NCBI RefSeq assembly: GCF_002902965.1
Contig: NZ_CP026109.1
Span: 124,001 to 188,000, forward strand
DNA: 64,000 nt
From: Paraburkholderia hospita
Lineage (GTDB): Bacteria > Pseudomonadota > Gammaproteobacteria > Burkholderiales > Burkholderiaceae
Direction: 5' to 3'
Of the stretch, positions 1-64,000 are shown piece by piece. Below the pieces are notes generated by a model. That model made no database searches. It saw nothing but the letters and a program-made list of their open reading frames with translations, and was not told the origin of the DNA. Position 1 is the stretch's first letter, and each line of letters starts with the position of its first letter. The position numbers and the translations under genes are program-made.

Positions 1-10
1 TCGGATACGC

Positions 11-1249
11 TTAACCGTTTCGCCTGGCTCTAGGACGAATGAGCGTGCCAGATAGCCGTTGCTCCATGATATGTGCGACCCAACCTACGCTTCTGCCTAT
101 CGCCCAGAGAGCCGACGCGCTCCTATGTGGTAGACCAAGCGCTCGTGCGACAACGACCAACCCAAGCTCAAGAGAGGGCTTCAAACCGGTTTCCGTGTAC
201 ACCTCTTCCGCGAAGGAGCGAACATCAGACACGGCATCGTTTGGCGCGAGTTCGTTCGTCAGATCGAAAAGCCACCCGGCTCGCGGATCGCCCTGAGGAT
301 AGAGTTGGTGACCGAACCCGGGCAGTTTGCGTTGCGTATTCCTTCCCAACAGCAAGGCTTCGCGCAGGTTACCGAGACCCTGATCACCAAAGAACAGGCC
401 ATCCAGCCGGTCACACGCACCGCCTAACAGATGGCCCGAATGCGCGCCAATCGCAGCGATGAGACAGGCTTGCAAACCTGCACCCGTTGAAGCGACAACC
501 CTTGCCGCATACGTTGCCGGCGATAGTTCATGGTCAGCGCAACAGATAAACAGTGTGTTGAGTGCGGCCGTTGCGCGTACGCTTTGCTCCTTGCCAAGAG
601 CACGAAGCGCCAGGCTTGCGAGGGACTCGCCTTCACATCTCCGGACGAATTGTCCGCCGTCAACCAGCAGCCCCAGGCATCCCGCGTAGGCGGAAATGAT
701 ACGGCGTGCCAGCCGTGCCGTATTGCCGGAGCGCAGTTCTTCCGCTGCAGACTCCCCCAAGGCGAGCGAGGCCGCGGCCATGACGCGCAGGATAGGAATG
801 TGACCCTCGCCCCGCTGTAAGGCCGCGATTGCCGGTTCAACATTGGTCGGCGCCGGCTCGTCGGTCCAGATTACGGGCTCGTCGATCAGTACTCCCGTCC
901 AAAGCAGTTCTGCGACGTTTTCCAGATGCCCGGGATGCGCTGCGAGATCGCGAGCGTTGATGCCGCGGTACCGGGGGCCTTCCGGAGTAATTTCGGTTAT
1001 CGCACTTGGGATCAAAAAACTGCCGTTGATCAGCGGTTGAGCGGCGTCGACCGTCGCCGTCGGCCGCAACTCGCCCGTCGGCGTTTTCCTTGCCAACATT
1101 TTCTCGACGTCTTCGCGCGCGTACATCGACTTCCGCGAACCGGGGACCGAAGCTCTTCTAAGGATGCCTCGGCTGACATAGGCGTAAAGCGTCTGTTTTT
1201 TGATGCCGAGCAACTGCATTACGTCCGAGGCGCTGAGAAATGGCTCCAT
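11..1249 (-). CDS. Citrate synthase-like protein with N-terminal HTH (possible regulator)
   Basis: 412 aa. Residues 5-50 form an excisionase/MerR-type helix-turn-helix (SASDVMQLLGIKKQTLYAYV), followed by a citrate synthase-fold domain with the family landmarks ADHELSPATYAARVVAST (about 238-255) and PGFGHQLYP (about 310-317). Citrate synthases condense acetyl- or propionyl-CoA with oxaloacetate using His/His/Asp. Here the first His of the usual GPLHGG loop is Leu275 (the loop reads SGHLLGG) and the catalytic Asp of the usual N-[VI]-D is Glu361 (PSLE); only His314 remains. I infer poor catalysis and a possible ligand-sensing, DNA-binding role. It is divergent from the FAH hydrolase/gentisate dioxygenase genes, which it could control. 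A paralogue at 42709-43953 keeps all three residues. Family assignment is strong; the role is inference. Confidence 0.85.
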   Translation of the reverse strand: MEPFLSASDVMQLLGIKKQTLYAYVSRGILRRASVPGSRKSMYAREDVEKMLARKTPTGELRPTATVDAAQPLINGSFLIPSAITEITPEGPRYRGINARDLAAHPGHLENVAELLWTGVLIDEPVIWTDEPAPTNVEPAIAALQRGEGHIPILRVMAAASLALGESAAEELRSGNTARLARRIISAYAGCLGLLVDGGQFVRRCEGESLASLALRALGKEQSVRATAALNTLFICCADHELSPATYAARVVASTGAGLQACLIAAIGAHSGHLLGGACDRLDGLFFGDQGLGNLREALLLGRNTQRKLPGFGHQLYPQGDPRAGWLFDLTNELAPNDAVSDVRSFAEEVYTETGLKPSLELGLVVVARALGLPHRSASALWAIGRSVGWVAHIMEQRLSGTLIRPRARRNG

Positions 1250-1359
1250 AGCCGACCATGCGAGTCAATGTTGATCCAGTATAGCACGCGCAAGCCTCAA
1301 GAGATTGCCTGGGGCTAGCACGATCATGAAACTGAACCATACGCAGTTTGCGCATATAG

Positions 1360-1399
1360 TTGACAATCAATCTAGGGTATCCACTATTGATCAATCTAG
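1360..1399 (+). promoter_or_regulatory. Putative promoter with two direct repeats ATCAATCTAG
   Basis: The intergenic region between the HTH-citrate synthase and the FAH hydrolase holds a TTGACA at 1360-1365 and, 17 bp later, a weak -10 (ACTATT, 1383-1388). The ten-base word ATCAATCTAG occurs twice in the same orientation, at 1366-1375 and 1390-1399, inside the spacer and just past the -10. This placement fits a repressor site. No palindrome is obvious. The cognate regulator is unknown; the divergent HTH protein is a candidate. Confidence 0.45.
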
Positions 1400-1439
1400 T
1401 TGCGCGTGTAAATATCCCGTCAACAACGAGGGAGTGTCC

Positions 1440-2303
1440 ATGAAGATCTGCAGGTTTAATGAGGGGCGGCTGGGAGTGGTTAGGGATGGCCGGATTCTCG
1501 ACGTCTCAAGCGCGCTTGAGTTTCTTCCGCCGGCGAACTATCCGTTTCCGACAGAGGATCGGTTAATCGCAAATCTTCAGACGGTTTGCAGTGCAGTGCT
1601 TGATCTGGTGCCTGCTGCACCTGCGGTGTCGTTCGACAGCGTCAAATTCCTGCCGCCGGTTGCCAATCCGCCGAAGATCATCGGCGCACCGATCAATTAC
1701 CGAGCTCACATCGAGGAGAGCGTCAAGGACAAGGGCATCTCTTTTGATCGCACCGTGAGCACGATTCAGGATTGGGGGCTGTTCCTCAAATCGTCCACGT
1801 CGCTCATCGGTTTTGGCGAGGAAATCATCCTGCGTCGTCCAGACCGCCGCAACGATCACGAGTGTGAACTGGCGGTGATCATCGGCAGACGGTGCAACCG
1901 GGTCAGGCGTGAAGAAGCCTTACAGTACGTCGCTGGTTACACAATCGGTCTCGATATGACAGTCCGGGGACCGGAATTCCAGTGCTGGCGGAAGTCAGTC
2001 GATACGTATAGCGTTCTTGGCCCATGGCTCGTTACTGCTGACGAGATCGCGGATCCAGACAACCTCGATCTGACGCTTCACGTCAACGGCGAGATGCGCC
2101 AGAACGCTAACACAAGCCAGCTCGTCCTCGACGTTGCGGGGTTGATTGAAATGGCCTCGAGCATGTACACACTGGTTCCGGGTGATGTGATCATGACTGG
2201 AACGCCGGCAGGTGTTGGCCCCGTCGTCCCGGGCGATAGCATCACGGCAGCCGTATCGGGTATCGGAGAGGCGACCGTTAATGTTGCGAGGAAATATGGA
2301 TAA
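1440..2303 (+). CDS. Fumarylacetoacetate hydrolase-family protein (likely fumarylpyruvate hydrolase)
   Basis: 287 aa from the ATG at 1440, preceded by GAGGGAG. The open frame extends upstream to 1305, but the N-terminus MKICRFNEGRLGVV is typical of the family. The FAH core is visible: PPKIIGAPINYRAH (about 84-97), the metal-binding HECELAVIIG (about 139-148), and VMTGTPAGVGPV (about 258-269). The family cleaves C-C bonds in acylpyruvates. Because a gentisate dioxygenase-like gene overlaps its 3' end by 8 bases, the likely reaction is fumarylpyruvate (or maleylpyruvate) to fumarate (or maleate) plus pyruvate in the gentisate pathway. No maleylpyruvate isomerase is present in the window. Confidence 0.85.
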   Translation: MKICRFNEGRLGVVRDGRILDVSSALEFLPPANYPFPTEDRLIANLQTVCSAVLDLVPAAPAVSFDSVKFLPPVANPPKIIGAPINYRAHIEESVKDKGISFDRTVSTIQDWGLFLKSSTSLIGFGEEIILRRPDRRNDHECELAVIIGRRCNRVRREEALQYVAGYTIGLDMTVRGPEFQCWRKSVDTYSVLGPWLVTADEIADPDNLDLTLHVNGEMRQNANTSQLVLDVAGLIEMASSMYTLVPGDVIMTGTPAGVGPVVPGDSITAAVSGIGEATVNVARKYG

Positions 2304-3294
2304 GCAACTGCCGCTAGTAGATGCGCTTCGTCAGGCCGACTTGCAGCCGCTCTGGGACCGCTACATGACGCTCCTCACATCTGAGCCGTCACCCGTCGAC
2401 TGGCCGCTCAGTTGGTCCTGGGAAGGCCTGCAACCTCTCATTGAACGGGCCGTCGCCGAAGTGGGAATGGAAGACGCCGAGCGGCGGGTGCTGCTCCTCG
2501 CACACCCGGCATTTGCCCCCCATGCTTACACGACAACCAACCTGTCTGGTGCTCTGCAGGTGTTGCAACCCGGTGAGCACGCGCCTCCACATCGCCATAC
2601 AGTCTCGGCGTTGCGATATGTGATCGAAGGTGAGGGGGCTGTCACCTGCGTGAACGGCAAGCGCTGTGAAATGGCCGAAGGCGATCTCATCCTCACACCC
2701 TCGTGGTGCTGGCATGAGCACCGTAATGAAGGCGAGCATCGCGTGGTTTGGTTTGATGGCCTCGATATGCCGTTGGCGCATCATCTGCGGTCCGTATTCC
2801 TTGAGTTTGGGCAACCGGCCGAGATGCCGGAGACCGTTGATGATTCGATAGCAATCGCAGGCGCTTTCCCTGCAGGGAGCAACGACTTCGCGAATCAACC
2901 ATCACCGCGCTATCGCTACGCCGGCTCGGCCATTTCAACGGCGCTCGATGCAACGATTCCCGGATCTGATGGGTCCCGGCAGTTGCGTTACACAAATCCG
3001 GTCACCGGCGGGCCCGTGATGGCGACGCTGGACTGTTACGCCTTGCGCCTGCGGGCGAAAGCGGCAACCCGAGCATTCAGAAGCACGAGCGGTGCGATCG
3101 CCGTTGTCGCCAATGGTAGCGGAACGTCATGGATCGGAAATCGCACGGTAACCTGGCAGAAGAACGACGTGTTCAGCATCCCCCACTGGCATTGGGTCAG
3201 GCATTGTGCGGAGGATCGCGATACGCAGTTGTTCATTATGACCGACAAGGCGTTGCTGGAAGCGATGGGATATCTGCACACGGAATTCGAATAG
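2296..3294 (+). CDS. Gentisate 1,2-dioxygenase-like bicupin
   Basis: 332 aa. ATG at 2296 has GAGGA about five bases upstream and overlaps the end of the preceding gene by 8 bases, which implies translational coupling. There are two cupin halves. The first holds the iron-binding HRHTVSALRYVIEGEG (about 99-114) and a later histidine in PSWCWHEH (about 139-146). The C-terminal half ends in a second cupin with the region DVFSIPHWHWVRH (about 290-302). The length and the pattern fit the gentisate/salicylate/1-hydroxy-2-naphthoate ring-cleaving dioxygenases. The neighbouring FAH hydrolase and AAHS transporter favour gentisate to maleylpyruvate. Salicylate 1,2-dioxygenase is an alternative I cannot exclude. 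Confidence 0.85.
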   Translation: MDKQLPLVDALRQADLQPLWDRYMTLLTSEPSPVDWPLSWSWEGLQPLIERAVAEVGMEDAERRVLLLAHPAFAPHAYTTTNLSGALQVLQPGEHAPPHRHTVSALRYVIEGEGAVTCVNGKRCEMAEGDLILTPSWCWHEHRNEGEHRVVWFDGLDMPLAHHLRSVFLEFGQPAEMPETVDDSIAIAGAFPAGSNDFANQPSPRYRYAGSAISTALDATIPGSDGSRQLRYTNPVTGGPVMATLDCYALRLRAKAATRAFRSTSGAIAVVANGSGTSWIGNRTVTWQKNDVFSIPHWHWVRHCAEDRDTQLFIMTDKALLEAMGYLHTEFE

Positions 3295-3409
3295 TGATCG
3301 TCGGCGCGCAGTTCTTCAACGAGCCCATCAACAGCCGCGCGCCCAGTAGGTAGGCAAAGCATCTCGCTTCGGAAGAAAGGATTCATGGATCACATGCATC
3401 CGGGCTGAC

Positions 3410-3424
3410 ACTACATTTTGTAGT
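3410..3424. promoter_or_regulatory. Perfect inverted repeat ACTACA-TTT-TGTAGT
   Basis: A 15-base perfect inverted repeat with 6-base arms sits 31 bases before the start of the AAHS transporter, within the 160-base gap after the dioxygenase. The position suits an operator. It is too short, and lacks a T-run, to be a convincing terminator. The binding protein is unknown. Confidence 0.4.
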
Positions 3425-3454
3425 CCTATGTAAATTGATGATATGGAGGCAAGC

Positions 3455-4834
3455 ATGGAACCAGACACGACTCCCGATGTCCAGGGTTTTATCGACCAAT
3501 CCAGAATCGGACTCCGGCAGTTGCGTCTCATCGCACTTTGCATCGCTATCATGCTGGTCGAAGGTTACGACACGACGGTGATTGGATACATTGCACCTCT
3601 TCTGCGTCAGCAGTGGCATCTACAACCTCAGAACCTCGGCCCTCTGTTCGGCATGGGACTGTTTGGACTCGGCATCGGGTCGCTCGCGCTGGGGCCGATA
3701 GCGGACAAGATAGGACGTAAAACACTTCTGCTTCTGTCAGTGGGCCTGTTTGGTGTTGCCTCGCTTGCATCCGCCTTCGCTGAAAGCCTTCATGTTCTGA
3801 TCATTCTCCGGTTTATAACGGGTCTCGGGCTCGGCGGTGCAATGCCCAACGCCTATACCCTGGCCGCCGAATACAGTCCTGCGCGATCGCGTGCAAGTCT
3901 TGTCGCTCCCATCGGATGTGGCATGGCAGCCGGCGGCGCAATTGGCGGAGTCTTTGCGGGCAATGCGATGCAGGCGTATGGCTGGAGCATCATGCTCACC
4001 ATAGGCGGTGTGTTGCCCATTCTGCTTGTCCCGTTGTTGCTGATGTGGTTGCCGGAATCGGCACGGTTCCAGATAGCGCGAGGCGTTTCCGAAGACAAGG
4101 TGCGCAAGACGCTGCGTCAGATGTACCCCGACATTCAGTTTGACAAGGTGCGGCTTACCCATGTCAAAGTGCCTCGATCCGCTTTTCCCGTCAAATATCT
4201 GTTTCGTGGAGCATTGGCTCGTGACACTGTTCTACTATGGATGACAGGGTTCAGCACCCTGCTCATTGTCTACTTCCTCGGTAACTGGCTTCCCTTGCTC
4301 GTGCACGATTCCGGCGCTGCATTTGGCGCGGGAACACACATGATTGCTTTCTACCTTTTTGGAAGCACCGTGGGTGCGCTTGCTCTCGGAATGATGATGG
4401 ATCGCTATCGTCCGCAGATGGTGATCTGTCTGACCATGGTTGTAGCGTCTGCCTGCATGGCCTCCCTCGCCTCAGTTCTGCACACCAGTCTACTCGCATA
4501 CCCGGCCCTGTTCCTTATCGGCATGGGGACCGGAGGAACGATGACCGGCATCAATATTCTGGCGACGATGATCTATCCGACGCCCGCGCGAGCGACGGGG
4601 GTAAGCTGGGCGCTTGCGTTCGGCCGTGTCGGATCCATTCTTGGTGCCACAGTTGTCGGCGCTCTTCTTGCCGCGGGATGGTCCATCCCGAACCTGTTTG
4701 CCGGCGCTGCAGGCGTCCTTCTTCTGGCAGCACTCTGTGCAGCTTTCATGCGCAATACGGAAAAAACCGGACAGCGGTCCGACGCGGTCGCTTCGAACCA
4801 ACTGGCGACCGCTATTGCCGACCCGAAGCCGTAA
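3455..4834 (+). CDS. MFS aromatic acid:H+ symporter (AAHS family)
   Basis: About 459 aa. I prefer the ATG at 3455 because GGAGG precedes it at the right distance; an in-frame ATG lies at 3443. Twelve membrane segments are predicted by eye. The AAHS signature EGYDTTVIGYIAPLL lies in the first helix, and the MFS loop motif GPIADKIGRK is between helices 2 and 3. The family imports benzoate, 4-hydroxybenzoate, gentisate and similar acids with protons. Its place downstream of the gentisate-type genes suggests it imports their substrate across the inner membrane. Confidence 0.88.
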   Translation: MEPDTTPDVQGFIDQSRIGLRQLRLIALCIAIMLVEGYDTTVIGYIAPLLRQQWHLQPQNLGPLFGMGLFGLGIGSLALGPIADKIGRKTLLLLSVGLFGVASLASAFAESLHVLIILRFITGLGLGGAMPNAYTLAAEYSPARSRASLVAPIGCGMAAGGAIGGVFAGNAMQAYGWSIMLTIGGVLPILLVPLLLMWLPESARFQIARGVSEDKVRKTLRQMYPDIQFDKVRLTHVKVPRSAFPVKYLFRGALARDTVLLWMTGFSTLLIVYFLGNWLPLLVHDSGAAFGAGTHMIAFYLFGSTVGALALGMMMDRYRPQMVICLTMVVASACMASLASVLHTSLLAYPALFLIGMGTGGTMTGINILATMIYPTPARATGVSWALAFGRVGSILGATVVGALLAAGWSIPNLFAGAAGVLLLAALCAAFMRNTEKTGQRSDAVASNQLATAIADPKP

Positions 4835-4914
4835 AGGTGGTCGATCGAGACGAGAGAATTGTGTACAGAGACAGCGTTCGAAATGCAGATTTCTTTTTAC
4901 GAGGCAGGAAAACC

Positions 4915-5475
4915 GTGACGCCAGGCGAGTCCTCACCGCAAACCATCCGATACGGAACCGTGGCAATTTCCCTGCATTGGTTAATTGCCGTGTTGATAGT
5001 AGTGGCGTTCTATCTTGGATGGATCATGACAGATATTCCTGGTTTTACGCCGGTGAAGCTACGGTATTTTTCCTGGCACAAGTGGATCGGGGTCACGGTT
5101 TTCGCATTCTCTTTGTACCGCCTGTCGTGGCGAGTGGTCAATCCTCCGCCATCACTCCCAGAAACTGTGTCGGCATGGCAAAGGAGAGGTGCAAACGTTG
5201 TGCATGGGTTGTTGCATGTCCTTATGTTGGCTATTCCCTTGACCGGTTACTTTTATAGTTCCGCGTCTGGCATCCAGGTCGTCTATCTGGGGATCGTCCC
5301 GTTGCCCGTCATCGTGGGGCCGAACGAAGCACTGAAGGTTTTCTTGCGCATCTGCCACGTCAGCTTGAACTACGTGCTGCTTACGCTTGTTGTACTACAC
5401 GTTAGCGCGGCCATAAAGCATCACCTCGTTGACCACGACGGACTGCTTATGCGGATGCTTCCCTTTGTGAAATAG
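4915..5475 (+). CDS. Cytochrome b561-family membrane protein
   Basis: About 186 aa from a GTG at 4915 with GAGG/AGGA upstream; a GTG at 4861 in the same frame is an alternative. Four membrane helices are visible, with histidines at typical haem-b positions: ISLHWLIAVL, FSWHKWIGV, VHGLLHVLM and LVVLHVSAAIKHH. Such proteins shuttle electrons between quinone and periplasmic partners. It is followed by two YceI genes, a common pairing in proteobacteria, which supports a joint role in isoprenoid or quinone handling or stress protection. The physiological electron acceptor is not visible. Confidence 0.85.
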   Translation: MTPGESSPQTIRYGTVAISLHWLIAVLIVVAFYLGWIMTDIPGFTPVKLRYFSWHKWIGVTVFAFSLYRLSWRVVNPPPSLPETVSAWQRRGANVVHGLLHVLMLAIPLTGYFYSSASGIQVVYLGIVPLPVIVGPNEALKVFLRICHVSLNYVLLTLVVLHVSAAIKHHLVDHDGLLMRMLPFVK

Positions 5476-5542
5476 CCCAACGATATGCGTATTAATCACG
5501 AAATCATTCTGCTGTAAGCGGTGCTCTACCAGAGATCTGAAT

Positions 5543-6118
5543 ATGAACCTGAAACAGAAAAAAGTACTTTTTCAGTACTCGACGGTGGTGATCCCGTTAT
5601 TCGTCATTCACGCGAGCGCAGTGGACGCTGCGCAGGTTGATGCGGGCCGAAGCGCGATCGTGGTGGTTTCCTCCCAGATGGGCGTATCGATGACAGGGCG
5701 TTTCAGGGACTTTACGGGGGCCGTTGACTTCGATCCGGCGAAGCCAGCGGTTGGAAGCGCCACGTTGTCGATCAAGACGGCAAGTTACGACATGGGAAAT
5801 GACATATACGGTGAACAGATCCGCGACAGAAAATGGTTCGATACTGCACGCTTTCCTTTCGCGACTTTCGTGTCAAGTGCGATCACGCCAGAGCAGGACG
5901 GGCGCTACACCGTTGTCGGCAGACTGACAATAAAGGGGCAATCTCGAGCCGTGACCGCTCCGGTCACCATTACCCGCGAAGGAAGCTCGTTGGTATTCGA
6001 TGGGTCCCTACCCATTAGCCGGACGCAGTACGGGATCGGTGTCGACGAATGGAAGGACACGTCAATCGTTGCCGATAGCGTCGTGATCAGATTTCACATT
6101 GTATCTCGCCAACCATGA
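5543..6118 (+). CDS. YceI-family periplasmic protein 1
   Basis: 191 aa with an N-terminal signal peptide (hydrophobic stretch about 12-27, cleavage probably near VDAAQ). The YceI lipocalin-like barrel is seen in SQMGVSMTGRFRDFTGAVDFDP, the repeated KWFDTARFPFATFVSS, and GRLTIKGQSRAVTAPV. YceI proteins bind polyisoprenoid-type lipids in a beta-barrel. The gene lies 67 bases after cytochrome b561 and 33 bases before a second YceI gene. The two proteins are clearly diverged, so this is an old duplication. Confidence 0.9.
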   Translation: MNLKQKKVLFQYSTVVIPLFVIHASAVDAAQVDAGRSAIVVVSSQMGVSMTGRFRDFTGAVDFDPAKPAVGSATLSIKTASYDMGNDIYGEQIRDRKWFDTARFPFATFVSSAITPEQDGRYTVVGRLTIKGQSRAVTAPVTITREGSSLVFDGSLPISRTQYGIGVDEWKDTSIVADSVVIRFHIVSRQP

Positions 6119-6151
6119 TTTTCGCCCTCAACAGGAGCGAAAGGAAATCTT

Positions 6152-6730
6152 ATGAAAATCAGACGCATAACAGTCGCGGTCGCGACGACGCTATCCGTGG
6201 CATCGATGAACTCGAAAGCCGATGTTTATCAGCTTGACCCGGACCACACTTACCCGAGCTTCGAGGCGGATCATTTTTCCGGAACGTCGATATGGAGAGG
6301 GAAGTTCCGGAAAAGTTACGGCACAGTGAACTTGGACCGAGCCGCCAGGACTGGCTCAGTAGACGTAGTAATTGATGCTGCATCCATTGACACCGGCAAC
6401 GACAGACTTGACGGTATCCTCAGGTCGGACAGATTTCTTGACGTTGAAAAATTCCCGACGGCTATCTACAAAGGAACCCAGATTCGGTTTAGCGAAGCCA
6501 ACCCGGTGGAGGTTCTTGGCACATTAACGATGCACGGGATTACGAAGCCGGTGAATCTCGAACTCCAGTCGTTCAAGTGCATCGCCAATCCTCTCCTGAA
6601 GCGTGAAGTGTGTGGAACTGAGGCGACCGCAACATTCAATCGTGCCGATTTCGGAATTGATTTTGGTAAGAGCTATGGATTCTCTATGCAGATAACACTG
6701 CATATTCAGGCAGAAGGTATCAAACAGTAG
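6152..6730 (+). CDS. YceI-family periplasmic protein 2
   Basis: 192 aa, start preceded by AGGAGCGAAAGGAAA. It has a signal peptide (about 1-23, ending SKADVY), then the YceI barrel: [36 protein letters not shown] and [17 protein letters not shown]. It is probably cotranscribed with cytochrome b561 and the first YceI gene. The pair [13 protein letters not shown] (about 149-161) near the C-terminus may form a disulfide. The function is inferred from the family only. Confidence 0.9.
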
Positions 6731-6866
6731 GACGCTCCACGTAGCGATACAGAGACAAGATGCCGCGAATACATCTGGCTACTGATATATCGTGGGAGCG
6801 TAGTTGAAAGAAATTTAAACCGACGACGGCTTATAAATAATGATTCGGATTACTTAGGATGAGACA

Positions 6867-7940
6867 ATGAAGGCTAAGTGGCTTGCTGCAACGATTTTCG
6901 CATCGACGGGGATCGCGTATGGGCAGAGCAGTGTTACGTTGTACGGTATCGTCGACAGTGGTGTCGAGTACTACAACAACTCGTCGACAAAAGGTTCGTT
7001 CGTTGGAATGCCCACGTTGACAGGGGAGGTGCCGTCGCGGTGGGGCTTGCGAGGCTCGGAAGATCTGGGAAGCGGATTCGAGGCCTTCTTCGTTCTGGAA
7101 AGTGGCTTTGCGTTAAGCAACGGAACACTAGGATACGGAGGGAGATTGTTCGGCCGACAAGCAAACGTGGGGTTAAGCACGCCGCTTGGTTCGGTGACCG
7201 TTGGCCGACAAATGAACATGTCAATGTATGCACTTTTCGATGCCGACGTGATCGGTCCATCGGTGCATAGCATGGCTTCGTTTGACACTTATCTGCCGAA
7301 TGCGAGAAGCGATAACGCCGTCGGTTATCTCGGGACCTTCGGAGGATTCAAACTGGGTGCCACCTACAGCTTCGGTCGCGATGCAGCGGGCCCGGTCGGC
7401 CCGTCTGCAACAAACTGTCCGGGGCAGGTGCCGGGCAATATCCTCGCGTGCCGACAATACACCATGCTTGCTGCATACACTGGTCCCCAGTTTGGCGCTG
7501 CTGCTTCCTACGACGTGATGCGTGGCGGCAATGGTGCGACAGCACCACTGTCCAGCCCCGGCGCTACGGACGCGCACGTCATTGTTGACGGATACGTTAG
7601 TTTTGGTTCGGGAAAGGTCGGGATGGGTTGGGTCCGGCGAAATACGTCGGCAGGCTCACATGCTCAGTCGGATCTTTTCTTTCTCGGAGGAAATTATTTT
7701 TTTACTCCGGCATTCTCAGCTGATGCGCAGGTGGTGAGGTACATCTTGCGCTCACATTCCGACTCCACGCTTATGGTCGGACGGCTGAATTACCTCCTTT
7801 CAAAGCAGACTACGCTTTATACGTCAGTCGGGTATGTGATCAATAGCGAGTTCGGTAACGCTCCCGTGGCTGCGGGTGGAACGGTCGCGACCGGGAAGAA
7901 CCAGTTTGGTGTGATGCTAGGCGTTCAACACAAATTCTAG
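6867..7940 (+). CDS. Outer-membrane porin (OmpC-like, Burkholderia type)
   Basis: 357 aa with a signal peptide ending YGQSS, then the opening strand SSVTLYGIVDSGVEYYNN that marks this porin family. Further landmarks are SRWGLRGSEDLGSGFEAFFVLESGF, RLFGRQANVGLSTPLGSVTVGRQ (the constriction loop region) and the C-terminal strand ending in HKF, with a terminal Phe for BAM recognition. It is a trimeric 16-strand channel for small anions or organic acids. It stands alone, 57 bases before a chemoreceptor gene. Confidence 0.93.
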   Translation: MKAKWLAATIFASTGIAYGQSSVTLYGIVDSGVEYYNNSSTKGSFVGMPTLTGEVPSRWGLRGSEDLGSGFEAFFVLESGFALSNGTLGYGGRLFGRQANVGLSTPLGSVTVGRQMNMSMYALFDADVIGPSVHSMASFDTYLPNARSDNAVGYLGTFGGFKLGATYSFGRDAAGPVGPSATNCPGQVPGNILACRQYTMLAAYTGPQFGAAASYDVMRGGNGATAPLSSPGATDAHVIVDGYVSFGSGKVGMGWVRRNTSAGSHAQSDLFFLGGNYFFTPAFSADAQVVRYILRSHSDSTLMVGRLNYLLSKQTTLYTSVGYVINSEFGNAPVAAGGTVATGKNQFGVMLGVQHKF

Positions 7941-8006
7941 ATCAACTGGTTTCCGACGTAGTGGAGGAAGACTGGAGTCTCCGGATTCCAGACTGAGTTG
8001 GCGTAC

Positions 8007-9605
8007 ATGAAATCTGAATTGACGTCCAACATGGGAAGGAGAATGCGAAATCTGCGGCTTAAAACTAGGTTACGGCTCCTGGCAGGCCTGATCTTGTCGG
8101 GCGTAATCGTCATCGGCTTGTGGGGAGCCTGGCAAACGCGAGAGACGATGATCGAAGGCCGCAGATCGGAGTTGCGGGACATCGTCAACATCGTTTATGC
8201 GGTGGTTGATCACTATCACCTGCTATGCGTCAGTGGCGCCATGACGGAGGCTGATGCCAAACGGGCTGCCCTCAACGATCTCCGGGCGATGCGCTATGGT
8301 GGCCTCGGCGGCTACGTGGTAGTTCTGGATATGAGTGGGAATGTGCTAATGCATCCCATGCATCCAGACCTTGAGGGCAGGAACGCTAGCGGACTTACCG
8401 ATTCCAGCGGCCACCACGTGATCGTCGACATGATCAACCTCGCGGCGAAGGACGGCGAAGGCTTCCTGTCAGCCGGTTTCATGAAGCCGGAGACGAGAGA
8501 AATAGCGCCGAAGCTCAACAACGTGCGCCTGTACAAAGCCTGGGAATGGGTCGTGACTACAGGCGTCTTTGTGGACGATATCGAGCAGGCGTTCACTATC
8601 GCGCTGGTTCGGTTGGTCGGCGTAGCCCTTGTCGTTTGTATGCTTTCCTTGCTTGTGATAGGCACGATTGTTCGCAGTATTTCTTACCAGCTAGGAGGAG
8701 AACCTGCGTACGCCGCAGCGGTGGTGACTCGTATTGCCGGCGGTGATCTGGGCATGGTTGTCGAGACCCGCCCCGGCGACGAGATGAGCCTGCTGGCATC
8801 GATGCGTCGTATGCAGCAGCGCCTCGTTGAAGCAGTCGAAAAGATCCGGCTCGGTGCCGCATTGATTTCGTCGGCGTCCAATGAAATCGCGGATGGAAAC
8901 GCCGGTCTGTCGTACCGCATTGGCCAGCAGGCGGCGTCTCTCGCCGAGACTGCGGACAGGATCAATCAGTTGACCGTTGCAGTCAGACAAAACGCAGATA
9001 ACGCCACTCACGCCAACCAGTTTGTCTGCAACGCGTCTGAAATGGCTGCGCGCGGCGAAGCAGTGGTGGGAGAGGTTGTCGGTACGATGCAAGGAATATC
9101 GCAATCTTCTCGCAGCATTGTCAACATTATCGATGTTATAGAGGGCATCGCCGCTCAGACAAATATTCTTGCACTCAACGCGGCCGTCGAAGCTGCTCGC
9201 GCTGGCGAGGCGGGACGGGGCTTCGCAGTCGTGGCAAGTGAAGTACGAAACCTGGCACAGAGGTGCGAGTCAGCTGCGAAAGAGATCAAGTCGCTGATTG
9301 AGGCGTCGGTTGAGCAGATTGAAGCTGGCTCCGTTTCGGTAGGGCGAGCGGGCGGCACGATACACGAGGTGATGCAGGTCGTCGTTGGCCTCAATGGGAT
9401 CGTCAAGGAAATCAGTGTGGCCTCAGCGGGACAGAGTGTCGACATTGAAGAAGTGAATGCTGCAGTTACGTGCATGGACGCGACGACGAGAAAGAACGCT
9501 GTTCTCGTCGAGCAGGCAAGTGCTGCGGCATCGTTGTTAAAGGATCAGGCGGAACAGCTGGAGGTGGCGATCGCGGTGTTTCGCTTGCCGAAGTCTTCGT
9601 CATGA
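8007..9605 (+). CDS. Methyl-accepting chemotaxis protein with single-Cache sensor
   Basis: About 530 aa. The start is uncertain: ATGs at 8007, 8031 and 8043 precede the first membrane helix [19 protein letters not shown]. The periplasmic part looks like an sCache_2 domain ([29 protein letters not shown], then [18 protein letters not shown]). It is followed by a second membrane helix, a HAMP segment (about 230-275) and the signalling hairpin with the conserved tip [20 protein letters not shown]. sCache_2 receptors often sense small organic acids. Its neighbour is a porin, consistent with a substrate-sensing role. It is the only intact full-length receptor of the five chemoreceptor-like genes here. 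Confidence 0.92.
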
Positions 9606-9960
9606 AGAGATCACTCCTCGCCGAGGGGGGGCTAATTATGCGTTTCCGCTCATCTCTCTCTTCCCGTTTGCGAGTACGAAGTCGATGTAGCCCATTTCAT
9701 CTGTAGACGCTGGGCTACGCGGCAGGTGCCGTTTCATTGAGCGACGTCGGAACCGCTTCAATACGCGCTCGAGTTCATCCTTCGTCAATGCCGGCGTCGC
9801 CAGGTCCACAGCAGTTCACCCAACTGGCTTTGTGACTGCCCCTGGGTCGTCACGTCGAGTTCAGCGCTGCAAACAGAAAAAATTCTTCCATATAATTAGA
9901 GATCTAATATAATGTCAGTACTGAACGAACGTGGCGGCAGACGCTGCCGGGAGACATGTG
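9606..9960. other. Intergenic region before ophA2
   Basis: I recognise no gene in these 355 bases. The last 70 bases are AT-rich and hold the operator at 9895-9908, plus two TATAAT boxes (9891-9896 and 9908-9913) overlapping it, so the operator probably covers the ophA2 promoter. No good -35 is visible. Confidence 0.6.
9895..9908. promoter_or_regulatory. Operator copy 1, ATTAGA-GA-TCTAAT, before ophA2
   Basis: Perfect 6-base arms with a 2-base centre. TATAAT boxes overlap both sides, as expected for repression. The same sequence recurs at 18876-18889, and close variants lie at 14049, 18773 and 19997. The MarR-family gene at 14096-14722 is the natural candidate binder. Confidence 0.75.
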
Positions 9961-11277
9961 ATGCTGACGATTGAAGAGAATGATCTGCTTTGCCGGGTGG
10001 AAGGCGATGCGCCGATGGGTAAATTAATGCGGCGCCATTGGACGCCGGTGTGTTTGATCGAAGAAGTCAGCGAGCCGGATGGCGCGCCAGTACAAGCGAA
10101 GGTTTTCGGAGAGGATCTGGTTGTCTTTCGCGACACCGAGGGCCGGGTTGGTGTGATGGATGAATACTGCCCACATCGACGCGTCTCACTGGTCTACGGT
10201 CGCAACGAGGACTGCGGCCTGCGCTGCCTGTATCACGGCTGGAAGATGGATGTGCAGGGCAACGTGATCGAGATGGTCTCGGAACCTGCCGCAAGTACCA
10301 TGGCGCAAAAGACGAAGCACAAGGCGTATCAGACCAGGGAGTGGGGCGGAATGGTCTGGGCCTACATGGGTCCGCAGGACGCCATTCCCGAATTCACGCC
10401 ACCGCCCTGGGCGCCGACAGCTGAAACGCGCGTCAGTATTGCGAAGGCGCTGTTGCCCTGCAACTGGGCGCAGATTCTTGAGGGCGCAATCGATTCGGCG
10501 CACAGTTCCAGCCTTCATTCTTCAGACTTTGTGCCGGCCCGCGTGGGAGGCGCCGAAGCGACTGAGAAGAACTGGCTGCGACCCTCGACCGACAAGGCGC
10601 CGCGTCTTCAGGTGGAGCGCACCGGATACGGTTTTCGGTACGCGGCAATCCGTCGGCCGATTTTCAATGCGAATACGCACGACTACATTCGCTCAACTGT
10701 TTTTGTCGCGCCCGCAACGGTCCTGATCCCGCCCAACAATCTTTATAACGTTGCCAACATCAACGTGCCGATGGACGACGAGAATACCGCCTTCTATTTC
10801 ATCGCGTGGGGCGACCCGAAGACCACCCCGGAAACCGAGACCTGGCGCAAGTTCCTTTGTCAGCAGGTGGGCATCGATCTCGACGAGCGTTATCGCCCGC
10901 TGCGCAATCACGAGAACCGGTTCTGGCAAGACCGCACCGCGATGGCTGCTGGTAACTTCACGGGCATCACGGGATTCCCAAACCAGGACATCGCAATGTG
11001 GGTGACGATGGGGGGCATCGCCAACCGGTCAGATGAGCGACTCGGCGCAAGCGATCTTGCCATCGTCGAATTCCGCAAGCGGATGCTTGAGGCGTTGACG
11101 GAGTTTGAAGCCGGTGCAACGCCTATTGGCACCGCTGAACAGGCGATCCCGCAGAGCGTCTGCTCCTACCAGGCGGTGATTACGAAGGAGACTGACTGGC
11201 GCGCTTACGAGGCCAGATACGTCTGGGGCGATCTTGAGCAGCCCGAGCTCGAGGCAAACTACCAGGTTAAACAGTAA
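9961..11277 (+). CDS. ophA2: Phthalate 4,5-dioxygenase, oxygenase subunit
   Basis: 438 aa from the ATG at 9961 (GGGAG upstream); the frame is open from a GTG at 9931. The N-terminal Rieske [2Fe-2S] domain carries CPHRRVSLVYG...CLYHGW (about 62-86). The C-terminal catalytic domain has the mononuclear iron site EGAIDSAHSSSLHSSD (about 168-183). Length and architecture match the single-subunit phthalate dioxygenase of B. cepacia DBO1. It converts phthalate to the cis-4,5-dihydrodiol with electrons from the reductase OphA1, encoded about 7.7 kb away. ophB follows after 15 bases, the same ophA2B pairing reported in DBO1. An operator-like palindrome precedes it. Confidence 0.93.
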   Translation: MLTIEENDLLCRVEGDAPMGKLMRRHWTPVCLIEEVSEPDGAPVQAKVFGEDLVVFRDTEGRVGVMDEYCPHRRVSLVYGRNEDCGLRCLYHGWKMDVQGNVIEMVSEPAASTMAQKTKHKAYQTREWGGMVWAYMGPQDAIPEFTPPPWAPTAETRVSIAKALLPCNWAQILEGAIDSAHSSSLHSSDFVPARVGGAEATEKNWLRPSTDKAPRLQVERTGYGFRYAAIRRPIFNANTHDYIRSTVFVAPATVLIPPNNLYNVANINVPMDDENTAFYFIAWGDPKTTPETETWRKFLCQQVGIDLDERYRPLRNHENRFWQDRTAMAAGNFTGITGFPNQDIAMWVTMGGIANRSDERLGASDLAIVEFRKRMLEALTEFEAGATPIGTAEQAIPQSVCSYQAVITKETDWRAYEARYVWGDLEQPELEANYQVKQ

Positions 11278-11292
11278 GAGCCAGGGGGCAGT

Positions 11293-12525
11293 ATGGAACA
11301 ACGTCGCCTTCGTATTGGCGTAGCGGGATTGGGACGCGCATTTTCGCTGATGTTGCCGACGTTCCTGGGCGATCCGCGGGTCGAACTGGTCGCTGCCTGC
11401 GATCCCCGACCGGAAGCGAGGCGCCAGTTCGAGAAGGACTTCGACGCGCCCACGTACGGAGATGTGTCTGATCTCGCGATCGATGTCAACGTCGAAGTGA
11501 TCTATATTGCCAGCCCGCATCAGTTTCATGCGAGCCACACGGAAGTAGCGGCCGCGCATGGGAAGCACGTTCTCGTTGAAAAGCCGATGGCGCTCAGCGT
11601 CGAGGAATGTGACAGGATGATCTCCGCGTGCCGCGATGCAGGGGTCACGCTTATCGTCGGTCACTGCCACAGCTTCGATACACCCTACCTTGAAACGCGC
11701 AAGCTCATCCAGGGTGGCGAATTCGGTTCGGTCAGGATGATCCATGCGCTAAATTTCACTGACTATCTGTACCGCCCTCGTCGCCCCGAAGAACTGTCGA
11801 CGGCTGAAGGCGGCGGCGCTGTATTCAGCCAGGCCGCTCACCAGGTAGATATTGTTCGTCTACTCGCGGGGCAACGTGCGACTCGGATCCGGGCCACGGT
11901 AGGCAGCTGGGATCCAACGCGACCTACAGAAGGGGCATACAGTGCGATCCTGTGGTTCGAAACGGGTGCTTTCGCTTCGCTTTCCTACAACGGTTACGGT
12001 CACTTTGACTCAGACGAATGGACAGGCTGGATCGGCGAAATGGGGGATCCGAAGCGTCCCGATAGCTATGGTAGCGCTCGGCGGCGGCTCGCCACGCTCG
12101 TCTCGCTAGACGAGGAAGCGAACCTCAAGGCCGCGGGTACGTACGGTGGGGCGTCATATCAACCGCCAACGAATCAGGGAGGGCAACCGCGCCAGCATCA
12201 GCACTTCGGCCCGTTAGTCGTTTCCTGTGAAAAAGGTGATCTGCGTCCTTTGCCGGACGGCGTCGTCATTTATGGTGATCAGCACATCGAAAAGCGGAAC
12301 ATTGATGCGCCAAGCGTGCCGCGAGCCGAAGTGATCGACGAACTGTACGCTTCAGTGGTCGAGCACATCAGGCCGATCCACGACGGCGAATGGGCCAAAG
12401 ACACGCTGAAAATATGCGTCGCCATGCTGGAGTCCAGCCGGCAAGGACGCGACATCGAGCTGGCTGCTTGCGAACACTGTGGCGACCTTGTGGCTCTTTC
12501 AAAACACTCCCGTAGCTCGCGATGA
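11293..12525 (+). CDS. ophB: cis-4,5-dihydrodiol phthalate dehydrogenase (Gfo/Idh family)
   Basis: 410 aa, preceded by a strong CAGGGGG ribosome site 15 bases after ophA2. The N-terminal Rossmann motif is [14 protein letters not shown] (about 9-22). [14 protein letters not shown] (about 96-109) holds the conserved Lys of Gfo/Idh oxidoreductases. It oxidises the dihydrodiol to 4,5-dihydroxyphthalate using NAD(P)+. The assignment rests on the family plus its linkage to ophA2 and the rest of the oph genes. The end overlaps the next ORF by ATGA. A decayed copy of the last third of this gene lies at 12931-13045. Confidence 0.92.
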
Positions 12526-12794
12526 TTCCCTATTTGTCCGAGCGTGAAAATTCGATTGAGCATATCGACGCGCTGTGCATGCGGTTATTCGACACCTGGT
12601 GCGACACCAGAAGCGTAAAGCCGCTCGCGTATCTCTTGAAAGTTTGGCCCCTGTGCAATAGCGAGCCGGCGACAATCAGGGCACTCGGTGACGTGTTACG
12701 CAACTTGAGGAACCATCATCCGAGCGCTCCCACCGTTGAAATGACGGACATCTTGCTTGAGCTTGCCGATTGCATTGAAGAGCTTTTGGACTGA
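12522..12794 (+). CDS. Small hypothetical protein coupled to ophB
   Basis: 90 aa, unrecognised. It is soluble, mostly helical-looking and acidic at the C-terminus ([17 protein letters not shown]). The ATG overlaps the ophB stop as ATGA, which suggests translational coupling. Codon use looks coding, with an ordinary amino-acid mix. It may belong to the phthalate operon, or may be a by-product of the duplication whose remnant follows at 12931. No function can be assigned. Confidence 0.55.
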
Positions 12795-12930
12795 TGTGCG
12801 ATGGGGCTGACATCGATGGCCAGCAAAGACCGACTGTCGCTTTGTTGGCAGATGCGGGAACGCACTATTCACATCTGCGGTGAATTCAAGATCGCGGGCG
12901 TGCTCAGGTTCTGCATTGTGATGGTATGCG

Positions 12931-13045
12931 GATGAACTGAATGCCGCAGTCTTCAAGCACGGTGGCAAATGGGCCAGAGACACGCTGAAACATGCCGCGC
13001 CATGCTGGAGTCGAGTCGATAAGGACGCGATATCGAGCTATCGGA
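12931..13045 (+). pseudogene. Decayed duplicate of the 3' end of ophB
   Basis: About 115 bases align with ophB 12337-12470. Matching blocks are GATGAACTG, GCAAATGGGCCAGAGACACG (ophB: GCGAATGGGCCAAAGACACG), CCATGCTGGAGTC and AAGGACGCGA. There is a gap of about 14 bases and no conserved reading frame. This is a remnant of a second ophB-like gene or a partial tandem duplication. The surrounding 12795-13124 has no other gene that I can see. Confidence 0.75.
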
Positions 13046-13062
13046 CTTGTAATTATGGGTGG

Positions 13063-13089
13063 AAAGGGCTGTGCCCGTTAGCCCTTTTC
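13063..13089. terminator. Probable bidirectional rho-independent terminator
   Basis: AAAGGGCT and AGCCCTTT form an 8-base stem around a 9-base loop, with Ts after the stem on the plus strand and after the complementary stem on the minus strand. It lies between the converging ophB side and ophE, so it can stop transcription from both. Confidence 0.65.
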
Positions 13090-13124
13090 TCGCTGGTCCA
13101 GGTCAGCAGAGCGCAGCCCTCTGC

Positions 13125-13967
13125 CTAACACTGGCCTACAAAGCGTAGAGAAAAATCGACGGCGCGGACGTTTTTTGTCAGGCTCCCGATTGAGATTCTG
13201 TCGACGCCGGTTTCCGCAATTGATCTAATTGTCGACTCTGACACGCCTCCAGATACTTCGAGTTCCGCGCGTTCCGCATTGATCGTTGCGGCGTCGCGCA
13301 TCTGTGACAGGTCGAAGTTATCGAGCAAAATGGATTGTGCTCCTGCGGCGAGTGCAGTGGTCAATTCATCCAGAGTCTCGACCTCAACCTGTACCGGGAC
13401 TCCTGCGTTCAGATGTTTCGCGGCGTCCAATGCCATCGCAATTCCCCCGCAGGCCTGGATGTGATTCTCCTTGATGAGGATCCCGTCAAACAGACCCAAC
13501 CGATGGTTCGAACCACCGCCGATCTGAACCGCATACTTCTGTGCAAGTCGAAGGCCAGGGAGTGTCTTGCGCGTATCAAGTACGCGTGCCTTCGTTCCTT
13601 CAACCAGTCGCACGAAGGCACGGGTCGCCGTGGCCACGGACGATAGCATCTGAAGGAAGTTGAGCGCTGTTCGCTCGGCCGCAAGCAGGCTCCTCGCAGG
13701 GCCACGGATTTCGCAAACTGCGTCGCCAGGATTCATGACGCTGCCTTCTTCGAAATGCCACTGCGCATGGAGATTGACGTCAACGTGAGCAAGTGTTTCG
13801 TCGAACCACGGACGGCCGCATAGCACCGCGGCCTCACGAACGGTAAGTACTGCCCGGACAGTCGTTGACGGATTCACCAGCTCGGAGGTCCAGTCGATGC
13901 TACCAATGTCTTCGGCAAGGGCCTCGTGCACGTTGCGTACGACCGCTGCGCGGGTCAGGTTGTCCAT
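13125..13967 (-). CDS. ophE: Quinolinate phosphoribosyltransferase of the phthalate cluster
   Basis: 280 aa from the ATG whose codon ends at 13967 (MDNLTRAAV). The longer open frame upstream to 14072 would run through the operator, so I reject that start. NadC hallmarks are DTRKTLPGLRLAQKYAVQ (about 135-152), GGGSNHRLGLFDGILIKENH (about 155-174) and LLDNFDL. The enzyme makes nicotinate mononucleotide from quinolinate and PRPP. In B. cepacia DBO1 a phthalate-induced second copy (ophE) lies between the oph regions. Phthalate resembles quinolinate and inhibits this enzyme, so extra enzyme helps growth on phthalate. Position and the shared operator here support the same role. Confidence 0.9.
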   Translation of the reverse strand: MDNLTRAAVVRNVHEALAEDIGSIDWTSELVNPSTTVRAVLTVREAAVLCGRPWFDETLAHVDVNLHAQWHFEEGSVMNPGDAVCEIRGPARSLLAAERTALNFLQMLSSVATATRAFVRLVEGTKARVLDTRKTLPGLRLAQKYAVQIGGGSNHRLGLFDGILIKENHIQACGGIAMALDAAKHLNAGVPVQVEVETLDELTTALAAGAQSILLDNFDLSQMRDAATINAERAELEVSGGVSESTIRSIAETGVDRISIGSLTKNVRAVDFSLRFVGQC

Positions 13968-14048
13968 AGGTGTGGTGATGATGGCGAGAAATAGATCGAC
14001 GGGATCGCGCCGCGATGACGGTATCGCGAGTCTCGATACAGGAATATA

Positions 14049-14062
14049 ATTAGAGATATAAT
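14049..14062. promoter_or_regulatory. Operator copy 2, ATTAGA-GA-TATAAT, before ophE
   Basis: This copy has one mismatch in the right arm. It lies 82 bases before the ophE start and 34 bases from the 3' end of the marR gene, inside a short AT-rich block (GGAATATAATTAG). It fits the ophE promoter region. Confidence 0.65.
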
Positions 14063-14095
14063 TATACGTCAAATCTTTGCTCGGGAGGCGTTGCT

Positions 14096-14722
14096 TTAGC
14101 TGCCTTCGTACTCTTCGCCACGCGTGGCGATCAGATTACCGAGTTCCCGGGTGGACGGGATACGCCGCGCGGGATCATTGGACTCCGCCTCATCTTTCGC
14201 CATGTTTTCGATAATGGTCAGCAAGACCTTTCGCGCAACCTTGATTTCTGTTTCTTTCAGCCCTCTGACGCTAACCTCGTTCACTTCCTCAGCAAGGGGA
14301 ACGAGCTTCTTTTTCAGGTTTTTTCCCTTCGGGGTCAGATAGACGTAGGTGTTCTTCCGGTTATCAGGCGACTGCCGCCGCTCGACATAGCCGAGTTTTT
14401 CCATCGCCGTTACGGCTGTGAAAGTCGTTGGGGTCATCACACCCGCTTCGTCACTCAGCTCTTTCTGGGTCAGGCCATCTTTTTCCCATAAGATTCGCAG
14501 AAACGCCCAATGGCCAAACGAAACTTCATATTGCGCGAGTCGCATGTGGAGGCCTCGAACCATTGCGCGTGCCGCGTCCTTGACAAGGTGGGCGAGCCGG
14601 TCGTGAGGAACGGCCTCGCGCCAGTGACGAAGGATCGGGTCGGTGGTGGGAGCCGTTTTATCGGAAGTCCGTTGGGATGCCATGGAAACGCCGTGTCGGA
14701 AGGTTAGACTGCTTACAATCAT
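14096..14722 (-). CDS. MarR-family transcriptional regulator, candidate phthalate regulator
   Basis: 208 aa from the first ATG (14722), or 195 aa from the ATG ending at 14683. A winged helix is clear: LTQKELSDEAGVMTPTTFTA (about 81-100), then VERRQSPDNRKNTYVYLTPKG with the basic wing DNRK. MarR dimers usually repress by binding short AT-rich palindromes and release on aromatic ligands. The ATTAGA-N2-TCTAAT palindromes before five nearby genes suit such a protein. It lies between ophE and a porin on the same strand. I saw no copy of the operator before its own start. Long N- and C-terminal extensions flank the core. Confidence 0.85.
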   Translation of the reverse strand: MIVSSLTFRHGVSMASQRTSDKTAPTTDPILRHWREAVPHDRLAHLVKDAARAMVRGLHMRLAQYEVSFGHWAFLRILWEKDGLTQKELSDEAGVMTPTTFTAVTAMEKLGYVERRQSPDNRKNTYVYLTPKGKNLKKKLVPLAEEVNEVSVRGLKETEIKVARKVLLTIIENMAKDEAESNDPARRIPSTRELGNLIATRGEEYEGS

Positions 14723-14778
14723 AGCGCGTTCTCGAGCACCAACGCTGGAAAGGCACGCGCTATTGACCGAGGTAAGAA

Positions 14779-14802
14779 AGGCGAGCTTCGAAAAGCCCGC
14801 CT
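14779..14802 (-). terminator. Probable terminator after the oph-region porin
   Basis: Read on the minus strand, AGGCGGGCTT and AAGCTCGCCT pair over 10 positions with one mismatch around a TTCG loop, followed by TTTC. It lies 37 bases past the porin stop. Confidence 0.6.
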
Positions 14803-14838
14803 GTCGCAGTTCACGCCTTCCTCAATATGGGCAACCAG

Positions 14839-15903
14839 TTAGAAGCTGTGCCGGATCCCCACGGTTATGCCCGTCTGATCGGCTCCCGTCGCGACGTCGA
14901 CACCCGTACCACGAATGCCGACGTTCGAAAAGGAGCGGTTGTTCACATAGGCGCCTTCCGCATACAGTTCCGTGCGCTTCGAGAGGAAGTAATCGACGAG
15001 CAAGACCCCCATCGTCGGTCCACCATGTGGATTGCGGAATTGTGTGTGGTACACGCTGGCAGAGATGAACAAAGGCGCGCTGACGCGGTAGGTCAGTCCG
15101 CCCCAATACAGCATCGAGCTGGGCGGCGTACTGGTGTTACGCGTGTTGAGCCATCGTACGCCAGCGAGCGCTTTCACAATGCCAAAATCGTACGACGCGC
15201 CGAAAAGCGCGCGGCTTTGCGTATTGCTTTGCGTCGCGATAGATGTACCCTGCAATTGATCGTACGTGACGCCAATGCTGAACGGGCCGCGATCGTATAG
15301 CACGGCGGCGCTCATCTCCCGCCCGACCTTGGTCGCACCAGGTACCTGTGCTCCGTTCGGGATGGTCGAGTCATACCCGCTGCTGTAGAGCATCGCGAAC
15401 GTCACGCCCGCCGCGCTGAGACCATACCGGATCGAGTTGTCAGCCCGGTTCACGAACTGACTGTCCATACTCTGTGCCGAGTAGCTCGGATTGAACGTCA
15501 ATGCATCATACTTGTACATCAACTCGTACAGCAGATTTTGTTGACGTCCCAATGTGACGGTGCCGTAAGGTGTTGATACCCCGACGAACGCCTTCCGACC
15601 GAAAATACGCCCGCCCTGACCTAGCGTACCGTTGTTCAGGTTGAAGCCACCTTCGAGAACGAATACAGCCTTATAGCCACCTCCAAGATCCTCGGCACCT
15701 TTCAAACCCCAACGTGAACCAGCAAGGTTGCCAGACTGTTCCCGTACGGCCGACGAGGCTGTTTTGCCGCTAGGGATGTGGTTTGCATACTCGATTCCGA
15801 TATCGGTAATACCATATAGCGTAACCGAACTCTGGGCCTGCGCGCTGAGACTGGCAAAGGCGACAATCCCTCCCGCCATTGAAGTCGAAACAATACGTCT
15901 CAT
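14839..15903 (-). CDS. Outer-membrane porin inside the phthalate cluster
   Basis: 354 aa with a signal peptide (about 1-23, ending SAQAQ) and the family start SSVTLYGITDIGIEYAN. Landmarks are SRWGLKGAEDLGGGYKAVFVLEGGF, RIFGRKAFVGVSTPYGTVTLGRQ and a C-terminal strand ending HSF. AAGGAGAAAA-type ribosome site on the minus strand. Its place among ophC, marR and ophE suggests it admits phthalate across the outer membrane. This is inference from position; the sequence itself does not give substrate preference. Only a half match to the shared operator is seen upstream. Confidence 0.92.
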   Translation of the reverse strand: MRRIVSTSMAGGIVAFASLSAQAQSSVTLYGITDIGIEYANHIPSGKTASSAVREQSGNLAGSRWGLKGAEDLGGGYKAVFVLEGGFNLNNGTLGQGGRIFGRKAFVGVSTPYGTVTLGRQQNLLYELMYKYDALTFNPSYSAQSMDSQFVNRADNSIRYGLSAAGVTFAMLYSSGYDSTIPNGAQVPGATKVGREMSAAVLYDRGPFSIGVTYDQLQGTSIATQSNTQSRALFGASYDFGIVKALAGVRWLNTRNTSTPPSSMLYWGGLTYRVSAPLFISASVYHTQFRNPHGGPTMGVLLVDYFLSKRTELYAEGAYVNNRSFSNVGIRGTGVDVATGADQTGITVGIRHSF

Positions 15904-16005
15904 TTTCTCCTCATTTAATTAGGAGTACATATATAAGTAAACGATTTTTTGTTGATACGCTGAGAATAGAAAACGAGCTCGTGAACTAACTGCAGGCAGT
16001 ACGGG

Positions 16006-16309
16006 TCAGGCAACGTTTGCGTCCATGAATTCCTTCATGGTTCGGTGGAATACGGCCAGCACTTCCGATTCGACATCATGCATTTCCGGGCTGCCATACA
16101 CACGATCGGGGGGATTGACCTCGATGACCGCAGCGCCTCGTGTCCGCCTGGGCGTAAAGACTGCAATTCGGTTGGCGAGATAGTGCGCCTCAATGATGTC
16201 ATGCGTGACAAAGACAACCCGTGTGCCGGTCTTTTATCCACGTGTTCACCAGTTCGGCGCTAAGTTTTCTCGTCGTAATCTTGTCGAGCGTCGAGTTCGG
16301 GAAGACCCC
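16006..16309 (-). pseudogene. Truncated ABC-transporter ATPase remnant
   Basis: On the minus strand, right after the ophC stop, translation gives LDKITTRKLSAELVNTWIKD, which matches the Walker B/D-loop region of nitrate/taurine-type ATPases (LDxxTRxxLxxEL). A one-base frame change follows, then RVVFVTHDIIEAHYLANRIA, the H-loop, and a tail ending KEFMDANVA with a stop at 16006-16008. The N-terminal two thirds (Walker A, Q-loop, signature) are missing. An ABC phthalate importer (ophFGH) is known in Burkholderia; this could be its last trace, but any ABC importer is possible. Confidence 0.8.
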
Positions 16310-17302
16310 TCAGATCTTGAAACTCTCCAGGCTTGCCGGGTGGAACAGTTCCGTGGGTTCCAGCAGCCGGCTCGATAGGCCCTCCTTGAAGTGTTGTGCG
16401 AGAAATCGACCGATGACACGTTCGTTCTCGCCAAAGCCATATGACCAGAAATCTGTGCCCATTAGCTTGCGGGCCGCGCGCAGATGGTCTTCAACGAATG
16501 GTAGGGTGATCTTGGTGGCCGACGTGTCGCTGAGGCGAGCGAGTGCTATTGCCTTGGATTTTTCAAAGGCCTTAGTCACTGCGCCGGGCAACCAGGGGTG
16601 CCGATCAGCCAGTTCCTTGCGGATACCGAGGGTGTGCATGATCGGGAAAATCGCGGTGCGGCGATACCATTCAGATGCGCTTTGGTGGGGATCGTCGAAG
16701 AGATATTTGACTTGAGGGTGGCCCCGGTCAAAACAGGAGGGAGCGCGTGGGCCGATGACGGCATCGATTTCACCCGCCTCCAGTAATCCAGAGATTGTTT
16801 GACCTTCCGGAGCGCTTTCGAGACGGACGTCAGCGGGCAGCTTGAGATTGATTTTCTCGACACGAGTCGCATCCTCATAGCCACCACGAACCCAAGTGAC
16901 GTCGGACGGCTTGACGCCGTATTCCTCTTCGAGGATGAGCCGGACCCAGACGTTAGCGGTCAATTGATACTCGGGAACACCTATCAGCTTGCCTTTCAGA
17001 TCCTCGGGACTGTCAATGCCGCGATCCGTCCGAACGTAGATCGACGTATGGCGAAACGCGCGCGAAGGGAAGATGGGCACTGCAATGTACGGCGACACGC
17101 CGGCTGCCGTTTTTACCGAGTAACTGCTAAGCGACAGTTCACAGATATCGTAGTCTGCGTGCCGGAATGCGCGGAAGAATATCTCTTCCGGATCCTGCAA
17201 CATGAAGACGGGATCGACACCATCGATCTGCACGTCGCCGTCGACCAGCGGCCGCATGCGGTCGTAGTTTCCAACTGCGATCGAAAGTTGAAGTTTGCTC
17301 AT
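16310..17302 (-). CDS. ophC: 4,5-dihydroxyphthalate decarboxylase
   Basis: 330 aa. The start has CCAGGAG six bases upstream. The protein has a periplasmic-binding-protein-like fold without a signal peptide: LQLSIAVGNYDRMRPLVDG (about 4-22), IAVPIFPSRAFRHTSIYV, LIGVPEYQLTANVWVR. This matches the Pht5/OphC decarboxylases. It turns 4,5-dihydroxyphthalate into protocatechuate. It follows ophD by 48 bases on the same strand, the same ophDC order reported for DBO1. No protocatechuate dioxygenase is in the window, so ring cleavage must be encoded elsewhere. Confidence 0.92.
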   Translation of the reverse strand: MSKLQLSIAVGNYDRMRPLVDGDVQIDGVDPVFMLQDPEEIFFRAFRHADYDICELSLSSYSVKTAAGVSPYIAVPIFPSRAFRHTSIYVRTDRGIDSPEDLKGKLIGVPEYQLTANVWVRLILEEEYGVKPSDVTWVRGGYEDATRVEKINLKLPADVRLESAPEGQTISGLLEAGEIDAVIGPRAPSCFDRGHPQVKYLFDDPHQSASEWYRRTAIFPIMHTLGIRKELADRHPWLPGAVTKAFEKSKAIALARLSDTSATKITLPFVEDHLRAARKLMGTDFWSYGFGENERVIGRFLAQHFKEGLSSRLLEPTELFHPASLESFKI

Positions 17303-17350
17303 TTACACTCCTGGACTGATTGATGCTGCGTATGGCCGGGTTCCCGCAAG

Positions 17351-18685
17351 TCACGGCCTGGAATCTGGTTTCGGAACGCCTATCAGGACGGCCACGCCGC
17401 CTGCAAAGACAAGGACCGCGACCAGCAATAACCCAGCGGCGAAGCTACCGGTTATGCTTTTGACCCAGCCCAGCACGATCGGCCCGAAGAACGCGCCGAC
17501 CTGACCAAGGCTGCTGATCACGCCGATACCGCCAGCGGCGGCGTCCCCTGTGAGATAGGTAGGCGGAATGGACCAGATAATGGCCGCAGCCGCGAAGTAG
17601 CTGATCGACACCAGGCTCAGGCAGACAATTGCTGCGGGCCAGTTATGCGTCAGCAAGGTGAGTGTCGCGGCCCCAATGGCGCCAGCGGTGGTCGAAGCGA
17701 CGAAGTGCCAGCGGCGCTCGAGCCTCAGATCTGAGCTACGCGCTATTACGAGCATGGCGATGGCGCCAACCATGTACGGCAAGGCCGAGAGCAGGCCGAT
17801 GTGCAACACGTTGCCGATACCCGCCTGCTTGATGATCGTTGCCGTCCAATAGTTCAGGATGGTCCCGCATAGCGGAACCGTCGCCCAGCCTGCAGCCAGC
17901 ACGTAGACGCGGGGATCGCATAGAGCTGCGAGCAGGCGGCTCGGTGCATCTGCCGGCTTCGCTCGCTGGTCCGCTTCGAGACCTTCAACGATGATTTCCT
18001 TCTCACCGTCAGTCAGCCATTTGGCGTCCTCAGGCTTGTCCGTCAGATAGAAGTAAGCGACGATGCCTGCGATCACCGCGGGGATGCCTTCGAGAAAGAA
18101 CAGCCATTGCCAGTTGCGATAGCCCCATACGTCGGCAAAGTTCTGCAGGATAAAACCGGACAGCGGGCCACCGATAATTCCTGCGGCGGCAATTGCAAGC
18201 AGGAATCGTGAGGTAATGCGAGCGCGACGCTGGGACGGATACCAATACGTAAGGTAGAGGATTATTCCTGGCCAGAATCCGGCTTCTGCAGCTCCAAGCA
18301 AGGTTCGGGCAAGATAAAACTGCCACGGAGCCGTCATGAATGCCATCGCAGTAGAGATTCCGCCCCACAGCAGCATGATGCGGGTCACTGTCTTGCGGGC
18401 ACCGATACGCTTGAGAAGCAATGTGCTGGGGACTTCAAGCAGGATGTAGCCGATGAAGAAGAGACTCACTCCCAGGCCGTAGGCTGCATCGCTGAGACCC
18501 AGGTCCTGTTTCAGTTGCAACTGGGCAAAGCTCACATTGACCCGGTCCAGATAGTTAAGCACCCAACACACGAAAAGGAAGGTCATCAGTCTAAAGGTGA
18601 CCTTCCGATAGGTCATTTCGACTTCCGCTGCATCAGCCATCGCGCGTTCGGACTGCTGTCCGTATTTCAGCGCTGAATCTGTCAT
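17351..18685 (-). CDS. ophD: Phthalate permease, MFS (ACS family)
   Basis: 444 aa from the ATG ending at 18685 (GGAGAC upstream); an upstream in-frame ATG at 18721 lacks a good ribosome site. Twelve membrane helices are visible. The first includes [19 protein letters not shown], the anion:cation symporter signature, and [19 protein letters not shown] follows. It imports phthalate across the inner membrane by analogy with Pht1/OphD. The DBO1 copy was reported inactive; this one shows no stop or obvious deletion. It is divergent from ophA1, with two operator palindromes in the 256-base gap. Confidence 0.9.
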
Positions 18686-18772
18686 GTACGTCTCCGGTTT
18701 TCTCGACGTGCAGTGTTGCACTGCACTACATCTATCCCATGGGCGTTCAGTTCGGTACGCTCACCCTAAATA

Positions 18773-18786
18773 ATTAGACATCTAAT
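18773..18786. promoter_or_regulatory. Operator copy 3, ATTAGA-CA-TCTAAT, ophD side
   Basis: Perfect 6-base arms, centre CA. It lies 87 bases before the ophD start in the ophD/ophA1 divergent region, 103 bases from copy 4. Confidence 0.75.
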
Positions 18787-18875
18787 GATAAAGGCTACGG
18801 AAGCTTCGATTTCTTGGCAACCGGGGGTTTCTACCGACCACGATGCCAGTACATTTCATGACTGGCGGTTTTATA

Positions 18876-18889
18876 ATTAGAGATCTAAT
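18876..18889. promoter_or_regulatory. Operator copy 4, ATTAGA-GA-TCTAAT, ophA1 side
   Basis: Identical to copy 1 and again overlapped by TATAAT (18872-18877). It lies 52 bases before the ophA1 start. Confidence 0.75.
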
Positions 18890-18941
18890 GATAGCATAGG
18901 TCGTAGCGTCGAAATACGCTGCAAATTTTGTGGAGAACCGT

Positions 18942-19907
18942 ATGTGCCCCGTGCAGGACGACTTTTTTTCAAGCCTCAAGATTGCTGGCAAGAAGCAGGT
19001 AGCGCGCGACATCTGGCGTTTTGAGTTGTATGACCCACGCGGCGCAGAACTGCCTGAGTTCCGGGCAGGGTCGAATCTGACCGTGCAAGTGCCCAACGGC
19101 TCACGCCGCCGCTATTCGTTGTGCAACAGCCCCGAAGAGCGCAACCGCTATGTGATTGCGGTGAAGCGTGACGCGAATGGTCGCGGTGGCTCGATCAGCA
19201 TGATCGACGACACGAGGGAGGGGGACCTCATTAACGTATCGGTCCCAAAAAATGACTTTCCGCTGGACGATCGGGCCCAGGAGTTCATCCTGATTGCGGG
19301 CGGCATCGGCATAACGCCAATGCTTTCGATGATGCATGAACTGCGGACAGAAGGATTGCGCAGGTTCAGGCTGATATATGTTGCACGCGATCCAGAAGCG
19401 ACAGCATTCCTTGAAGAACTTCAGGGCGAGGAGTGGCATTCGCATGTAAAAGTTCACCATGACTACGGCGACGTATCGAAATCATTTGATTTCTGGTCGG
19501 TCTTTGAACGTCCAACGAAAGCACATATCTATTGCTGTGGCCCGCGCGCTCTGATGGACGCGGTCAAGGATATGACGGGTCATTGGCCGACCGGCAGCAT
19601 CCACTTTGAGAGTTTCGGTGTTGACGGATCGGTGCTGAGGGAAAACAGGTCGTTTACCGTCAGGTTGGCCACGTCCGGTGTCACCTTTGAGATTCCCGCC
19701 GACAGGAGCATTCTCGAGGTGCTTCGCGACGCCGGCATTCGCGTTCCGAGCTCTTGCGAAAGTGGAACCTGCGGCTCGTGTCGAACGCAACTGTGTAGTG
19801 GAACGGCTGACCATCGGGACATGGTGCTTGAGGAAGAGGAAAAGAGTGGGCAGATCATGGTTTGCGTTTCTCGCGCGATATCCGGTGAACTTGTCCTCGA
19901 TCTGTGA
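18942..19907 (+). CDS. ophA1: Phthalate dioxygenase reductase
   Basis: 321 aa from the ATG at 18942 with GGAG upstream; a GTG at 18930 is in frame. Domain order is typical of class IA phthalate dioxygenase reductase: an N-terminal flavin domain with RRYSLCNSP (about 51-59), an NADH domain with IAGGIGITPMLSMMHEL (about 117-133), and a C-terminal plant-type ferredoxin with CESGTCGSCRTQLCSG (about 268-283) and a last Cys in MVCVSR. It passes electrons from NADH via FMN and [2Fe-2S] to OphA2. The length equals the DBO1 enzyme as I remember it. Confidence 0.93.
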   Translation: MCPVQDDFFSSLKIAGKKQVARDIWRFELYDPRGAELPEFRAGSNLTVQVPNGSRRRYSLCNSPEERNRYVIAVKRDANGRGGSISMIDDTREGDLINVSVPKNDFPLDDRAQEFILIAGGIGITPMLSMMHELRTEGLRRFRLIYVARDPEATAFLEELQGEEWHSHVKVHHDYGDVSKSFDFWSVFERPTKAHIYCCGPRALMDAVKDMTGHWPTGSIHFESFGVDGSVLRENRSFTVRLATSGVTFEIPADRSILEVLRDAGIRVPSSCESGTCGSCRTQLCSGTADHRDMVLEEEEKSGQIMVCVSRAISGELVLDL

Positions 19908-19996
19908 CCCTGACCTGTCGGAATGGCCCCTGCTGGCGCATGGTAGGTAGCTCTTTCGGACATTTCGTTTTACCTGATCGGTAAGAAGCAGAAAAT

Positions 19997-20010
19997 ATTT
20001 GATCTCTAAT
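19997..20010. promoter_or_regulatory. Operator copy 5, ATTTGA-TC-TCTAAT, before the chemoreceptor
   Basis: One arm is perfect and the other has one mismatch. The centre TC is the reverse complement of GA, so this copy is in the opposite orientation to copies 1 and 4. It is 63 bases before the chemoreceptor start and links that gene to the phthalate regulon. Confidence 0.6.
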
Positions 20011-20072
20011 ATACAAATCGGCCGGTGGATGCCGATAGAACATCTTCGGCGTTCCAAAAAACAGAGATCAAA

Positions 20073-21623
20073 ATGATAAGACGATTGAGCTTCTATCAGC
20101 GGCTTTGGATCCCCCTCGGCTTTTTACTTCTGTGTCTTCTCGCCGTCGCGACGTTCGGCGTGGTACAGAACCGCATGAGCGGTCTCGCCGAGCGGGAGCG
20201 CGGACTCCGGGAAGCCGGTGAAATAGCCAGAAGTATCGTGTTGCGCTATGCAAAGTTGGTCGAGACGGGAAAGATGAACCCTACAGACGCAAAGCTTGAG
20301 GCATTGACGGTGCTTCGCACCGTACGCTTTGGCGAGGACGGGTACATCGTTGTCATCGACTCGGGGATGCATTCGATCATGAATCCCTCGAAGCCAGAAA
20401 CCGAAGGCAGATTTCTGGGGGACTATCAGGACGAGAAGGGGAAGTTTGTCTATCGTGAAATGGTCTCGATCGCGAAGAGCGGTGGCGATGGTCTCCTTGA
20501 CTATTACACCCACCGTCCGGGAGGAGTGGAGCAGATCAGGAAGCGCAGCTTTGTGAAGCCTTATCTTCCGTGGGACTGGATCTTCGTTACGGGTGCGTAC
20601 CTGGATGACATCGATGCGGCATTTGCCAGATCAATCTATCTGGTGTTCAGTTTCGTATTGGCGGTGAGTGTGCTTCTCTCATGCATTGTCTTTCTGACCA
20701 ACCGATTCCTCGTTCGAACTCTGGGTGGTTCGCCTGAGTACGCGAAAGCAGTGGTGCGCGCTACAGCGGGCGGCGATCTGTCCGTTCAGATCGATACTCG
20801 TCCAGACGACAAGGACAGTCTGGTAGCGCAGATTATCGAGATGCAGGTACGGTTGCGCGGAGCAGTTGCCGAGATACAACGAGGCGCCGAAACCATCACG
20901 CTGGCGATGGAGGAGGTCGCCACCGGAAACGCTGACTTGTCCCAGCGGACCGAGGAACAGGCCGCTGCGCTCAAGCAGACCGCGAGCAGCATGGCCGAAT
21001 TCAGGAAGGCTGTCACCGATAATTCGGAGAGTGCGAAGGCGGCTTCAAAACGTGCCGAAGAAGCGTTTTCGACAGCTCGTCGCGGCAATGATGCAGTCAG
21101 TGCGGTCACAAACACGATGGGGCACATCACGAAAAGCTCGACCCAGGTCAATCACATTCTCGGAATGATAAAGAGCGTCTCCTTCCAGACTAATATCCTG
21201 GCGTTGAACGCGGCGGTCGAAGCGGCGCGCGCAAAGGAGCATGGTCGCGGTTTCGCCGTGGTCGCTTCCGAGGTTCGTGCACTCGCACAGCGATCGTCCG
21301 CCGCCTCGCGAGATATTGAGTCGCTGATTGGACGATCGGATGCCCACGTTCAAGAGGGGGCAAGACTCGCCGATGACGCCGGGGAGTGAATGAGCCAGAT
21401 TTTCTATATAGTTCAACAGGTAGACGTCTTGCTAAAGGAAATTGCCTTGGCATCCGAGGAACAAAGTGTCGGCATTGAGCAGATATCCCGCGCACTTTCG
21501 CAGATGGACGAGGTCACCCAACAAAATGCTGCCCTTGTTGAGCAGTCAGCTGCCGCTGCGCAGTCAGTACGGGATCAGGCGCGAAAACTGTTGGCGAGCA
21601 CATCAATCTTCAGACTTTCATGA
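20073..21623 (+). pseudogene. Methyl-accepting chemotaxis protein interrupted by in-frame TGA
   Basis: The frame runs from ATG 20073 (AGAGATCAAA upstream) to a TGA at 21387-21389, and the same frame continues with MSQIFYIVQQVDVLLKEIAL to 21623. Together they would give about 515 aa: membrane helix 1, an sCache_2 domain ([37 protein letters not shown]), helix 2, HAMP, and the signalling hairpin [20 protein letters not shown]. The stop falls in the C-terminal arm of the hairpin where relatives read AGETM. The first part (438 aa) still holds the hairpin tip, so partial function is possible. A sequencing error is the other explanation. The operator at 19997 suggests it was a phthalate receptor. 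Confidence 0.85.
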
Positions 21624-21679
21624 CGCCGGCCATCACGTCAAAAGGCGGCAAGTTAGCCCGCGTGTGCGCGTCGTTCGTC

Positions 21680-22235
21680 GGTACCAGGAGACGGTGTCCA
21701 GGTTCCACCACTGCGTGCTGCATTCGTGCACTTCCCTCTCAGCAACCGACCCGTCAAGTGCTTTGACCCGTTGCCCCCTTGCTGCCCATGCCATGCCAGA
21801 CCAACCACTTGGCGGCGGTACTCTCGGTCTCCACCGGCTCCCGTCTCAACGAGGCAATCGTCGCTGCTGCCCAATGGGGAACGCTGCGTCGCCTTGGACT
21901 TCTACGGCGCCCGGCATCGCAAGGGCCTGCCGAACAGCAGCAGCATCGCCGAGTCTGCGGTGAACCACGTTGTCAGCTACCGTATGGCGACGAAACGACA
22001 GATGCGCCGGACTGACGAAGGGCGCACCGCATGGTGCAGGTCAGGGTTGGGGTTTTGAACGGGGAATTCTCGCCGCGTCGCCTCTCGGCGCTCAAGATTG
22101 CTGACTCGGGTTGCGGAAAATGCATCGGGCCAGCGTCAGCAGGCGTGCTCTCGCGAACGGACAGCACAGACCGTGCAATCATGCCGTGAGTCACGGAGTC
22201 CTGACGAAATCGACCTCCCCAAGTTTTGCACGCTC
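21680..22235. mobile_element. Rearranged remnant of an ISKra4-type insertion sequence
   Basis: On the minus strand about 21680-21905 encodes frameshifted pieces matching the transposase at 49082-50542: SPLGSSD...ETG, VVGLAWHG (intact: LVWHGKG) and CSTQWWNL (intact: YSTLYWNL). On the plus strand from about 21910 comes the next part of the same protein, KGLPNSSSIAESAVNHVVSY. At 22207-22235 a sequence resembles the right terminal repeat of the intact element (GACCTCCCCAAGTTTTGCAC). So one internal block is inverted and the N-terminal half is lost. The flanks 21624-21679 and 22236-22554 hold nothing I recognise. Confidence 0.75.
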
Positions 22236-22554
22236 TCGCCCACGGCTACCCGAACGAGATTCGACGCCGCGCTGCCGCGATAGGGGCACAAATTATTGGG
22301 GCGTTGAACCAGAAGTGAACGACGGTAATGACGGGGCTCTGTTCGCCCTTGGTCTTCAAGAGCAGGTCAGAAAAACCAAATCGGCCCCTGCCATAAAACG
22401 ATGGTGTCAGACCGGACGCTTTGCCAAACGGTACTTCGACATTCGGAAAATCGTCCATTCAAGGTTCTGGGTTGTCACGCCAAATTTTTGTTGTGAGGGG
22501 GTTGGCGATCCATCCCGCCGTCGTGAGACGTCTTCGCTTATCTTCAATCACACG

Positions 22555-23484
22555 TCATTCGGCTTTTTCCGCTGGTGTCTCCTGCTCAATCCTACAGGCA
22601 TCGGCGATGAGCGAGCGGAACCACTGATGAGCGGGGCGGGTATGAACCCGTTCATGCCAGACAAGTTTGTAGACCAGTCTCTCGGTTTCGAATGGAAGCT
22701 CGCGGACGACCAGTCGATGCTGGTTGACCAGGGTCTGGCCATGCCCTCTGAGAAACCCGCCGGGTACACACGTTAGCAGATCGCTTCCCGCGACGATTCG
22801 CAATGCATCGACGAAGTGATTGACGACCACCGAGATTGATCTCGTCTTCCCGTGCAGGCTCAGCCAGCCATCAATGACACCAAGGTCCATTCCGGAGGGC
22901 GTCACCAGCACGTGCGAACCAGAAACGAATTGCTCAAGGCTCATTTCCTGGCGCAGTGGGTGTCCTGAATTCATCACGCACACATAGTGGTCTGTCCCAA
23001 GTCCCTGCACATGGATATCTCGCGGAAGCGCCGGAAACATTCCGATGGCGCAGTCGAGCGTGCCGCGCTCAATTGCCTCAAGAGAACTCGCATTGGTGTG
23101 AAAGGAAAATGCCACCCGGGCAAAGGGCGACAACGAATGAAGCTTTAGTGATATGTCGCTGACAGCTTCGCCAGCGAGGCTGTCCGTCACTGCAATCCGA
23201 AAGCTGGTCGGGTCCGTGCGTGGATCGAAGCGCGCTGGCGCGATGGACGTCCGGACCACTGCCAGTGCGCGATGAAGCTCGGGCCAGATGGCCAGCATCC
23301 TGGCGGTCGGTTGCACGCCGTCCGCGGCTTTGAGGAAAAGCTGGTCCCCTGTCAGGGCCCGGGCTCGCCTAAGCGCGTTGCTGACGGCCGGCTGGCTCAT
23401 CGACAGGCTGGCTGCGGCGCGCGTCACGTTGCGCTCCAGCATGATGGCCTCGATGACGACGAGGAGATTCAGATCGAGACGCAT
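22555..23484 (-). CDS. LysR-family transcriptional regulator
   Basis: 309 aa. The N-terminal winged helix reads LNLLVVIEAIMLERNVTRAA and SMSQPAVSNALRRARALTGD (about 5-46), then a two-lobed substrate-binding domain from about 90. It is transcribed away from the RraA-to-hydrolase operon, with 144 bases between the starts, the usual LysR arrangement for controlling the divergent operon. Its inducer is unknown but is probably the operon's substrate or an intermediate. The pattern LDLNLLVV...SQPAVS is close to the NahR/NodD branch, often tied to aromatic compounds. Confidence 0.9.
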   Translation of the reverse strand: MRLDLNLLVVIEAIMLERNVTRAAASLSMSQPAVSNALRRARALTGDQLFLKAADGVQPTARMLAIWPELHRALAVVRTSIAPARFDPRTDPTSFRIAVTDSLAGEAVSDISLKLHSLSPFARVAFSFHTNASSLEAIERGTLDCAIGMFPALPRDIHVQGLGTDHYVCVMNSGHPLRQEMSLEQFVSGSHVLVTPSGMDLGVIDGWLSLHGKTRSISVVVNHFVDALRIVAGSDLLTCVPGGFLRGHGQTLVNQHRLVVRELPFETERLVYKLVWHERVHTRPAHQWFRSLIADACRIEQETPAEKAE

Positions 23485-23628
23485 GATTATTCACCTGAGT
23501 GATGACCGTCCCCCCTAAATCTGAATTAGACGGCCTAGCCCTTTTGGGCAATTATTGCGGACAACAGCCAGCACCGAGCGCGCGGCTCTAACCGACGACC
23601 GTTCCAATATATCACCAGGATTCGTCCC

Positions 23629-24375
23629 ATGAATGACACTCAAACCGTTGACGCAGTGCCGAAACTGACCGGGAAGATTAGTGCTGACCGTATCCGTATG
23701 TTCCGCACACCCCGCCCTCCCCAAGGACTGATCGAAAAGTTCAAGCGAATCGCGGACGCCACCAGCGTCATCGCCGACGTGATGGACGAGATGGGCATCA
23801 CCGGCGCCATCGGCGCTTCGGTTCTGAAGCCCACGCTGCCGCACGCCTGCATCGTCGGGCCGGCGCTGACCGTGCGTAATGTCATGCAGCGTGAGCACGT
23901 TTACGAGACGGCCCGTCGCCAGGTGAACCGAATGGCGGAGTTCGAGGCACACAACCTGGCATTGCCGGGCGACATCGTTGTGATCGATGGTGTTGCCGGC
24001 GTATCTAACATGGGCGGCATTTCTGCTCAGACGGGCAAGCGCCAGGGCGAGGCGGGCGCGATCGTCTCCGGTGGCATCCGTGATGTCGGGCATTCGCGTC
24101 GCGCCGATTATCCGATCTGGGCTACCGAGATTACCCCGGTCACGGGGAAATGGCGCATCGAAACCGTGGAGATCAACGGCGACATCCAGATCTCCGGCGT
24201 CCGTGTCTCGCCCGGCGATATTGTCGTCGCAGATGAAACGGGGATTTGTTTCATCCCGATCGCACGGGCGGAGGAGGTGGCGGAGCGCGCGCTGGCGAAA
24301 GCCAACTTCGAACTCGAGAAGTGCCTGGCTATTGACGCAGGTACCGCCGTCGCCGATCTGCCGAGCAAAGAGTGA
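23629..24375 (+). CDS. RraA-family protein (possible 4-hydroxy-4-methyl-2-oxoglutarate aldolase type)
   Basis: 248 aa. RraA/HMG-aldolase-fold landmarks are DVMDEMGITGAIG (about 47-59), LPGDIVVIDGVAG (about 112-124), GAIVSGGIRDVGH (about 144-156, with the catalytic-type Arg-Asp) and PGDIVVADETGICFIP (about 200-215). Family members include pyruvate aldolases of protocatechuate 4,5-cleavage and RNase E inhibitor RraA. The catabolic neighbours favour an aldolase or decarboxylase over RNase control. It is the first gene of the LysR-controlled operon, and the next start follows within 6 bases of its stop. Substrate unknown. Confidence 0.85.
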   Translation: MNDTQTVDAVPKLTGKISADRIRMFRTPRPPQGLIEKFKRIADATSVIADVMDEMGITGAIGASVLKPTLPHACIVGPALTVRNVMQREHVYETARRQVNRMAEFEAHNLALPGDIVVIDGVAGVSNMGGISAQTGKRQGEAGAIVSGGIRDVGHSRRADYPIWATEITPVTGKWRIETVEINGDIQISGVRVSPGDIVVADETGICFIPIARAEEVAERALAKANFELEKCLAIDAGTAVADLPSKE

Positions 24376-24380
24376 ACTTC

Positions 24381-25382
24381 ATGACCAACCAATTTCCGAG
24401 ACTGCGGGTCGCAATCCTCGACGACTATCAGGATGTTGTGCGTACGCTCGACTGCTTCAGTACGCTGCAGGGCCACGATATTACCGTCTGGAACGATGCC
24501 GTAGCGGATATCGATGTGCTGGCCGGGCGACTGGCCGATGCCGACGTGCTGGTGCTGCTGCGCGAGCGGACGAGAGTAGACGAAGCGCTGCTAAACCGCC
24601 TGCCGAATCTCAAGCTGATCAGCCAGAACGGGCACGTACCGCATATCGATCTCGCTGCATGCACACGCCACGGCGTCCTTGTCTCCTCGGCGCTGACGCA
24701 GCGCCCGTCCTACCCGACTGTGGAGTTCACCTGGGGGCTGATTCTGGCGGCGATGCGCAACATCCCGCTCGAAAGCGCGGCCCTGCGCCAGGGCGTATGG
24801 CAGAGCACGGTTGGGCTCGGCTTGCGCGGGCGCACGCTCGGGATCTATGGCTTTGGCCGGCTCGGTTCGATGGTTGCACGCATCGGCGTCGCATTCGGCA
24901 TGGAGTTGCTGGTCTGGGGCCGACAGGGGTCTCTGGACCGGGCGAAGGCAGAAGGCTTGCCGGTCGCTACGAGTAAAGAGGCGCTTTTTGAGCAATCAGA
25001 TGTGCTCACCCTGCACCTGCGCCTGAATGCAGAAACAGCAGGCCTGATCGGCGCCGACGAGCTCGCCCGGATGAAGCCCACCGCACTGCTGGTCAACACG
25101 AGTCGCGCGGAGCTCATCAAACCGGGAGCGCTGGTTGCCGCCCTGCGCGACGGTCGGCCCGGTAAAGCGGCTGTCGACGTGTTCGAGCACGAGCCGTTGA
25201 CCGATCCATCCGACTCCTTGCTGTTGCAGCCGAATGCCCTGTGTACACCACATCTCGGCTACGTCGAGCGCGACAACTATGAATTTGCCTACGGGAACGC
25301 CTTCGAACAGATCGTGGCCTTCTCCAAGGGCGCACCGATCAGCGTCCACAATCCGGACGTGCTGAAACAGGAGCATCAATGA
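24381..25382 (+). CDS. D-2-hydroxyacid dehydrogenase family protein
   Basis: 333 aa from ATG 24381; a GTG at 24372 overlaps the previous stop. NAD-binding motif [16 protein letters not shown] (about 156-171). Substrate and catalytic signature residues are in [10 protein letters not shown] (about 240-249), with the His in [13 protein letters not shown] (about 289-301). The family reduces 2-oxoacids or oxidises D-2-hydroxyacids with NAD(P)H. Start and end overlap neighbouring genes closely, so it is part of one operon. Confidence 0.88.
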
Positions 25383-26167
25383 ACCTCGAACTTGACGGGA
25401 AAGTAGTTCTGATCACAGGCGGCAGCAAAGGTATCGGTCTCGCCTGCGCACGGGCATTCGGGAAGGAGGGCGCCCGTGTGGTGATCGTGTCGCGCAGTGC
25501 GGAGAACCTTGGCGCCGCCCAGGCCGCGCTCGCAGCAGAAGGCGTCGACGTCACCCCGATCACGGCAGATCTTTCCAGAAGCGCGGCGGCCGAACGCGCC
25601 GTGATTGCGGTCGAAGAGCAGGTCGGATCCATCGCTATGCTAATCAATTCGGCAGGGGGCGCGGTGCGCGTGCCGCCGGGCGAACTGACACCCGACAAAT
25701 GGCGCGTTGCAATGGACGCCAAGTTCTTCACGTATATGAATGTGATGGATTACGTCCTGCCACGCATGGTCGCCCGTGGTGCCGGCTCGGTTGTCAACAT
25801 CATCGGCACGGGAGGCAAGGTCGCTTCACCGATCCACATTCCGGGTGGCGCAGCGAATGCAGCCCTGATGCTGGCTTCGGCGGGTCTCGCTGCAGCCTGG
25901 GGACATGCCGGCATCCGCGTCAATGTCATCAACCCTGGCGCCACGATGACCGGCCGGGTGCAGATGTCACTGGAGGCGGAATCAAGAGCGACAGGCAGTT
26001 CGCCCGAAGACATTCTCCGTCAGAACATCAAGCGCATCCCGCTCGGGCGTTACGCCAATCCGGAGGAGGTGGCGGACGCGGCGCTCTTTCTCGCAAGTGC
26101 ACGCGCATCCTACGTGACGGGCGCATCGCTCACCATGGATGGCGGATTGACGCCGCTCGTCGTGTGA
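25379..26167 (+). CDS. SDR-fold protein lacking the usual Tyr-x3-Lys
   Basis: 262 aa; ATGA overlap with the preceding stop. The N-terminal cofactor motif TGGSKGIG (about 14-21) and NSAGG (about 88-92) are normal. Where SDRs have Ser followed by YxxxK, this protein reads [10 protein letters not shown] then [14 protein letters not shown], with no Tyr or Lys. Some SDR groups show this GNAAL-type replacement. It may use a different mechanism or only bind the cofactor and ligand. C-terminal [14 protein letters not shown] is standard. Confidence 0.88.
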
Positions 26168-26205
26168 CCTGCTGAAGCAGGCAAAGCAAAGATCAAGGAG
26201 ACGAG

Positions 26206-27513
26206 ATGTTCAGCTGGTATCGTGAGCTCACCAAACGGGAGCGGGACACGTTCTGGGGATGTTTTGCGGGATGGGCCGTGGACGCAATGGACGCACAGCT
26301 TTTCAGCTTTGTGCTGCCGGTGCTGATCGCCGTCTGGGGCATGACCACGGCGCAAGCTGGCTACCTGGCCACGGCGACGCTCACATCGGCCGCCGTAGGC
26401 GGCTGGGCCTGCGGCTATCTGGCAGACCGCTTCGGTCGCGTACGCGTCATGCAATTCACCATCCTGTGGTTTTCGGTTTTCACTTTCATCGCGGGTTTTA
26501 CGCAGAACTTCGAGCAGCTCATCGCGGTGCGGGTGCTGCAGGGACTGGGGTTCGGCGGTGAGTGGGCAGCCGGTGCCGTGCTGATGGGCGAGATCATCCG
26601 GCCCGCCCATCGCGGCAAGGCGGTCGGTACGGTTCAAAGCGGCTTTGGCGTGGGCTGGTGCGCGGCGGCGCTATTGGCCGGTGTCGTCCTGGCCCACGTA
26701 CCGGCGGAATACGCTTGGCGGACGTTGCTGCTGATCGGCGTGCTGCCCGGTTTTCTGGTGCTGTACCTGCGTCGAAAGATCGAGGAGCCGGAACTTTACC
26801 GTCAGTCCCGCGCTGCGACCGAAGCGCGCGGCGAAGTCCCGGGCTTGGGCGCCATCTTCCGCCCGAGCATGCTGCGGGTGACCGTCCTGGCGTCGCTGCT
26901 GGCATTCGGCGTAATCGGTGTCGGCGGGGCGATTGTCAACTGGTTGCCGACGTTCATGAAAACGGTTCGTCATCTTTCGCCCAGCGCCTCCGGCTATTAC
27001 GTTTTCCTGGTGACGGGGGGCTCCTTCTTTGGATTCCTGGCAAGCGCGTATCTGTCCGATGTGCTCGGCCGGCGCCGTACCTTCCAGCTGTTTCTGATCT
27101 GTTCATGGCTGGTGACGATTGCCTATATGTTCCTGCCGCTGTCGGGCTGGGGACTCATTGTGATGGGCGTGCCGTTTGGCTTCTTCACGATTGGCAACTA
27201 CGCCGCTCTGGGCCCGTTCTTCACGGAGCTGTTTCCGACCGCGGTACGCGGCAGCGGTCAGAGCTTCGCTTACAACTTTGGCAAGGCGGCCGGCGCCGTC
27301 GCCGTCGCCTGCATCGGCATCCTGGCACAGCGGATCACTTTGGCCGAGGCCATCGGGTCGGTGGCGCTGCTTGGCTACAGCGTGGCAATCGTCGCAACGC
27401 TGCTGCTTCCTGAAACGAAAGGCATCAGCCTTACGTCAGGCTTTGGGCAGCCCGCAGAACGGGGCGACCGGTCGATTGACGTAAAGGAGCAACCCGCTCC
27501 CGGCAAACCCTGA
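26206..27513 (+). CDS. MFS metabolite:H+ symporter
   Basis: 435 aa, with AAGGAGACGAG before the start. Twelve membrane helices by eye. First-helix motif GWAVDAMDAQLFSFVLPVL is typical of the metabolite:H+ symporter and NanT/ShiA-like group, and the loop motif GYLADRFGRVRVM lies near 66-78. It probably imports the substrate degraded by the surrounding enzymes. The substrate cannot be read from the sequence; a short organic or hydroxy acid is likely from the enzyme set. Confidence 0.88.
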   Translation: MFSWYRELTKRERDTFWGCFAGWAVDAMDAQLFSFVLPVLIAVWGMTTAQAGYLATATLTSAAVGGWACGYLADRFGRVRVMQFTILWFSVFTFIAGFTQNFEQLIAVRVLQGLGFGGEWAAGAVLMGEIIRPAHRGKAVGTVQSGFGVGWCAAALLAGVVLAHVPAEYAWRTLLLIGVLPGFLVLYLRRKIEEPELYRQSRAATEARGEVPGLGAIFRPSMLRVTVLASLLAFGVIGVGGAIVNWLPTFMKTVRHLSPSASGYYVFLVTGGSFFGFLASAYLSDVLGRRRTFQLFLICSWLVTIAYMFLPLSGWGLIVMGVPFGFFTIGNYAALGPFFTELFPTAVRGSGQSFAYNFGKAAGAVAVACIGILAQRITLAEAIGSVALLGYSVAIVATLLLPETKGISLTSGFGQPAERGDRSIDVKEQPAPGKP

Positions 27514-27561
27514 ACGGTCCCGTGACGCCACAAACAACGCAAGAATGACAGGAGAAAAAAG

Positions 27562-28011
27562 ATGACTCAATCGAACACAGCCGATACGCGTGAGGTGGCA
27601 GCGCAAGAGGCGATAGCTACCGGCCGCCGCAGGAGCGTCACCGTTGAGGGCCTTGCCCACACGTTTCCCGTGCCCAACGCCTGCCGGATCGGCAACCTGA
27701 TCGTTTCCAGCGCGATTCACCCGACCGATCGCGTGACCCGCGTCATACCGGAAGATCTGCTGTCCCAGTGTGCGCTCCTGTTTGCAAACGTGAAGACGAT
27801 CGTGGAGGCTGCCGGGGGCAGCACCCGGGACATCATCAAGATGACGTTCTTTGTTCGCGACCGCAACAACAGGGGCCCTTTGAACGACGAATGGGTGCAG
27901 ATGTTCCCGGATTCTGACTCGCGGCCAGCTCGACATTCACAGCTGCTGCACGCGGAAGGGCCTTCGCTCATTCAGTGCGATTTCATCGCGCTCATCGACA
28001 GCGCCAGCTGA
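27562..28011 (+). CDS. RidA/YjgF-family protein
   Basis: 149 aa, AGGAG ribosome site. The core VSSAIHPTDRV...LFANVKTIVEAAGGSTRDIIKMTFFVRD follows the family pattern, but the usual C-terminal Arg-containing P-x-R-x-x-V block is replaced by SRPARHSQLL. RidA enzymes hydrolyse reactive imines or enamines; related members act within catabolic pathways. Its presence in the operon hints at an amino- or imino-containing intermediate. It has about 20 extra N-terminal residues. Confidence 0.82.
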   Translation: MTQSNTADTREVAAQEAIATGRRRSVTVEGLAHTFPVPNACRIGNLIVSSAIHPTDRVTRVIPEDLLSQCALLFANVKTIVEAAGGSTRDIIKMTFFVRDRNNRGPLNDEWVQMFPDSDSRPARHSQLLHAEGPSLIQCDFIALIDSAS

Positions 28012-28095
28012 CGCCGGAAAAGCATTCCGCCGTGCCGGAACCGGAATGCAAGCCGAAGTGAAGCCCATGACAGTCGAGAACGCGAGGAGACCACA

Positions 28096-29061
28096 ATGAC
28101 CGATGACAGATCAATCAGCCTTACCCGACGCTCCCTGCTCGCGGCAGCATGCATCTGCATGGGGTGCGCAATCAGCGGGCCCCTGCTTGCGGGCGTTCCC
28201 ATGGTCAGGAGCGAAAGCCCGGAGTTTTATCGCCTGATGGTGGGTGACTATGAGGTCACCGTGCTCTCTGACGGCAAGAGTCCGCTTGCGGCGACGAAGC
28301 TGTTGCAGGGCGATCCATCGATAATCGCCGATGCCCTGAACAGCAACTTTCTGGGCGAGCAGGTCGAGACCTCCCACAACTCGTTTCTGGTGAACACGGG
28401 CGACCGGCTGGTGCTCATCGATGCAGGGGCAGGCTCGCTACTGGGACCCCACACCGGCAGACTCTCAGGCAATCTTCGCGCTGCGGGCTACCGGCCCGAG
28501 CAGGTGGATGAGGTCTGTCTGACACACATGCATGCCGACCACATCGGCGGTCTGATGTCCGGAAACCTGCCGGCGTTTCCGAACGCGATCATTCGCGCCG
28601 ACAAACGTGATATCGCCTACTGGCTGAGCGAGGAGAACATGCGTAATGCGCCTGCCGCAGCCAGGCGCTTCTTCGAGGCCGCGGTGGTGTCCTTGTCTGC
28701 GTACATCCAGGCGGGCAGGTTGAGGACATTCGAGGGCCTCGCCGACCTCATTCCCGGAATCCGGGCGCGGCCAGCCTACGGGCATACCCCGGGTCACACG
28801 ATGTACGAGGTGGAAAGCCGGGGCGAGAAGCTTCTGCTGTGGGGCGACATTGTCCATGTCGCTGCCGTGCAGTTCGCAGATCCGGGCGTCACGATCGGAT
28901 ACGACGTCGACCGGACGGAGGCCGAACAGGAGCACTGGCGCGTCTTCGGTGACGCGGCACGGCACCGATACATGATAGGGGGCGCGCATCTGCCGTTTCC
29001 TGGGCTCGGTCACGTGCGCAGCAGCGATGACAGGAGCTACGCTTTTGTGCCCCTGTCCTAA
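28096..29061 (+). CDS. Exported metallo-beta-lactamase-fold hydrolase
   Basis: 321 aa with a twin-arginine-like leader (SLTRRSLLAAACICMGCAIS, about 8-27), so export by Tat is probable. The metal-binding signature THMHADHIGG lies near 143-152, and further His/Asp ligands are in YGHTPGHTMYEV (about 231-242), LLWGDIVHV and the final GAHLPFPG. The family includes lactonases, esterases and glyoxalase II-like enzymes. It is last in the operon and may open a lactone or ester in the periplasm before uptake. The function is inferred from fold and place only. Confidence 0.85.
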   Translation: MTDDRSISLTRRSLLAAACICMGCAISGPLLAGVPMVRSESPEFYRLMVGDYEVTVLSDGKSPLAATKLLQGDPSIIADALNSNFLGEQVETSHNSFLVNTGDRLVLIDAGAGSLLGPHTGRLSGNLRAAGYRPEQVDEVCLTHMHADHIGGLMSGNLPAFPNAIIRADKRDIAYWLSEENMRNAPAAARRFFEAAVVSLSAYIQAGRLRTFEGLADLIPGIRARPAYGHTPGHTMYEVESRGEKLLLWGDIVHVAAVQFADPGVTIGYDVDRTEAEQEHWRVFGDAARHRYMIGGAHLPFPGLGHVRSSDDRSYAFVPLS

Positions 29062-29186
29062 CGTCCCGAGTTAGAAGTTCACAGCTAAGCATTGCATATG
29101 TCGGGGGGGATTTGGTCAGCGTGGGACAAGTTGTATCCCACCTGCGTAAGCAGGACCGTGGTGTCAAGTGAGGTGAAGGAGGGATC

Positions 29187-29441
29187 ATGGGTAGCGCGAA
29201 AAGCTCGTTGCGCGAGATGGTCGAGCACTGGCTCGCCCCCGATCCGGCGACCGGGGTTCGGGTCACCGAGTTCAGAAACAGGCGATCCAGACACGAATGC
29301 TATGTATGCGTTGAGACATTAGGGGCGACAGGTCCGGTCGCGCTGTTCTTCTTTCGCCACCAGGACGGCGCCTGGCGCATATTCCCACCGAATCGACAAC
29401 GGCCGGCAATGCGCGCCACCTACAATGCGGCAAACTTTTAA
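29187..29441 (+). CDS. Small hypothetical protein (84 aa)
   Basis: 84 aa, with a strong GGAGG ribosome site seven bases before the ATG. Charged N-terminus SSLREMVEHWLAP, central RSRHECYVCVETLG, then VALFFFRHQDGAWRIFPP and a conserved-looking RPAMR tail. I recall similar short proteins of unknown function in Burkholderia genomes. No signal peptide or membrane helix. It stands alone between the hydrolase operon and a porin. Confidence 0.65.
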   Translation: MGSAKSSLREMVEHWLAPDPATGVRVTEFRNRRSRHECYVCVETLGATGPVALFFFRHQDGAWRIFPPNRQRPAMRATYNAANF

Positions 29442-29694
29442 CTCACCACGCCAGCACCGAATGCGGGAAATCGGCGCGCACGTCACCTGATGGTCAGCAC
29501 CTTGGATACTGTCGCCTTCGCCTGCCATTCGGATCGGATAACGCGACACGGCTAACTCCAAAAGCAGTTCAGGCAGGTATTCCCCTTCCGGTCGGATACA
29601 CCGTATGGGTGCTGATCTGGTCAAACTTGCACGTAAATGTATGGCAAGAAAATAGTAGTACTAATTAATATGCTGTAATAGGAAAGGAGACGTC

Positions 29695-30858
29695 ATGAAG
29701 AAGGCAATCTTTGTTCTCGTTGCCGTCGGAACAATCGCGGGTACGGCGAGAGCACAAAGCAGCGTCACGCTGTATGGACTCATTGATGCAGGCTTCGCGT
29801 ACACAAACAATGTAGGCGGACAGAAGCTCTTTGCCGCGAGCTCCGGCAACATCCAGGGCAGCCGCTGGGGGCTGCGTGGAAGCGAGGATCTGGGCGGAGG
29901 GCTGAAGGCCCTGTTCGTGCTCGAGAATGGGTTCAATCCGTATACGGGACGTCTCAATCAGGGTGGTGATGAGTTCGGGCGTCAGGTCTACGTTGGCATC
30001 AGGTCGGACCAGTATGGCTCGATCACATTGGGCAGGCAGTACGATTCCGTCGTCGACTACACCGGCGCGCTCGAGGCCGCCAGTCAATGGGCAAGCTTAT
30101 ATGGCGGCCACCCGGGCGACCTGGATAACATGAACAACACAAACCGGGTCAACAACGCAATCAAGTTCGCCAGTGCGAACTACAGCGGCCTGACCTTTGG
30201 CGGCCTCTACAGTCTCGGTGGCGTTGCGGGCAATTTCAACCGCAACCAGATCTGGTCGGCCGGGTTCAACTATGCCCAGGGTCCGCTTGTGCTGGGCGTG
30301 GCGTACCTGAACGTGAAGAATCCGAACTTCTCGTTCTTCGGTAACAACGCCACTTCGTCCACCACCGCGACGAATATGTCGGGATCGCAGGTGTACTCCG
30401 GTTTCGCGTCGGCCAGAACCCAGCAGGTTGCCACAGCCGGTGCGGCCTATACGCTTGGTGCGGCCACTTTCGGGACGACATACAGCAATACGCAGTTCCG
30501 CGGGCTGGGTGAAACAGCGGTGACCGGGCAGCCGGCCGGATCGCCCAGGTCAGGCGACGCGAAATTCCATAACGCTGAAGCGAACTTCAAGTATCAGCTC
30601 ACGCCGGCGTTGCTGGTCGCCGCTGCGTATGACTACACGAAGGGTTACAGCGTCACGGCCGAAAAAACCCATCAGGCAATGCTGGGTGCCGACTACGCCC
30701 TGTCAAAGCGGACAGACCTTTACGCGGTCGGCATCTATCAGCATGCTTCCGGAACCAACTCTTTCGGTGCGAAGGCCACCGCTCAGATCACCACCCTGTC
30801 TCCGTCATCGTCGCAGAATCAGGTGGCCGCGATTGTAGGAATCCGCTCGAAGTTTTAA
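29695..30858 (+). CDS. Outer-membrane porin (OmpC-like, Burkholderia type)
   Basis: 387 aa, preceded by AAAGGAGACGTC. The signal peptide ends ARAQS; family start SSVTLYGLIDAGFAYTN, then SRWGLRGSEDLGGGLKALFVLENGF, FGRQVYVGIRSDQYGSITLGRQ and a terminal Phe (RSKF). It has the longer periplasmic or loop insert seen in several Burkholderia porins (TSSTTATNMSGSQV). AT-rich upstream region with TAGTACTA. Substrate unknown. Confidence 0.93.
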   Translation: MKKAIFVLVAVGTIAGTARAQSSVTLYGLIDAGFAYTNNVGGQKLFAASSGNIQGSRWGLRGSEDLGGGLKALFVLENGFNPYTGRLNQGGDEFGRQVYVGIRSDQYGSITLGRQYDSVVDYTGALEAASQWASLYGGHPGDLDNMNNTNRVNNAIKFASANYSGLTFGGLYSLGGVAGNFNRNQIWSAGFNYAQGPLVLGVAYLNVKNPNFSFFGNNATSSTTATNMSGSQVYSGFASARTQQVATAGAAYTLGAATFGTTYSNTQFRGLGETAVTGQPAGSPRSGDAKFHNAEANFKYQLTPALLVAAAYDYTKGYSVTAEKTHQAMLGADYALSKRTDLYAVGIYQHASGTNSFGAKATAQITTLSPSSSQNQVAAIVGIRSKF

Positions 30859-31123
30859 GCCTGGGGCGCTGCGCGGGCATGCGCTGCGCGGCATGTAGCC
30901 CTGCGTCATGTGCGGCCGATGACCGGCCGCTCATGCCGTCGTTTGCAGCACCACATTGGCCGTCGGAATAGGTACGTTAGCCGTCCGCAGTGACTGGCCG
31001 GACGGTGGTCGTGCCTTAAGCAGGAAAAGGTTTACTACCCGTTACATGGATCACAGCTGGTTTCGACCTGGTGAGGTGGAAGTCAGCCCTTTTGCGCGAA
31101 TCTGCGCGGGAATTGCAAAGGAG

Positions 31124-32272
31124 ATGTCGTTGCTGATCGGAATACCCACGGAGACGCGACCGTATGAAACACGCGTCGCCGCGACGCCCGAGACGGTCAG
31201 GAAGTACGTGTCGCAGGGACATAGAGTGCGCGTACAGAGCGGCGCAGGAACGGCCGCGAGCTATCTGGACGACGCGTACGCAGCTGCGGGCGCAGAACTC
31301 GTCGATGCGCCGACCGCGTTCGGCGCAGAGATCGTTCTCAAGGTTCAAAGCCCCACCGATTCAGAACTCCCGCTTCTTAAACGCGGCGCGGTGCTGGTCG
31401 GCATGCTGGAGCCGTTTAATGTCGAGAACGCATCAAGGCTTGCAGCTGCAGGCATAACTGCGTTCGCGCTCGAAGCCGCGCCGCGCACCACACGTGCGCA
31501 AAGCCTCGACGTACTGTCGTCTCAAGCCAACATTGCGGGCTACAAGGCAGTATTGCTCGCCGCCGATCTTTACCCGCGCTTCATGCCGATGCTGATGACG
31601 GCGGCAGGCACCGTGAAAGCGGCGCGTGTGCTGATTCTCGGCGCGGGCGTCGCGGGCTTGCAGGCGATCGCGACCGCAAAGCGCCTTGGCGCCGTGATCG
31701 AAGCGTCGGACGTGCGTCCTGCCGTGAAGGAGCAGATCGAATCGCTGGGCGGCAAATTCCTCGATGTGCCTTATGAAACCGATGAGGAACGCGAAGCGGC
31801 CGTTGGCGTCGGCGGCTACGCGCGGCCAATGCCGCCATCGTGGCTCGCGCGCCAGTCTGCGCTGGTTCACGAGCGGGCGAAGCAGGCCGACATCGTGATT
31901 TCCACCGCGCTGATTCCCGGGCGTGCCGCGCCGACCTTGATCTCCGTCGAAACCGTGCAGGCGATGAAACCAGGCACGGTACTCGTCGACCTCGCTGCGG
32001 GACGCGGCCCCGAGTACGAAGGGCAGCGTGGCGGCAACTGTCCGCTGACGGAAGCCGACAAGGTCGTCGTCAAGCATGGCGTGACGATCGCGGGGTATAC
32101 GAACCTCGCGTCGATGGTCGCGTCGGACGCCTCGGCACTGTACGCACGCAATCTGCTCGACTTCATGAAGCTGACCATCACGAAGGAAGGCACGTTCAAT
32201 ATCGATCTCGCGGACGACATCGTCGCGGCCACGCTGGTCGCGCATGACGGCGAAGTCACGCGCAAGGCATAA
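31124..32272 (+). CDS. pntAA: NAD(P) transhydrogenase alpha subunit part 1 (PntAA)
   Basis: 382 aa from ATG 31124. AAGGAG lies only one base before it and seven bases before an in-frame TTG at 31130, so TTG could be the true start. The N-terminus [20 protein letters not shown] and the dinucleotide motif [21 protein letters not shown] identify the NAD(H)-binding domain I. It works with PntAB and PntB to couple hydride transfer between NADH and NADP+ to proton entry at the inner membrane. The subunit is split into AA and AB as in many alpha- and betaproteobacteria. Confidence 0.93.
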
Positions 32273-32285
32273 GAGGAGACGGGTG

Positions 32286-32618
32286 ATGGAAGTCATCAAC
32301 CATACCGTGATCAACCTGATCATTTTCGTGCTGGCGATCTACGTCGGCTACCACGTCGTCTGGAACGTGACACCGGCGCTGCATACGCCGCTGATGGCCG
32401 TGACGAATGCGATTTCGGCCATTGTCATTGTCGGCGCGATGCTCGCGGCGGGCCTGACGGTCGGCGGCACGGGCAAGTTCTTCGGCACGGTTGCCGTCGC
32501 GCTTGCAGCGGTGAATGTGTTCGGCGGGTTCCTCGTCACGAGGCGAATGCTGGAGATGTTCAAGAAGAAGGAGCCGAAGAAGATCGCGGGTCCTGGTAGC
32601 TGGCGGGAGGCAGCATGA
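32286..32618 (+). CDS. pntAB: NAD(P) transhydrogenase alpha subunit part 2 (PntAB)
   Basis: 110 aa with AGGAGA before ATG 32286, 13 bases after pntAA. Membrane helices: [37 protein letters not shown] and [19 protein letters not shown]. It forms part of the proton channel. It overlaps pntB (the pntB ATG lies inside the last codons), so translation is coupled. Confidence 0.93.
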
Positions 32619-34081
32619 TGAATCTGAACCTTGTGAGCGGAAATGTCGTGACGCTCCTCTATCTGATCGCCTCCGTCTGCTTCATCCAGGCGCTCAAGGG
32701 GTTGTCCAATCCGAAGACCGCGCGCACGGGCAACATGTTCGGCATGATCGGCATGGCGATCGCCATTCTTACGACCGTCGCGCTGATCTCGAAGCAGGCG
32801 GCCGTGCTCGGCTCGAATCTGTCGCTGGGTCTTTCGCTGGTGTTCGTTGCGCTGGTTGTCGGTGGCGGGATCGGTGCGTTCGTCGCCGCGCGCGTCGAGA
32901 TGACGAAGATGCCGGAACTGGTCGCGGCGATGCACTCGCTGATCGGTATGGCTGCCGTGTGTATCGCGTATGCGGTGGTGTCGGAACCGGCTGCGTTCGG
33001 CCTCGGCGCCGAGGAAGGCATTCCGGGTTTCCTGCCGTACGGCAACCGGATCGAGCTGTTCATTGGCACGTTCGTCGGCGCGATTACGTTTAGCGGTTCG
33101 GTGATCGCGTTCGGCAAGCTGTCGGGCAAGTACAAGTTCCGGCTCTTCCAGGGCGCGCCTGTCGTTTATCCCGGTCAGCATCTGATCAACCTGCTGCTCG
33201 CAATCGCGATGGTCGGCTTCGGCGTGATCTTCTTCCTCACGCAATCGTGGCTGCCGTTCATCATCATGACGTTGATCGCGTTTGCGCTGGGCGTGCTGAT
33301 CATCATCCCGATCGGCGGCGCGGACATGCCGGTCGTCGTGTCGATGCTGAACTCGTACTCGGGCTGGGCGGCGGCGGGCATCGGCTTCTCGCTGAACAAC
33401 GCGATGCTGATCATTGCCGGATCGCTGGTGGGTTCGTCGGGTGCGATTCTGTCGTACATCATGTGCAAGGCGATGAACCGATCGTTCTTCAACGTGATTC
33501 TGGGCGGCTTCGGCGGTGAAGCGAGCGCGGCGACGGTGGGTGGCTCGGCGGAGCAGCGGCCTGTGAAGTCGGGGTCGGCGGAAGATGCGTCGTTCATGCT
33601 CGGCAATGCCGAGACTGTTGTTATCGTGCCGGGGTATGGGCTGGCCGTGGCGCGTGCTCAGCACGCGCTGAAGGAACTGACAGACAAGCTCATAGAGAAG
33701 GGCATCGACGTGAAATACGCGATCCACCCCGTCGCAGGCCGGATGCCGGGGCACATGAACGTGCTGCTGGCAGAAGCGGAAGTGTCGTACGAGATCGTCC
33801 ATGAGATGGAGGACATCAATGGCGAGTTCGGCCAGGTGGACGTGGTGCTGGTGCTCGGCGCGAACGACGTCGTGAATCCGGCGGCCAAGAACGATCCGAA
33901 GTCGCCGATCGCGGGCATGCCGATCATCGAGGCGTACAAGGCGCGTACGGTGATCGTCAACAAGCGTTCGATGGCAGCGGGCTATGCCGGTCTGGACAAC
34001 GATCTGTTCTACATGGACAAGACCATGATGGTCTTCGGTGATGCGAAGAAGGTGATCGAGGAGATGATCAAGGCCGCCTAG
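32615..34081 (+). CDS. pntB: NAD(P) transhydrogenase beta subunit (PntB)
   Basis: 488 aa. Many N-terminal membrane helices (residues about 1-260) with [20 protein letters not shown], then the NADP(H)-binding domain [19 protein letters not shown] (about 330-345), [18 protein letters not shown] (about 371-388) and [12 protein letters not shown]. It completes the pntAA-AB-B operon. The enzyme supplies NADPH from NADH, useful when NADPH-consuming oxygenases are active, though a specific link to the nearby catabolic genes is speculation. Confidence 0.94.
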
Positions 34082-34291
34082 CCGGCTCCGATGACGGGCC
34101 CCATGTCCGCGCGGACTGAAACAGCGGTCGATCAGTTGCAGCCAATTCTAATCGTGGCGCAGGCCTCGTCGGCTTGATCCGATTTCCGTTATGGATCGCC
34201 GTATCGCTGCGCTGTCTTCAGTTTCCAACCCGCTTCCATGACTGAACCTGAGGGTTTGCCTGGAAGCATTTTTCGCGACGAAGGAGTGAAC

Positions 34292-34795
34292 ATGAAGTCG
34301 ACTTTGCGGTACCTGGTGCTGACTGTGGCCCTGCTGACGCAGGGTGGGATTGACGTGGCCCAGGCGGCAGGTGCGCCGATGGGGGTTTTCATCGCAACAC
34401 CCCAGCAACTCTCGATCAACCAGAGCGCGTCGAAGACTGTCGGCGTGTCGCAGGTCAGCGGCCAGAGCGCTCAGGTCCTCTACGGCGATCCGACGAAGCC
34501 AGGCCTTTATACCGTGCTGCTGCGTCTTGAACCGCACAAACGCATCATGCCGCTCTCGCACCCGGATTCGCGCTTCGTGACGGTCCTTTCGGGAACCTTC
34601 CGCATCGGATTTGGCGACAGATATGACGAGGCGGGGCTCAGGGCGTTGCCACCCGGAGGCATCTACACGGAACCTGCCCACGCGAACCACTTCGGCGAGA
34701 CGGGGGATGAGCCAGTAGTTGTCGCGATCACCGGCTACGGTCCGAGCGGCACAACCTATGCGAACCCCGCCGAGGCGCCGAAACCGGCCAAGTAG
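34292..34795 (+). CDS. Secreted cupin-domain protein
   Basis: 167 aa from ATG 34292 with AAGGAG upstream; the longer frame from 34238 would bury the signal peptide. Signal peptide about 1-27 (ends AQAAG). The cupin barrel shows LLRLEPHKRIMPLSHPDSRFVTVLSG and a second box GIYTEPAHANHFGE with candidate metal ligands His. It is probably periplasmic. Substrate unknown. It precedes a DoxX gene on the same strand after 207 bases. Confidence 0.82.
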   Translation: MKSTLRYLVLTVALLTQGGIDVAQAAGAPMGVFIATPQQLSINQSASKTVGVSQVSGQSAQVLYGDPTKPGLYTVLLRLEPHKRIMPLSHPDSRFVTVLSGTFRIGFGDRYDEAGLRALPPGGIYTEPAHANHFGETGDEPVVVAITGYGPSGTTYANPAEAPKPAK

Positions 34796-35002
34796 GCTGC
34801 CAGTGTCACCGCGGAAAGCATAAGCGCGCCGCAGGCAAGCCGCTAACCTGCTCCGCGCTCCCGACAATTGGGCAAACCCTGACCGGAGACCCTGGCTCAG
34901 GCAAGTAGAGACCCAATCACCGAAGCGGCATCAACGGACGGTCGTCACGTAACTGGCCGCCACACGGTGTCCGCATTCCAGATCAGGAAAGAGGAGAACC
35001 CA

Positions 35003-35440
35003 TTGAAAGCCGAACTGACTGCAACACCCGATTACCGTCTCGACGCAGTCGTGTTATCCGCAGCGCGTGTCCTGCTGTCGGTGCCGTTCATTTGCGGCGG
35101 GATCAAGAACCTGCTGGCCTATAGCGGATTCGTTGGCTACCTCGCTTCGAAGGGCATGCCCATACCGGCAGTCCTGGCGGCGCCATCGATTGCCACCGAT
35201 CTTGTCGGTGGCCTGTTGCTGATACTTGGCGTTCGCTTGCGGCTGCTGGCGCCTTATCTCGCGTTGTACACCATCTTCACGGCGTTCGTCGGGCATCCGT
35301 TCTGGCTGGTCGACGATCCGCTCGCCCACGACGAGATGGCCTTCCAGTTCTGGAAGAACCTGTCGATTGCCGGCGGGTTATTGGGGATGTCCGTCGCCAC
35401 CGCGATACAGCCAAAACGACGGGCTGTTTCCGGAGTCTGA
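35003..35440 (+). CDS. DoxX-family membrane protein
   Basis: 145 aa from a TTG at 35003, chosen because GAGGAG lies six bases before it; the frame is open from a GTG at 34967. Four membrane helices: LSAARVLLSVPFICGGIKNLL, LAAPSIATDLVGGLLLILG, LAPYLALYTIFTAFVGHPFW, and AGGLLGMSVATAI. Landmarks GGIKNLL and FVGHPFW fit DoxX/YphA proteins. The role is poorly known: redox or sulfur-compound handling in some members. Confidence 0.82.
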   Translation: MKAELTATPDYRLDAVVLSAARVLLSVPFICGGIKNLLAYSGFVGYLASKGMPIPAVLAAPSIATDLVGGLLLILGVRLRLLAPYLALYTIFTAFVGHPFWLVDDPLAHDEMAFQFWKNLSIAGGLLGMSVATAIQPKRRAVSGV

Positions 35441-35600
35441 GCCACCCAGCGGGTCCGACCGGGCTCGTCACCTAGAAGAGGCCAGGCCCGCGGGATAGCA
35501 GGTTTGGCTCAACCCGTTCGTTGTGGTGCAACGCCAATCGTAAAATTAGCTATTAAGTTCGTAGTACATAACATAAGAACGAAATAAATGGAGACGATGA

Positions 35601-36773
35601 ATGAAAAAGCAGTTCGCGTTTGCATCAGGCATTCTCATATGCACTGCGGCTCAGGCCCAAAGTTCCGTTACGCTGTACGGCATACTCGACAATGGCATTT
35701 CATATGTCAGTAACCAGAAGACGGCGGGAGGAACGGGTCACAGCAATGTGTTTGCCTCTTCGTCGAATATCGTTGGCAACCGTTGGGGCATGATGGGCGC
35801 TGAAGAACTCGGGGGTGGGCTCAAGGCAGTATTCAGGCTGGAAAGTGGATTTTCCGGTCAAACCGGTGCGCTTCAGCAAGGCGGCCGGCTGTTTGGACGA
35901 CAGGCGTGGGTCGGACTGTCGGACTCCGGCTATGGCACGCTCACGATCGGGCGCCAGTATGACTCGGTCGTGGACTATCTTGCACCGCGCAGTCTGGCGC
36001 AGAGCTTCGTCGGCGGACTTGAGTTCTCCCATCCGATGGACAATGACAATTTTTCGGATTTCTTCCGGCTCGACAACTCCGTCAAGTTTGCGAGCGTCGA
36101 CTATCGCGGCCTGAAATTCGGCGGGCTCTATGCGTTGTCCAATCGTGCGGGCGGGTTCAACGATAATCGTGCATTCAGTGGCGGCGCTACCTACAACACG
36201 GGTCCGCTTACCCTCAGCGCATCTTTCATGCAGATCGATCACCTGGGCGATGGCGCTAACGGCGCGCTCGATGGGTCCAGCACGTCGGGCGACAGTACCT
36301 TTCACGCCAGGCGCCAGCAGGTCTGGGGCGCTGGCGTTAATTACGCCCTCGGCGCCGCGACGTTCGGGCTGGTCTGGAGCGAATCGGTCCTGACCGATGC
36401 AACTGCCGTGAATCGGGGCAATTCGCTCGCACCGGTCTCGACCGGTTCGCCGACGGATCTTCGTTTCAGTAACTATGAGGCGAACGTACGCTATCTGGTT
36501 ACGCCTGCGTGGTCGATGGCCGCCTCGTACACATTCACCGACGGACGATATTCGAACGCCTCGATCAACGCGAAGCCGAGATGGAGCCAGTTCAATGTGA
36601 TGACCGGGTATGCGCTGTCCAAGAGTACTGATGTCTATCTGATGGCTGAATACCAGCATGTAAGCGGTGCGTCCGGCACGATTTTTAGCGGTGCATTCAT
36701 CGGGGGAAGTGGGGGGGCTTCGGCGACAAACCGACAGTTCCTGACGAGTGCCGGGCTTCGCGTTCGATTCTAG
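35601..36773 (+). CDS. Outer-membrane porin (OmpC-like, Burkholderia type)
   Basis: 390 aa with TGGAGACGATG at the start, a signal peptide ending TAAQAQ, then SSVTLYGILDNGISYVS, NRWGMMGAEELGGGLKAVF, RLFGRQAWVGLSDSGYGTLTIGRQYDSVVDY and C-terminal Phe (RVRF). It is closest by eye to the porin at 29695: both have TLGRQ/TIGRQ-YDSVVDY. It is followed after 327 bases by a broken chemoreceptor gene. A long antisense frame over this gene is a coding shadow. Confidence 0.93.
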   Translation: MKKQFAFASGILICTAAQAQSSVTLYGILDNGISYVSNQKTAGGTGHSNVFASSSNIVGNRWGMMGAEELGGGLKAVFRLESGFSGQTGALQQGGRLFGRQAWVGLSDSGYGTLTIGRQYDSVVDYLAPRSLAQSFVGGLEFSHPMDNDNFSDFFRLDNSVKFASVDYRGLKFGGLYALSNRAGGFNDNRAFSGGATYNTGPLTLSASFMQIDHLGDGANGALDGSSTSGDSTFHARRQQVWGAGVNYALGAATFGLVWSESVLTDATAVNRGNSLAPVSTGSPTDLRFSNYEANVRYLVTPAWSMAASYTFTDGRYSNASINAKPRWSQFNVMTGYALSKSTDVYLMAEYQHVSGASGTIFSGAFIGGSGGASATNRQFLTSAGLRVRF

Positions 36774-37100
36774 AGGCGCCTGGGATTGCGGGTTGTGGGG
36801 CGGTCGCTGCGATGTGTGTCTAGCGACTGCTTCCGTTGAATTTGTGCGAGTTCCCTCAAGCACACAACCTGTCCAATCATACCGCGCTCTTGCAATCGGC
36901 CTGGTGCCGCTCCTTCCTCTCGTCCTTGGCCCACCATCCTCGTTGGAGTTCCTGAAGCTGCGAAAGCCAACCCGATGTGCGATGGGTGTACGTATAGCGG
37001 ATCCGCACAGCATTACGTCGCTGTACAACGCTCCACATGGCGAAGGGTGCCGGAGTTGCAGGCATACGATCGTCAAGTTTGAAAAGGAGAACACAAATTC
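36774..37100. other. Intergenic region before the frameshifted chemoreceptor
   Basis: No gene recognised in these 327 bases. Short frames on both strands have no start signals or family resemblance. AAAAGGAG at the right edge is the ribosome site of the next gene. Confidence 0.5.
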
Positions 37101-38670
37101 ATGAGCCGTCTGTCATTTCACTGCAAATTGTGGTCGCTCGTTGGAGTCGTCTGGATCACGCTCGCGATGATAGGCTTCCTGAGCGTACTTCAGCAGCGTC
37201 ATGCATTGCTCGACGATCGCAAGGCCACGCTCGACGCTATGCTCGACGCTGCGGCCCACGTGATCGAAGCCTACAAGGGCAAGGGCAACGCTGGAGAGAT
37301 GACCCTGGCAGACGCGCAGAGCGCCGCGCTATCCGAACTTGGCCGCCTTCGATACGGGACGGACGGCTACATCTTTGTGACGACGCGCGAACCTGTCATG
37401 TTGCTCAATCCCGCCCGCCCACAGTTGGTCGGCACGTACGTGGGCAATCTGAGAGACGCCAAAGGCAATCTGTTGTTCGCCGGCATCACCGAGGCAATTC
37501 GAATGGGTCGCGGCTACATTCAGACCAGTACGCCAAAACCTGGCGCAAGGACAAATTCTGAAAAGCTATCCGCGGTCCGGACGGTGAGCGGCTGGAACTG
37601 GGTAGTCGGCACGGGTCTGTACGTTGATGATATCAATGCGCTCTTTGTCCGGAATGCGCTGGTGCAGGGAGCGGAGATACTGGTCGCCAGGTTTCCTGGC
37701 GTCGGCGCTCGCGATATGGATCATTCGCAGCGTGAGCCGGGAGATTGGTGGCGACCCCGCTTACGCGCAGGAAGTTGCACACCAGATCGCTCTGGGGAAC
37801 CTCGACTCTTCGTTCGAAACGACGCACAATGAGGAAACGAGTCTGCTTTGTTCGTTGGTGAAGATGCAGGCCCAGCTATCAGATACCATCATCTCGATAA
37901 AAACTTCCTCGACGACAATCGCCGAGGCGGCGGGTCAGATCGCCGACGGTAACATGGACCTTTCTTCGCGCACCGAACAGCAGGCCGCATCATTGCAGCA
38001 GACTGCGGCGAGCATGGAGCAACTGACCGCTACCGTGAAGCAGAATTCCGAGAACGCGGAGCAGGCGAGCGATTTCGCGAAGGAGGCGCGAAGTGTCGCG
38101 AACGAGGGCAGCGCGATGATCCAGGACGTTGTCAGGACAATGTGCGATATCAGTGAGAGCTCGGACCGTATGGCCGATATCATCGCGATGATAGAAGGTG
38201 TGGCTTTCCAGACCAACATCCTTGCGCTTAACGCGGCAGTGGAAGCTGCGCGCGCTGGCGACCATGGACGTGGCTTTGCGGTGGTTGCCGGGGAAGTTCG
38301 CCTACTTGCGCAGCGCTCGGGCTCGGCCGCAAAGGAAATCAGGGTGCTAATCGAGACATCAGGCTCGCGCGTAACGCTAGGTATGGAGCGCGTCCGTGGG
38401 GCAGGCGAGACAATGAGCCGTATTGAATCGGCAATCGAGCGGGTTACTACGATCATGGCTGAAATCGCCTGGGCATCACACGAACAGAGCCGGGGTATCG
38501 AACAGGTTGGTATCGCGGTCGAACAGATGGACGAGGTCACACAGCAAAACGCTGCGCTTGTACAAGAGGCAGCCGCCGCTGCCGCTGGTCTCGATGAGCA
38601 GGCCGAGCAGCTACGCTACGCCGTGAGCTTCTTTCGCATTGCAAAAGCGCCGTGCTACGAACGCGGGTAA
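37101..38670 (+). pseudogene. Methyl-accepting chemotaxis protein broken by a frameshift
   Basis: Frame 1 from ATG 37101 (AAAAGGAGA upstream) gives membrane helix 1, the sCache_2 sensor ([38 protein letters not shown]) and then loses sense after about 37690. A second frame, +1 relative to it, picks up at the second membrane helix ([15 protein letters not shown]) and gives HAMP, the hairpin [20 protein letters not shown] and a stop at 38670. One base gained (or two lost) within the second helix, about 37680-37700, accounts for this. The coding quality on both sides is good, so the break is recent, or a sequencing error. Confidence 0.85.
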
Positions 38671-39584
38671 GGCGCCATTGTCGATTTCCGCGCACACGCC
38701 TTGATGCCCGACAGGCCGCGTGCCATCGTGCCGCCCAACATCTGAGTAATGGTCCCACCTGCTACCGTGAATACGACGGCAGGCTGCGCGGAGCCGCTCG
38801 TAGTCGGGGAAGATACAGCTTCATGGTAATCCCACATCGCATTCGCCGCTGGGGGATCCTGTCGACGGTTCATTCGCTTCAGTCTTCCCGAACACGGCAT
38901 TGTGGATCCGCCTACCGCGACGCGTACCGTGCTGTGCAACAGAAATTCTTCTATAAACCGTATAGGGTTCGCGACGAGTCGTCGCGACGCATCGACATCA
39001 CCGGTACGCGCCGAAAAGCCGTATCCGTTTCCGCATGATGCTTTGGCGTCGGCGCACAGTTGCAGGGAAATGCTCCAGTTAGCGTGACGAGCGGATCGCT
39101 TGCTAAGGTACGATTGAAACCTCACCCTCCACATCGTGCGTCGCAACGCATTCTGCGATTTGCTCACAACAAATGTTGGCGGACATAAAAACGATGGGGA
39201 TGATCTGCCACGGCCAGACAGCCGATGGCACGGGCGCTCGCGGAGTTCTCCACGACCTGAGTCTCGCTGACTCATGTCCGACTTGATCTTGTAAGGCGAC
39301 GTCATTACGCCGTGGTGCATGCGCGGGGGCAACGAGAATGAATAGCCTTGCCGCTAAATCGAGCTATGATGGATCGCGCTCTCCAGTTTGCCCATTATGG
39401 CGAAAGCGACAATTCCGGGCATCCGTAAAGACTCACGTTCGCTTGAAAAGTCTCGCCTATGGGCCGCTGGCCGATACGATTCAGCAAGACAAATAGATCC
39501 GGCGATGCGTTGGAACGGTCGGGTGGCGAGCGGTCCCTGCGATCTGCGGTTGCGCCGACGTCCCCTTGCTGCACCATCTGGACG
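38671..39584. other. Long stretch without a recognised gene
   Basis: These 914 bases carry overlapping frames on both strands, the longest a 225-codon minus-strand frame (38655-39332) that has no recognisable domain, no good ribosome site and a composition like non-coding GC-rich DNA. I list no gene. It separates two damaged chemoreceptor genes and may be degraded sequence. Confidence 0.5.
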
Positions 39585-40364
39585 CTAGGCAGAGGCCGAA
39601 AGCCGGAATGACCCAACAAGTTCTGCGAGCTTGAGTGCCTGAGCGCGCATCAGGCGCGACTCGTTTTCGGCATGCTCTGCGGGATGCGCGTTCTGAATGG
39701 TCATCGCTTCCATTTGCTTCACTGCATCATTGATCTGACCTATTCCGAGGCTCTGATCCTGGCTTGCCATCGAGATATCGCCCATGAACGCGATGACGCG
39801 TTCGACCGATGTGACGATATCCGTGATCGTGCCGCTCGCGTCGTCGACGAGCTTGCCACCCGTTTTGACGCTGGTCACAGAATCGCCGATGAGCGCGGCG
39901 ATTTCCTTTGCGGCGTTCACGGAACGACGCGCCAGATTCCGCACCTCGCTGGCAACGATTGCAAATCCGCGCCCCTGTTCCCCTGCGATCGCGGCTTCCA
40001 CTGCCGCGTTCAGCGCCAGGATATTGGTCTGGAACGCGATGCTGTCGATCACGCCGATGATGTCCACGATCTTACAGGAACTGTCCTTGATCGATCGCAT
40101 CGTGCCGATGACCTCGCTGACGGCCCGCCTGCCGTCGCCGGCAATCTCGGACGTGGCTGTCGATAGCGCGTTCGCCTGGCGCGCGTTCTCCGCGTTCGCC
40201 GTCACCGTTTCGATCAGTTCGCGCATGGACGCGGCAATCCGCTCGAGCGAAGCGGCTTGTGCCCCAGTGCGCGCGAACAGATCTGCGTTGCTCATAGCGG
40301 TCCCGTATCTGTCGGTATTGGCCGTTCCCCAGACATTAAAGTCGGTGGACGTGAATATGCGCAT
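39585..40364 (-). CDS. Truncated methyl-accepting chemotaxis protein, signalling domain only
   Basis: 259 aa. It begins directly at the start of the cytoplasmic domain ([20 protein letters not shown]) with no membrane helix, sensor or HAMP. The hairpin tip reads [20 protein letters not shown], in which the usual Arg of AARAG is Ile. The C-terminal arm is diverged ([18 protein letters not shown]). The first 25 residues ([21 protein letters not shown]) look unrelated. Either a 5'-deleted remnant or a soluble receptor; I favour a remnant because the arms have drifted. Confidence 0.75.
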
Positions 40365-40959
40365 CTATGCATGAATTAGCCAGCCAGATCTTGATCTCGA
40401 TCAATAGGCTCATGACATTGGTTTCGCTCTGAAAACCCTGCTTCGTTGAACACGCAAAAGAGCCATCCAGTTTTTAGTGCTGGTATCGACCGTCCGCCAT
40501 GCGTGTATATACCGTCGCTTTCCGACCCGTAAGTTGATACAGGTCAACTCGAGCTTGAAGGGAAGGCGCATGATGAATTCAAACTGTGCTAAAGCATCGT
40601 CATGACACAGGCGGCGGAGAACGCGAAGCACCGCGTGCAGCATTTAAGAGTTGGGATACGTAATCGGGTTCGTGAGCAGATCACGCATACGAACATGATG
40701 TTGCCTCGTGTCTTCAACGCTGGGTGCGGTAACACGGCGCAAATTTTGTCGTGATCGATACGCACGGACGAGGGGTATGCCGGCTGATGCCGGGCAATAT
40801 CGCGGTGCGGTTCGTGCGGATCGCGACATGCCAGTGCTCGTGGTACGGGACCTGGATGGCAACGGCCAGGTGTTCATCAAGGCGTCGCGCTGCCATGCCG
40901 TCACCAAACTACCCAACTGCGCGACTGGAATGCAGACGGGATTCCCCAGGAGCATGATC
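40365..40959. other. Intergenic region, nothing recognised
   Basis: About 595 bases, partly AT-rich, with only short frames on either strand. A frame from 40708 runs into the membrane-protein gene below, but its first 80 codons look unrelated to it and lack a ribosome site. Confidence 0.5.
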
Positions 40960-41307
40960 ATGCAGCTCGCGCTCAATTTTCATCCTCACTTCCGGCACGC
41001 CACCTTGCCGACGTATGTGGCGAGCTATTTTTTTCCTATACTTATTGCGGTTTATGAGGTTTATCGCATCGCATACTGGATCGTGAATTATGGTCTGAAT
41101 TTCTCGGTATTCAAGGCGATGGGTTATGAGTTCACATTGATGCTCATGCTGTTTGCAACGCAGGTCGTCGTCGAATCTTGTTTCCTGTTTTTTGCGTGGC
41201 TAGGGAGGCGCCCCGACCTCGAGCACCGCGTTCCCAATGCCGTACTTGGTCTCTTGCTATCAACTGCCGTGCTCGCTTGCGACTTCGCACTGCAAGTGCT
41301 GCCATAA
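40960..41307 (+). CDS. Small membrane protein of unknown function
   Basis: About 115 aa from ATG 40960, chosen because AGGAG lies seven bases upstream; an ATG at 40954 is too close to it. Three membrane helices: YVASYFFPILIAVYEVYRIAYWIV, MLMLFATQVVVESCFLFFAWL and LLLSTAVLACDFALQVL (abbreviated here by their cores). No family recognised. Hydrophobicity is even and the ribosome site is good, so I believe it is a real gene. Confidence 0.55.
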   Translation: MQLALNFHPHFRHATLPTYVASYFFPILIAVYEVYRIAYWIVNYGLNFSVFKAMGYEFTLMLMLFATQVVVESCFLFFAWLGRRPDLEHRVPNAVLGLLLSTAVLACDFALQVLP

Positions 41308-41478
41308 CGAAAAAGCAGGGGGATCGTTTTCGTCAGTTATCCTCGCAGGTATCGTTTATTGCGCTTTCGAGGCGAAGTCCAGCATCGATGCGACAAGATG
41401 CGCGTCGACAGCCTTCGGTGAGGATCTATGCTTGAAATGTAACCCGACGCATAGGGACTCATGCCAACGGAGACAGAA

Positions 41479-41676
41479 ATGCTCAGCCCACATGAAATGG
41501 CCGCGCTCATGCTGATCGAGACAAACCCGTACCCGAACAATCTGGATCCTGAAGATCTGGACACCCTGTGCGGGCGTCAGCTTGTTGCACTGGAAGGGTT
41601 GGCGTCAGGATGCGCGCACGTGCATTTGACTGTGCAGGGGCGTTCGGTGTTGAGGGCGATCGGCAGGTTGTGCTGA
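41479..41676 (+). CDS. Small conserved-looking hypothetical protein
   Basis: 65 aa from ATG 41479 with GGAGA upstream (an ATG at 41461 is also open). Reads MLSPHEMAALMLIETNP, then LDTLCGRQLVALEGLASG and a C-terminal VQGRSVLRAIGRL. I recall short Burkholderia proteins with the same layout and no known function. The pattern suggests a small helical, possibly HTH-like protein. Confidence 0.6.
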   Translation: MLSPHEMAALMLIETNPYPNNLDPEDLDTLCGRQLVALEGLASGCAHVHLTVQGRSVLRAIGRLC

Positions 41677-41759
41677 TCCGCGGGTACGCCTGAGTTCGTG
41701 GAAATGCACGCAGCAAATAGCGGGGATTTGCTGTCGTGTTGACGTACAGGAGGGGCGAC

Positions 41760-42341
41760 ATGCAACCGGCAGTCGCGCGCAGAGCGATACAGACCAGCAT
41801 GCGTGAACATCAACAGCTTTCAGCCGTCGTCGATGGAATGACGACGTTTGTCGACGCTTTGGGTACAGACGGGAGAGCACCAGCACCTGTGATGTTGCGG
41901 GCCATGCTTTACTACATACGCGAGTACCCGGAACAGGTTCATCACCCCACGGAAGACAGGTATTTATTCAGGCGCTTGCGACAGCGGACGGATGAACTGG
42001 ACGACGTTCTCAACGAGCTAGAGGCGCAGCGTATACAAGGCGAAGCACGGGTGCAAAACCTCAAGCGCGCGTTGATGCATTATGAGCTCGTAGGTGATTC
42101 GGCTGCGCCTGCGCTGCAGAGGATGGTGGAGGATTACCGGGCCTTCTACAGTCATCACGGACGGCTGGAGGAAGATGTGGTGTTGCCCGCGGCGTTGCGA
42201 TTTCTTACGCCTGCGGACTGGGTTGAACTGGACGAAGCGTTTGACGCCAATCGTGATCCGTTCGACAGAAGCGAGATCGAGGGTGATCTCGCCCATCTAT
42301 ATTCAATGATTGTGAGCACGATCCCTTGCACTGGGGAGTGA
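41760..42341 (+). CDS. Hemerythrin-like (HHE) domain protein
   Basis: 193 aa from ATG 41760 with AGGAGG upstream. Di-iron ligands are spread as in HHE cation-binding proteins: MREHQQLSAVVDGM (about 14-27), EQVHHPTEDRYLF (about 61-73) and FYSHHGRLEEDVV (about 133-145). Such four-helix proteins bind oxygen, nitric oxide or iron. It may protect against oxidative or nitrosative stress. No operon partner is evident. Confidence 0.85.
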   Translation: MQPAVARRAIQTSMREHQQLSAVVDGMTTFVDALGTDGRAPAPVMLRAMLYYIREYPEQVHHPTEDRYLFRRLRQRTDELDDVLNELEAQRIQGEARVQNLKRALMHYELVGDSAAPALQRMVEDYRAFYSHHGRLEEDVVLPAALRFLTPADWVELDEAFDANRDPFDRSEIEGDLAHLYSMIVSTIPCTGE

Positions 42342-42708
42342 GCCCGGTTTAGCCAATCGTTACCGCCACCCTCTATACGCGTCCCTGGCACCAGTCTGCG
42401 GCGGACACTCTTGGGCTCGGAAGGGGCACTCGGGTGAGGGGTGGCAGATTTTTCTGACCCAGCTTGCACGGCTTGCAGACCCGTAGCGGATGTTCGGAAG
42501 ATCATGACGATGGGTGCATCGCTCCAGTCAGGCGAAACGCTGGGGCCTGAGGAAGCTCGACGGATCTATAAGTTAGCAACGTTGCGCAAGGTTAGTTAGG
42601 AAGACATTGGAGCGTGTGCTAACTTGCGCTATGTGAAGCCATGGTGGTTCCCATGACCGACTGCCAGTCGGACAATCAGTGCAAGGCGTGCTCAGTCGCG
42701 CTACCCAA
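42342..42708. other. Intergenic region, nothing recognised
   Basis: 367 bases between converging genes (hemerythrin-like on plus, HTH-citrate synthase on minus). No gene, clear terminator or repeat seen. Confidence 0.5.
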
Positions 42709-43953
42709 TCAGCGGACGATTGTCTTGAAGACCCGATTCTTGTCGAGTGTTACGGGGTCGAGTGTCTTGCTTCCGACTCCACTGGATGGGCTCTGATTGA
42801 CTTCCTCCAACGCGGGTCCAGTGTAGCGTCCCCGCGGCCGGATGACCTTACCCACCTTGAGTTGCTCCATGCAATGCGCGAGCAGGCCAACGCTGCGGGC
42901 CGTGGCGAAAAGTGCGAACGCGGCGTCGCGGGGGAGTTTCAGTTGTGCGGCGAGGGTGGCGAGGGCCACGTCGATATTTGGTTTCAGACCGGTAAGTGTC
43001 ACAACTTTTTCGATGAAGGAGGCGAGTTCCTCCGGCGGATTGAGGCGCTCGAACAGACTGTGCGCTCGCGGGTCACCGTCTGGATACAGATGATGACCGA
43101 AGCCTGGGATCGGGATTGCAGACTGTAAATGACGACCCACAACGTTCTCCGCCCCGAGCCTTTCTACGTCGTCGAACACCGCTCTCACACGGCCCGATCC
43201 ATCTCCATGCAGGGGGCCGGCGATCGTGGAAAGCCCGGTAAGCAGGCACCCGGGTAACGATGCGCCCGTGGATGCAGTAATTCTGGCGGCAAACGCAGAA
43301 CTCGTCAGTTCGTGGTCTGCTACGAGAACCAGTGCCCGTCGAATGAGATCTGCACCTTCACGTCCTTGTCCCCAACCGAGCGCTAGCCGTTCATGCGTCA
43401 ACGTCGCGGCACCGTCGCATTGTGCACCGAACGCCTGCGAAACAAGTGCTACGAGCCGACCAGTTTCAGCGTGCAGCGCGCGGTCCGTACGACCGTGAGT
43501 GGAGTGTCCGTTGGCTGCGAGTGCCGCCAGTGACATGAACGCACATTGTCTGCCACGCTCATTACCCTGTAGCGACACGCCATCCGTCTCGAAAGAAATC
43601 GGCGTTGGCGTATTCCAGAGAATAGCAGCGACGTCCTCCAGCGTGGCCGTTTCGGATAGTCGGATACTGTCTCGGCCCCGATAGTACGCGCGCCCCTTGG
43701 AGAAGGTGGTAATGCCGCTGTAGATGCAAGGTTCCGTACCAAATATCGTTCCGGCAGCGAGGGCCTCGCGTTTTCGTCCGAGCTGTTTCTTCCGGCAAAG
43801 CACCGCAACATCTTCTGCACGGTAGAGGCTCTTTCTCGGATCGTGCGGATCAGGCATGACGGCAATGCTGCCGCGGCTAACATAGGCGTACACGGTTTGC
43901 GCCTGAACCCCAAGCAGTCTCGTTGCTTCAGTCAAAGTGATCCAGGGGCGCAT
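42709..43953 (-). CDS. Citrate synthase with N-terminal HTH, catalytic residues kept
   Basis: 414 aa. HTH of the excisionase/MerR kind at about 6-50 (TLTEATRLLGVQAQTVYAYV), then the citrate synthase domain. All three catalytic positions are present: His249 in AGPLHG, His287 in PGFGHHLYP and Asp328 in LKPNID. Also VADHELTSSAFAARITAST. So it can probably condense an acyl-CoA with an oxoacid and also bind DNA. It lies downstream of SDR, MFS and VOC genes on the same strand, 104 bases after the VOC gene. Acyl-CoA and oxoacid specificity unknown. Confidence 0.88.
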   Translation of the reverse strand: MRPWITLTEATRLLGVQAQTVYAYVSRGSIAVMPDPHDPRKSLYRAEDVAVLCRKKQLGRKREALAAGTIFGTEPCIYSGITTFSKGRAYYRGRDSIRLSETATLEDVAAILWNTPTPISFETDGVSLQGNERGRQCAFMSLAALAANGHSTHGRTDRALHAETGRLVALVSQAFGAQCDGAATLTHERLALGWGQGREGADLIRRALVLVADHELTSSAFAARITASTGASLPGCLLTGLSTIAGPLHGDGSGRVRAVFDDVERLGAENVVGRHLQSAIPIPGFGHHLYPDGDPRAHSLFERLNPPEELASFIEKVVTLTGLKPNIDVALATLAAQLKLPRDAAFALFATARSVGLLAHCMEQLKVGKVIRPRGRYTGPALEEVNQSPSSGVGSKTLDPVTLDKNRVFKTIVR

Positions 43954-44057
43954 GGGATTGAGGCTTCGAGAGACAAGTGGAACGGGGAGCCGAGACGCGC
44001 GAACTGGCTTGCGGGCGGCGTGAGTGCTATCGATGCAGTTTCAATAGTGACGTCATT

Positions 44058-44450
44058 TCAGGTAAAAGTCATCTCGGCCGGCTTGCGTTCGAGAATCTCG
44101 ACGAGAATGTTGCCAGGTGACCTCACGAAGCAGGCTCTCACGCCCGCCCGGATTTGCCTGATCGGCTCGACGATATGAGCCTCGCACTTGACCAGATGGT
44201 GGAATGCGGCATCGAGATCATCCACGGTCACACCGAAGTGGTCGATACCTTGCACCCGTTCGCCATCACGAACGTGCATGGGGTGTGCTTTTTCCAGCGC
44301 AGTGATGAACAGGCTAATTCCTCCAATGCGCAGGTCCACCCTGCCAGGTCGACGGACAACTTCGGCGTTAAGACAGCGAGCAAACCACGCAGCCGTCGCT
44401 TCCGCATCTGTGGAGCACAGTTGAAGATGATCCCACTTGAATTCAATCAT
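44058..44450 (-). CDS. VOC-family (glyoxalase/dioxygenase fold) protein
   Basis: 130 aa. Two beta-alpha-beta-beta-beta modules: FKWDHLQLCSTDAEATAAWF (about 4-23) and VQGIDHFGVTVDDLDAAFHH (about 66-85), with metal-ligand candidates His8, His71 and Glu in NILVEILE (about 114-121). VOC enzymes include glyoxalase I, extradiol dioxygenases and methylmalonyl-CoA epimerase. It starts 24 bases after the MFS stop, so it is in that operon. The reaction is unknown. Confidence 0.85.
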   Translation of the reverse strand: MIEFKWDHLQLCSTDAEATAAWFARCLNAEVVRRPGRVDLRIGGISLFITALEKAHPMHVRDGERVQGIDHFGVTVDDLDAAFHHLVKCEAHIVEPIRQIRAGVRACFVRSPGNILVEILERKPAEMTFT

Positions 44451-44474
44451 GCTGTTGTCACCAAAAGTTAGATT

Positions 44475-45797
44475 TCAGAGCTCGATACGGGAGAGTTTGC
44501 CAAGCAGGAGCGAGTACGAAAGGGTCCCAAGCAGGCAGATCGCACCCATCAGATTGAGGGCCCAATAGAAATGGCCGGTGTGATGGGTGATGTAGCCAAT
44601 CATGAGCGGCGTCGTGACGCCTGCAATATTGGCCGCAAGACTGGTGATGCTGCTGGTCAGGCCGACGTATTGCCGAGGTGCAATTTCGGAGACGGCTGCC
44701 CACGACATCGAGCCAACGCCTTGAGCAAAGAAAGCGATTGTCAGGATTGCAATCACCAGCTCGTTCGACTCGACGAAGTTGACGAATACGATTGTTGCGC
44801 CGAGCAGCGTGCCGATGATCAGCGGCGCCTTGCGTGCTGCGGAGATCGATACGCCTCTACGGATAAAAAAATCCGAAAGAGAGCCCGCTACGAGAATGCC
44901 GAGCGTCGCGCCCATAAACGGCAGTGCCTGGAAAATGCCCACCTTGATCATCGACATGTGACGCGCCTCGACAAGATAGGTCATGAACCATGTGGTGAAG
45001 AAGACCAGCAAGGTGTTGTTGCAGAATTTCCCCAGGCAAATCGCCAGAACCTGCCGGTAGCCAAGCAGCTTGAACGCTATCCGCCAGTTAAATTTCTCGC
45101 GCGCCTTTTGCGAGGGTCTCCCCTGGCCTTCGTTGATGTATAGGAGCTCCGCTGCGTTGACGCCCCGATGCCCTGAAGGATCCCGATACGCACGGAACCA
45201 CAACAGGCTGAAAAATATGCCGAATCCGCCCGTTACGAAGAAGACCGAACGCCAACCATACGCGCTGGAAATCCAAAGGAGCAGACCGGTGAAAAGCGGC
45301 GTTCCAATGTATTGGCCCATCACGTAGACGCTTGTCGCAAACCCTCGCTCCCGGGTAGGGAACCATAGCGTCACGGCGCGGGCGTTGGACGGAAAGGCGG
45401 GCGCTTCAAGCGCACCCATTGCGAACCGGGAGCCAAGCAACATGTGATAGCTGTTTGCCAGGCCCTGCGTGAGGGTCGCACATGACCAGCCAACGAGCGA
45501 CAATGCATACGCGAGGCGCGAGCCGACTATGTCCGTCAACAGCCCGCCGGGCAACAGGGCGAAAGAGTAGGCGAGTCCGAAGGCGGCGAACAGTTCGCCC
45601 ATCTGCATCCTGTCGAGCGCGAGATCCTTCGACAGGCTCGGTGCAACGATGCCAAGTGCCGACCTGTCGACATAGTTGAGAATGGTGGCCACGAGCAGCA
45701 TCGAGAGCACGACGTACCTCACCTTCGATGGCTTTGCCGTTGCCGCGTAGGAAGCCTGATCGGGCACTGACAGCGGTTGTTCCTCTACGACTTTCAT
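44475..45797 (-). CDS. MFS transporter (anion:cation symporter family)
   Basis: 440 aa from ATG ending at 45797 with CAGGAGAC upstream; an earlier ATG at 45815 lacks a site. Twelve helices. First helix LLVATILNYVDRSALGIVAP and LFAAFGLAYSFALLPGGLLTD are typical of the ACS group that carries sugar acids and other organic anions. It is probably cotranscribed with the SDR gene (59 bases upstream) and the VOC gene (24 bases downstream). Likely importer for the cluster's substrate. Confidence 0.88.
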   Translation of the reverse strand: MKVVEEQPLSVPDQASYAATAKPSKVRYVVLSMLLVATILNYVDRSALGIVAPSLSKDLALDRMQMGELFAAFGLAYSFALLPGGLLTDIVGSRLAYALSLVGWSCATLTQGLANSYHMLLGSRFAMGALEAPAFPSNARAVTLWFPTRERGFATSVYVMGQYIGTPLFTGLLLWISSAYGWRSVFFVTGGFGIFFSLLWFRAYRDPSGHRGVNAAELLYINEGQGRPSQKAREKFNWRIAFKLLGYRQVLAICLGKFCNNTLLVFFTTWFMTYLVEARHMSMIKVGIFQALPFMGATLGILVAGSLSDFFIRRGVSISAARKAPLIIGTLLGATIVFVNFVESNELVIAILTIAFFAQGVGSMSWAAVSEIAPRQYVGLTSSITSLAANIAGVTTPLMIGYITHHTGHFYWALNLMGAICLLGTLSYSLLLGKLSRIEL

Positions 45798-45856
45798 CGG
45801 TGTCTCCTGAATCAAAGGTCTGCCTGTTATCTTTTTTGTCTGGCAGGAGAGTATTT

Positions 45857-46615
45857 TTATCCGCGGCCTACGAAAGGCATGGTGGTCGCCATGATGGTCA
45901 TGTTCAGCACGTTAGCCTCAAGAGGCAGGCTGGCCATGTGCACGATTGCGTTGGCGACGTGCGTGACGTCCATTCTTGCCTCGGGCGCCATGGTTCCATC
46001 TGCTTGCAGGACGCCGCGAGTCATCCGCTCTGTGAGCGAGGTAGCCGCGTTGCCGATGTCGATCTGGCTACAGGCGATGTTGAATGCGCGTCCGTCGAGC
46101 GCGAGCGATTTCGTCATGCCGGTCACGGCATGTTTGGTCGCGGTATAAGCGATCGTGTTGGGCCGGGGCGAGTGCGCCGAGATCGATCCGTTATTGATGA
46201 TTCTTCCACCCTGAGGCGACTGCGTCTTCATGAGACGCCACGCAGCGCGTGCACACAGGAAAACGCCCGTCAGGTTCGTCGCAACGACGTCGTTCCAGAA
46301 GTCGAGGCTGTATTCGTCAAGAGGCACCGCACCTGCATTGCGGCCCGCGTTATTGAAGAGCACGTCCAGACGGCCGAATTCATGCGCAATCCGTGAAAAT
46401 GCCTGTTCCACGGAAGCATCGCTCGTCACGTCTGTGGAGAACACACTCGCAGCGCCGCCCGCAATACGGATGGTCTCGCGAGTCTCAAGCAATGGCGCTT
46501 CCCTGCGCCCTATCAGCGCTACGGCAAACCCCGCATTGGAGAGCGCTACGGCGGTAGCGCGGCCGATGCCGGATCCAGCGCCTGTCACAGCTGCGAATTT
46601 TTTCGATGCAGGCAT
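45857..46615 (-). CDS. Short-chain dehydrogenase/reductase (classical SDR)
   Basis: 252 aa. Cofactor motif TGAGSGIG (about 11-18), NNAG (about 87-90), catalytic Ser in NNGSISAH (about 141-148) and YTATK (about 157-161) are all present. It oxidises or reduces a hydroxyl/keto group with NAD(P). First gene of the minus-strand set SDR-MFS-VOC-citrate synthase. The intergenic region upstream has two copies of the repeat TTGATT-N5-AATCAA. Confidence 0.9.
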
Positions 46616-46684
46616 TGCTTCGTCCCCTTCATTGTTGAATCGATCATGAAAGAGAATTGCACCGGCACACAGGCGGGAGCAATC

Positions 46685-46701
46685 TTGATTCGTTCAATCA
46701 A
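46685..46701. promoter_or_regulatory. Inverted repeat TTGATT-CGTTC-AATCAA (copy 1)
   Basis: Perfect 6-base arms with a 5-base spacer, 70 bases before the SDR start in the divergent region. A second copy with a different spacer lies at 46824-46840, so this is likely the operator of a dimeric regulator encoded elsewhere or of the HTH-citrate synthase. Confidence 0.6.
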
Positions 46702-46823
46702 CATCAAATAGCGCTGCAGGCGGGCATCGAATCAGGGTTTTCCTGATACCGGGATGACGTTGGACACGGCCGGGAACGTGCAAAGGCACGCAGCGAAATA
46801 CTGACAGGCTGCATCGCGTTAAG

Positions 46824-46840
46824 TTGATTCATCCAATCAA
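46824..46840. promoter_or_regulatory. Inverted repeat TTGATT-CATCC-AATCAA (copy 2)
   Basis: Second copy of the same palindrome, 63 bases before the hydroxyacid dehydrogenase start and 139 bases from copy 1. One site faces each divergent gene. Confidence 0.6.
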
Positions 46841-46902
46841 CATTGACCTCGCGAGCTTCCGTTTCGTAGTCTGTGTCGGTCTTTCAATCTCAAGGAAAAA
46901 CC

Positions 46903-47865
46903 ATGCCGGAAACCAACCAGACCCAACTGTTGATTGCGCGACGGGTCCCGCAAGCGGTGGCGGCTCGCGCAGTCTCCGAATTTCGCGCCTATGTGACCGA
47001 ATCCGATATGGACGCGTGGTCTGTCGTGGACTTCTGCACGAAGCACGATGTGCGGGCCATTCTGATCGGCAAGAAGTCCGGATTGCAGGAGGTCCACATT
47101 GCGGCGCTTCCATCTACGCTCAAGATCATCGCGAACGCGAGCGCGGGGGTCGATCACATGAATGTGTCTTACGCCCTCGGAAAAGGGATTGTCGTGACGA
47201 ATGCACCGGACGCGCTGACAGAATGCACCGCGGATTTCGCGATGCTTCTCGTGCTGGCGGCCTGCCGCCGTGCATCCGAATATGAAAAGATCATGCGGCG
47301 CGGATGGGGTCAATCATTCGGGATGACCGAGATGCTCGGCACGCGGGTCAATGGCAAGACGCTGGGTATTGTCGGGTTCGGGCGGATCGGACGAGCAGTC
47401 GCCAGACGCGCACAGGGCTTTGGCATGCGCGTCGTCTATACGGACATTCAGCGTGCTTCGCCGTCGTCGGAGAATGGCGCGACGTTTTTTCCGAACCTCG
47501 AGGAGATGCTGCCGCATTGCCAGGTGCTTTCGCTTCACGTGCCGGGCGGCGGTCTTCCGCTGATGACGAAAAAGGAATTCGGTCTCTTGCCGAAGGGAGC
47601 GGTTTTCGTGAACGCGGCGCGTGGTGCGTTAGCGGACGAGGATGCCCTCTACGATGCACTGACATCGGGACACCTTTTCAGTGCGGGCCTCGACGTGTAC
47701 AGGAACGAGCCCAGTGTCGACGCCCGGTTTGCCAGCCTTGAGAATGTGTTCCTTACGCCGCACATGGCGAGCGCGACGGTGGAAACCCGCGATCAGATGG
47801 GTTTCACCGCATTGGATAACGTAGCAGCCATTCTCGATGGGCGGCCGGCATTGAATCCGGTGTGA
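46903..47865 (+). CDS. D-2-hydroxyacid dehydrogenase
   Basis: 320 aa from ATG 46903 with AAGGA upstream. NAD-binding GIVGFGRIGRAVARRAQGFG (about 148-167), FVNAARGALADEDAL with the substrate Arg (about 231-245), and the catalytic His in LTPHMASATVETR (about 284-296). It reduces 2-oxoacids or oxidises D-2-hydroxyacids. It is divergent from the SDR/MFS/VOC/citrate synthase genes and shares the palindromic repeat, so one pathway is likely. Confidence 0.9.
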   Translation: MPETNQTQLLIARRVPQAVAARAVSEFRAYVTESDMDAWSVVDFCTKHDVRAILIGKKSGLQEVHIAALPSTLKIIANASAGVDHMNVSYALGKGIVVTNAPDALTECTADFAMLLVLAACRRASEYEKIMRRGWGQSFGMTEMLGTRVNGKTLGIVGFGRIGRAVARRAQGFGMRVVYTDIQRASPSSENGATFFPNLEEMLPHCQVLSLHVPGGGLPLMTKKEFGLLPKGAVFVNAARGALADEDALYDALTSGHLFSAGLDVYRNEPSVDARFASLENVFLTPHMASATVETRDQMGFTALDNVAAILDGRPALNPV

Positions 47866-47963
47866 GCGCAGGGAACACAGTCGAATCTCCTGAAAAGCTC
47901 GCTGCCACGCGGGCTTTTTGTCCAACGCTATGCGACGTTCAATAACGTGCTGAATCTGTTCGC

Positions 47964-48344
47964 CTACGACGGGCTCAATTCGGCGCGCCTGATATCCCTG
48001 ACGATCACGAGATAACTGAAGATGGTTATCAGCGCGTTGACACCCACAAACGCGAGGGCGTCGTTGAACGATCCCGACTGGGCAACCAGATAGCCAATCA
48101 CGATAGGCGTGACGATGCCCGCCATGTTGCCGAACATGTTGAAGATGGAACCGGAGAGACCGATGGCCTCCTTCGGCGACGTATCTGCGACGACTGCCCA
48201 TCCCTGGCGTGCGGCGGCGCGCCGCCAACTGGTCACTTCACCCTTGTACTCGATGAGCCGCTCGCCTGCGGCGATGGGCAGAAGCGCAAAAGGACCTTTG
48301 CCATGCACAGAGGAACATCGCGCGGTGATGCGTCGCAGTCGCAT
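47964..48344 (-). pseudogene. Chimeric ORF: SET-domain start fused to MFS C-terminus
   Basis: One uninterrupted frame. From the ATG ending at 48344 the first 45 or so residues (RLRRITARCSSVHGKGPF, AAGERLIEYKGEVTSWRRAA) match the N-terminus of SET-domain proteins. The rest (GWAVVADTSPKEAIGLSGS, FNMFGNMAGIVTPIVIGYLV) is the last 75 or so residues of an ACS-family MFS transporter. The join is near 48205-48215. Neither half is complete, so this is almost certainly a deletion or rearrangement product. The intact insertion element lies 560 bases away. An open frame extends to 48449. Confidence 0.8.
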
Positions 48345-48799
48345 TGTTTTGTTTTCCTTCGATAGGTCTCCGTCTTTACCATTCGGGTCGGTGCGAAGCA
48401 TATCGCTGCCGTTGTGCGTATTCAATGATTCAGATTGTATTGTGCGCAACTAACTGTCTGGTACTCGTCACGCTTGCCCCTGCCTCGCCAAAACCCAGCC
48501 AGCAGGGGGCGGCCGGGTGGATCGTCGGGGCAAGGACGGCCATGCAAGGCGCGGAACACGCGGCGATGCCTTTCTGGAATCTCGCGGGTTGCCGGATGCG
48601 GTACAGCTGCGATAGGGTGAGTGTCCTGTCCCGCGATGCGTGGGGCCGTTAACGTAATGCCGCTGCTGCCTAGGGCGACTGCGCTCGTCATGACTGCACT
48701 GGCAAGGCTGCATCGAATCGCGTGTTCGCCCCGTTCCATTCACATGCAATCGCGCGACGAGTGGCGACACTGTTGGTCGCGATGAATCAAGCGCTCAAC

Positions 48800-48833
48800 G
48801 CCCGCTGGTCTCGATGAGAGGGCGGGCTTTTTT
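48800..48833 (+). terminator. Probable rho-independent terminator
   Basis: GCCCGC and GCGGGC form a 6-base stem with a 16-base loop, followed by TTTTTT. No intact plus-strand gene lies directly upstream, so it may be left from a lost gene. The surrounding 48450-48907 has no gene that I recognise. Confidence 0.5.
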
Positions 48834-48907
48834 CAGACGCTGTCACGCATCACGAAGTCAGGACCTGCGTCAATGAGGCAACGCCTCAGAGGCGCGCGAA
48901 ATCATCC

Positions 48908-48937
48908 GAGAGTGAACCAAACCGTGGGAGGCAATTC
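48908..48937 (+). repeat. Left terminal inverted repeat of the insertion sequence
   Basis: About 30 bases. It matches the right end at the first 23 positions with one C/T difference, then diverges slightly. Confidence 0.85.
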
Positions 48938-49081
48938 CCGTCGACATTGACCAACGTCATGGACGGCATGACGGCATCGCACCCGATCACGAAGTCCCGG
49001 CGAAAAGAGCCCAGCGAGCCCGACCGGCACGCTGAGCCGTTTCCGCTATGCTGGCGACGTTGCCAACCGATCGGAGGTGCT

Positions 49082-50542
49082 ATGCGACTGATCATCGAGG
49101 CCCGCGTAGAGGGCGAGGAAGCGCGTGCGACTGATGCAACGGTTCTTGCTGTGGTTGAACGAAATGACCTCAGCCTCGCCGATCTGGGACTGACACTTGC
49201 CGAAGGTCGTGCCTTGCTCGCCGAGGTTCAATCGTTTCTTGTGCCCGAGCAGACTGCCCGGTGGATGAAGAGCCAAATGGCTTGCCACCGCTGTGGCTCG
49301 ATGCTGGCGCACAAGGACGCCCGATCGATCGTGCTGCGAACCGTGTTTGGCAAGGTCGACGTGCCGAGTCCGAGGCTCTGGGCATGCAGCTGTGCGGCAG
49401 AGCAAGGGCGACCGCGCCGTTCTTCGAGCCCACTGTGCAAGGCCCTTCACCGGCGTGTGACGCCGGAATTGGAGTACCTGCAGGCCAAGTGGGCCGCCCA
49501 TCTCCCGTACCGTCAGGCCACCGAGCTGCTTCGAGAGGTCCTTCCACTGGACAAAGGGATTTCCTTCGGTAGTACTCGTCGTCGAATCCTCGCCGTGGGC
49601 AGCGCGCTGGACGCGCAGATCAACCGCGATATCGCGTCTGGACCAAAACCGGTCGGCGGGGAGCCGGTTCGCGAATCGACCGCCGTCGGCTGCGTGAGCG
49701 TCGACTCAGCGTGGCTGAGCTTCAGCAGCAGCCCCAAGAGCCGCAGGGCGGCGCGCGACCTTGCGGAGCTGAAATCGCCTTGGGCGCAGAAGTTGGCGCA
49801 GGATCGCCATGTCAACATCGTTGCGGGCCGCGCAACTCTCGCTGATCGCACCCCGCGTCTCTACGCTTACGTGCATAAGCTTGTGCCATCGGCGCCCGCG
49901 CGGCTGGACCAATTTCTCTTTGCAAGCGGCGTGGCTCCAGACGAGCGGGTCACCGTGATCAGCGATAACGCTGGCGAATTCGGCAAGGCTGTGGACGGCA
50001 GCCAGCTCGCTAGAGGAAGGATCCTGGACTGGTTTCACATCGCGATGAAATTCAAGGCTGCGAAGAACTCGGTGTTTGGGAGCCAGACGATGGAGCCTCA
50101 CGAGCGAAGCGCTGTGGAGACAGAGATCGATCACGCCAAGTGGCTGGTTTGGCATGGAAAGGGCCGGCAATCCGTGTCCCGTATCAAGGCCATGGATCCC
50201 ACGCTGTTGGCGAAGGAAGGCTACGAGTACTCGACGCTGTACTGGAACCTGCGCCGCCTGTACTTCTACATCGAGAACAACGCCGGTACGCTCGTGAACT
50301 ATTGCATGCGTTATCACAAGGGGCTACCGATCAGTAGCAGCATTGCCGAGTCCGCGGTCAACCTGGTTGTCAGCCATCGCATGGCGAAGAAGCAACAAAT
50401 GCGATGGACGGACGAGGGAGCGCATTGCCTGGCACAGGTCAGAGTGGCTGTCCTCAACGAAGAATTTTCGGTTGAGAGACTCGCCGTGTTGACCACGACT
50501 TCTGCAGTTGCAAACTCGCCAAGTGCGCGCCGAGTGGCGTGA
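49082..50542 (+). CDS. ISKra4-family transposase
   Basis: 486 aa from ATG 49082 (CGGAGGTGCT upstream); the frame is open from 48947. N-terminal zinc-ribbon-like CHRCGSML and CSC, then ELEYLQAKWAAHLPYRQATELL, typical of ISKra4 proteins. DDE-type core candidates are the Asp in VSVDSAWLSF (about 204-213), the Asp in VISDNAGEFGKA (about 293-304) and a Glu in SIAESAVN (about 422-429). It moves the element. No frameshift or stop, so it may be active. Confidence 0.88.
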   Translation: MRLIIEARVEGEEARATDATVLAVVERNDLSLADLGLTLAEGRALLAEVQSFLVPEQTARWMKSQMACHRCGSMLAHKDARSIVLRTVFGKVDVPSPRLWACSCAAEQGRPRRSSSPLCKALHRRVTPELEYLQAKWAAHLPYRQATELLREVLPLDKGISFGSTRRRILAVGSALDAQINRDIASGPKPVGGEPVRESTAVGCVSVDSAWLSFSSSPKSRRAARDLAELKSPWAQKLAQDRHVNIVAGRATLADRTPRLYAYVHKLVPSAPARLDQFLFASGVAPDERVTVISDNAGEFGKAVDGSQLARGRILDWFHIAMKFKAAKNSVFGSQTMEPHERSAVETEIDHAKWLVWHGKGRQSVSRIKAMDPTLLAKEGYEYSTLYWNLRRLYFYIENNAGTLVNYCMRYHKGLPISSSIAESAVNLVVSHRMAKKQQMRWTDEGAHCLAQVRVAVLNEEFSVERLAVLTTTSAVANSPSARRVA

Positions 50543-50571
50543 ACTGACCTCCCACGATTTGGTTCACTCTC
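50541..50571 (-). repeat. Right terminal inverted repeat of the insertion sequence
   Basis: 31 bases, reverse complement of the left end with a few substitutions. It starts two bases before the end of the transposase gene's stop codon. Confidence 0.85.
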
Positions 50572-50732
50572 ATTCGAAGGTAAATAAAAGTGTCAACACG
50601 ATCGCGCTTTGGCGCGTGGTTGCTAGGGAGGGCTAGTGACAGATTCATTACGGCCTACGAGTGGGCGGCGCCCATCAGTCGCCTGACGTAATCCGTGTAT
50701 CCTCAAAGGCCCGCGAATTCGCTGTATGTCGA

Positions 50733-50767
50733 ACCCCAACACCTCTGATGCGAGCGTGTTGGGGTTC
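50733..50767. terminator. Strong hairpin, probable terminator
   Basis: AACCCCAACAC and GTGTTGGGGTT form a perfect 11-base stem around a 13-base loop. CTGCGCTTCCTTTT follows on the plus strand. It lies between the insertion sequence and the amidohydrolase-like gene; no intact gene is directly upstream, so it probably belonged to one cut off by the insertion. Nothing else is recognised in 50572-51003. Confidence 0.6.
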
Positions 50768-51003
50768 TGCGCTTCCTTTTCGAGTATCTCCGGCGTCCTC
50801 TGGAAGGCTCGACGTCGCCCGCGACATCGCAGGGACCGGCCGGGATTTGCGTAAGCAACGCTTATAAATAGAAAAAGCACGACTTTACAGAGTGCCTCGA
50901 GAACCCCGGCTCGGATAACCTGAATCGACTACGCGTAGCGTCGCGCCGGGCTCGGCATGTCGTGACATGTCGAGCAAGCCGATGCGAACTGAGGGTACTC
51001 CAC

Positions 51004-51852
51004 ATGCAGAAGATGGCTTTCGGGCAGGTCTATCGGGCCGATTCACCGATTCTCGTCGCCACGCCGCATACAGGCACGATCATTCCCGACGACTTGCTGC
51101 AGCATCCCGCATGGGTGCCCATCGCCGGCCGTCTCGCGGACCCGGCGGGCGTCGCGTTGCAGGCTGCGGCAGTGCGGCATGGCGTGTCCTTCGTGTCGGC
51201 GCTTTATCACCCGTGCGTGATCGACTTCAACATCGCCACCGACAACCGTCCGCTTTCGCAGCGCCTGAACTGCATCGGGCTGTGCCGCACGCATACGTCG
51301 CGCGGCGAATCGCTGTATGGGGCGGACGGGCAGCCTTCGGAAGCGGAAGTCGAGATGCGCGTCGACAGGTACTGGCGCCCGTTCCACGCGGCTGTGACGT
51401 CAGAACTCGTGCGCCTGCGGCAGATGCATGACAACGTTGTGCTGCTGGTCACACAGGCGAGTTCGTGGCTCTCGCCGTTTCGCAATCAGGCGGGCGCATC
51501 CGACTGCAACGTCGGCACGAACCAGGGCGCTTCATGCGACAGGCAACTGGTGTCGACGCTGACCGAGATCGTCAAATCGTGCGGACATTCGTGGGTCGTG
51601 AACGGCAGGGTCGCGGATGTGTTCTGCGCGCAGCGCTATGGCATGCCGGAGAACGGCATTCATGCGATCGAAGTCGAGATAGCGGGACGCTGGCGATCCG
51701 ATCTGGAGATCGACGCACGCGATACGGCCGATCCGAAGCCTGACGCTGCGATGGGAGCCCTGCTCGAAGCGCTGATGACAGCGCTTCGGCGTTTGCCGCG
51801 CGCCGAAGCGGTATCGGCGGCCGCGTTCGAGGACGCGAATGGACATGCATAA
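51004..51852 (+). CDS. N-formylglutamate amidohydrolase-like protein, diverged
   Basis: 282 aa from ATG 51004 (GAGGG upstream); the frame is open from 50962. Family landmarks are PILVATPHTGTIIPDD (about 13-28), YHPCVIDFNIATDNRPL (about 70-86), GLCRTHTSRGESLYG and CNVGTNQGASCD (about 166-177). The usual DLNR reads DFNI and the DAHS block appears as TQASSW, so metal or substrate residues may be lost. Known members turn N-formylglutamate into glutamate and formate. Its neighbours also deal with glutamate-yielding reactions. Activity is uncertain. Confidence 0.75.
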   Translation: MQKMAFGQVYRADSPILVATPHTGTIIPDDLLQHPAWVPIAGRLADPAGVALQAAAVRHGVSFVSALYHPCVIDFNIATDNRPLSQRLNCIGLCRTHTSRGESLYGADGQPSEAEVEMRVDRYWRPFHAAVTSELVRLRQMHDNVVLLVTQASSWLSPFRNQAGASDCNVGTNQGASCDRQLVSTLTEIVKSCGHSWVVNGRVADVFCAQRYGMPENGIHAIEVEIAGRWRSDLEIDARDTADPKPDAAMGALLEALMTALRRLPRAEAVSAAAFEDANGHA

Positions 51853-51924
51853 CACCGGGCTTGCGACGTCGTGGGCTGGCCGATGTATCCATGCTACATT
51901 CTTTCAGTCAATGCGCAGCCAGTC

Positions 51925-52926
51925 ATGAGAGAGAGCGGACCAGAACAATACCCCGACTGGGATCTTCTTGCCAGTTGGGTCGCTGTTGTCGAGTCGGGGT
52001 CGATATCCGACGCGGCGAACCGGCTTGCCATTTCGCAGGCGGGCGTGTCGCAACGTATCAAGGCACTCGAAACGATACTGGACACCACGCTGCTCGACCG
52101 CGCGACGCGCCCGGCGCGTCCCACGGCGGCCGGCCAGCGGCTGTTCGAGCATGCGACCGTGCTGTTGCAGGGCGCGGACCAGATGGTCGAAAGCGTGCGC
52201 AATGTGACGCGCGCCAAACGTGTCGTGGTCCGGCTGGGCTGCGTCGATTCGTTCGCGGCGACCATCGGTCCCATCATCATCAAGGCGCTGGCGGGCACCT
52301 CGCATCTGATCCGTTTGTGGTCGGGCATCACGCCAACACTTGATGGCCAGCTCGAAGCGCGGCAACTCGACATGGCCGTCACGACGACGAGCATCTCGCA
52401 GACGCCCGGCATCCGTCGGCAGAAGCTGTTCTCGGAACCGTATGTCGTCGTGTTGCCGCGCAGCTTCGAGGTCGACAGCTTTACGACGATCACCGAGTTG
52501 AGCCGGCATCTGCAACTCATCCGCTACAGCGCGCGCTCGGTGATCGGGCAGCATGTCGACGCCTATCTGGCTTCGAACGGCGAGAACATCGAGCGCACAT
52601 GCGAGTTCGACGCCACCGACCCCATGCTCAGTCTCGTCGCCGCAGGGTTGGGATTCGCGGTGACCACGCCGCTTTGTCTATGGCAATCGCGGCACTACGT
52701 GCCGGATGTCCGCGTCATTCCTCTTTCCAGTTTCTCCCGTCATGGGCGGCCTTATCAACGGCTAAGCCGGTCGTTCTTCCTCGCCTATCGGGAGAACGAA
52801 CTTGGACACTTACCCACGGACCTCTACGATCTGCTTCGGCGTGCATTCGAGCGGCAGGTTTCGCGCGACATCGCGAAGGCGCTGGCGCTCAACCCGGAAG
52901 ACGTTTGCCTGCAAGACGAGGAGTGA
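51925..52926 (+). CDS. LysR-family transcriptional regulator
   Basis: About 333 aa from ATG 51925; an upstream ATG at 51886 and the frame start 51871 are alternatives. Winged helix SWVAVVESGSISDAANRLA and ISQAGVSQRIKALETILDTT (about 14-52), then the effector domain with GCVDSFAATIGPIII. The family pattern resembles regulators of amino-acid or aromatic pathways. It follows the amidohydrolase-like gene on the same strand by 72 bases and converges on the TetR gene, 12 bases apart. Target unknown. Confidence 0.85.
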   Translation: MRESGPEQYPDWDLLASWVAVVESGSISDAANRLAISQAGVSQRIKALETILDTTLLDRATRPARPTAAGQRLFEHATVLLQGADQMVESVRNVTRAKRVVVRLGCVDSFAATIGPIIIKALAGTSHLIRLWSGITPTLDGQLEARQLDMAVTTTSISQTPGIRRQKLFSEPYVVVLPRSFEVDSFTTITELSRHLQLIRYSARSVIGQHVDAYLASNGENIERTCEFDATDPMLSLVAAGLGFAVTTPLCLWQSRHYVPDVRVIPLSSFSRHGRPYQRLSRSFFLAYRENELGHLPTDLYDLLRRAFERQVSRDIAKALALNPEDVCLQDEE

Positions 52927-52938
52927 GGCACTGCGACG

Positions 52939-53601
52939 CTAGTGGTTCGCGGGAGCGAAACTGCGTATGTTGCGCTTCCAGATCTGGTTCGTCGCGTTGT
53001 CGATGAAGCCGTGGAACACGTCGAGCACTTCGTCGATCGAAATGATCGCGGCCACGCGATGCTCGATCCACAGTCCGTGCACGAGGCCCATCGCCTGGAT
53101 CGCGTAAATCGTCGCCATGGTCGGGTCGCAGCCGGCCTGCCTGAGGTCGTGGATGAAGTTCGAGCGCAGCCGCCGCGAGAAGGCGGCGCACAGGCGCTGC
53201 ACTTCCTTGTCGTGCGCCGATGAACTCCACATGTGCGGCCACACGTTGGCGACGCCGGGGCTCATCACCTCGTCGCTGAAGCACATGTCGGCCGTGAATT
53301 TCATACGCGCGACGGGATCGGCGATGCCTCTGCGTCCCGCCGTCAACTGCTCGCGCACGCGCCGGATCAGATAGACGAAGGTCTTATAGACAAGGTTGCC
53401 CTTGTTTTCGAAGTGGTGGTGAACGAGGCCGACCGACACGCCCGCGTATTCGCTCACCTTGCGGATGGTCAGGTTCTCGAGTCCAACCTGCCCGACGACT
53501 TCCAGTGTCGAATCGATCAGACGCAGACGCATCCCCTCGTACTGGGCGGGATCGTCCTTGCGCGTCTCAGGCATCGCTTCGCGCGCCTTTTCTCCTTGCA
53601 T
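52939..53601 (-). CDS. TetR-family transcriptional regulator
   Basis: 220 aa from the ATG ending at 53601 (AAGGAGAAAA upstream); the longer frame to 53733 would cross the operator region. HTH LTIRKVSEYAGVSVGLVHHH (about 44-63) is followed by FENKGNLVYKTF. The C-terminal ligand domain resembles BetI-like regulators. It is divergent from the P5C dehydrogenase operon and three TGAAC-N4-GTTCA palindromes lie between, so it very likely represses itself and that operon until a ligand (perhaps proline-like or betaine-like) binds. Confidence 0.88.
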   Translation of the reverse strand: MQGEKAREAMPETRKDDPAQYEGMRLRLIDSTLEVVGQVGLENLTIRKVSEYAGVSVGLVHHHFENKGNLVYKTFVYLIRRVREQLTAGRRGIADPVARMKFTADMCFSDEVMSPGVANVWPHMWSSSAHDKEVQRLCAAFSRRLRSNFIHDLRQAGCDPTMATIYAIQAMGLVHGLWIEHRVAAIISIDEVLDVFHGFIDNATNQIWKRNIRSFAPANH

Positions 53602-53697
53602 GTGCACTTCCGTTCGGTGGTTGGATGAGTCGCCACGCTGGCTTTTCCTGCGCCGCGTTCGGCAGCTTACATGGTACCCAGGACTCGCAGTGCATCC

Positions 53698-53711
53698 TGA
53701 ACAAACGTTCA
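53698..53711. promoter_or_regulatory. TetR operator copy 1, TGAACAAACGTTCA
   Basis: Palindromic TGAAC-N4-GTTCA, 97 bases from the TetR start, next to a TTCCGGTT stretch. The second copy lies 55 bases away. Confidence 0.7.
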
Positions 53712-53752
53712 CTATCTGTTCCGGTTCTGTCAATCCATCTAGTCATTAAAGT

Positions 53753-53766
53753 TGAACGGATGTTCA
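53753..53766. promoter_or_regulatory. TetR operator copy 2, TGAACGGATGTTCA
   Basis: Same 5-base arms and 4-base spacer as copy 1. Confidence 0.7.
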
Positions 53767-53891
53767 TTTGAAATCACCAGTTTTCGATAGGTGAATACCC
53801 GTAGTTACGCCAAATTTTGCGCTGTAGTCGTAGATATGTGTTTTTGATTCGCGTGAATTTCGATATATAGTCGAATCGAGTCGGGTAAGGC

Positions 53892-53905
53892 TGAACATAT
53901 GTTCA
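53892..53905. promoter_or_regulatory. TetR operator copy 3, TGAACATATGTTCA
   Basis: Perfect 14-base palindrome, placed just after an AT-rich block (GATATATAG, 53858-53868) that could be the -10 region of the operon. It leaves a leader of about 300 bases before the P5C dehydrogenase start. Confidence 0.75.
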
Positions 53906-54206
53906 GTGAAACTTCAGGCATTTGGATTGATCTCGGACAGCCCCGTGTGTACTGGCTGAACCACCGATCAGCCATTTCGCAGGAAGGGCCAGACCGCAGC
54001 CGCCGCACGAGTTCCATAACGGCAACCGATTCAAATCATAAGTTCGGGTTTAGCAACAAGGGGTTCTTTTTGCACCCACTACTCTGGACACCAGCTTCTA
54101 CGGGCGGGTCGAATCGGGCGCAAAGCGTTACCCGATAAGGGAAAACCCCGAATGGCAGTGCACCTCGCCCGCAGCTTTGTTCAAACGTTCTTCCAAAGGA
54201 GCAAGC
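53906..54206 (+). promoter_or_regulatory. Long, possibly structured 5' leader of the putA/P5CDH operon
   Basis: About 300 bases without a gene. Near 54102-54172 an outer CGGGCG/CGCCCG pairing encloses an inner hairpin with arms TCGGG-CGC and GCG-TTA-CCCGA. A further half operator (AACGTTC) lies at 54184-54190. It could be a regulatory leader, but I recognise no known riboswitch class. Confidence 0.35.
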
Positions 54207-55817
54207 GTGATTTCAGGCCCACAATTTCCGTTGCCGGCAAATGAGCCCGAGGTGCATTTCGGTCAAGGTACGAAGGCGGCAGCGGCGCTGAGCGAGGCGC
54301 TCGAGCAACGCGACGTCGTCGAGATTCCGACGGTGATCGGCGGCAAGCGGTACTTCTCGAACGACGTCGTCGAAGTCCGCGCGCCGCACGACACGCAGCG
54401 CCTGCTGGCCCGCATCCATCGTCCGACGCAGGCGCAGATCGCCGAAGCCATTACCAGCTCCGCGGCCGTCGCGAAAGACTGGGCGTCGCTGACGCACGCG
54501 AGCCGCGCAACGATTCTTCATCGCGCCGCGGAGATCGTCGCGACGCGTTCGCGGATCAGGATCAACGCGGCGACCATGCTCGGCCAGAGCAAGACGATTG
54601 ATCAGGCCGAACCCGACAGCGCGTGCGAACTGATCGATTTTCTGCGCTTCAATGCATACAACGCTCAACGCGTGTACGCCGAGCAGCCGATGTCCGTTCC
54701 GACTGCCGTGAACCGCGCCGACTGGCGGCCGCTGGAAGGCTTTGTCTACGCCGTCTCGCCGTTCAACTTCACGGCGATCGGCGCGAACCTGACGACGGCG
54801 CCCGCGATCATGGGCAACACGGTGCTGTGGAAGCCGTCGGAAAAGTCGGCGCTCGCGAATTACATCTTCTTCGAAGCGCTCGAAGAAGCCGGCCTGCCGC
54901 CCGGCGTCATCAACTTCGTGCCTGGCGACGCCGAACTGACGACGCGTGTGGCGATGTCGTCGCCGGACCTGGCGGGCATCCACTTCACGGGTTCGTCGTC
55001 GGTTTTCCAGTCGCTGTGGAAGGGCGTGGCGTCGAAGGTCGACAGCTTCCGCACGATTCCGCGCCTCGTCGGCGAGACGGGCGGCAAGGACTTCGTGCTT
55101 GCGCATGCGTCGGCGAATGCGTCGGAAGTCGCCATCGCGCTGATTCGCGGCGCGTTCGAGTACCAGGGGCAGAAGTGCAGCGCGGCGTCGCGCGCCTACG
55201 TTCCGCGCAGCCTGTGGACGGCCGTCAGTCAGGAACTGCGGGACCGTCTCGCCACGTTGAAAGTGGGCGATGTCGCCGATCCCACCACGTTCATGGGCGC
55301 GGTGATTTCGCAGGCGTCGCATCAGAAGCTGAGCCGCGCACTCGAAGCTGCGAAGGACGATCCGGCCGTCAAGGTCGTCGCCGGTGGCAAGACGTGGTCG
55401 GAGCCCGGCTATTTCGTCGAGCCGACTGTTCTTCAGGTCTCCGATCCGAAGCACGCGCTGATGAAGGAAGAACTGTTCGGCCCGGTGCTGTCCGTCTTCG
55501 TCTATGAAGACAATGCGTGGCAGGAAACGCTCGAACTGATCGACGCCACGAGCCCCTACGCGCTGACGGGTTCCATCTTCAGCACCGATCGCTTCGCCCT
55601 GCATGAGGCCGAGCGCGTGCTGATCAATGCGGCGGGCAATCTGTACCTGAACGACAAGCCGACGGGCGCAATGATCGGCCAGCAGCCGTTCGGCGGCGGC
55701 CGCGCGAGCGGGACGAACGACAAGGCGGGTTCGTATCTGAACCTGCTGCGCTGGGCGTCGCCGCGCGTCGTGAAGGAAACGTATCTGCCGCCGCGCGACT
55801 GGCAGTTCGGCGCCTAA
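54207..55817 (+). CDS. pruA: 1-pyrroline-5-carboxylate (L-glutamate gamma-semialdehyde) dehydrogenase
   Basis: 536 aa from GTG 54207 with AAGGAG six bases upstream; the frame is open from 54177. ALDH superfamily with P5CDH features: SPFNFTAIGANLTTAPAIMG (about 186-205), catalytic Glu in GETGGKDF (about 289-296), catalytic Cys in YQGQKCSAASRAY (about 318-330), and EELFGPVLSVFVYED (about 424-438). It oxidises glutamate semialdehyde to glutamate with NAD+. It heads an operon with an ABC importer and a PutA-like gene whose own aldehyde dehydrogenase half seems dead, so it likely supplies that step. Confidence 0.93.
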   Translation: MISGPQFPLPANEPEVHFGQGTKAAAALSEALEQRDVVEIPTVIGGKRYFSNDVVEVRAPHDTQRLLARIHRPTQAQIAEAITSSAAVAKDWASLTHASRATILHRAAEIVATRSRIRINAATMLGQSKTIDQAEPDSACELIDFLRFNAYNAQRVYAEQPMSVPTAVNRADWRPLEGFVYAVSPFNFTAIGANLTTAPAIMGNTVLWKPSEKSALANYIFFEALEEAGLPPGVINFVPGDAELTTRVAMSSPDLAGIHFTGSSSVFQSLWKGVASKVDSFRTIPRLVGETGGKDFVLAHASANASEVAIALIRGAFEYQGQKCSAASRAYVPRSLWTAVSQELRDRLATLKVGDVADPTTFMGAVISQASHQKLSRALEAAKDDPAVKVVAGGKTWSEPGYFVEPTVLQVSDPKHALMKEELFGPVLSVFVYEDNAWQETLELIDATSPYALTGSIFSTDRFALHEAERVLINAAGNLYLNDKPTGAMIGQQPFGGGRASGTNDKAGSYLNLLRWASPRVVKETYLPPRDWQFGA

Positions 55818-55848
55818 GTCGCTACCCGGCTTCTCCTGAGGAAACGTG

Positions 55849-56925
55849 ATGTCAACCATTGTCTCTTTCAAGAATGTGCAGAAGACCTATGACGGTGAAA
55901 CCCTCGTGGTCAAGAACCTCAACCTGGAGATTCAGGAGGGTGAATTCCTGACGATGCTCGGACCGTCGGGTTCTGGAAAGACAACGTGTCTGATGATGCT
56001 CGCCGGCTTCGAGACGGCCACGCACGGCGAGATTCTGCTTCAGGGGAGGCCGATCAACCGCATTCCGCCCGAGCGCCGGAATATCGGCATGGTCTTTCAG
56101 AGCTATGCGCTGTTCCCGCACAAATCCGTCGCGGAGAACCTCGCGTTTCCGCTGAAGGTGCGAAAAGTATCGAAAGACGAGATCGCGAAAAAGGTGAAGC
56201 GGGCGCTCGCGATGGTCAACATGGAGAAGTTCGCCAACCGCATGCCCGCGCAGTTGTCGGGTGGCCAGCAGCAGCGGATCGCCGTTGCGCGCGCGCTGGT
56301 GTTCGAGCCGGCGCTGGTGCTGATGGACGAGCCGCTTGGCGCGCTCGACAAGCAGCTGCGCGAGCAGATGCAGTACGAGATCAAGCAGATCCACGAGCAG
56401 AGCGGTCTCACGGTCGTGTACGTCACGCACGACCAGGGCGAGGCGATGACGATGTCCGACCGTATCGCGGTGTTCAACAACGGCATCATCCAGCAACTGG
56501 CCTCGCCGTCAGTGTTGTATGAACAGCCCGAGAACGCGTTCGTCGCGCGCTTCATCGGCGAAAGCAACGAGTTGCTCGGCACGGTGTCGACGCTCGAGCG
56601 CGAGCACTGCACGATCAGCCTCGACAACGGGCATCGCATCAAGGCGAGCGCGGGCCCCGCTATCCGCGCGTCGGGTCACGCGAGCATCTCGTTGCGCCCG
56701 GAGCGCATTTCGATCGGAGACGACGCGCGCAGGTGCGACAACGTCTTTCAAGGTGGTGTGAAGGATTTGATCTACTACGGAGATCATCTCCGGGTAGTGA
56801 TGCAGGTTTGCGGGCGAAACGATTTCATTGTCAAGCTTCCAAATGACGGCGCTGCGCGTCAATTGCGTATCGGCGACTCCGTACACGTTGGCTGGATGGC
56901 TGAAGCATGCCGAGCCTTGCAATAG
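55849..56925 (+). CDS. ABC importer ATP-binding protein (PotA-like)
   Basis: 358 aa from ATG 55849 (GAGGAAA upstream). Walker A GPSGSGKTT (about 38-46), Q-loop FQSYALFPH, signature LSGGQQQR (about 135-142), Walker B LVLMDEP, H-loop VTHDQGEA. A C-terminal TOBE domain (about 240-350) marks the spermidine/putrescine/iron class. It powers uptake together with the next three genes. No operon gap: 31 bases after the dehydrogenase gene. Confidence 0.93.
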   Translation: MSTIVSFKNVQKTYDGETLVVKNLNLEIQEGEFLTMLGPSGSGKTTCLMMLAGFETATHGEILLQGRPINRIPPERRNIGMVFQSYALFPHKSVAENLAFPLKVRKVSKDEIAKKVKRALAMVNMEKFANRMPAQLSGGQQQRIAVARALVFEPALVLMDEPLGALDKQLREQMQYEIKQIHEQSGLTVVYVTHDQGEAMTMSDRIAVFNNGIIQQLASPSVLYEQPENAFVARFIGESNELLGTVSTLEREHCTISLDNGHRIKASAGPAIRASGHASISLRPERISIGDDARRCDNVFQGGVKDLIYYGDHLRVVMQVCGRNDFIVKLPNDGAARQLRIGDSVHVGWMAEACRALQ

Positions 56926-56983
56926 TTTCAGTCAGGTAAAGCCTCACTGATTTTCTAGACCATTTATCGACGGAGTGAAGCAG

Positions 56984-58048
56984 ATGAACCCGAAATACGC
57001 TTTAGGAATCCTTATCGCATGTGGTTGCGTGAGCACGGCGGCATCGGCGGCTCAGGTGACGTTCACGTCGTGGGGCGGCGCGTGGCAGGACGCGCAGGAG
57101 AGCACGGCCGCGAAACCGTTCGCGCAGCAGGCCGGTGTGCAGCTCAAGACGGACACGTACAACGGCGGCATCGCGCAGGTCCGCAGCCAGGTGCAAACCA
57201 GCAATGTCACGTGGGACGTCGTTGACATGCAGCTGGCCGACGCGATCCGTGCATGCGACGAGGGCTTGCTCGAGAAGGTGAATCCCACCACGCTCGCACC
57301 GGCCAAAGATGGCACGCCCGCAAAGAGCGATTTCATTGCGGGCGGCCTGTCGGAGTGTCTGGTGGGCAGCATTGCCTGGTCCACGCTCATCGCCTACAAC
57401 ACCGACAAGTTCAAGGGACATGAGCCGACGAAGATCGCCGACTTCTTCGACCTGAAGAAATACCCCGGCAAGCGCGGGCTGCGCAAGTCGCCCGAAGGCG
57501 CGCTGGAATGGGCGCTGCTCGCCGACGGCGTGCTGCCCGCCGATGTCTACAAGATGCTGTCCACGCCCGCAGGATTGAATCGCGCATTCAAGAAGCTCGA
57601 CACGATCAAGTCGTCGATCGTCTGGTGGGAAACGGGCGCGCAGCCGGCACAGCTTCTCGCCGACGGTGAAGTGACGATGAGTAGCGCCTACAACGGCCGC
57701 ATCTACAGCGCGATGATCACCGACAAAAAGCCGTTCGGCTTCCTGTGGGATGGTCAGGTCAAGAACATCGAAGGCTACGCGATCGTGAAGGGCTCGAAGA
57801 ACCTGAAGGCCGCGCAGGACTTTGTGCGCTACGCGACGCAAGCTGATGTGCTTGCCAAGCTTGCGCCGCTGACGGCATATGGTCCGGCGCGCAAGTCATC
57901 GATTCCGCTGGTCGACGCCAAGGTCTCACCTTATCTGCCGACGGCACCCGCCAATCAGAAAGGCGCGATCGATGAAGACACGGCGTTCTGGGCCGACCAT
58001 TCGGACGACCTGAACCAGAAGTTCGCGGTCTGGCTGAGCCAGAAGTAA
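56984..58048 (+). CDS. ABC importer periplasmic binding protein (PotD-like)
   Basis: 354 aa from ATG 56984 with GGAG upstream. Signal peptide ends AASAAQ. Mature part begins VTFTSWGGAWQDAQ, the opening seen in spermidine/putrescine-type binding proteins, and carries the hinge region KKYPGKRGLRKSPEGALEWAL. It captures the substrate in the periplasm. The ligand cannot be told from sequence; given the operon, a proline- or polyamine-related amine or betaine is plausible. Confidence 0.9.
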   Translation: MNPKYALGILIACGCVSTAASAAQVTFTSWGGAWQDAQESTAAKPFAQQAGVQLKTDTYNGGIAQVRSQVQTSNVTWDVVDMQLADAIRACDEGLLEKVNPTTLAPAKDGTPAKSDFIAGGLSECLVGSIAWSTLIAYNTDKFKGHEPTKIADFFDLKKYPGKRGLRKSPEGALEWALLADGVLPADVYKMLSTPAGLNRAFKKLDTIKSSIVWWETGAQPAQLLADGEVTMSSAYNGRIYSAMITDKKPFGFLWDGQVKNIEGYAIVKGSKNLKAAQDFVRYATQADVLAKLAPLTAYGPARKSSIPLVDAKVSPYLPTAPANQKGAIDEDTAFWADHSDDLNQKFAVWLSQK

Positions 58049-58099
58049 CTGGAATTGGTGTAGCACTGACGAGGAGGGCGCGGTATCAGCCGCCGGACC

Positions 58100-59383
58100 A
58101 TGATGATTCTTCCCACTGATATTGCCGTACCAGCAGCTGGCGAGTCCGAGCCGATTTACATCGGCGATTCGAAAAGCCTCAAGTCGAAGCTGCGCAGCGC
58201 GGAGCGCGCCGAGCGTACCAAGGCGATGTTGTTGATCGCGCCGCTGCTGGCCTTCCTTCTCGTCACCTTTCTGGTTCCGATCGGCAGCCTGTTGATGAAG
58301 AGCTTCCGCGACCCGACGATTTCGCAGGAAATGCCTGCCACGGCAGCGCTGCTTCGCGAATGGAATCCTGCTGCCGGAAAGCTGCCCGGTGAGCATGTCT
58401 ATGACGCGTTCGGCAAGGATCTTCTTGCAGCGAAGGCCAATGAAGGCGTGAGCCGCGTGGCGTCGCGCCTCAATTACGACGAAGCGGGCATGCGTAGTCT
58501 CGTCATGAAGACTGCGCGCCGTCTGGGCGATAGCGACACGGGGACATGGCATCAACGCCTGTCGGCCATCGATCCGCGCTGGGACGACATCGGGGCGTGG
58601 TCCACGCTCAAATATGCATCCTCGCCGTGGACGCTCGGCTATTACCTGAAGGCATTCGATTTCAAACGCGACAGCGACGGTTCGATCGTCCGTCAAGCGC
58701 CGGGCGAGCGGCTATATGTCGATGTGTTCGTGCGGACCGCGTGGGTCAGTCTTGCCGTGAGCGCGCTGTGTCTTCTGTTCGGGTATCCCGTCGCCTTCTT
58801 TCTGGCGAACATTCCCGCGCGTTACAGCAACCTGTTCATGATCATGGTGCTGTTGCCGTTCTGGACGTCCATTCTGGTTCGAACCACCGCGTGGGTCGTG
58901 GTGCTGCAGACCAACGGCGTGCTCAACGATCTCTTCATTCACATGGGTCTCACGCAGTCAGGCTTCGCGCTGATCTACAACCGCTTCGGCGTGCTGGTGG
59001 CGATGACGCACATCCTCTTGCCCTACGCGATCCTGTCGCTGTACGCGGTGATGAAGGGCGTGCCGAACATCTACATGAAAGCGGCGCGCTCGCTCGGCGC
59101 GGGCCCGATTCTGTCCTTCTTTCAGGCCTATTTTCCGCAGACGCTGCCGGGCGTAGGCGCAGCCGGCATGCTGACGTTCATTCTCGCTGTTGGCTACTAC
59201 ATCACGCCCGCCATCGTCGGCGGACCGGATGATCAGCTCGCGAGCTACTACATCGCGAATCATGTGAACGCGACGCTGAACTGGGGGCTCGCCAGCGCGC
59301 TCGCATCCATTCTGCTGGCGGGCGTGCTGTTCGTCTATGCGATCTTCGTCCGGATGACGGGCGGCGGTGTGAAACTGGGGTAA
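58100..59383 (+). CDS. ABC importer permease 1 (PotB-like)
   Basis: 427 aa, longer than the usual 280-310 because of a large extra segment between the first helix (LLIAPLLAFLLVTFLVPIGS, about 44-63) and the core helices (about 70-200, soluble, e.g. AFGKDLLAAKANEGVSRVA). Core permease with the EAA-like loop AARSLGAGPILSFFQAYFPQ (about 330-349). The ribosome site before ATG 58100 is weak. Such long PotB homologues occur in betaproteobacterial importers. Confidence 0.88.
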   Translation: MMILPTDIAVPAAGESEPIYIGDSKSLKSKLRSAERAERTKAMLLIAPLLAFLLVTFLVPIGSLLMKSFRDPTISQEMPATAALLREWNPAAGKLPGEHVYDAFGKDLLAAKANEGVSRVASRLNYDEAGMRSLVMKTARRLGDSDTGTWHQRLSAIDPRWDDIGAWSTLKYASSPWTLGYYLKAFDFKRDSDGSIVRQAPGERLYVDVFVRTAWVSLAVSALCLLFGYPVAFFLANIPARYSNLFMIMVLLPFWTSILVRTTAWVVVLQTNGVLNDLFIHMGLTQSGFALIYNRFGVLVAMTHILLPYAILSLYAVMKGVPNIYMKAARSLGAGPILSFFQAYFPQTLPGVGAAGMLTFILAVGYYITPAIVGGPDDQLASYYIANHVNATLNWGLASALASILLAGVLFVYAIFVRMTGGGVKLG

Positions 59384-59387
59384 TGCC

Positions 59388-60221
59388 ATGTTCAACTTTC
59401 CCGCATACGTCACGGTCTGGGGACGTCTCGGCCGGTTCGCTCACGTCGGCGTCTCGCTGGCCGTGCTGTTGTTCCTCGTTTCGCCCGTGCTCGTGGTGAT
59501 GCCGCTGTCGTTCAACTCGCAGCCGTACTTCACGTATCCGATGCAGGGCGTGAGCCTTCGCTGGTATCACGATTTCATCAACAGCCCAGACTGGATGCTC
59601 GCGCTCAAGAACACGATGATCGTCGGCATCGTGTCGACGCTCATCGCAACCGTGCTCGGCGTGACGGCTTCGCTCGGCTTGATGCATCCGCGTCTGAAAG
59701 GGAAGGCGCTCGTGACGGGCATTCTGGTTTCGCCGATGATCGTGCCGCTCATCATCACGGCCGTGGGCGTGTACTTCGCGTTCAGCCCGCTCGGTCTCAC
59801 GAACAGTCTGACGGGGCTGATTCTCGCGCATGCCGCGCTTGGCGTGCCGTTCGTCGTGGTGACGGTCACGGCGACGCTCGCCGGTTTCAACGAAACGCTG
59901 TCGCGCGCGGGCCGCAGCCTCGGCGCGTCGCGCGTGCGCGTCTTCATGCAGGTGAAGCTTCCCATCATCGCGCCGGGCGTGGTGTCGGGCGCACTGTTCG
60001 CGTTCGCGACGTCGTTCGATGAAATCGTCGTCGCGCTCTTTCTGACGGGCACGGATCAGCGCACGGTGCCGCGGCAAATGTGGTCGGGTATCCGCGAACA
60101 GCTGAGCCCGACGATTCTCGCGGTGGCAACCGTCCTCGTCGTCATCTCGACGTTGCTGCTCGTCACGCTGGAACTGTTGCGCCGCCGGTCCGAGCGTCTG
60201 CGTGGCGCCGCCGCATTGTGA
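59388..60221 (+). CDS. ABC importer permease 2 (PotC-like)
   Basis: 277 aa, four bases after the first permease (GGGGTAATGCC start region). Six helices and the EAA loop AGRSLGASRVRVFMQVKLP (about 172-190). It pairs with the preceding permease. The final residues RRRSERLRG are basic and cytoplasmic. Confidence 0.92.
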   Translation: MFNFPAYVTVWGRLGRFAHVGVSLAVLLFLVSPVLVVMPLSFNSQPYFTYPMQGVSLRWYHDFINSPDWMLALKNTMIVGIVSTLIATVLGVTASLGLMHPRLKGKALVTGILVSPMIVPLIITAVGVYFAFSPLGLTNSLTGLILAHAALGVPFVVVTVTATLAGFNETLSRAGRSLGASRVRVFMQVKLPIIAPGVVSGALFAFATSFDEIVVALFLTGTDQRTVPRQMWSGIREQLSPTILAVATVLVVISTLLLVTLELLRRRSERLRGAAAL

Positions 60222-60277
60222 CTGTGACATATCCCAACCACTCGTTTTGAAGCACGCACTCATCGGGTCATCTCATC

Positions 60278-63200
60278 ATGTTGTCGGAAATCCAAGCCAT
60301 GCAGGCCGCCACGACGAACCTCGCCACGCTGCGCCAGCGCATCCGCGACGCAACGGCCTTGCCTGAAGAAGCGGTCGTTCAGCAATTGATGCAGCAGGCG
60401 CGTATGGATGCGCCGACGCTTGCCACGACGCAGGCGCTGGCCGGGCGTCTGGCGCAAGGCGTGCGTGACGCGCGCATCGATGCAGGCGGCGTCGATCTGC
60501 TGACGCAGGAGTTCTCGCTCGACAGCCGCGAAGGCATCGCGCTGATGTGTCTGGCGGAAGCGATGCTCCGTATTCCGGATACGGCGACGCGCAACCAGCT
60601 GATTCGCGACAAGATCGTCGATGCGGACTGGCGGGCGCACATCGGCAAGTCGCCGTCGCTGTTCGTCAATGCGACGGCGTGGGGACTACTCGTCACGGGC
60701 AAGCTGCTGAAGCAGCCGGATGAGAACGCACTGGCGGAAGCACTGACGCGGGTGGTGAGAAAGGGCGGCGAAGCTGTCGTGCGCGCGGGCGTCGCCTACG
60801 CGATGCGCATGCTGGGCAAGCAGTTCGTCACGGGCCAAACCATCGAAGAGGCAATCGGCGTGGCAAAGGGCCGGGAATCGGGCGGTTACCGATACTCGTA
60901 CGACATGCTGGGCGAGGCCGCTCTGACCGACGAGGATGCGCAGGCGTATTTCGAATCGTATCGCCATGCAATCGAAGCGATCGGCAAGGACGCGAAGGGC
61001 AAGGGGCCGATCGACGGGCCAGGCGTATCGGTGAAGATATCCGGGCTTCACCCGCGCTACGAACTGGCGCAACGCGAGCGGGTTCTGATCGAGCTGTATC
61101 CGCGCCTCTTGCAACTCGCGCAACTCGCGAAGCAATACGGCATCGGCTTTCACCTCGACCAGGAAGAGTCCGCGCGATTCGACCTGACGCTCGAAATGCT
61201 GGAGCGCCTGTGCATGGAGCCGACGCTGAAGGGCTGGAACGGCATCGGGATTTCGCTGCAGGCGTACCAGAAGCGCGGCTGGGCCGTGGCGGAATGGATC
61301 ATCGCGCTGGCCCGCTCCACAGGCCGCCGCATCAATATCCGGCTGGTCAAGGGTGCTTACTGGGACACTGAAATCAAGCTCGCTCAGGATGCGGGCGCCG
61401 CCGGCTACCCCGTCTTCACCCGCAAGGTCCATTCGGACGTGAGCTACATCGCTTGCGCAAAGGCCTTGCTTGACGCGCCTGACGCGATCTTTCCGCAATT
61501 TGCCACGCACAACGCCTTCACGGTTGCCGCCGTCCATACGCTGGCGGGGAACAAGGAATACGAGTTCCAGTGTCTGCACGGGATGGGCGAAACGGTGTAC
61601 GACCAGGTCGTCGGACCGACGAAACTGGGCCGTCCGTGCCGGATTTACGCACCCGTTGGACCACATGCGACGCTGCTCGCCTACCTCGTGCGGCGGCTGC
61701 TCGAAAACGGCGCGAACTCTTCTTTCGTGAATCAGATCGTCGATCCGGCCGTCAGCATCGCGGATATCGTCGAAGACCCGGTTGCCAGGGCTGCGCGCAC
61801 GGGCGGCAAACCGCATGCGGGTATTGCTTCGCCTCGCGGCGTGCTGCCGGGCCGGCTCAATGCCGCGCCCATGCAGTTTGCGGCGTCTGCCGCATTCGAC
61901 AAGGCGGTTGCGGACGTACGCACGAATCGCGTCGTTGCGCAGTCGATCGTGGCGGGCGCGGGCGAGCTTGCGTCCGATGCGACGGCGCTCGTCTACAGTG
62001 CGAGCGACGCGTCGGAGGTAATCGGCAGTGTCGCGAGTTGCAGGATCGATGCCGTCGAGAGGGCATGCGCGGCCGCGTCGCAGGCTTTGACGTCGTGGGG
62101 ACGCGCCGCGCCCGATACGCGCGCGGCGATGCTCGAAGACGTTGCGAACGCGCTCGAGAAAAACGCTGAACGGTTCGGCGCACTTCTCGTGCTGGAAAAC
62201 GGCGCGACGCTCGCCGAGGCCGTCGACGAAGTCAGAAGTTCGGTGAATTTGTGCCGCCTGTACGCGTACCAGATCTCGTCCGATACGCGGCTCGCTAGCG
62301 CCGAGCCACTTGGCGTCGTAGTGAGCATCACGCCGGCGTCGTCGCCCCTGACGACGTTTGTCGGGCATATTGCGTCCGCGCTCGCAGCGGGGAATGTCGT
62401 TGTGGCAAAGCCATCGTCGGACGCGTCACTGGTTGCCTATGAAGCGGCGCGACTGTTCGTTCAATGCGGCGTGCCCGACGGCGTGTTGCAAATCGTGCTG
62501 GGCGATGGCGGCACGGTTGGACGGGCGCTGTTGTCCGATCGTCGAGTAGCAGGGGTTCTTTTTTCGGGTTCACGCGAAACGGGCCGTGCTGTTTCGATCC
62601 AGCTTGCAGCGTTGCCGAAAGCACCGAAATTGATCGGCGTGTTCGGCGGCGTCAATTCGATGATCGTCGATAGTTCCGCGTTGCCCGAGCAGGTCATATC
62701 CGACGCGATTGTCTCTGCTTTCAGGAACGCCGGACAGTCGGCATCGTCGTTGCGCATTTTGTGTCTGCAGGATTCGACTGCGGGCAAGGTGCTGCGCATG
62801 CTCAACGGCATGTTGAGCGAGCGCATGACGGGCAACCCGCTGAGCGCTGCAACGGATATCGGACCTGTGGCCACGCGCCGCGCGCGAGACCGCGCCGAAG
62901 CCTACCTTGCGCAATTGAAGCAGAGTGGTATGACGGTGGTGCGCGGCAAGCTTTCGGGCGATTGCAGCAAGGGAAATTATGTCGCGCCTGCGATTGTGGA
63001 TATCGGCGATGTGGGTGCGTTGACTTCGATTGATCCTGCCGTCGCCGGTCCTATCGTTCATGTGCTGCGATACAGGACGGGGGAGATGGACGCGTTGTTG
63101 CACGCGCTCAATGAACGCGGTTGCGGCGTGCAAGGCTTGCACACGCGCATCAACGAGGCGGCGGGAAAGCTGCTGTCGCTAACCAGGGCCAACAGTGTCT

Positions 63201-64000
63201 GCATCAATCGCGCGATGCACAGTGCGTTTGTGGGCATGCAGCCGTTCGGCGGTGTCGATGCGAGCGGCACGGGCCCGATGGCAGGCGGCCCGCTGACGCT
63301 TGCCAGTCTTACGCAACAGGCCGCGTTATCGTTCGAGGCCGCAAGCGGCCCGTTCGCTGCAACGGCAACCGCAGTGAGCGAAAAGTTCTTCGAGTTTCCG
63401 GTCGAAGGTCCGGACGGAAAGCGGGTCAGCCGCCAGACGGCTGCGGCCAAAGCGCGGTCGGCACAACGTCATCACCTCGATGCGCTGTTCAACCTTGCTT
63501 CGTCGCGCGGTGCCCATGCAAAGGATCTCGCGGCGCTCGGCGATTTCAGAAGCCGCGTGAGCGAAATGCTTGCGGCGATGCGGCCGCTTGGTTTGCCTGC
63601 GTTGACGGGCGAAGAGAACACGGTTGAGTTGTTGCCTCGTGGACAGGTGTTGTGCGCCGCGGATTCAACATCGGCCGTGATTGCGCAAGCCATCGCTGCA
63701 GCCGCTTTCGGCAATGAAGTCGTATTGCTGAAATGCCAGCTCTCGGAAGAAATCGCCAATACCCTGGGTGCCGGATGCCGCGTGATCGACGCCGCAGATG
63801 CCGCGCGGATTCTGCGTGGAGACGTTCCCGGCGTGCGTCCCGCCGTTGTGCTGGCGACACCCGGCCAGCACGGTCTCGACACCATCCGCAGCCTGGCAGC
63901 CGAGGCGATGATTGCAGTCGTCGTGGCGGACGATTCCGGCCTCTACGACTGGACGCAACTGGTGCGCGAACGCGTCACGACCGTGAACGCGAGTGCCGCC
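60278..64000 (+). CDS. putA: PutA-type proline dehydrogenase with defective P5CDH half (3' cut by window end)
   Basis: 1241 codons to the window edge without a stop. It begins with the arm domain (MLSEIQAMQAATTN), so the ribbon-helix-helix DNA-binding part of longer PutA is absent. The proline dehydrogenase barrel (about 180-490) has GFHLDQEE, LVKGAYWD, YEFQCLHGMGE, RIYAPVG and RRLLENGANSSFVNQI, all typical. In the aldehyde dehydrogenase half (about 560-1030) the usual AETGGQN reads GVFGGVN (Glu to Val788) and AGQRCSALR reads AGQSASSLR (Cys to Ala822). PFGGVDASGTG is kept. So it should oxidise proline with FAD but not P5C. Confidence 0.92.
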   Translation, partial: MLSEIQAMQAATTNLATLRQRIRDATALPEEAVVQQLMQQARMDAPTLATTQALAGRLAQGVRDARIDAGGVDLLTQEFSLDSREGIALMCLAEAMLRIPDTATRNQLIRDKIVDADWRAHIGKSPSLFVNATAWGLLVTGKLLKQPDENALAEALTRVVRKGGEAVVRAGVAYAMRMLGKQFVTGQTIEEAIGVAKGRESGGYRYSYDMLGEAALTDEDAQAYFESYRHAIEAIGKDAKGKGPIDGPGVSVKISGLHPRYELAQRERVLIELYPRLLQLAQLAKQYGIGFHLDQEESARFDLTLEMLERLCMEPTLKGWNGIGISLQAYQKRGWAVAEWIIALARSTGRRINIRLVKGAYWDTEIKLAQDAGAAGYPVFTRKVHSDVSYIACAKALLDAPDAIFPQFATHNAFTVAAVHTLAGNKEYEFQCLHGMGETVYDQVVGPTKLGRPCRIYAPVGPHATLLAYLVRRLLENGANSSFVNQIVDPAVSIADIVEDPVARAARTGGKPHAGIASPRGVLPGRLNAAPMQFAASAAFDKAVADVRTNRVVAQSIVAGAGELASDATALVYSASDASEVIGSVASCRIDAVERACAAASQALTSWGRAAPDTRAAMLEDVANALEKNAERFGALLVLENGATLAEAVDEVRSSVNLCRLYAYQISSDTRLASAEPLGVVVSITPASSPLTTFVGHIASALAAGNVVVAKPSSDASLVAYEAARLFVQCGVPDGVLQIVLGDGGTVGRALLSDRRVAGVLFSGSRETGRAVSIQLAALPKAPKLIGVFGGVNSMIVDSSALPEQVISDAIVSAFRNAGQSASSLRILCLQDSTAGKVLRMLNGMLSERMTGNPLSAATDIGPVATRRARDRAEAYLAQLKQSGMTVVRGKLSGDCSKGNYVAPAIVDIGDVGALTSIDPAVAGPIVHVLRYRTGEMDALLHALNERGCGVQGLHTRINEAAGKLLSLTRANSVCINRAMHSAFVGMQPFGGVDASGTGPMAGGPLTLASLTQQAALSFEAASGPFAATATAVSEKFFEFPVEGPDGKRVSRQTAAAKARSAQRHHLDALFNLASSRGAHAKDLAALGDFRSRVSEMLAAMRPLGLPALTGEENTVELLPRGQVLCAADSTSAVIAQAIAAAAFGNEVVLLKCQLSEEIANTLGAGCRVIDAADAARILRGDVPGVRPAVVLATPGQHGLDTIRSLAAEAMIAVVVADDSGLYDWTQLVRERVTTVNASAA

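What the first reader, a model, noticed from the sequence alone, without database searches (positions are those of the whole stretch)
60278..64000. PutA with a catalytically dead aldehyde dehydrogenase half, partnered by a stand-alone P5C dehydrogenase in the same operon
Direct reading: the ALDH half has Val788 where the family has the catalytic Glu (GVFGGVN for AETGGQN) and Ala822 where it has the catalytic Cys (AGQSASSLR for AGQRCSALR), while the proline dehydrogenase motifs are intact. The first gene of the operon (54207-55817) is a P5CDH with both residues. Inference: the two-step proline-to-glutamate reaction is split again, with the dead half kept for structure, channelling or regulation, or the dehydrogenase half acts on a proline analogue delivered by the ABC importer.
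Basis: partly seen in the sequence, partly recalled or inferred. Interest (0 to 1): 0.85.

Follow-up and report, generated by a model that had tools for sequence, protein, structure and literature searches.

The report
PutA with a dead second half
Some soil and plant-associated bacteria carry a second copy of the two-step proline-burning enzyme whose second half has lost its catalytic residues but is still kept, and a separate enzyme that can do the second step is encoded close by, in a gene cluster that looks built to eat the plant osmolyte proline betaine.

Summary
The window gene ("PutA2", 1255 aa) has an intact proline dehydrogenase half; its aldehyde dehydrogenase (ALDH) half lacks the nucleophilic Cys (Ala822), general-base Glu (Val788), oxyanion Asn (Ser688) and NAD-ribose Glu (Ala921). 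It is a conserved subfamily, not a decaying copy: 32 of 32 full-length members (Burkholderiaceae, Aromatoleum, Azohydromonas, Leeia) lack all four, while 57 of 57 canonical PutAs keep the four motifs. The dead half is under relaxed but clear purifying selection (dN/dS 0.11-0.33, against 0.016-0.089 for the live half), and gate, docking residues, part of the tunnel helix and the C-terminal lid stay nearly invariant. A P5C dehydrogenase with intact motifs lies in the cluster in 32 of 32. A Stc2/GbcA-type N-demethylase occurs in 28 of 29 PutA2 genomes against 4 of 29 controls, pointing to proline betaine. Best reading: PutA2 makes P5C, another protein finishes the reaction, and the dead half survives as tunnel wall and scaffold. 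Against the simple 'split' story: all 29 genomes tested also hold a normal PutA, and six related genomes keep the P5CDH without PutA2. No activity was measured.

The parts
60278..64000 (+). PutA2 gene (cut by the window end; the full gene is 1255 aa and ends 45 bases further on): type-B-like PutA without the RHH DNA-binding domain
60818..61792 (+). proline dehydrogenase barrel (residues 181-505), all proline-contact and gate residues intact; mean 61% identical to the barrel of the canonical paralogue over 29 genomes
61934..63322 (+). dead GSALDH/ALDH half (residues 553-1015), fold predicted intact
62333..62350 (+). oxyanion loop PWNFPL replaced by PASSPL (Asn lost, Ser688)
62639..62641 (+). 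Val788 in place of the general-base Glu (SmPutA Glu810)
62681..62737 (+). tunnel-wall helix LPEQVISDAIVSAFRNAGQ (SmPutA 824-842); window 796-810, which overlaps its first half, is the most conserved 15-residue stretch of the dead half; the second half varies more
62741..62743 (+). Ala822 in place of the catalytic Cys (SmPutA Cys844)
63038..63040 (+). Ala921 in place of the NAD-ribose Glu
63323..64000 (+). C-terminal domain and start of the C-terminal tunnel-lid motif (RERVTTVNASAAGGNTQLM, residues 1230-1248, completed outside the window)
54207..55817 (+). stand-alone P5C (L-glutamate gamma-semialdehyde) dehydrogenase, TIGR01236 type, catalytic Cys and Glu intact
55846..56925 (+). PotA-like ABC transporter ATPase
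56975..58048 (+). ABC substrate-binding protein; solved relatives are labelled spermidine/putrescine, polyamine, GABA sensor, mannopine and agropine binders
58100..59383 (+). PotB-like ABC permease
59388..60221 (+). PotC-like ABC permease
52939..53733 (-). TetR-family regulator, BetI-like (112-114 bits, below the cut-offs), divergent from the operon
51871..52926 (+). LysR-family regulator, its family seen in the fetched stretches of 22 of 29 genomes
50962..51852 (+). divergent N-formylglutamate amidohydrolase-family protein (FGase1, well below the equivalog cut-off)

Best explanation
PutA2 is a paralogous, re-specialised PutA. Its proline dehydrogenase half oxidises L-proline to P5C with FAD. 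Its ALDH half cannot oxidise glutamate-gamma-semialdehyde. The semialdehyde is oxidised by another protein, most simply the stand-alone P5CDH encoded in the same operon or cluster. The dead half is retained because it forms one wall of the P5C tunnel, the seat of the C-terminal lid and the scaffold that positions the barrel; P5C can still enter, and perhaps hydrolyse, in this chamber before release. The island supplies proline from proline betaine or a close relative: import by the Pot-type ABC system, N-demethylation by a Stc2/GbcA-type Rieske enzyme, and a second demethylation by the sarcosine-oxidase-like enzyme next to the ETF genes; in some members proline also comes from trans-3-hydroxyproline. 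SHOWN by computation: loss of catalytic residues, clade-wide conservation, purifying selection, conserved channel parts, predicted intact fold, linkage to P5CDH and to a quaternary-amine demethylase. INFERRED: the activities, the substrate, the electron route and the chamber role.
Against: Six Paraburkholderia genomes keep the P5CDH core module without PutA2. All 29 PutA2 genomes have a canonical PutA with live motifs that could do both steps, so the gain from PutA2 is not obvious. 38 PutA2-specific changes in the barrel, several in the loop that roofs the tunnel docking site, could mean a different substrate. Conservation is not confined to channel parts: windows 953-967 and 828-842 of the dead half, which no source I read assigns to the tunnel, rank second and third, and the second half of the tunnel helix varies more. 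In the window's own genome the demethylase lies on another contig and no t3Hyp genes were seen nearby. The Rieske match is below the GbcA cut-off and its substrate is inferred. The N-formylglutamate deformylase and HutD genes are not explained by this pathway. NCBIfam's bifunctional PutA model NF008869 is passed (1098.8 bits, cut-off 747). No activity was measured.
Confidence: 0.6

Rival explanations
1. PutA2 oxidises a proline analogue (for example N-methylproline or a hydroxyproline) and the semialdehyde it makes is one that the canonical ALDH half handles badly but the stand-alone P5CDH handles well.
For: 38 PutA2-specific substitutions in the barrel, fixed or nearly so, including F291 H292 L293 Q295 A299 F301 T304 around the loop carrying Sm Glu309-Arg312. 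The island is linked to quaternary-amine demethylation. The same P5CDH persists in a core module where PutA2 is absent.
Against: All five residues reported to contact proline are identical in 32 of 32. The P5CDH matches the glutamate-semialdehyde dehydrogenase equivalog above its cut-off.
Confidence: 0.22
2. The dead half is a passive relic: catalysis was lost by drift after duplication, and the domain is kept only because its removal would unfold the protein, with no role for the tunnel.
For: Relaxed selection on the ALDH half and CTD; root-to-tip divergence of the ALDH half 1.086 against 0.299 for the ProDH half. Two of the three best-conserved windows are not known channel parts.
Against: Docking residues, part of the tunnel helix and the C-terminal lid are nearly invariant. 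A mere folding prop would not obviously need the lid.
Confidence: 0.12
3. The dead half is a sensor that binds GSA or NAD(H) and regulates the proline dehydrogenase half.
For: Pseudoenzymes can act as allosteric regulators (general statement in PMC10650815, passages). Parts of the aldehyde anchor region (987-1004) are moderately conserved.
Against: The NAD-binding motifs are among the most eroded: E714 and E921 lost in 32 of 32, and the FTGSTEVA loop is highly variable.
Confidence: 0.04
4. The ALDH half is still active with an unusual nucleophile.
For: Some Cys columns are gained in PutA2 (975 in 29 of 32, 659 in 30 of 32).
Against: Nucleophile, base, oxyanion Asn and ribose Glu are all gone in 32 of 32. 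None of the gained Cys is invariant or in the catalytic loop. In SmPutA, C844S alone disables the activity (PMC12398946, passages).
Confidence: 0.02

Closest known systems
Canonical type B/C PutA (SmPutA 5kf6 and relatives; EcPutA)
   Same: Same domain order, barrel active site, tunnel gate and docking residues, C-terminal lid motif, predicted overall fold
   Different: No catalytic Cys, Glu, Asn or NAD-ribose Glu in the GSALDH half; no RHH domain; lies in a betaine-type island with a separate P5CDH
Laboratory dead PutA variants (SmPutA C844S; an Ala at the catalytic Cys position in the sequence of 9c8c)
   Same: GSALDH nucleophile removed with the tunnel left in place; C844S was made to trap GSA (PMC12398946 passages; 9c8c letters)
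   Different: Those are engineered single changes; PutA2 is a natural lineage that has lost four catalytic residues
ALDH16A1 (human pseudo-ALDH)
   Same: ALDH fold without the catalytic triad (PMC10650815 passages)
   Different: Not fused to a proline dehydrogenase (recalled); no role in proline catabolism is stated in the passages seen
C-terminal domain of type B/C PutA
   Same: An extra domain that contributes to ALDH activity and channelling (PMC5293562 passages), named an ALDH-superfamily domain in the title of Luo 2016 (reference list only)
   Different: That domain is separate and present in ordinary PutA as well; here the catalytic domain itself is dead
Monofunctional PRODH plus P5CDH pairs (Mycobacterium PruB/PruA, PMC10537722, abstract start in search listing)
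   Same: Two proteins do the two steps
   Different: There the first enzyme is monofunctional, without an ALDH half

Membership tests
PutA (bifunctional proline dehydrogenase/GSALDH) | proline dehydrogenase barrel with FAD/proline residues | tested here: met
   Pfam PF01619 334 bits; contact residues 32 of 32
PutA (bifunctional proline dehydrogenase/GSALDH) | ALDH domain fused C-terminally | tested here: met
PutA (bifunctional proline dehydrogenase/GSALDH) | NCBIfam bifunctional PutA model NF008869 above its cut-off | tested here: met
   1098.8 bits, cut-off 747; the model does not test catalytic residues
PutA (bifunctional proline dehydrogenase/GSALDH) | catalytic Cys and Glu of the GSALDH site; domain model TIGR01238 above its cut-off | tested here: not met
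   Cys and Glu 0 of 32; TIGR01238 394.6 bits, cut-off 485.2; so it is a PutA homologue, not a bifunctional enzyme by sequence
PutA (bifunctional proline dehydrogenase/GSALDH) | measured proline:quinone and GSA:NAD activities | not testable with these tools
   needs purified protein
Trifunctional PutA (type C), as the P. largidicola orthologue is annotated | N-terminal RHH DNA-binding domain | tested here: not met
   absent: the gene begins at the arm domain; NF008772 1193 bits, below its cut-off 1750
ALDH pseudoenzyme | ALDH fold without catalytic triad, maintained by selection | tested here: met
L-glutamate gamma-semialdehyde dehydrogenase TIGR01236 (the partner gene) | score above the curated cut-off and catalytic Cys/Glu | tested here: met
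   window gene 714 bits, cut-off 613.6; Cys, Glu and Asn in 32 of 32 cluster copies
Proline betaine catabolic pathway | group Vb-like Rieske N-demethylase linked to the cluster | tested here: met
   28 of 29 genomes, a copy within 21 kb of PutA2 in 24 of 29; nearest solved structures 3n0q, 4qup and 3vca, about 300 bits each; 3vca as Stc2 is recalled
Proline betaine catabolic pathway | growth on proline betaine depending on the cluster | not testable with these tools
   needs a growth and deletion test

The most novel reading that the evidence does not exclude
PutA2 is a natural P5C hydrolysis and hand-over chamber. After proline oxidation the intermediate is kept in the retained tunnel, hydrolysed to the semialdehyde at the conserved docking site, and passed to the stand-alone P5CDH docked on PutA2, so channelling has been moved from within one protein to between two, with the dead ALDH half turned into the docking and tunnel part.
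Probability: 0.15. Interest if true: 0.8.

Novelty: new variant of a known kind. Interest (0 to 1): 0.6.

Why it matters
PutA is a textbook case of substrate channelling, and the orthologue seen in a public record is annotated as a complete trifunctional enzyme. A natural lineage that has lost the second catalytic site but still conserves the gate, the docking site, part of the tunnel helix and the lid separates 'tunnel needed for catalysis' from 'tunnel needed for the first step or for release'. It makes the open question of where P5C hydrolyses (raised for SmPutA in PMC12398946, passages) directly testable with a wild-type protein instead of a mutant. It also shows that annotation transfer overstates the function of these genes, and it marks a likely proline-betaine island in Burkholderiaceae.

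Tried and rejected
Sequencing error or pseudogene: rejected. 32 full-length open orthologues, no stops inside the matches, purifying selection.

'PutA2 genomes lack a normal PutA': rejected; 29 of 29 have one with intact motifs. Not tested in Aromatoleum, Azohydromonas or Leeia.

'P5CDH exists only to serve PutA2': rejected; six genus genomes have it without PutA2. Their P5CDHs nest inside the PutA2-associated tree in at least two places, so loss of PutA2 there is the likelier reading. A seventh genome, G110, has a 60% identical P5CDH with no other cluster gene in its 20 kb stretch.

Wider spread: an order search with the dead half gave 11 of 399 genomes at E<=1e-100; besides G000 the ten others have canonical motifs. 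The ProDH signature pattern hit 1 of 369 class genomes, G000 only. An order search with the Leeia ProDH half gave 4 of 399: G000, G541 (identical to the Leeia locus over the query), G584 (dead motifs) and G710 (canonical). These are samples of larger groups, so absence elsewhere is not shown.

Tree origin: PutA2 is one clade in both halves (support 1.0), but under the root used the canonical set was not a clade in the ProDH tree, so the donor of PutA2 is unresolved.

Model limits: the model lacks residues 1-60 and 1241-1255 and is poor (block pLDDT 53-67) over PutA2 residues 461-500, which hold the proline-contact and gate Arg helix, and over much of 61-180. Foldseek gives TM-scores of 0.82-0.84 (query-normalised) to SmPutA but rmsd 6.3-7.0 A over about 1200 columns, so domain orientation is not settled.

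Dropped rows: a third PutA of G071 (L184) was left out of the counts (it is in the trees), and L151 and L153 of the outgroups were left out; all three have canonical motifs. The 12 dN/dS pairs share branches and use a simple counting method. The association P-value (about 4e-15 for 14 of 14 PutA2 genomes among 20 P5CDH genomes of 144) ignores phylogeny. The control was my own choice: the first 29 Paraburkholderia handles without PutA2 or this P5CDH, skipping two small genomes (G015, G022). It does not match the seven genera of the test set. In one search the best demethylase match of two genomes (G133, G052) carries one stop in the matched frame, possibly because the query has an upstream extension; in G216 the copy within 21 kb is the second-best one.

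Literature searches on inactive ALDH or pseudoenzyme PutA listed no report of a PutA with a dead GSALDH half. Only listed titles and abstract starts were seen (2 of 2, 20 of 22, 10 of 1,602, 15 of 194, 8 of 8), and only open-access papers are held. PMC4113996 and PMC4575208 passages were seen and not used as evidence. PMC3950512, a proline betaine pathway paper, is not held.
Full report
1. What is there. The window is G000:C5:124001-188000 of an 11.5 Mb genome with six contigs. Genes 94% identical in the dead half lie on 2.3-2.5 Mb plasmid records of Paraburkholderia largidicola and Paraburkholderia sp. 22B1P. The gene at 60278 continues 45 bases beyond the window and encodes 1255 aa. It has the PutA arm, the Pro_dh barrel, an ALDH domain and a C-terminal region, but no RHH domain. 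The same genome has a canonical trifunctional PutA (PutA1) and two short ProDH-only genes. PutA2 and PutA1 are 57.5% identical over residues 1-520 but 39.1% over the ALDH half.

2. The observation. Val788 and Ala822 stand where PutA1 has the general-base Glu and the catalytic Cys. In addition the oxyanion Asn is Ser688 and the NAD-ribose Glu is Ala921. In SmPutA, Cys844 and Glu810 are catalytic and C844S disables the activity (PMC12398946, passages). General family models do not see it: NF008869 (bifunctional PutA) is passed, while the P5CDH domain model TIGR01238 is not.

3. It is a conserved subfamily. Searching with the dead half found 14 of 144 Paraburkholderia genomes at 57-100% identity, with a gap down to 41% for canonical PutA, and 19 of 398 family genomes in 7 of 25 genera, 4 of them already seen: 29 distinct. 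A scan of named genomes gave 35 loci. Of these, 25 are PutA2 in Paraburkholderia, Caballeronia, Burkholderia, Trinickia, Pandoraea, Cupriavidus, Aromatoleum toluvorans, Azohydromonas australica and Leeia oryzae; 9 are canonical; one short fragment was not examined. Of these 32, none has the Cys (28 Ala, 2 Leu, 1 Gly, 1 Pro), the Glu, the Asn or the ribose Glu; 36 of 36 canonical sequences have all four. A second control of 57 canonical PutAs, partly overlapping the first, was intact in 57. PutA2 is one clade with support 1.0 in the trees of both halves, so a single old loss is the simplest reading.

4. The dead half is under selection. In 12 pairs dN/dS was 0.016-0.089 for the ProDH half, 0.11-0.33 for the ALDH half and 0.12-0.26 for the C-terminal region, against 0.016-0.103 for the ALDH half of PutA1; the dead half was the faster in 12 of 12 on both comparisons. 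Of the sites invariant in canonical PutA, 159 of 181 are kept in the ProDH part, but only 79 of 174 in the ALDH part, where 43 are lost in at least 90% of members. The catalytic and NAD loops are among the variable parts. The most conserved 15-residue window of the dead half, 796-810 (entropy 0.12 against a half-wide mean of 1.24), overlaps the first half of the helix that in SmPutA (824-842) lines the tunnel. The pattern is not pure: windows 953-967 and 828-842, not known to me as channel parts, come next, and the later part of the tunnel helix varies more. The gate Glu and Arg, and the docking Glu309 and Arg312 equivalents, are 31-32 of 32. The C-terminal motif is nearly invariant; in SmPutA and other PutAs the C terminus forms a lid over part of the tunnel (PMC12398946, passages). 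The barrel carries 38 PutA2-specific changes present in at least 31 of 32, several clustered at residues 291-304.

6. Neighbourhood. The operon is P5CDH, PotA, substrate-binding protein, PotB and PotC-like permeases, PutA2, with gaps of 4-56 bases. Around it lie an FGase-family gene, LysR, a BetI-like TetR, an N-formylglutamate deformylase, ETF alpha and beta, a HutD gene, a sarcosine-oxidase-beta-like enzyme and ETF-quinone oxidoreductase. P5CDH is in the cluster in 29 of 29 genomes and the three outgroup loci, with Cys, Glu and Asn in 32 of 32. It is directly upstream on the same strand in 26 of 29; in G072, G192 and G473 it heads a neighbouring block. Each of the 29 also has a canonical PutA. 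In the genus 20 of 144 genomes have this P5CDH at 84% or more, including all 14 PutA2 genomes and six without PutA2. Those six keep FGase1-LysR-P5CDH; ETF genes are in the fetched 20 kb in five of them and the oxidoreductase in four, but not PutA2.

7. Substrate. Fetched stretches, which are incomplete, show a proline-racemase/trans-3-hydroxyproline-dehydratase-like gene in 14 of 29, a Pyr2C-reductase-like gene in 11 and a Rieske enzyme in 11. A whole-genome search found that Rieske enzyme, at E<=1e-150, in 28 of 29 PutA2 genomes and in 4 of 29 Paraburkholderia controls. By coordinates a copy lies within 21 kb of PutA2 in 24 of 29; in the window's genome it is on another contig. Its best solved relatives are 3n0q, 4qup and 3vca, and it scores 390 bits to the glycine betaine GbcA model, cut-off 670. 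Stc2 is the proline betaine demethylase of group Vb (PMC7948474, passages); that 3vca is Stc2 is recalled. The substrate-binding protein's solved relatives bind GABA, polyamines or opines by their labels. I infer proline betaine to N-methylproline to proline to P5C to glutamate.

8. What remains open. Why keep a dead half for so long; whether P5C is hydrolysed and handed over; why the P5CDH module persists without PutA2 in six genomes, where the P5CDH tree suggests PutA2 was lost; and what the deformylase and HutD do here. No activity was measured. Public annotation of the P. largidicola orthologue calls it trifunctional, which the sequence contradicts on two of three functions.

Noticed in passing
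L005:12529-13353 (+) and window 50962-51852 (+): Two N-formylglutamate amidohydrolase-family genes flank the operon, one above the deformylase equivalog cut-off (355 bits, cut-off 278.75), and a HutD gene sits between ETF beta and the oxidoreductase in related islands; N-formylglutamate has no obvious place in proline betaine breakdown.
   Followed up: partly
L113-L118 (P5CDH regions of G003, G018, G031, G036, G068, G138): The FGase1-LysR-P5CDH core occurs without PutA2; only distant Pot-type ABC matches (about 29-42%) lie nearby, a full set of four in G018, G036 and G068.
   Followed up: partly
L154 (Leeia oryzae) 8360-11917: The most eroded member: even the AKPAEQ and TGSTEV NAD motifs are unrecognisable, yet the lid motif SINASASGGNTQLM and the full length are kept.
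   Followed up: partly
L184 (G071:C142): A third PutA in one genome, canonical in its ALDH motifs, 72% identical to PutA1, with the match starting at PutA1 residue 70, after the RHH region.
   Followed up: partly
L007 and L008 (G000:C3): Two short ProDH-only genes (open frames of 307 and 340 aa) on another contig, one near an ORF that looks like a transposase by eye; their function was not examined.
   Followed up: no
window 48947-50542 (+): An ORF that looks like a transposase (by eye, not searched) lies just upstream of the island.
   Followed up: no
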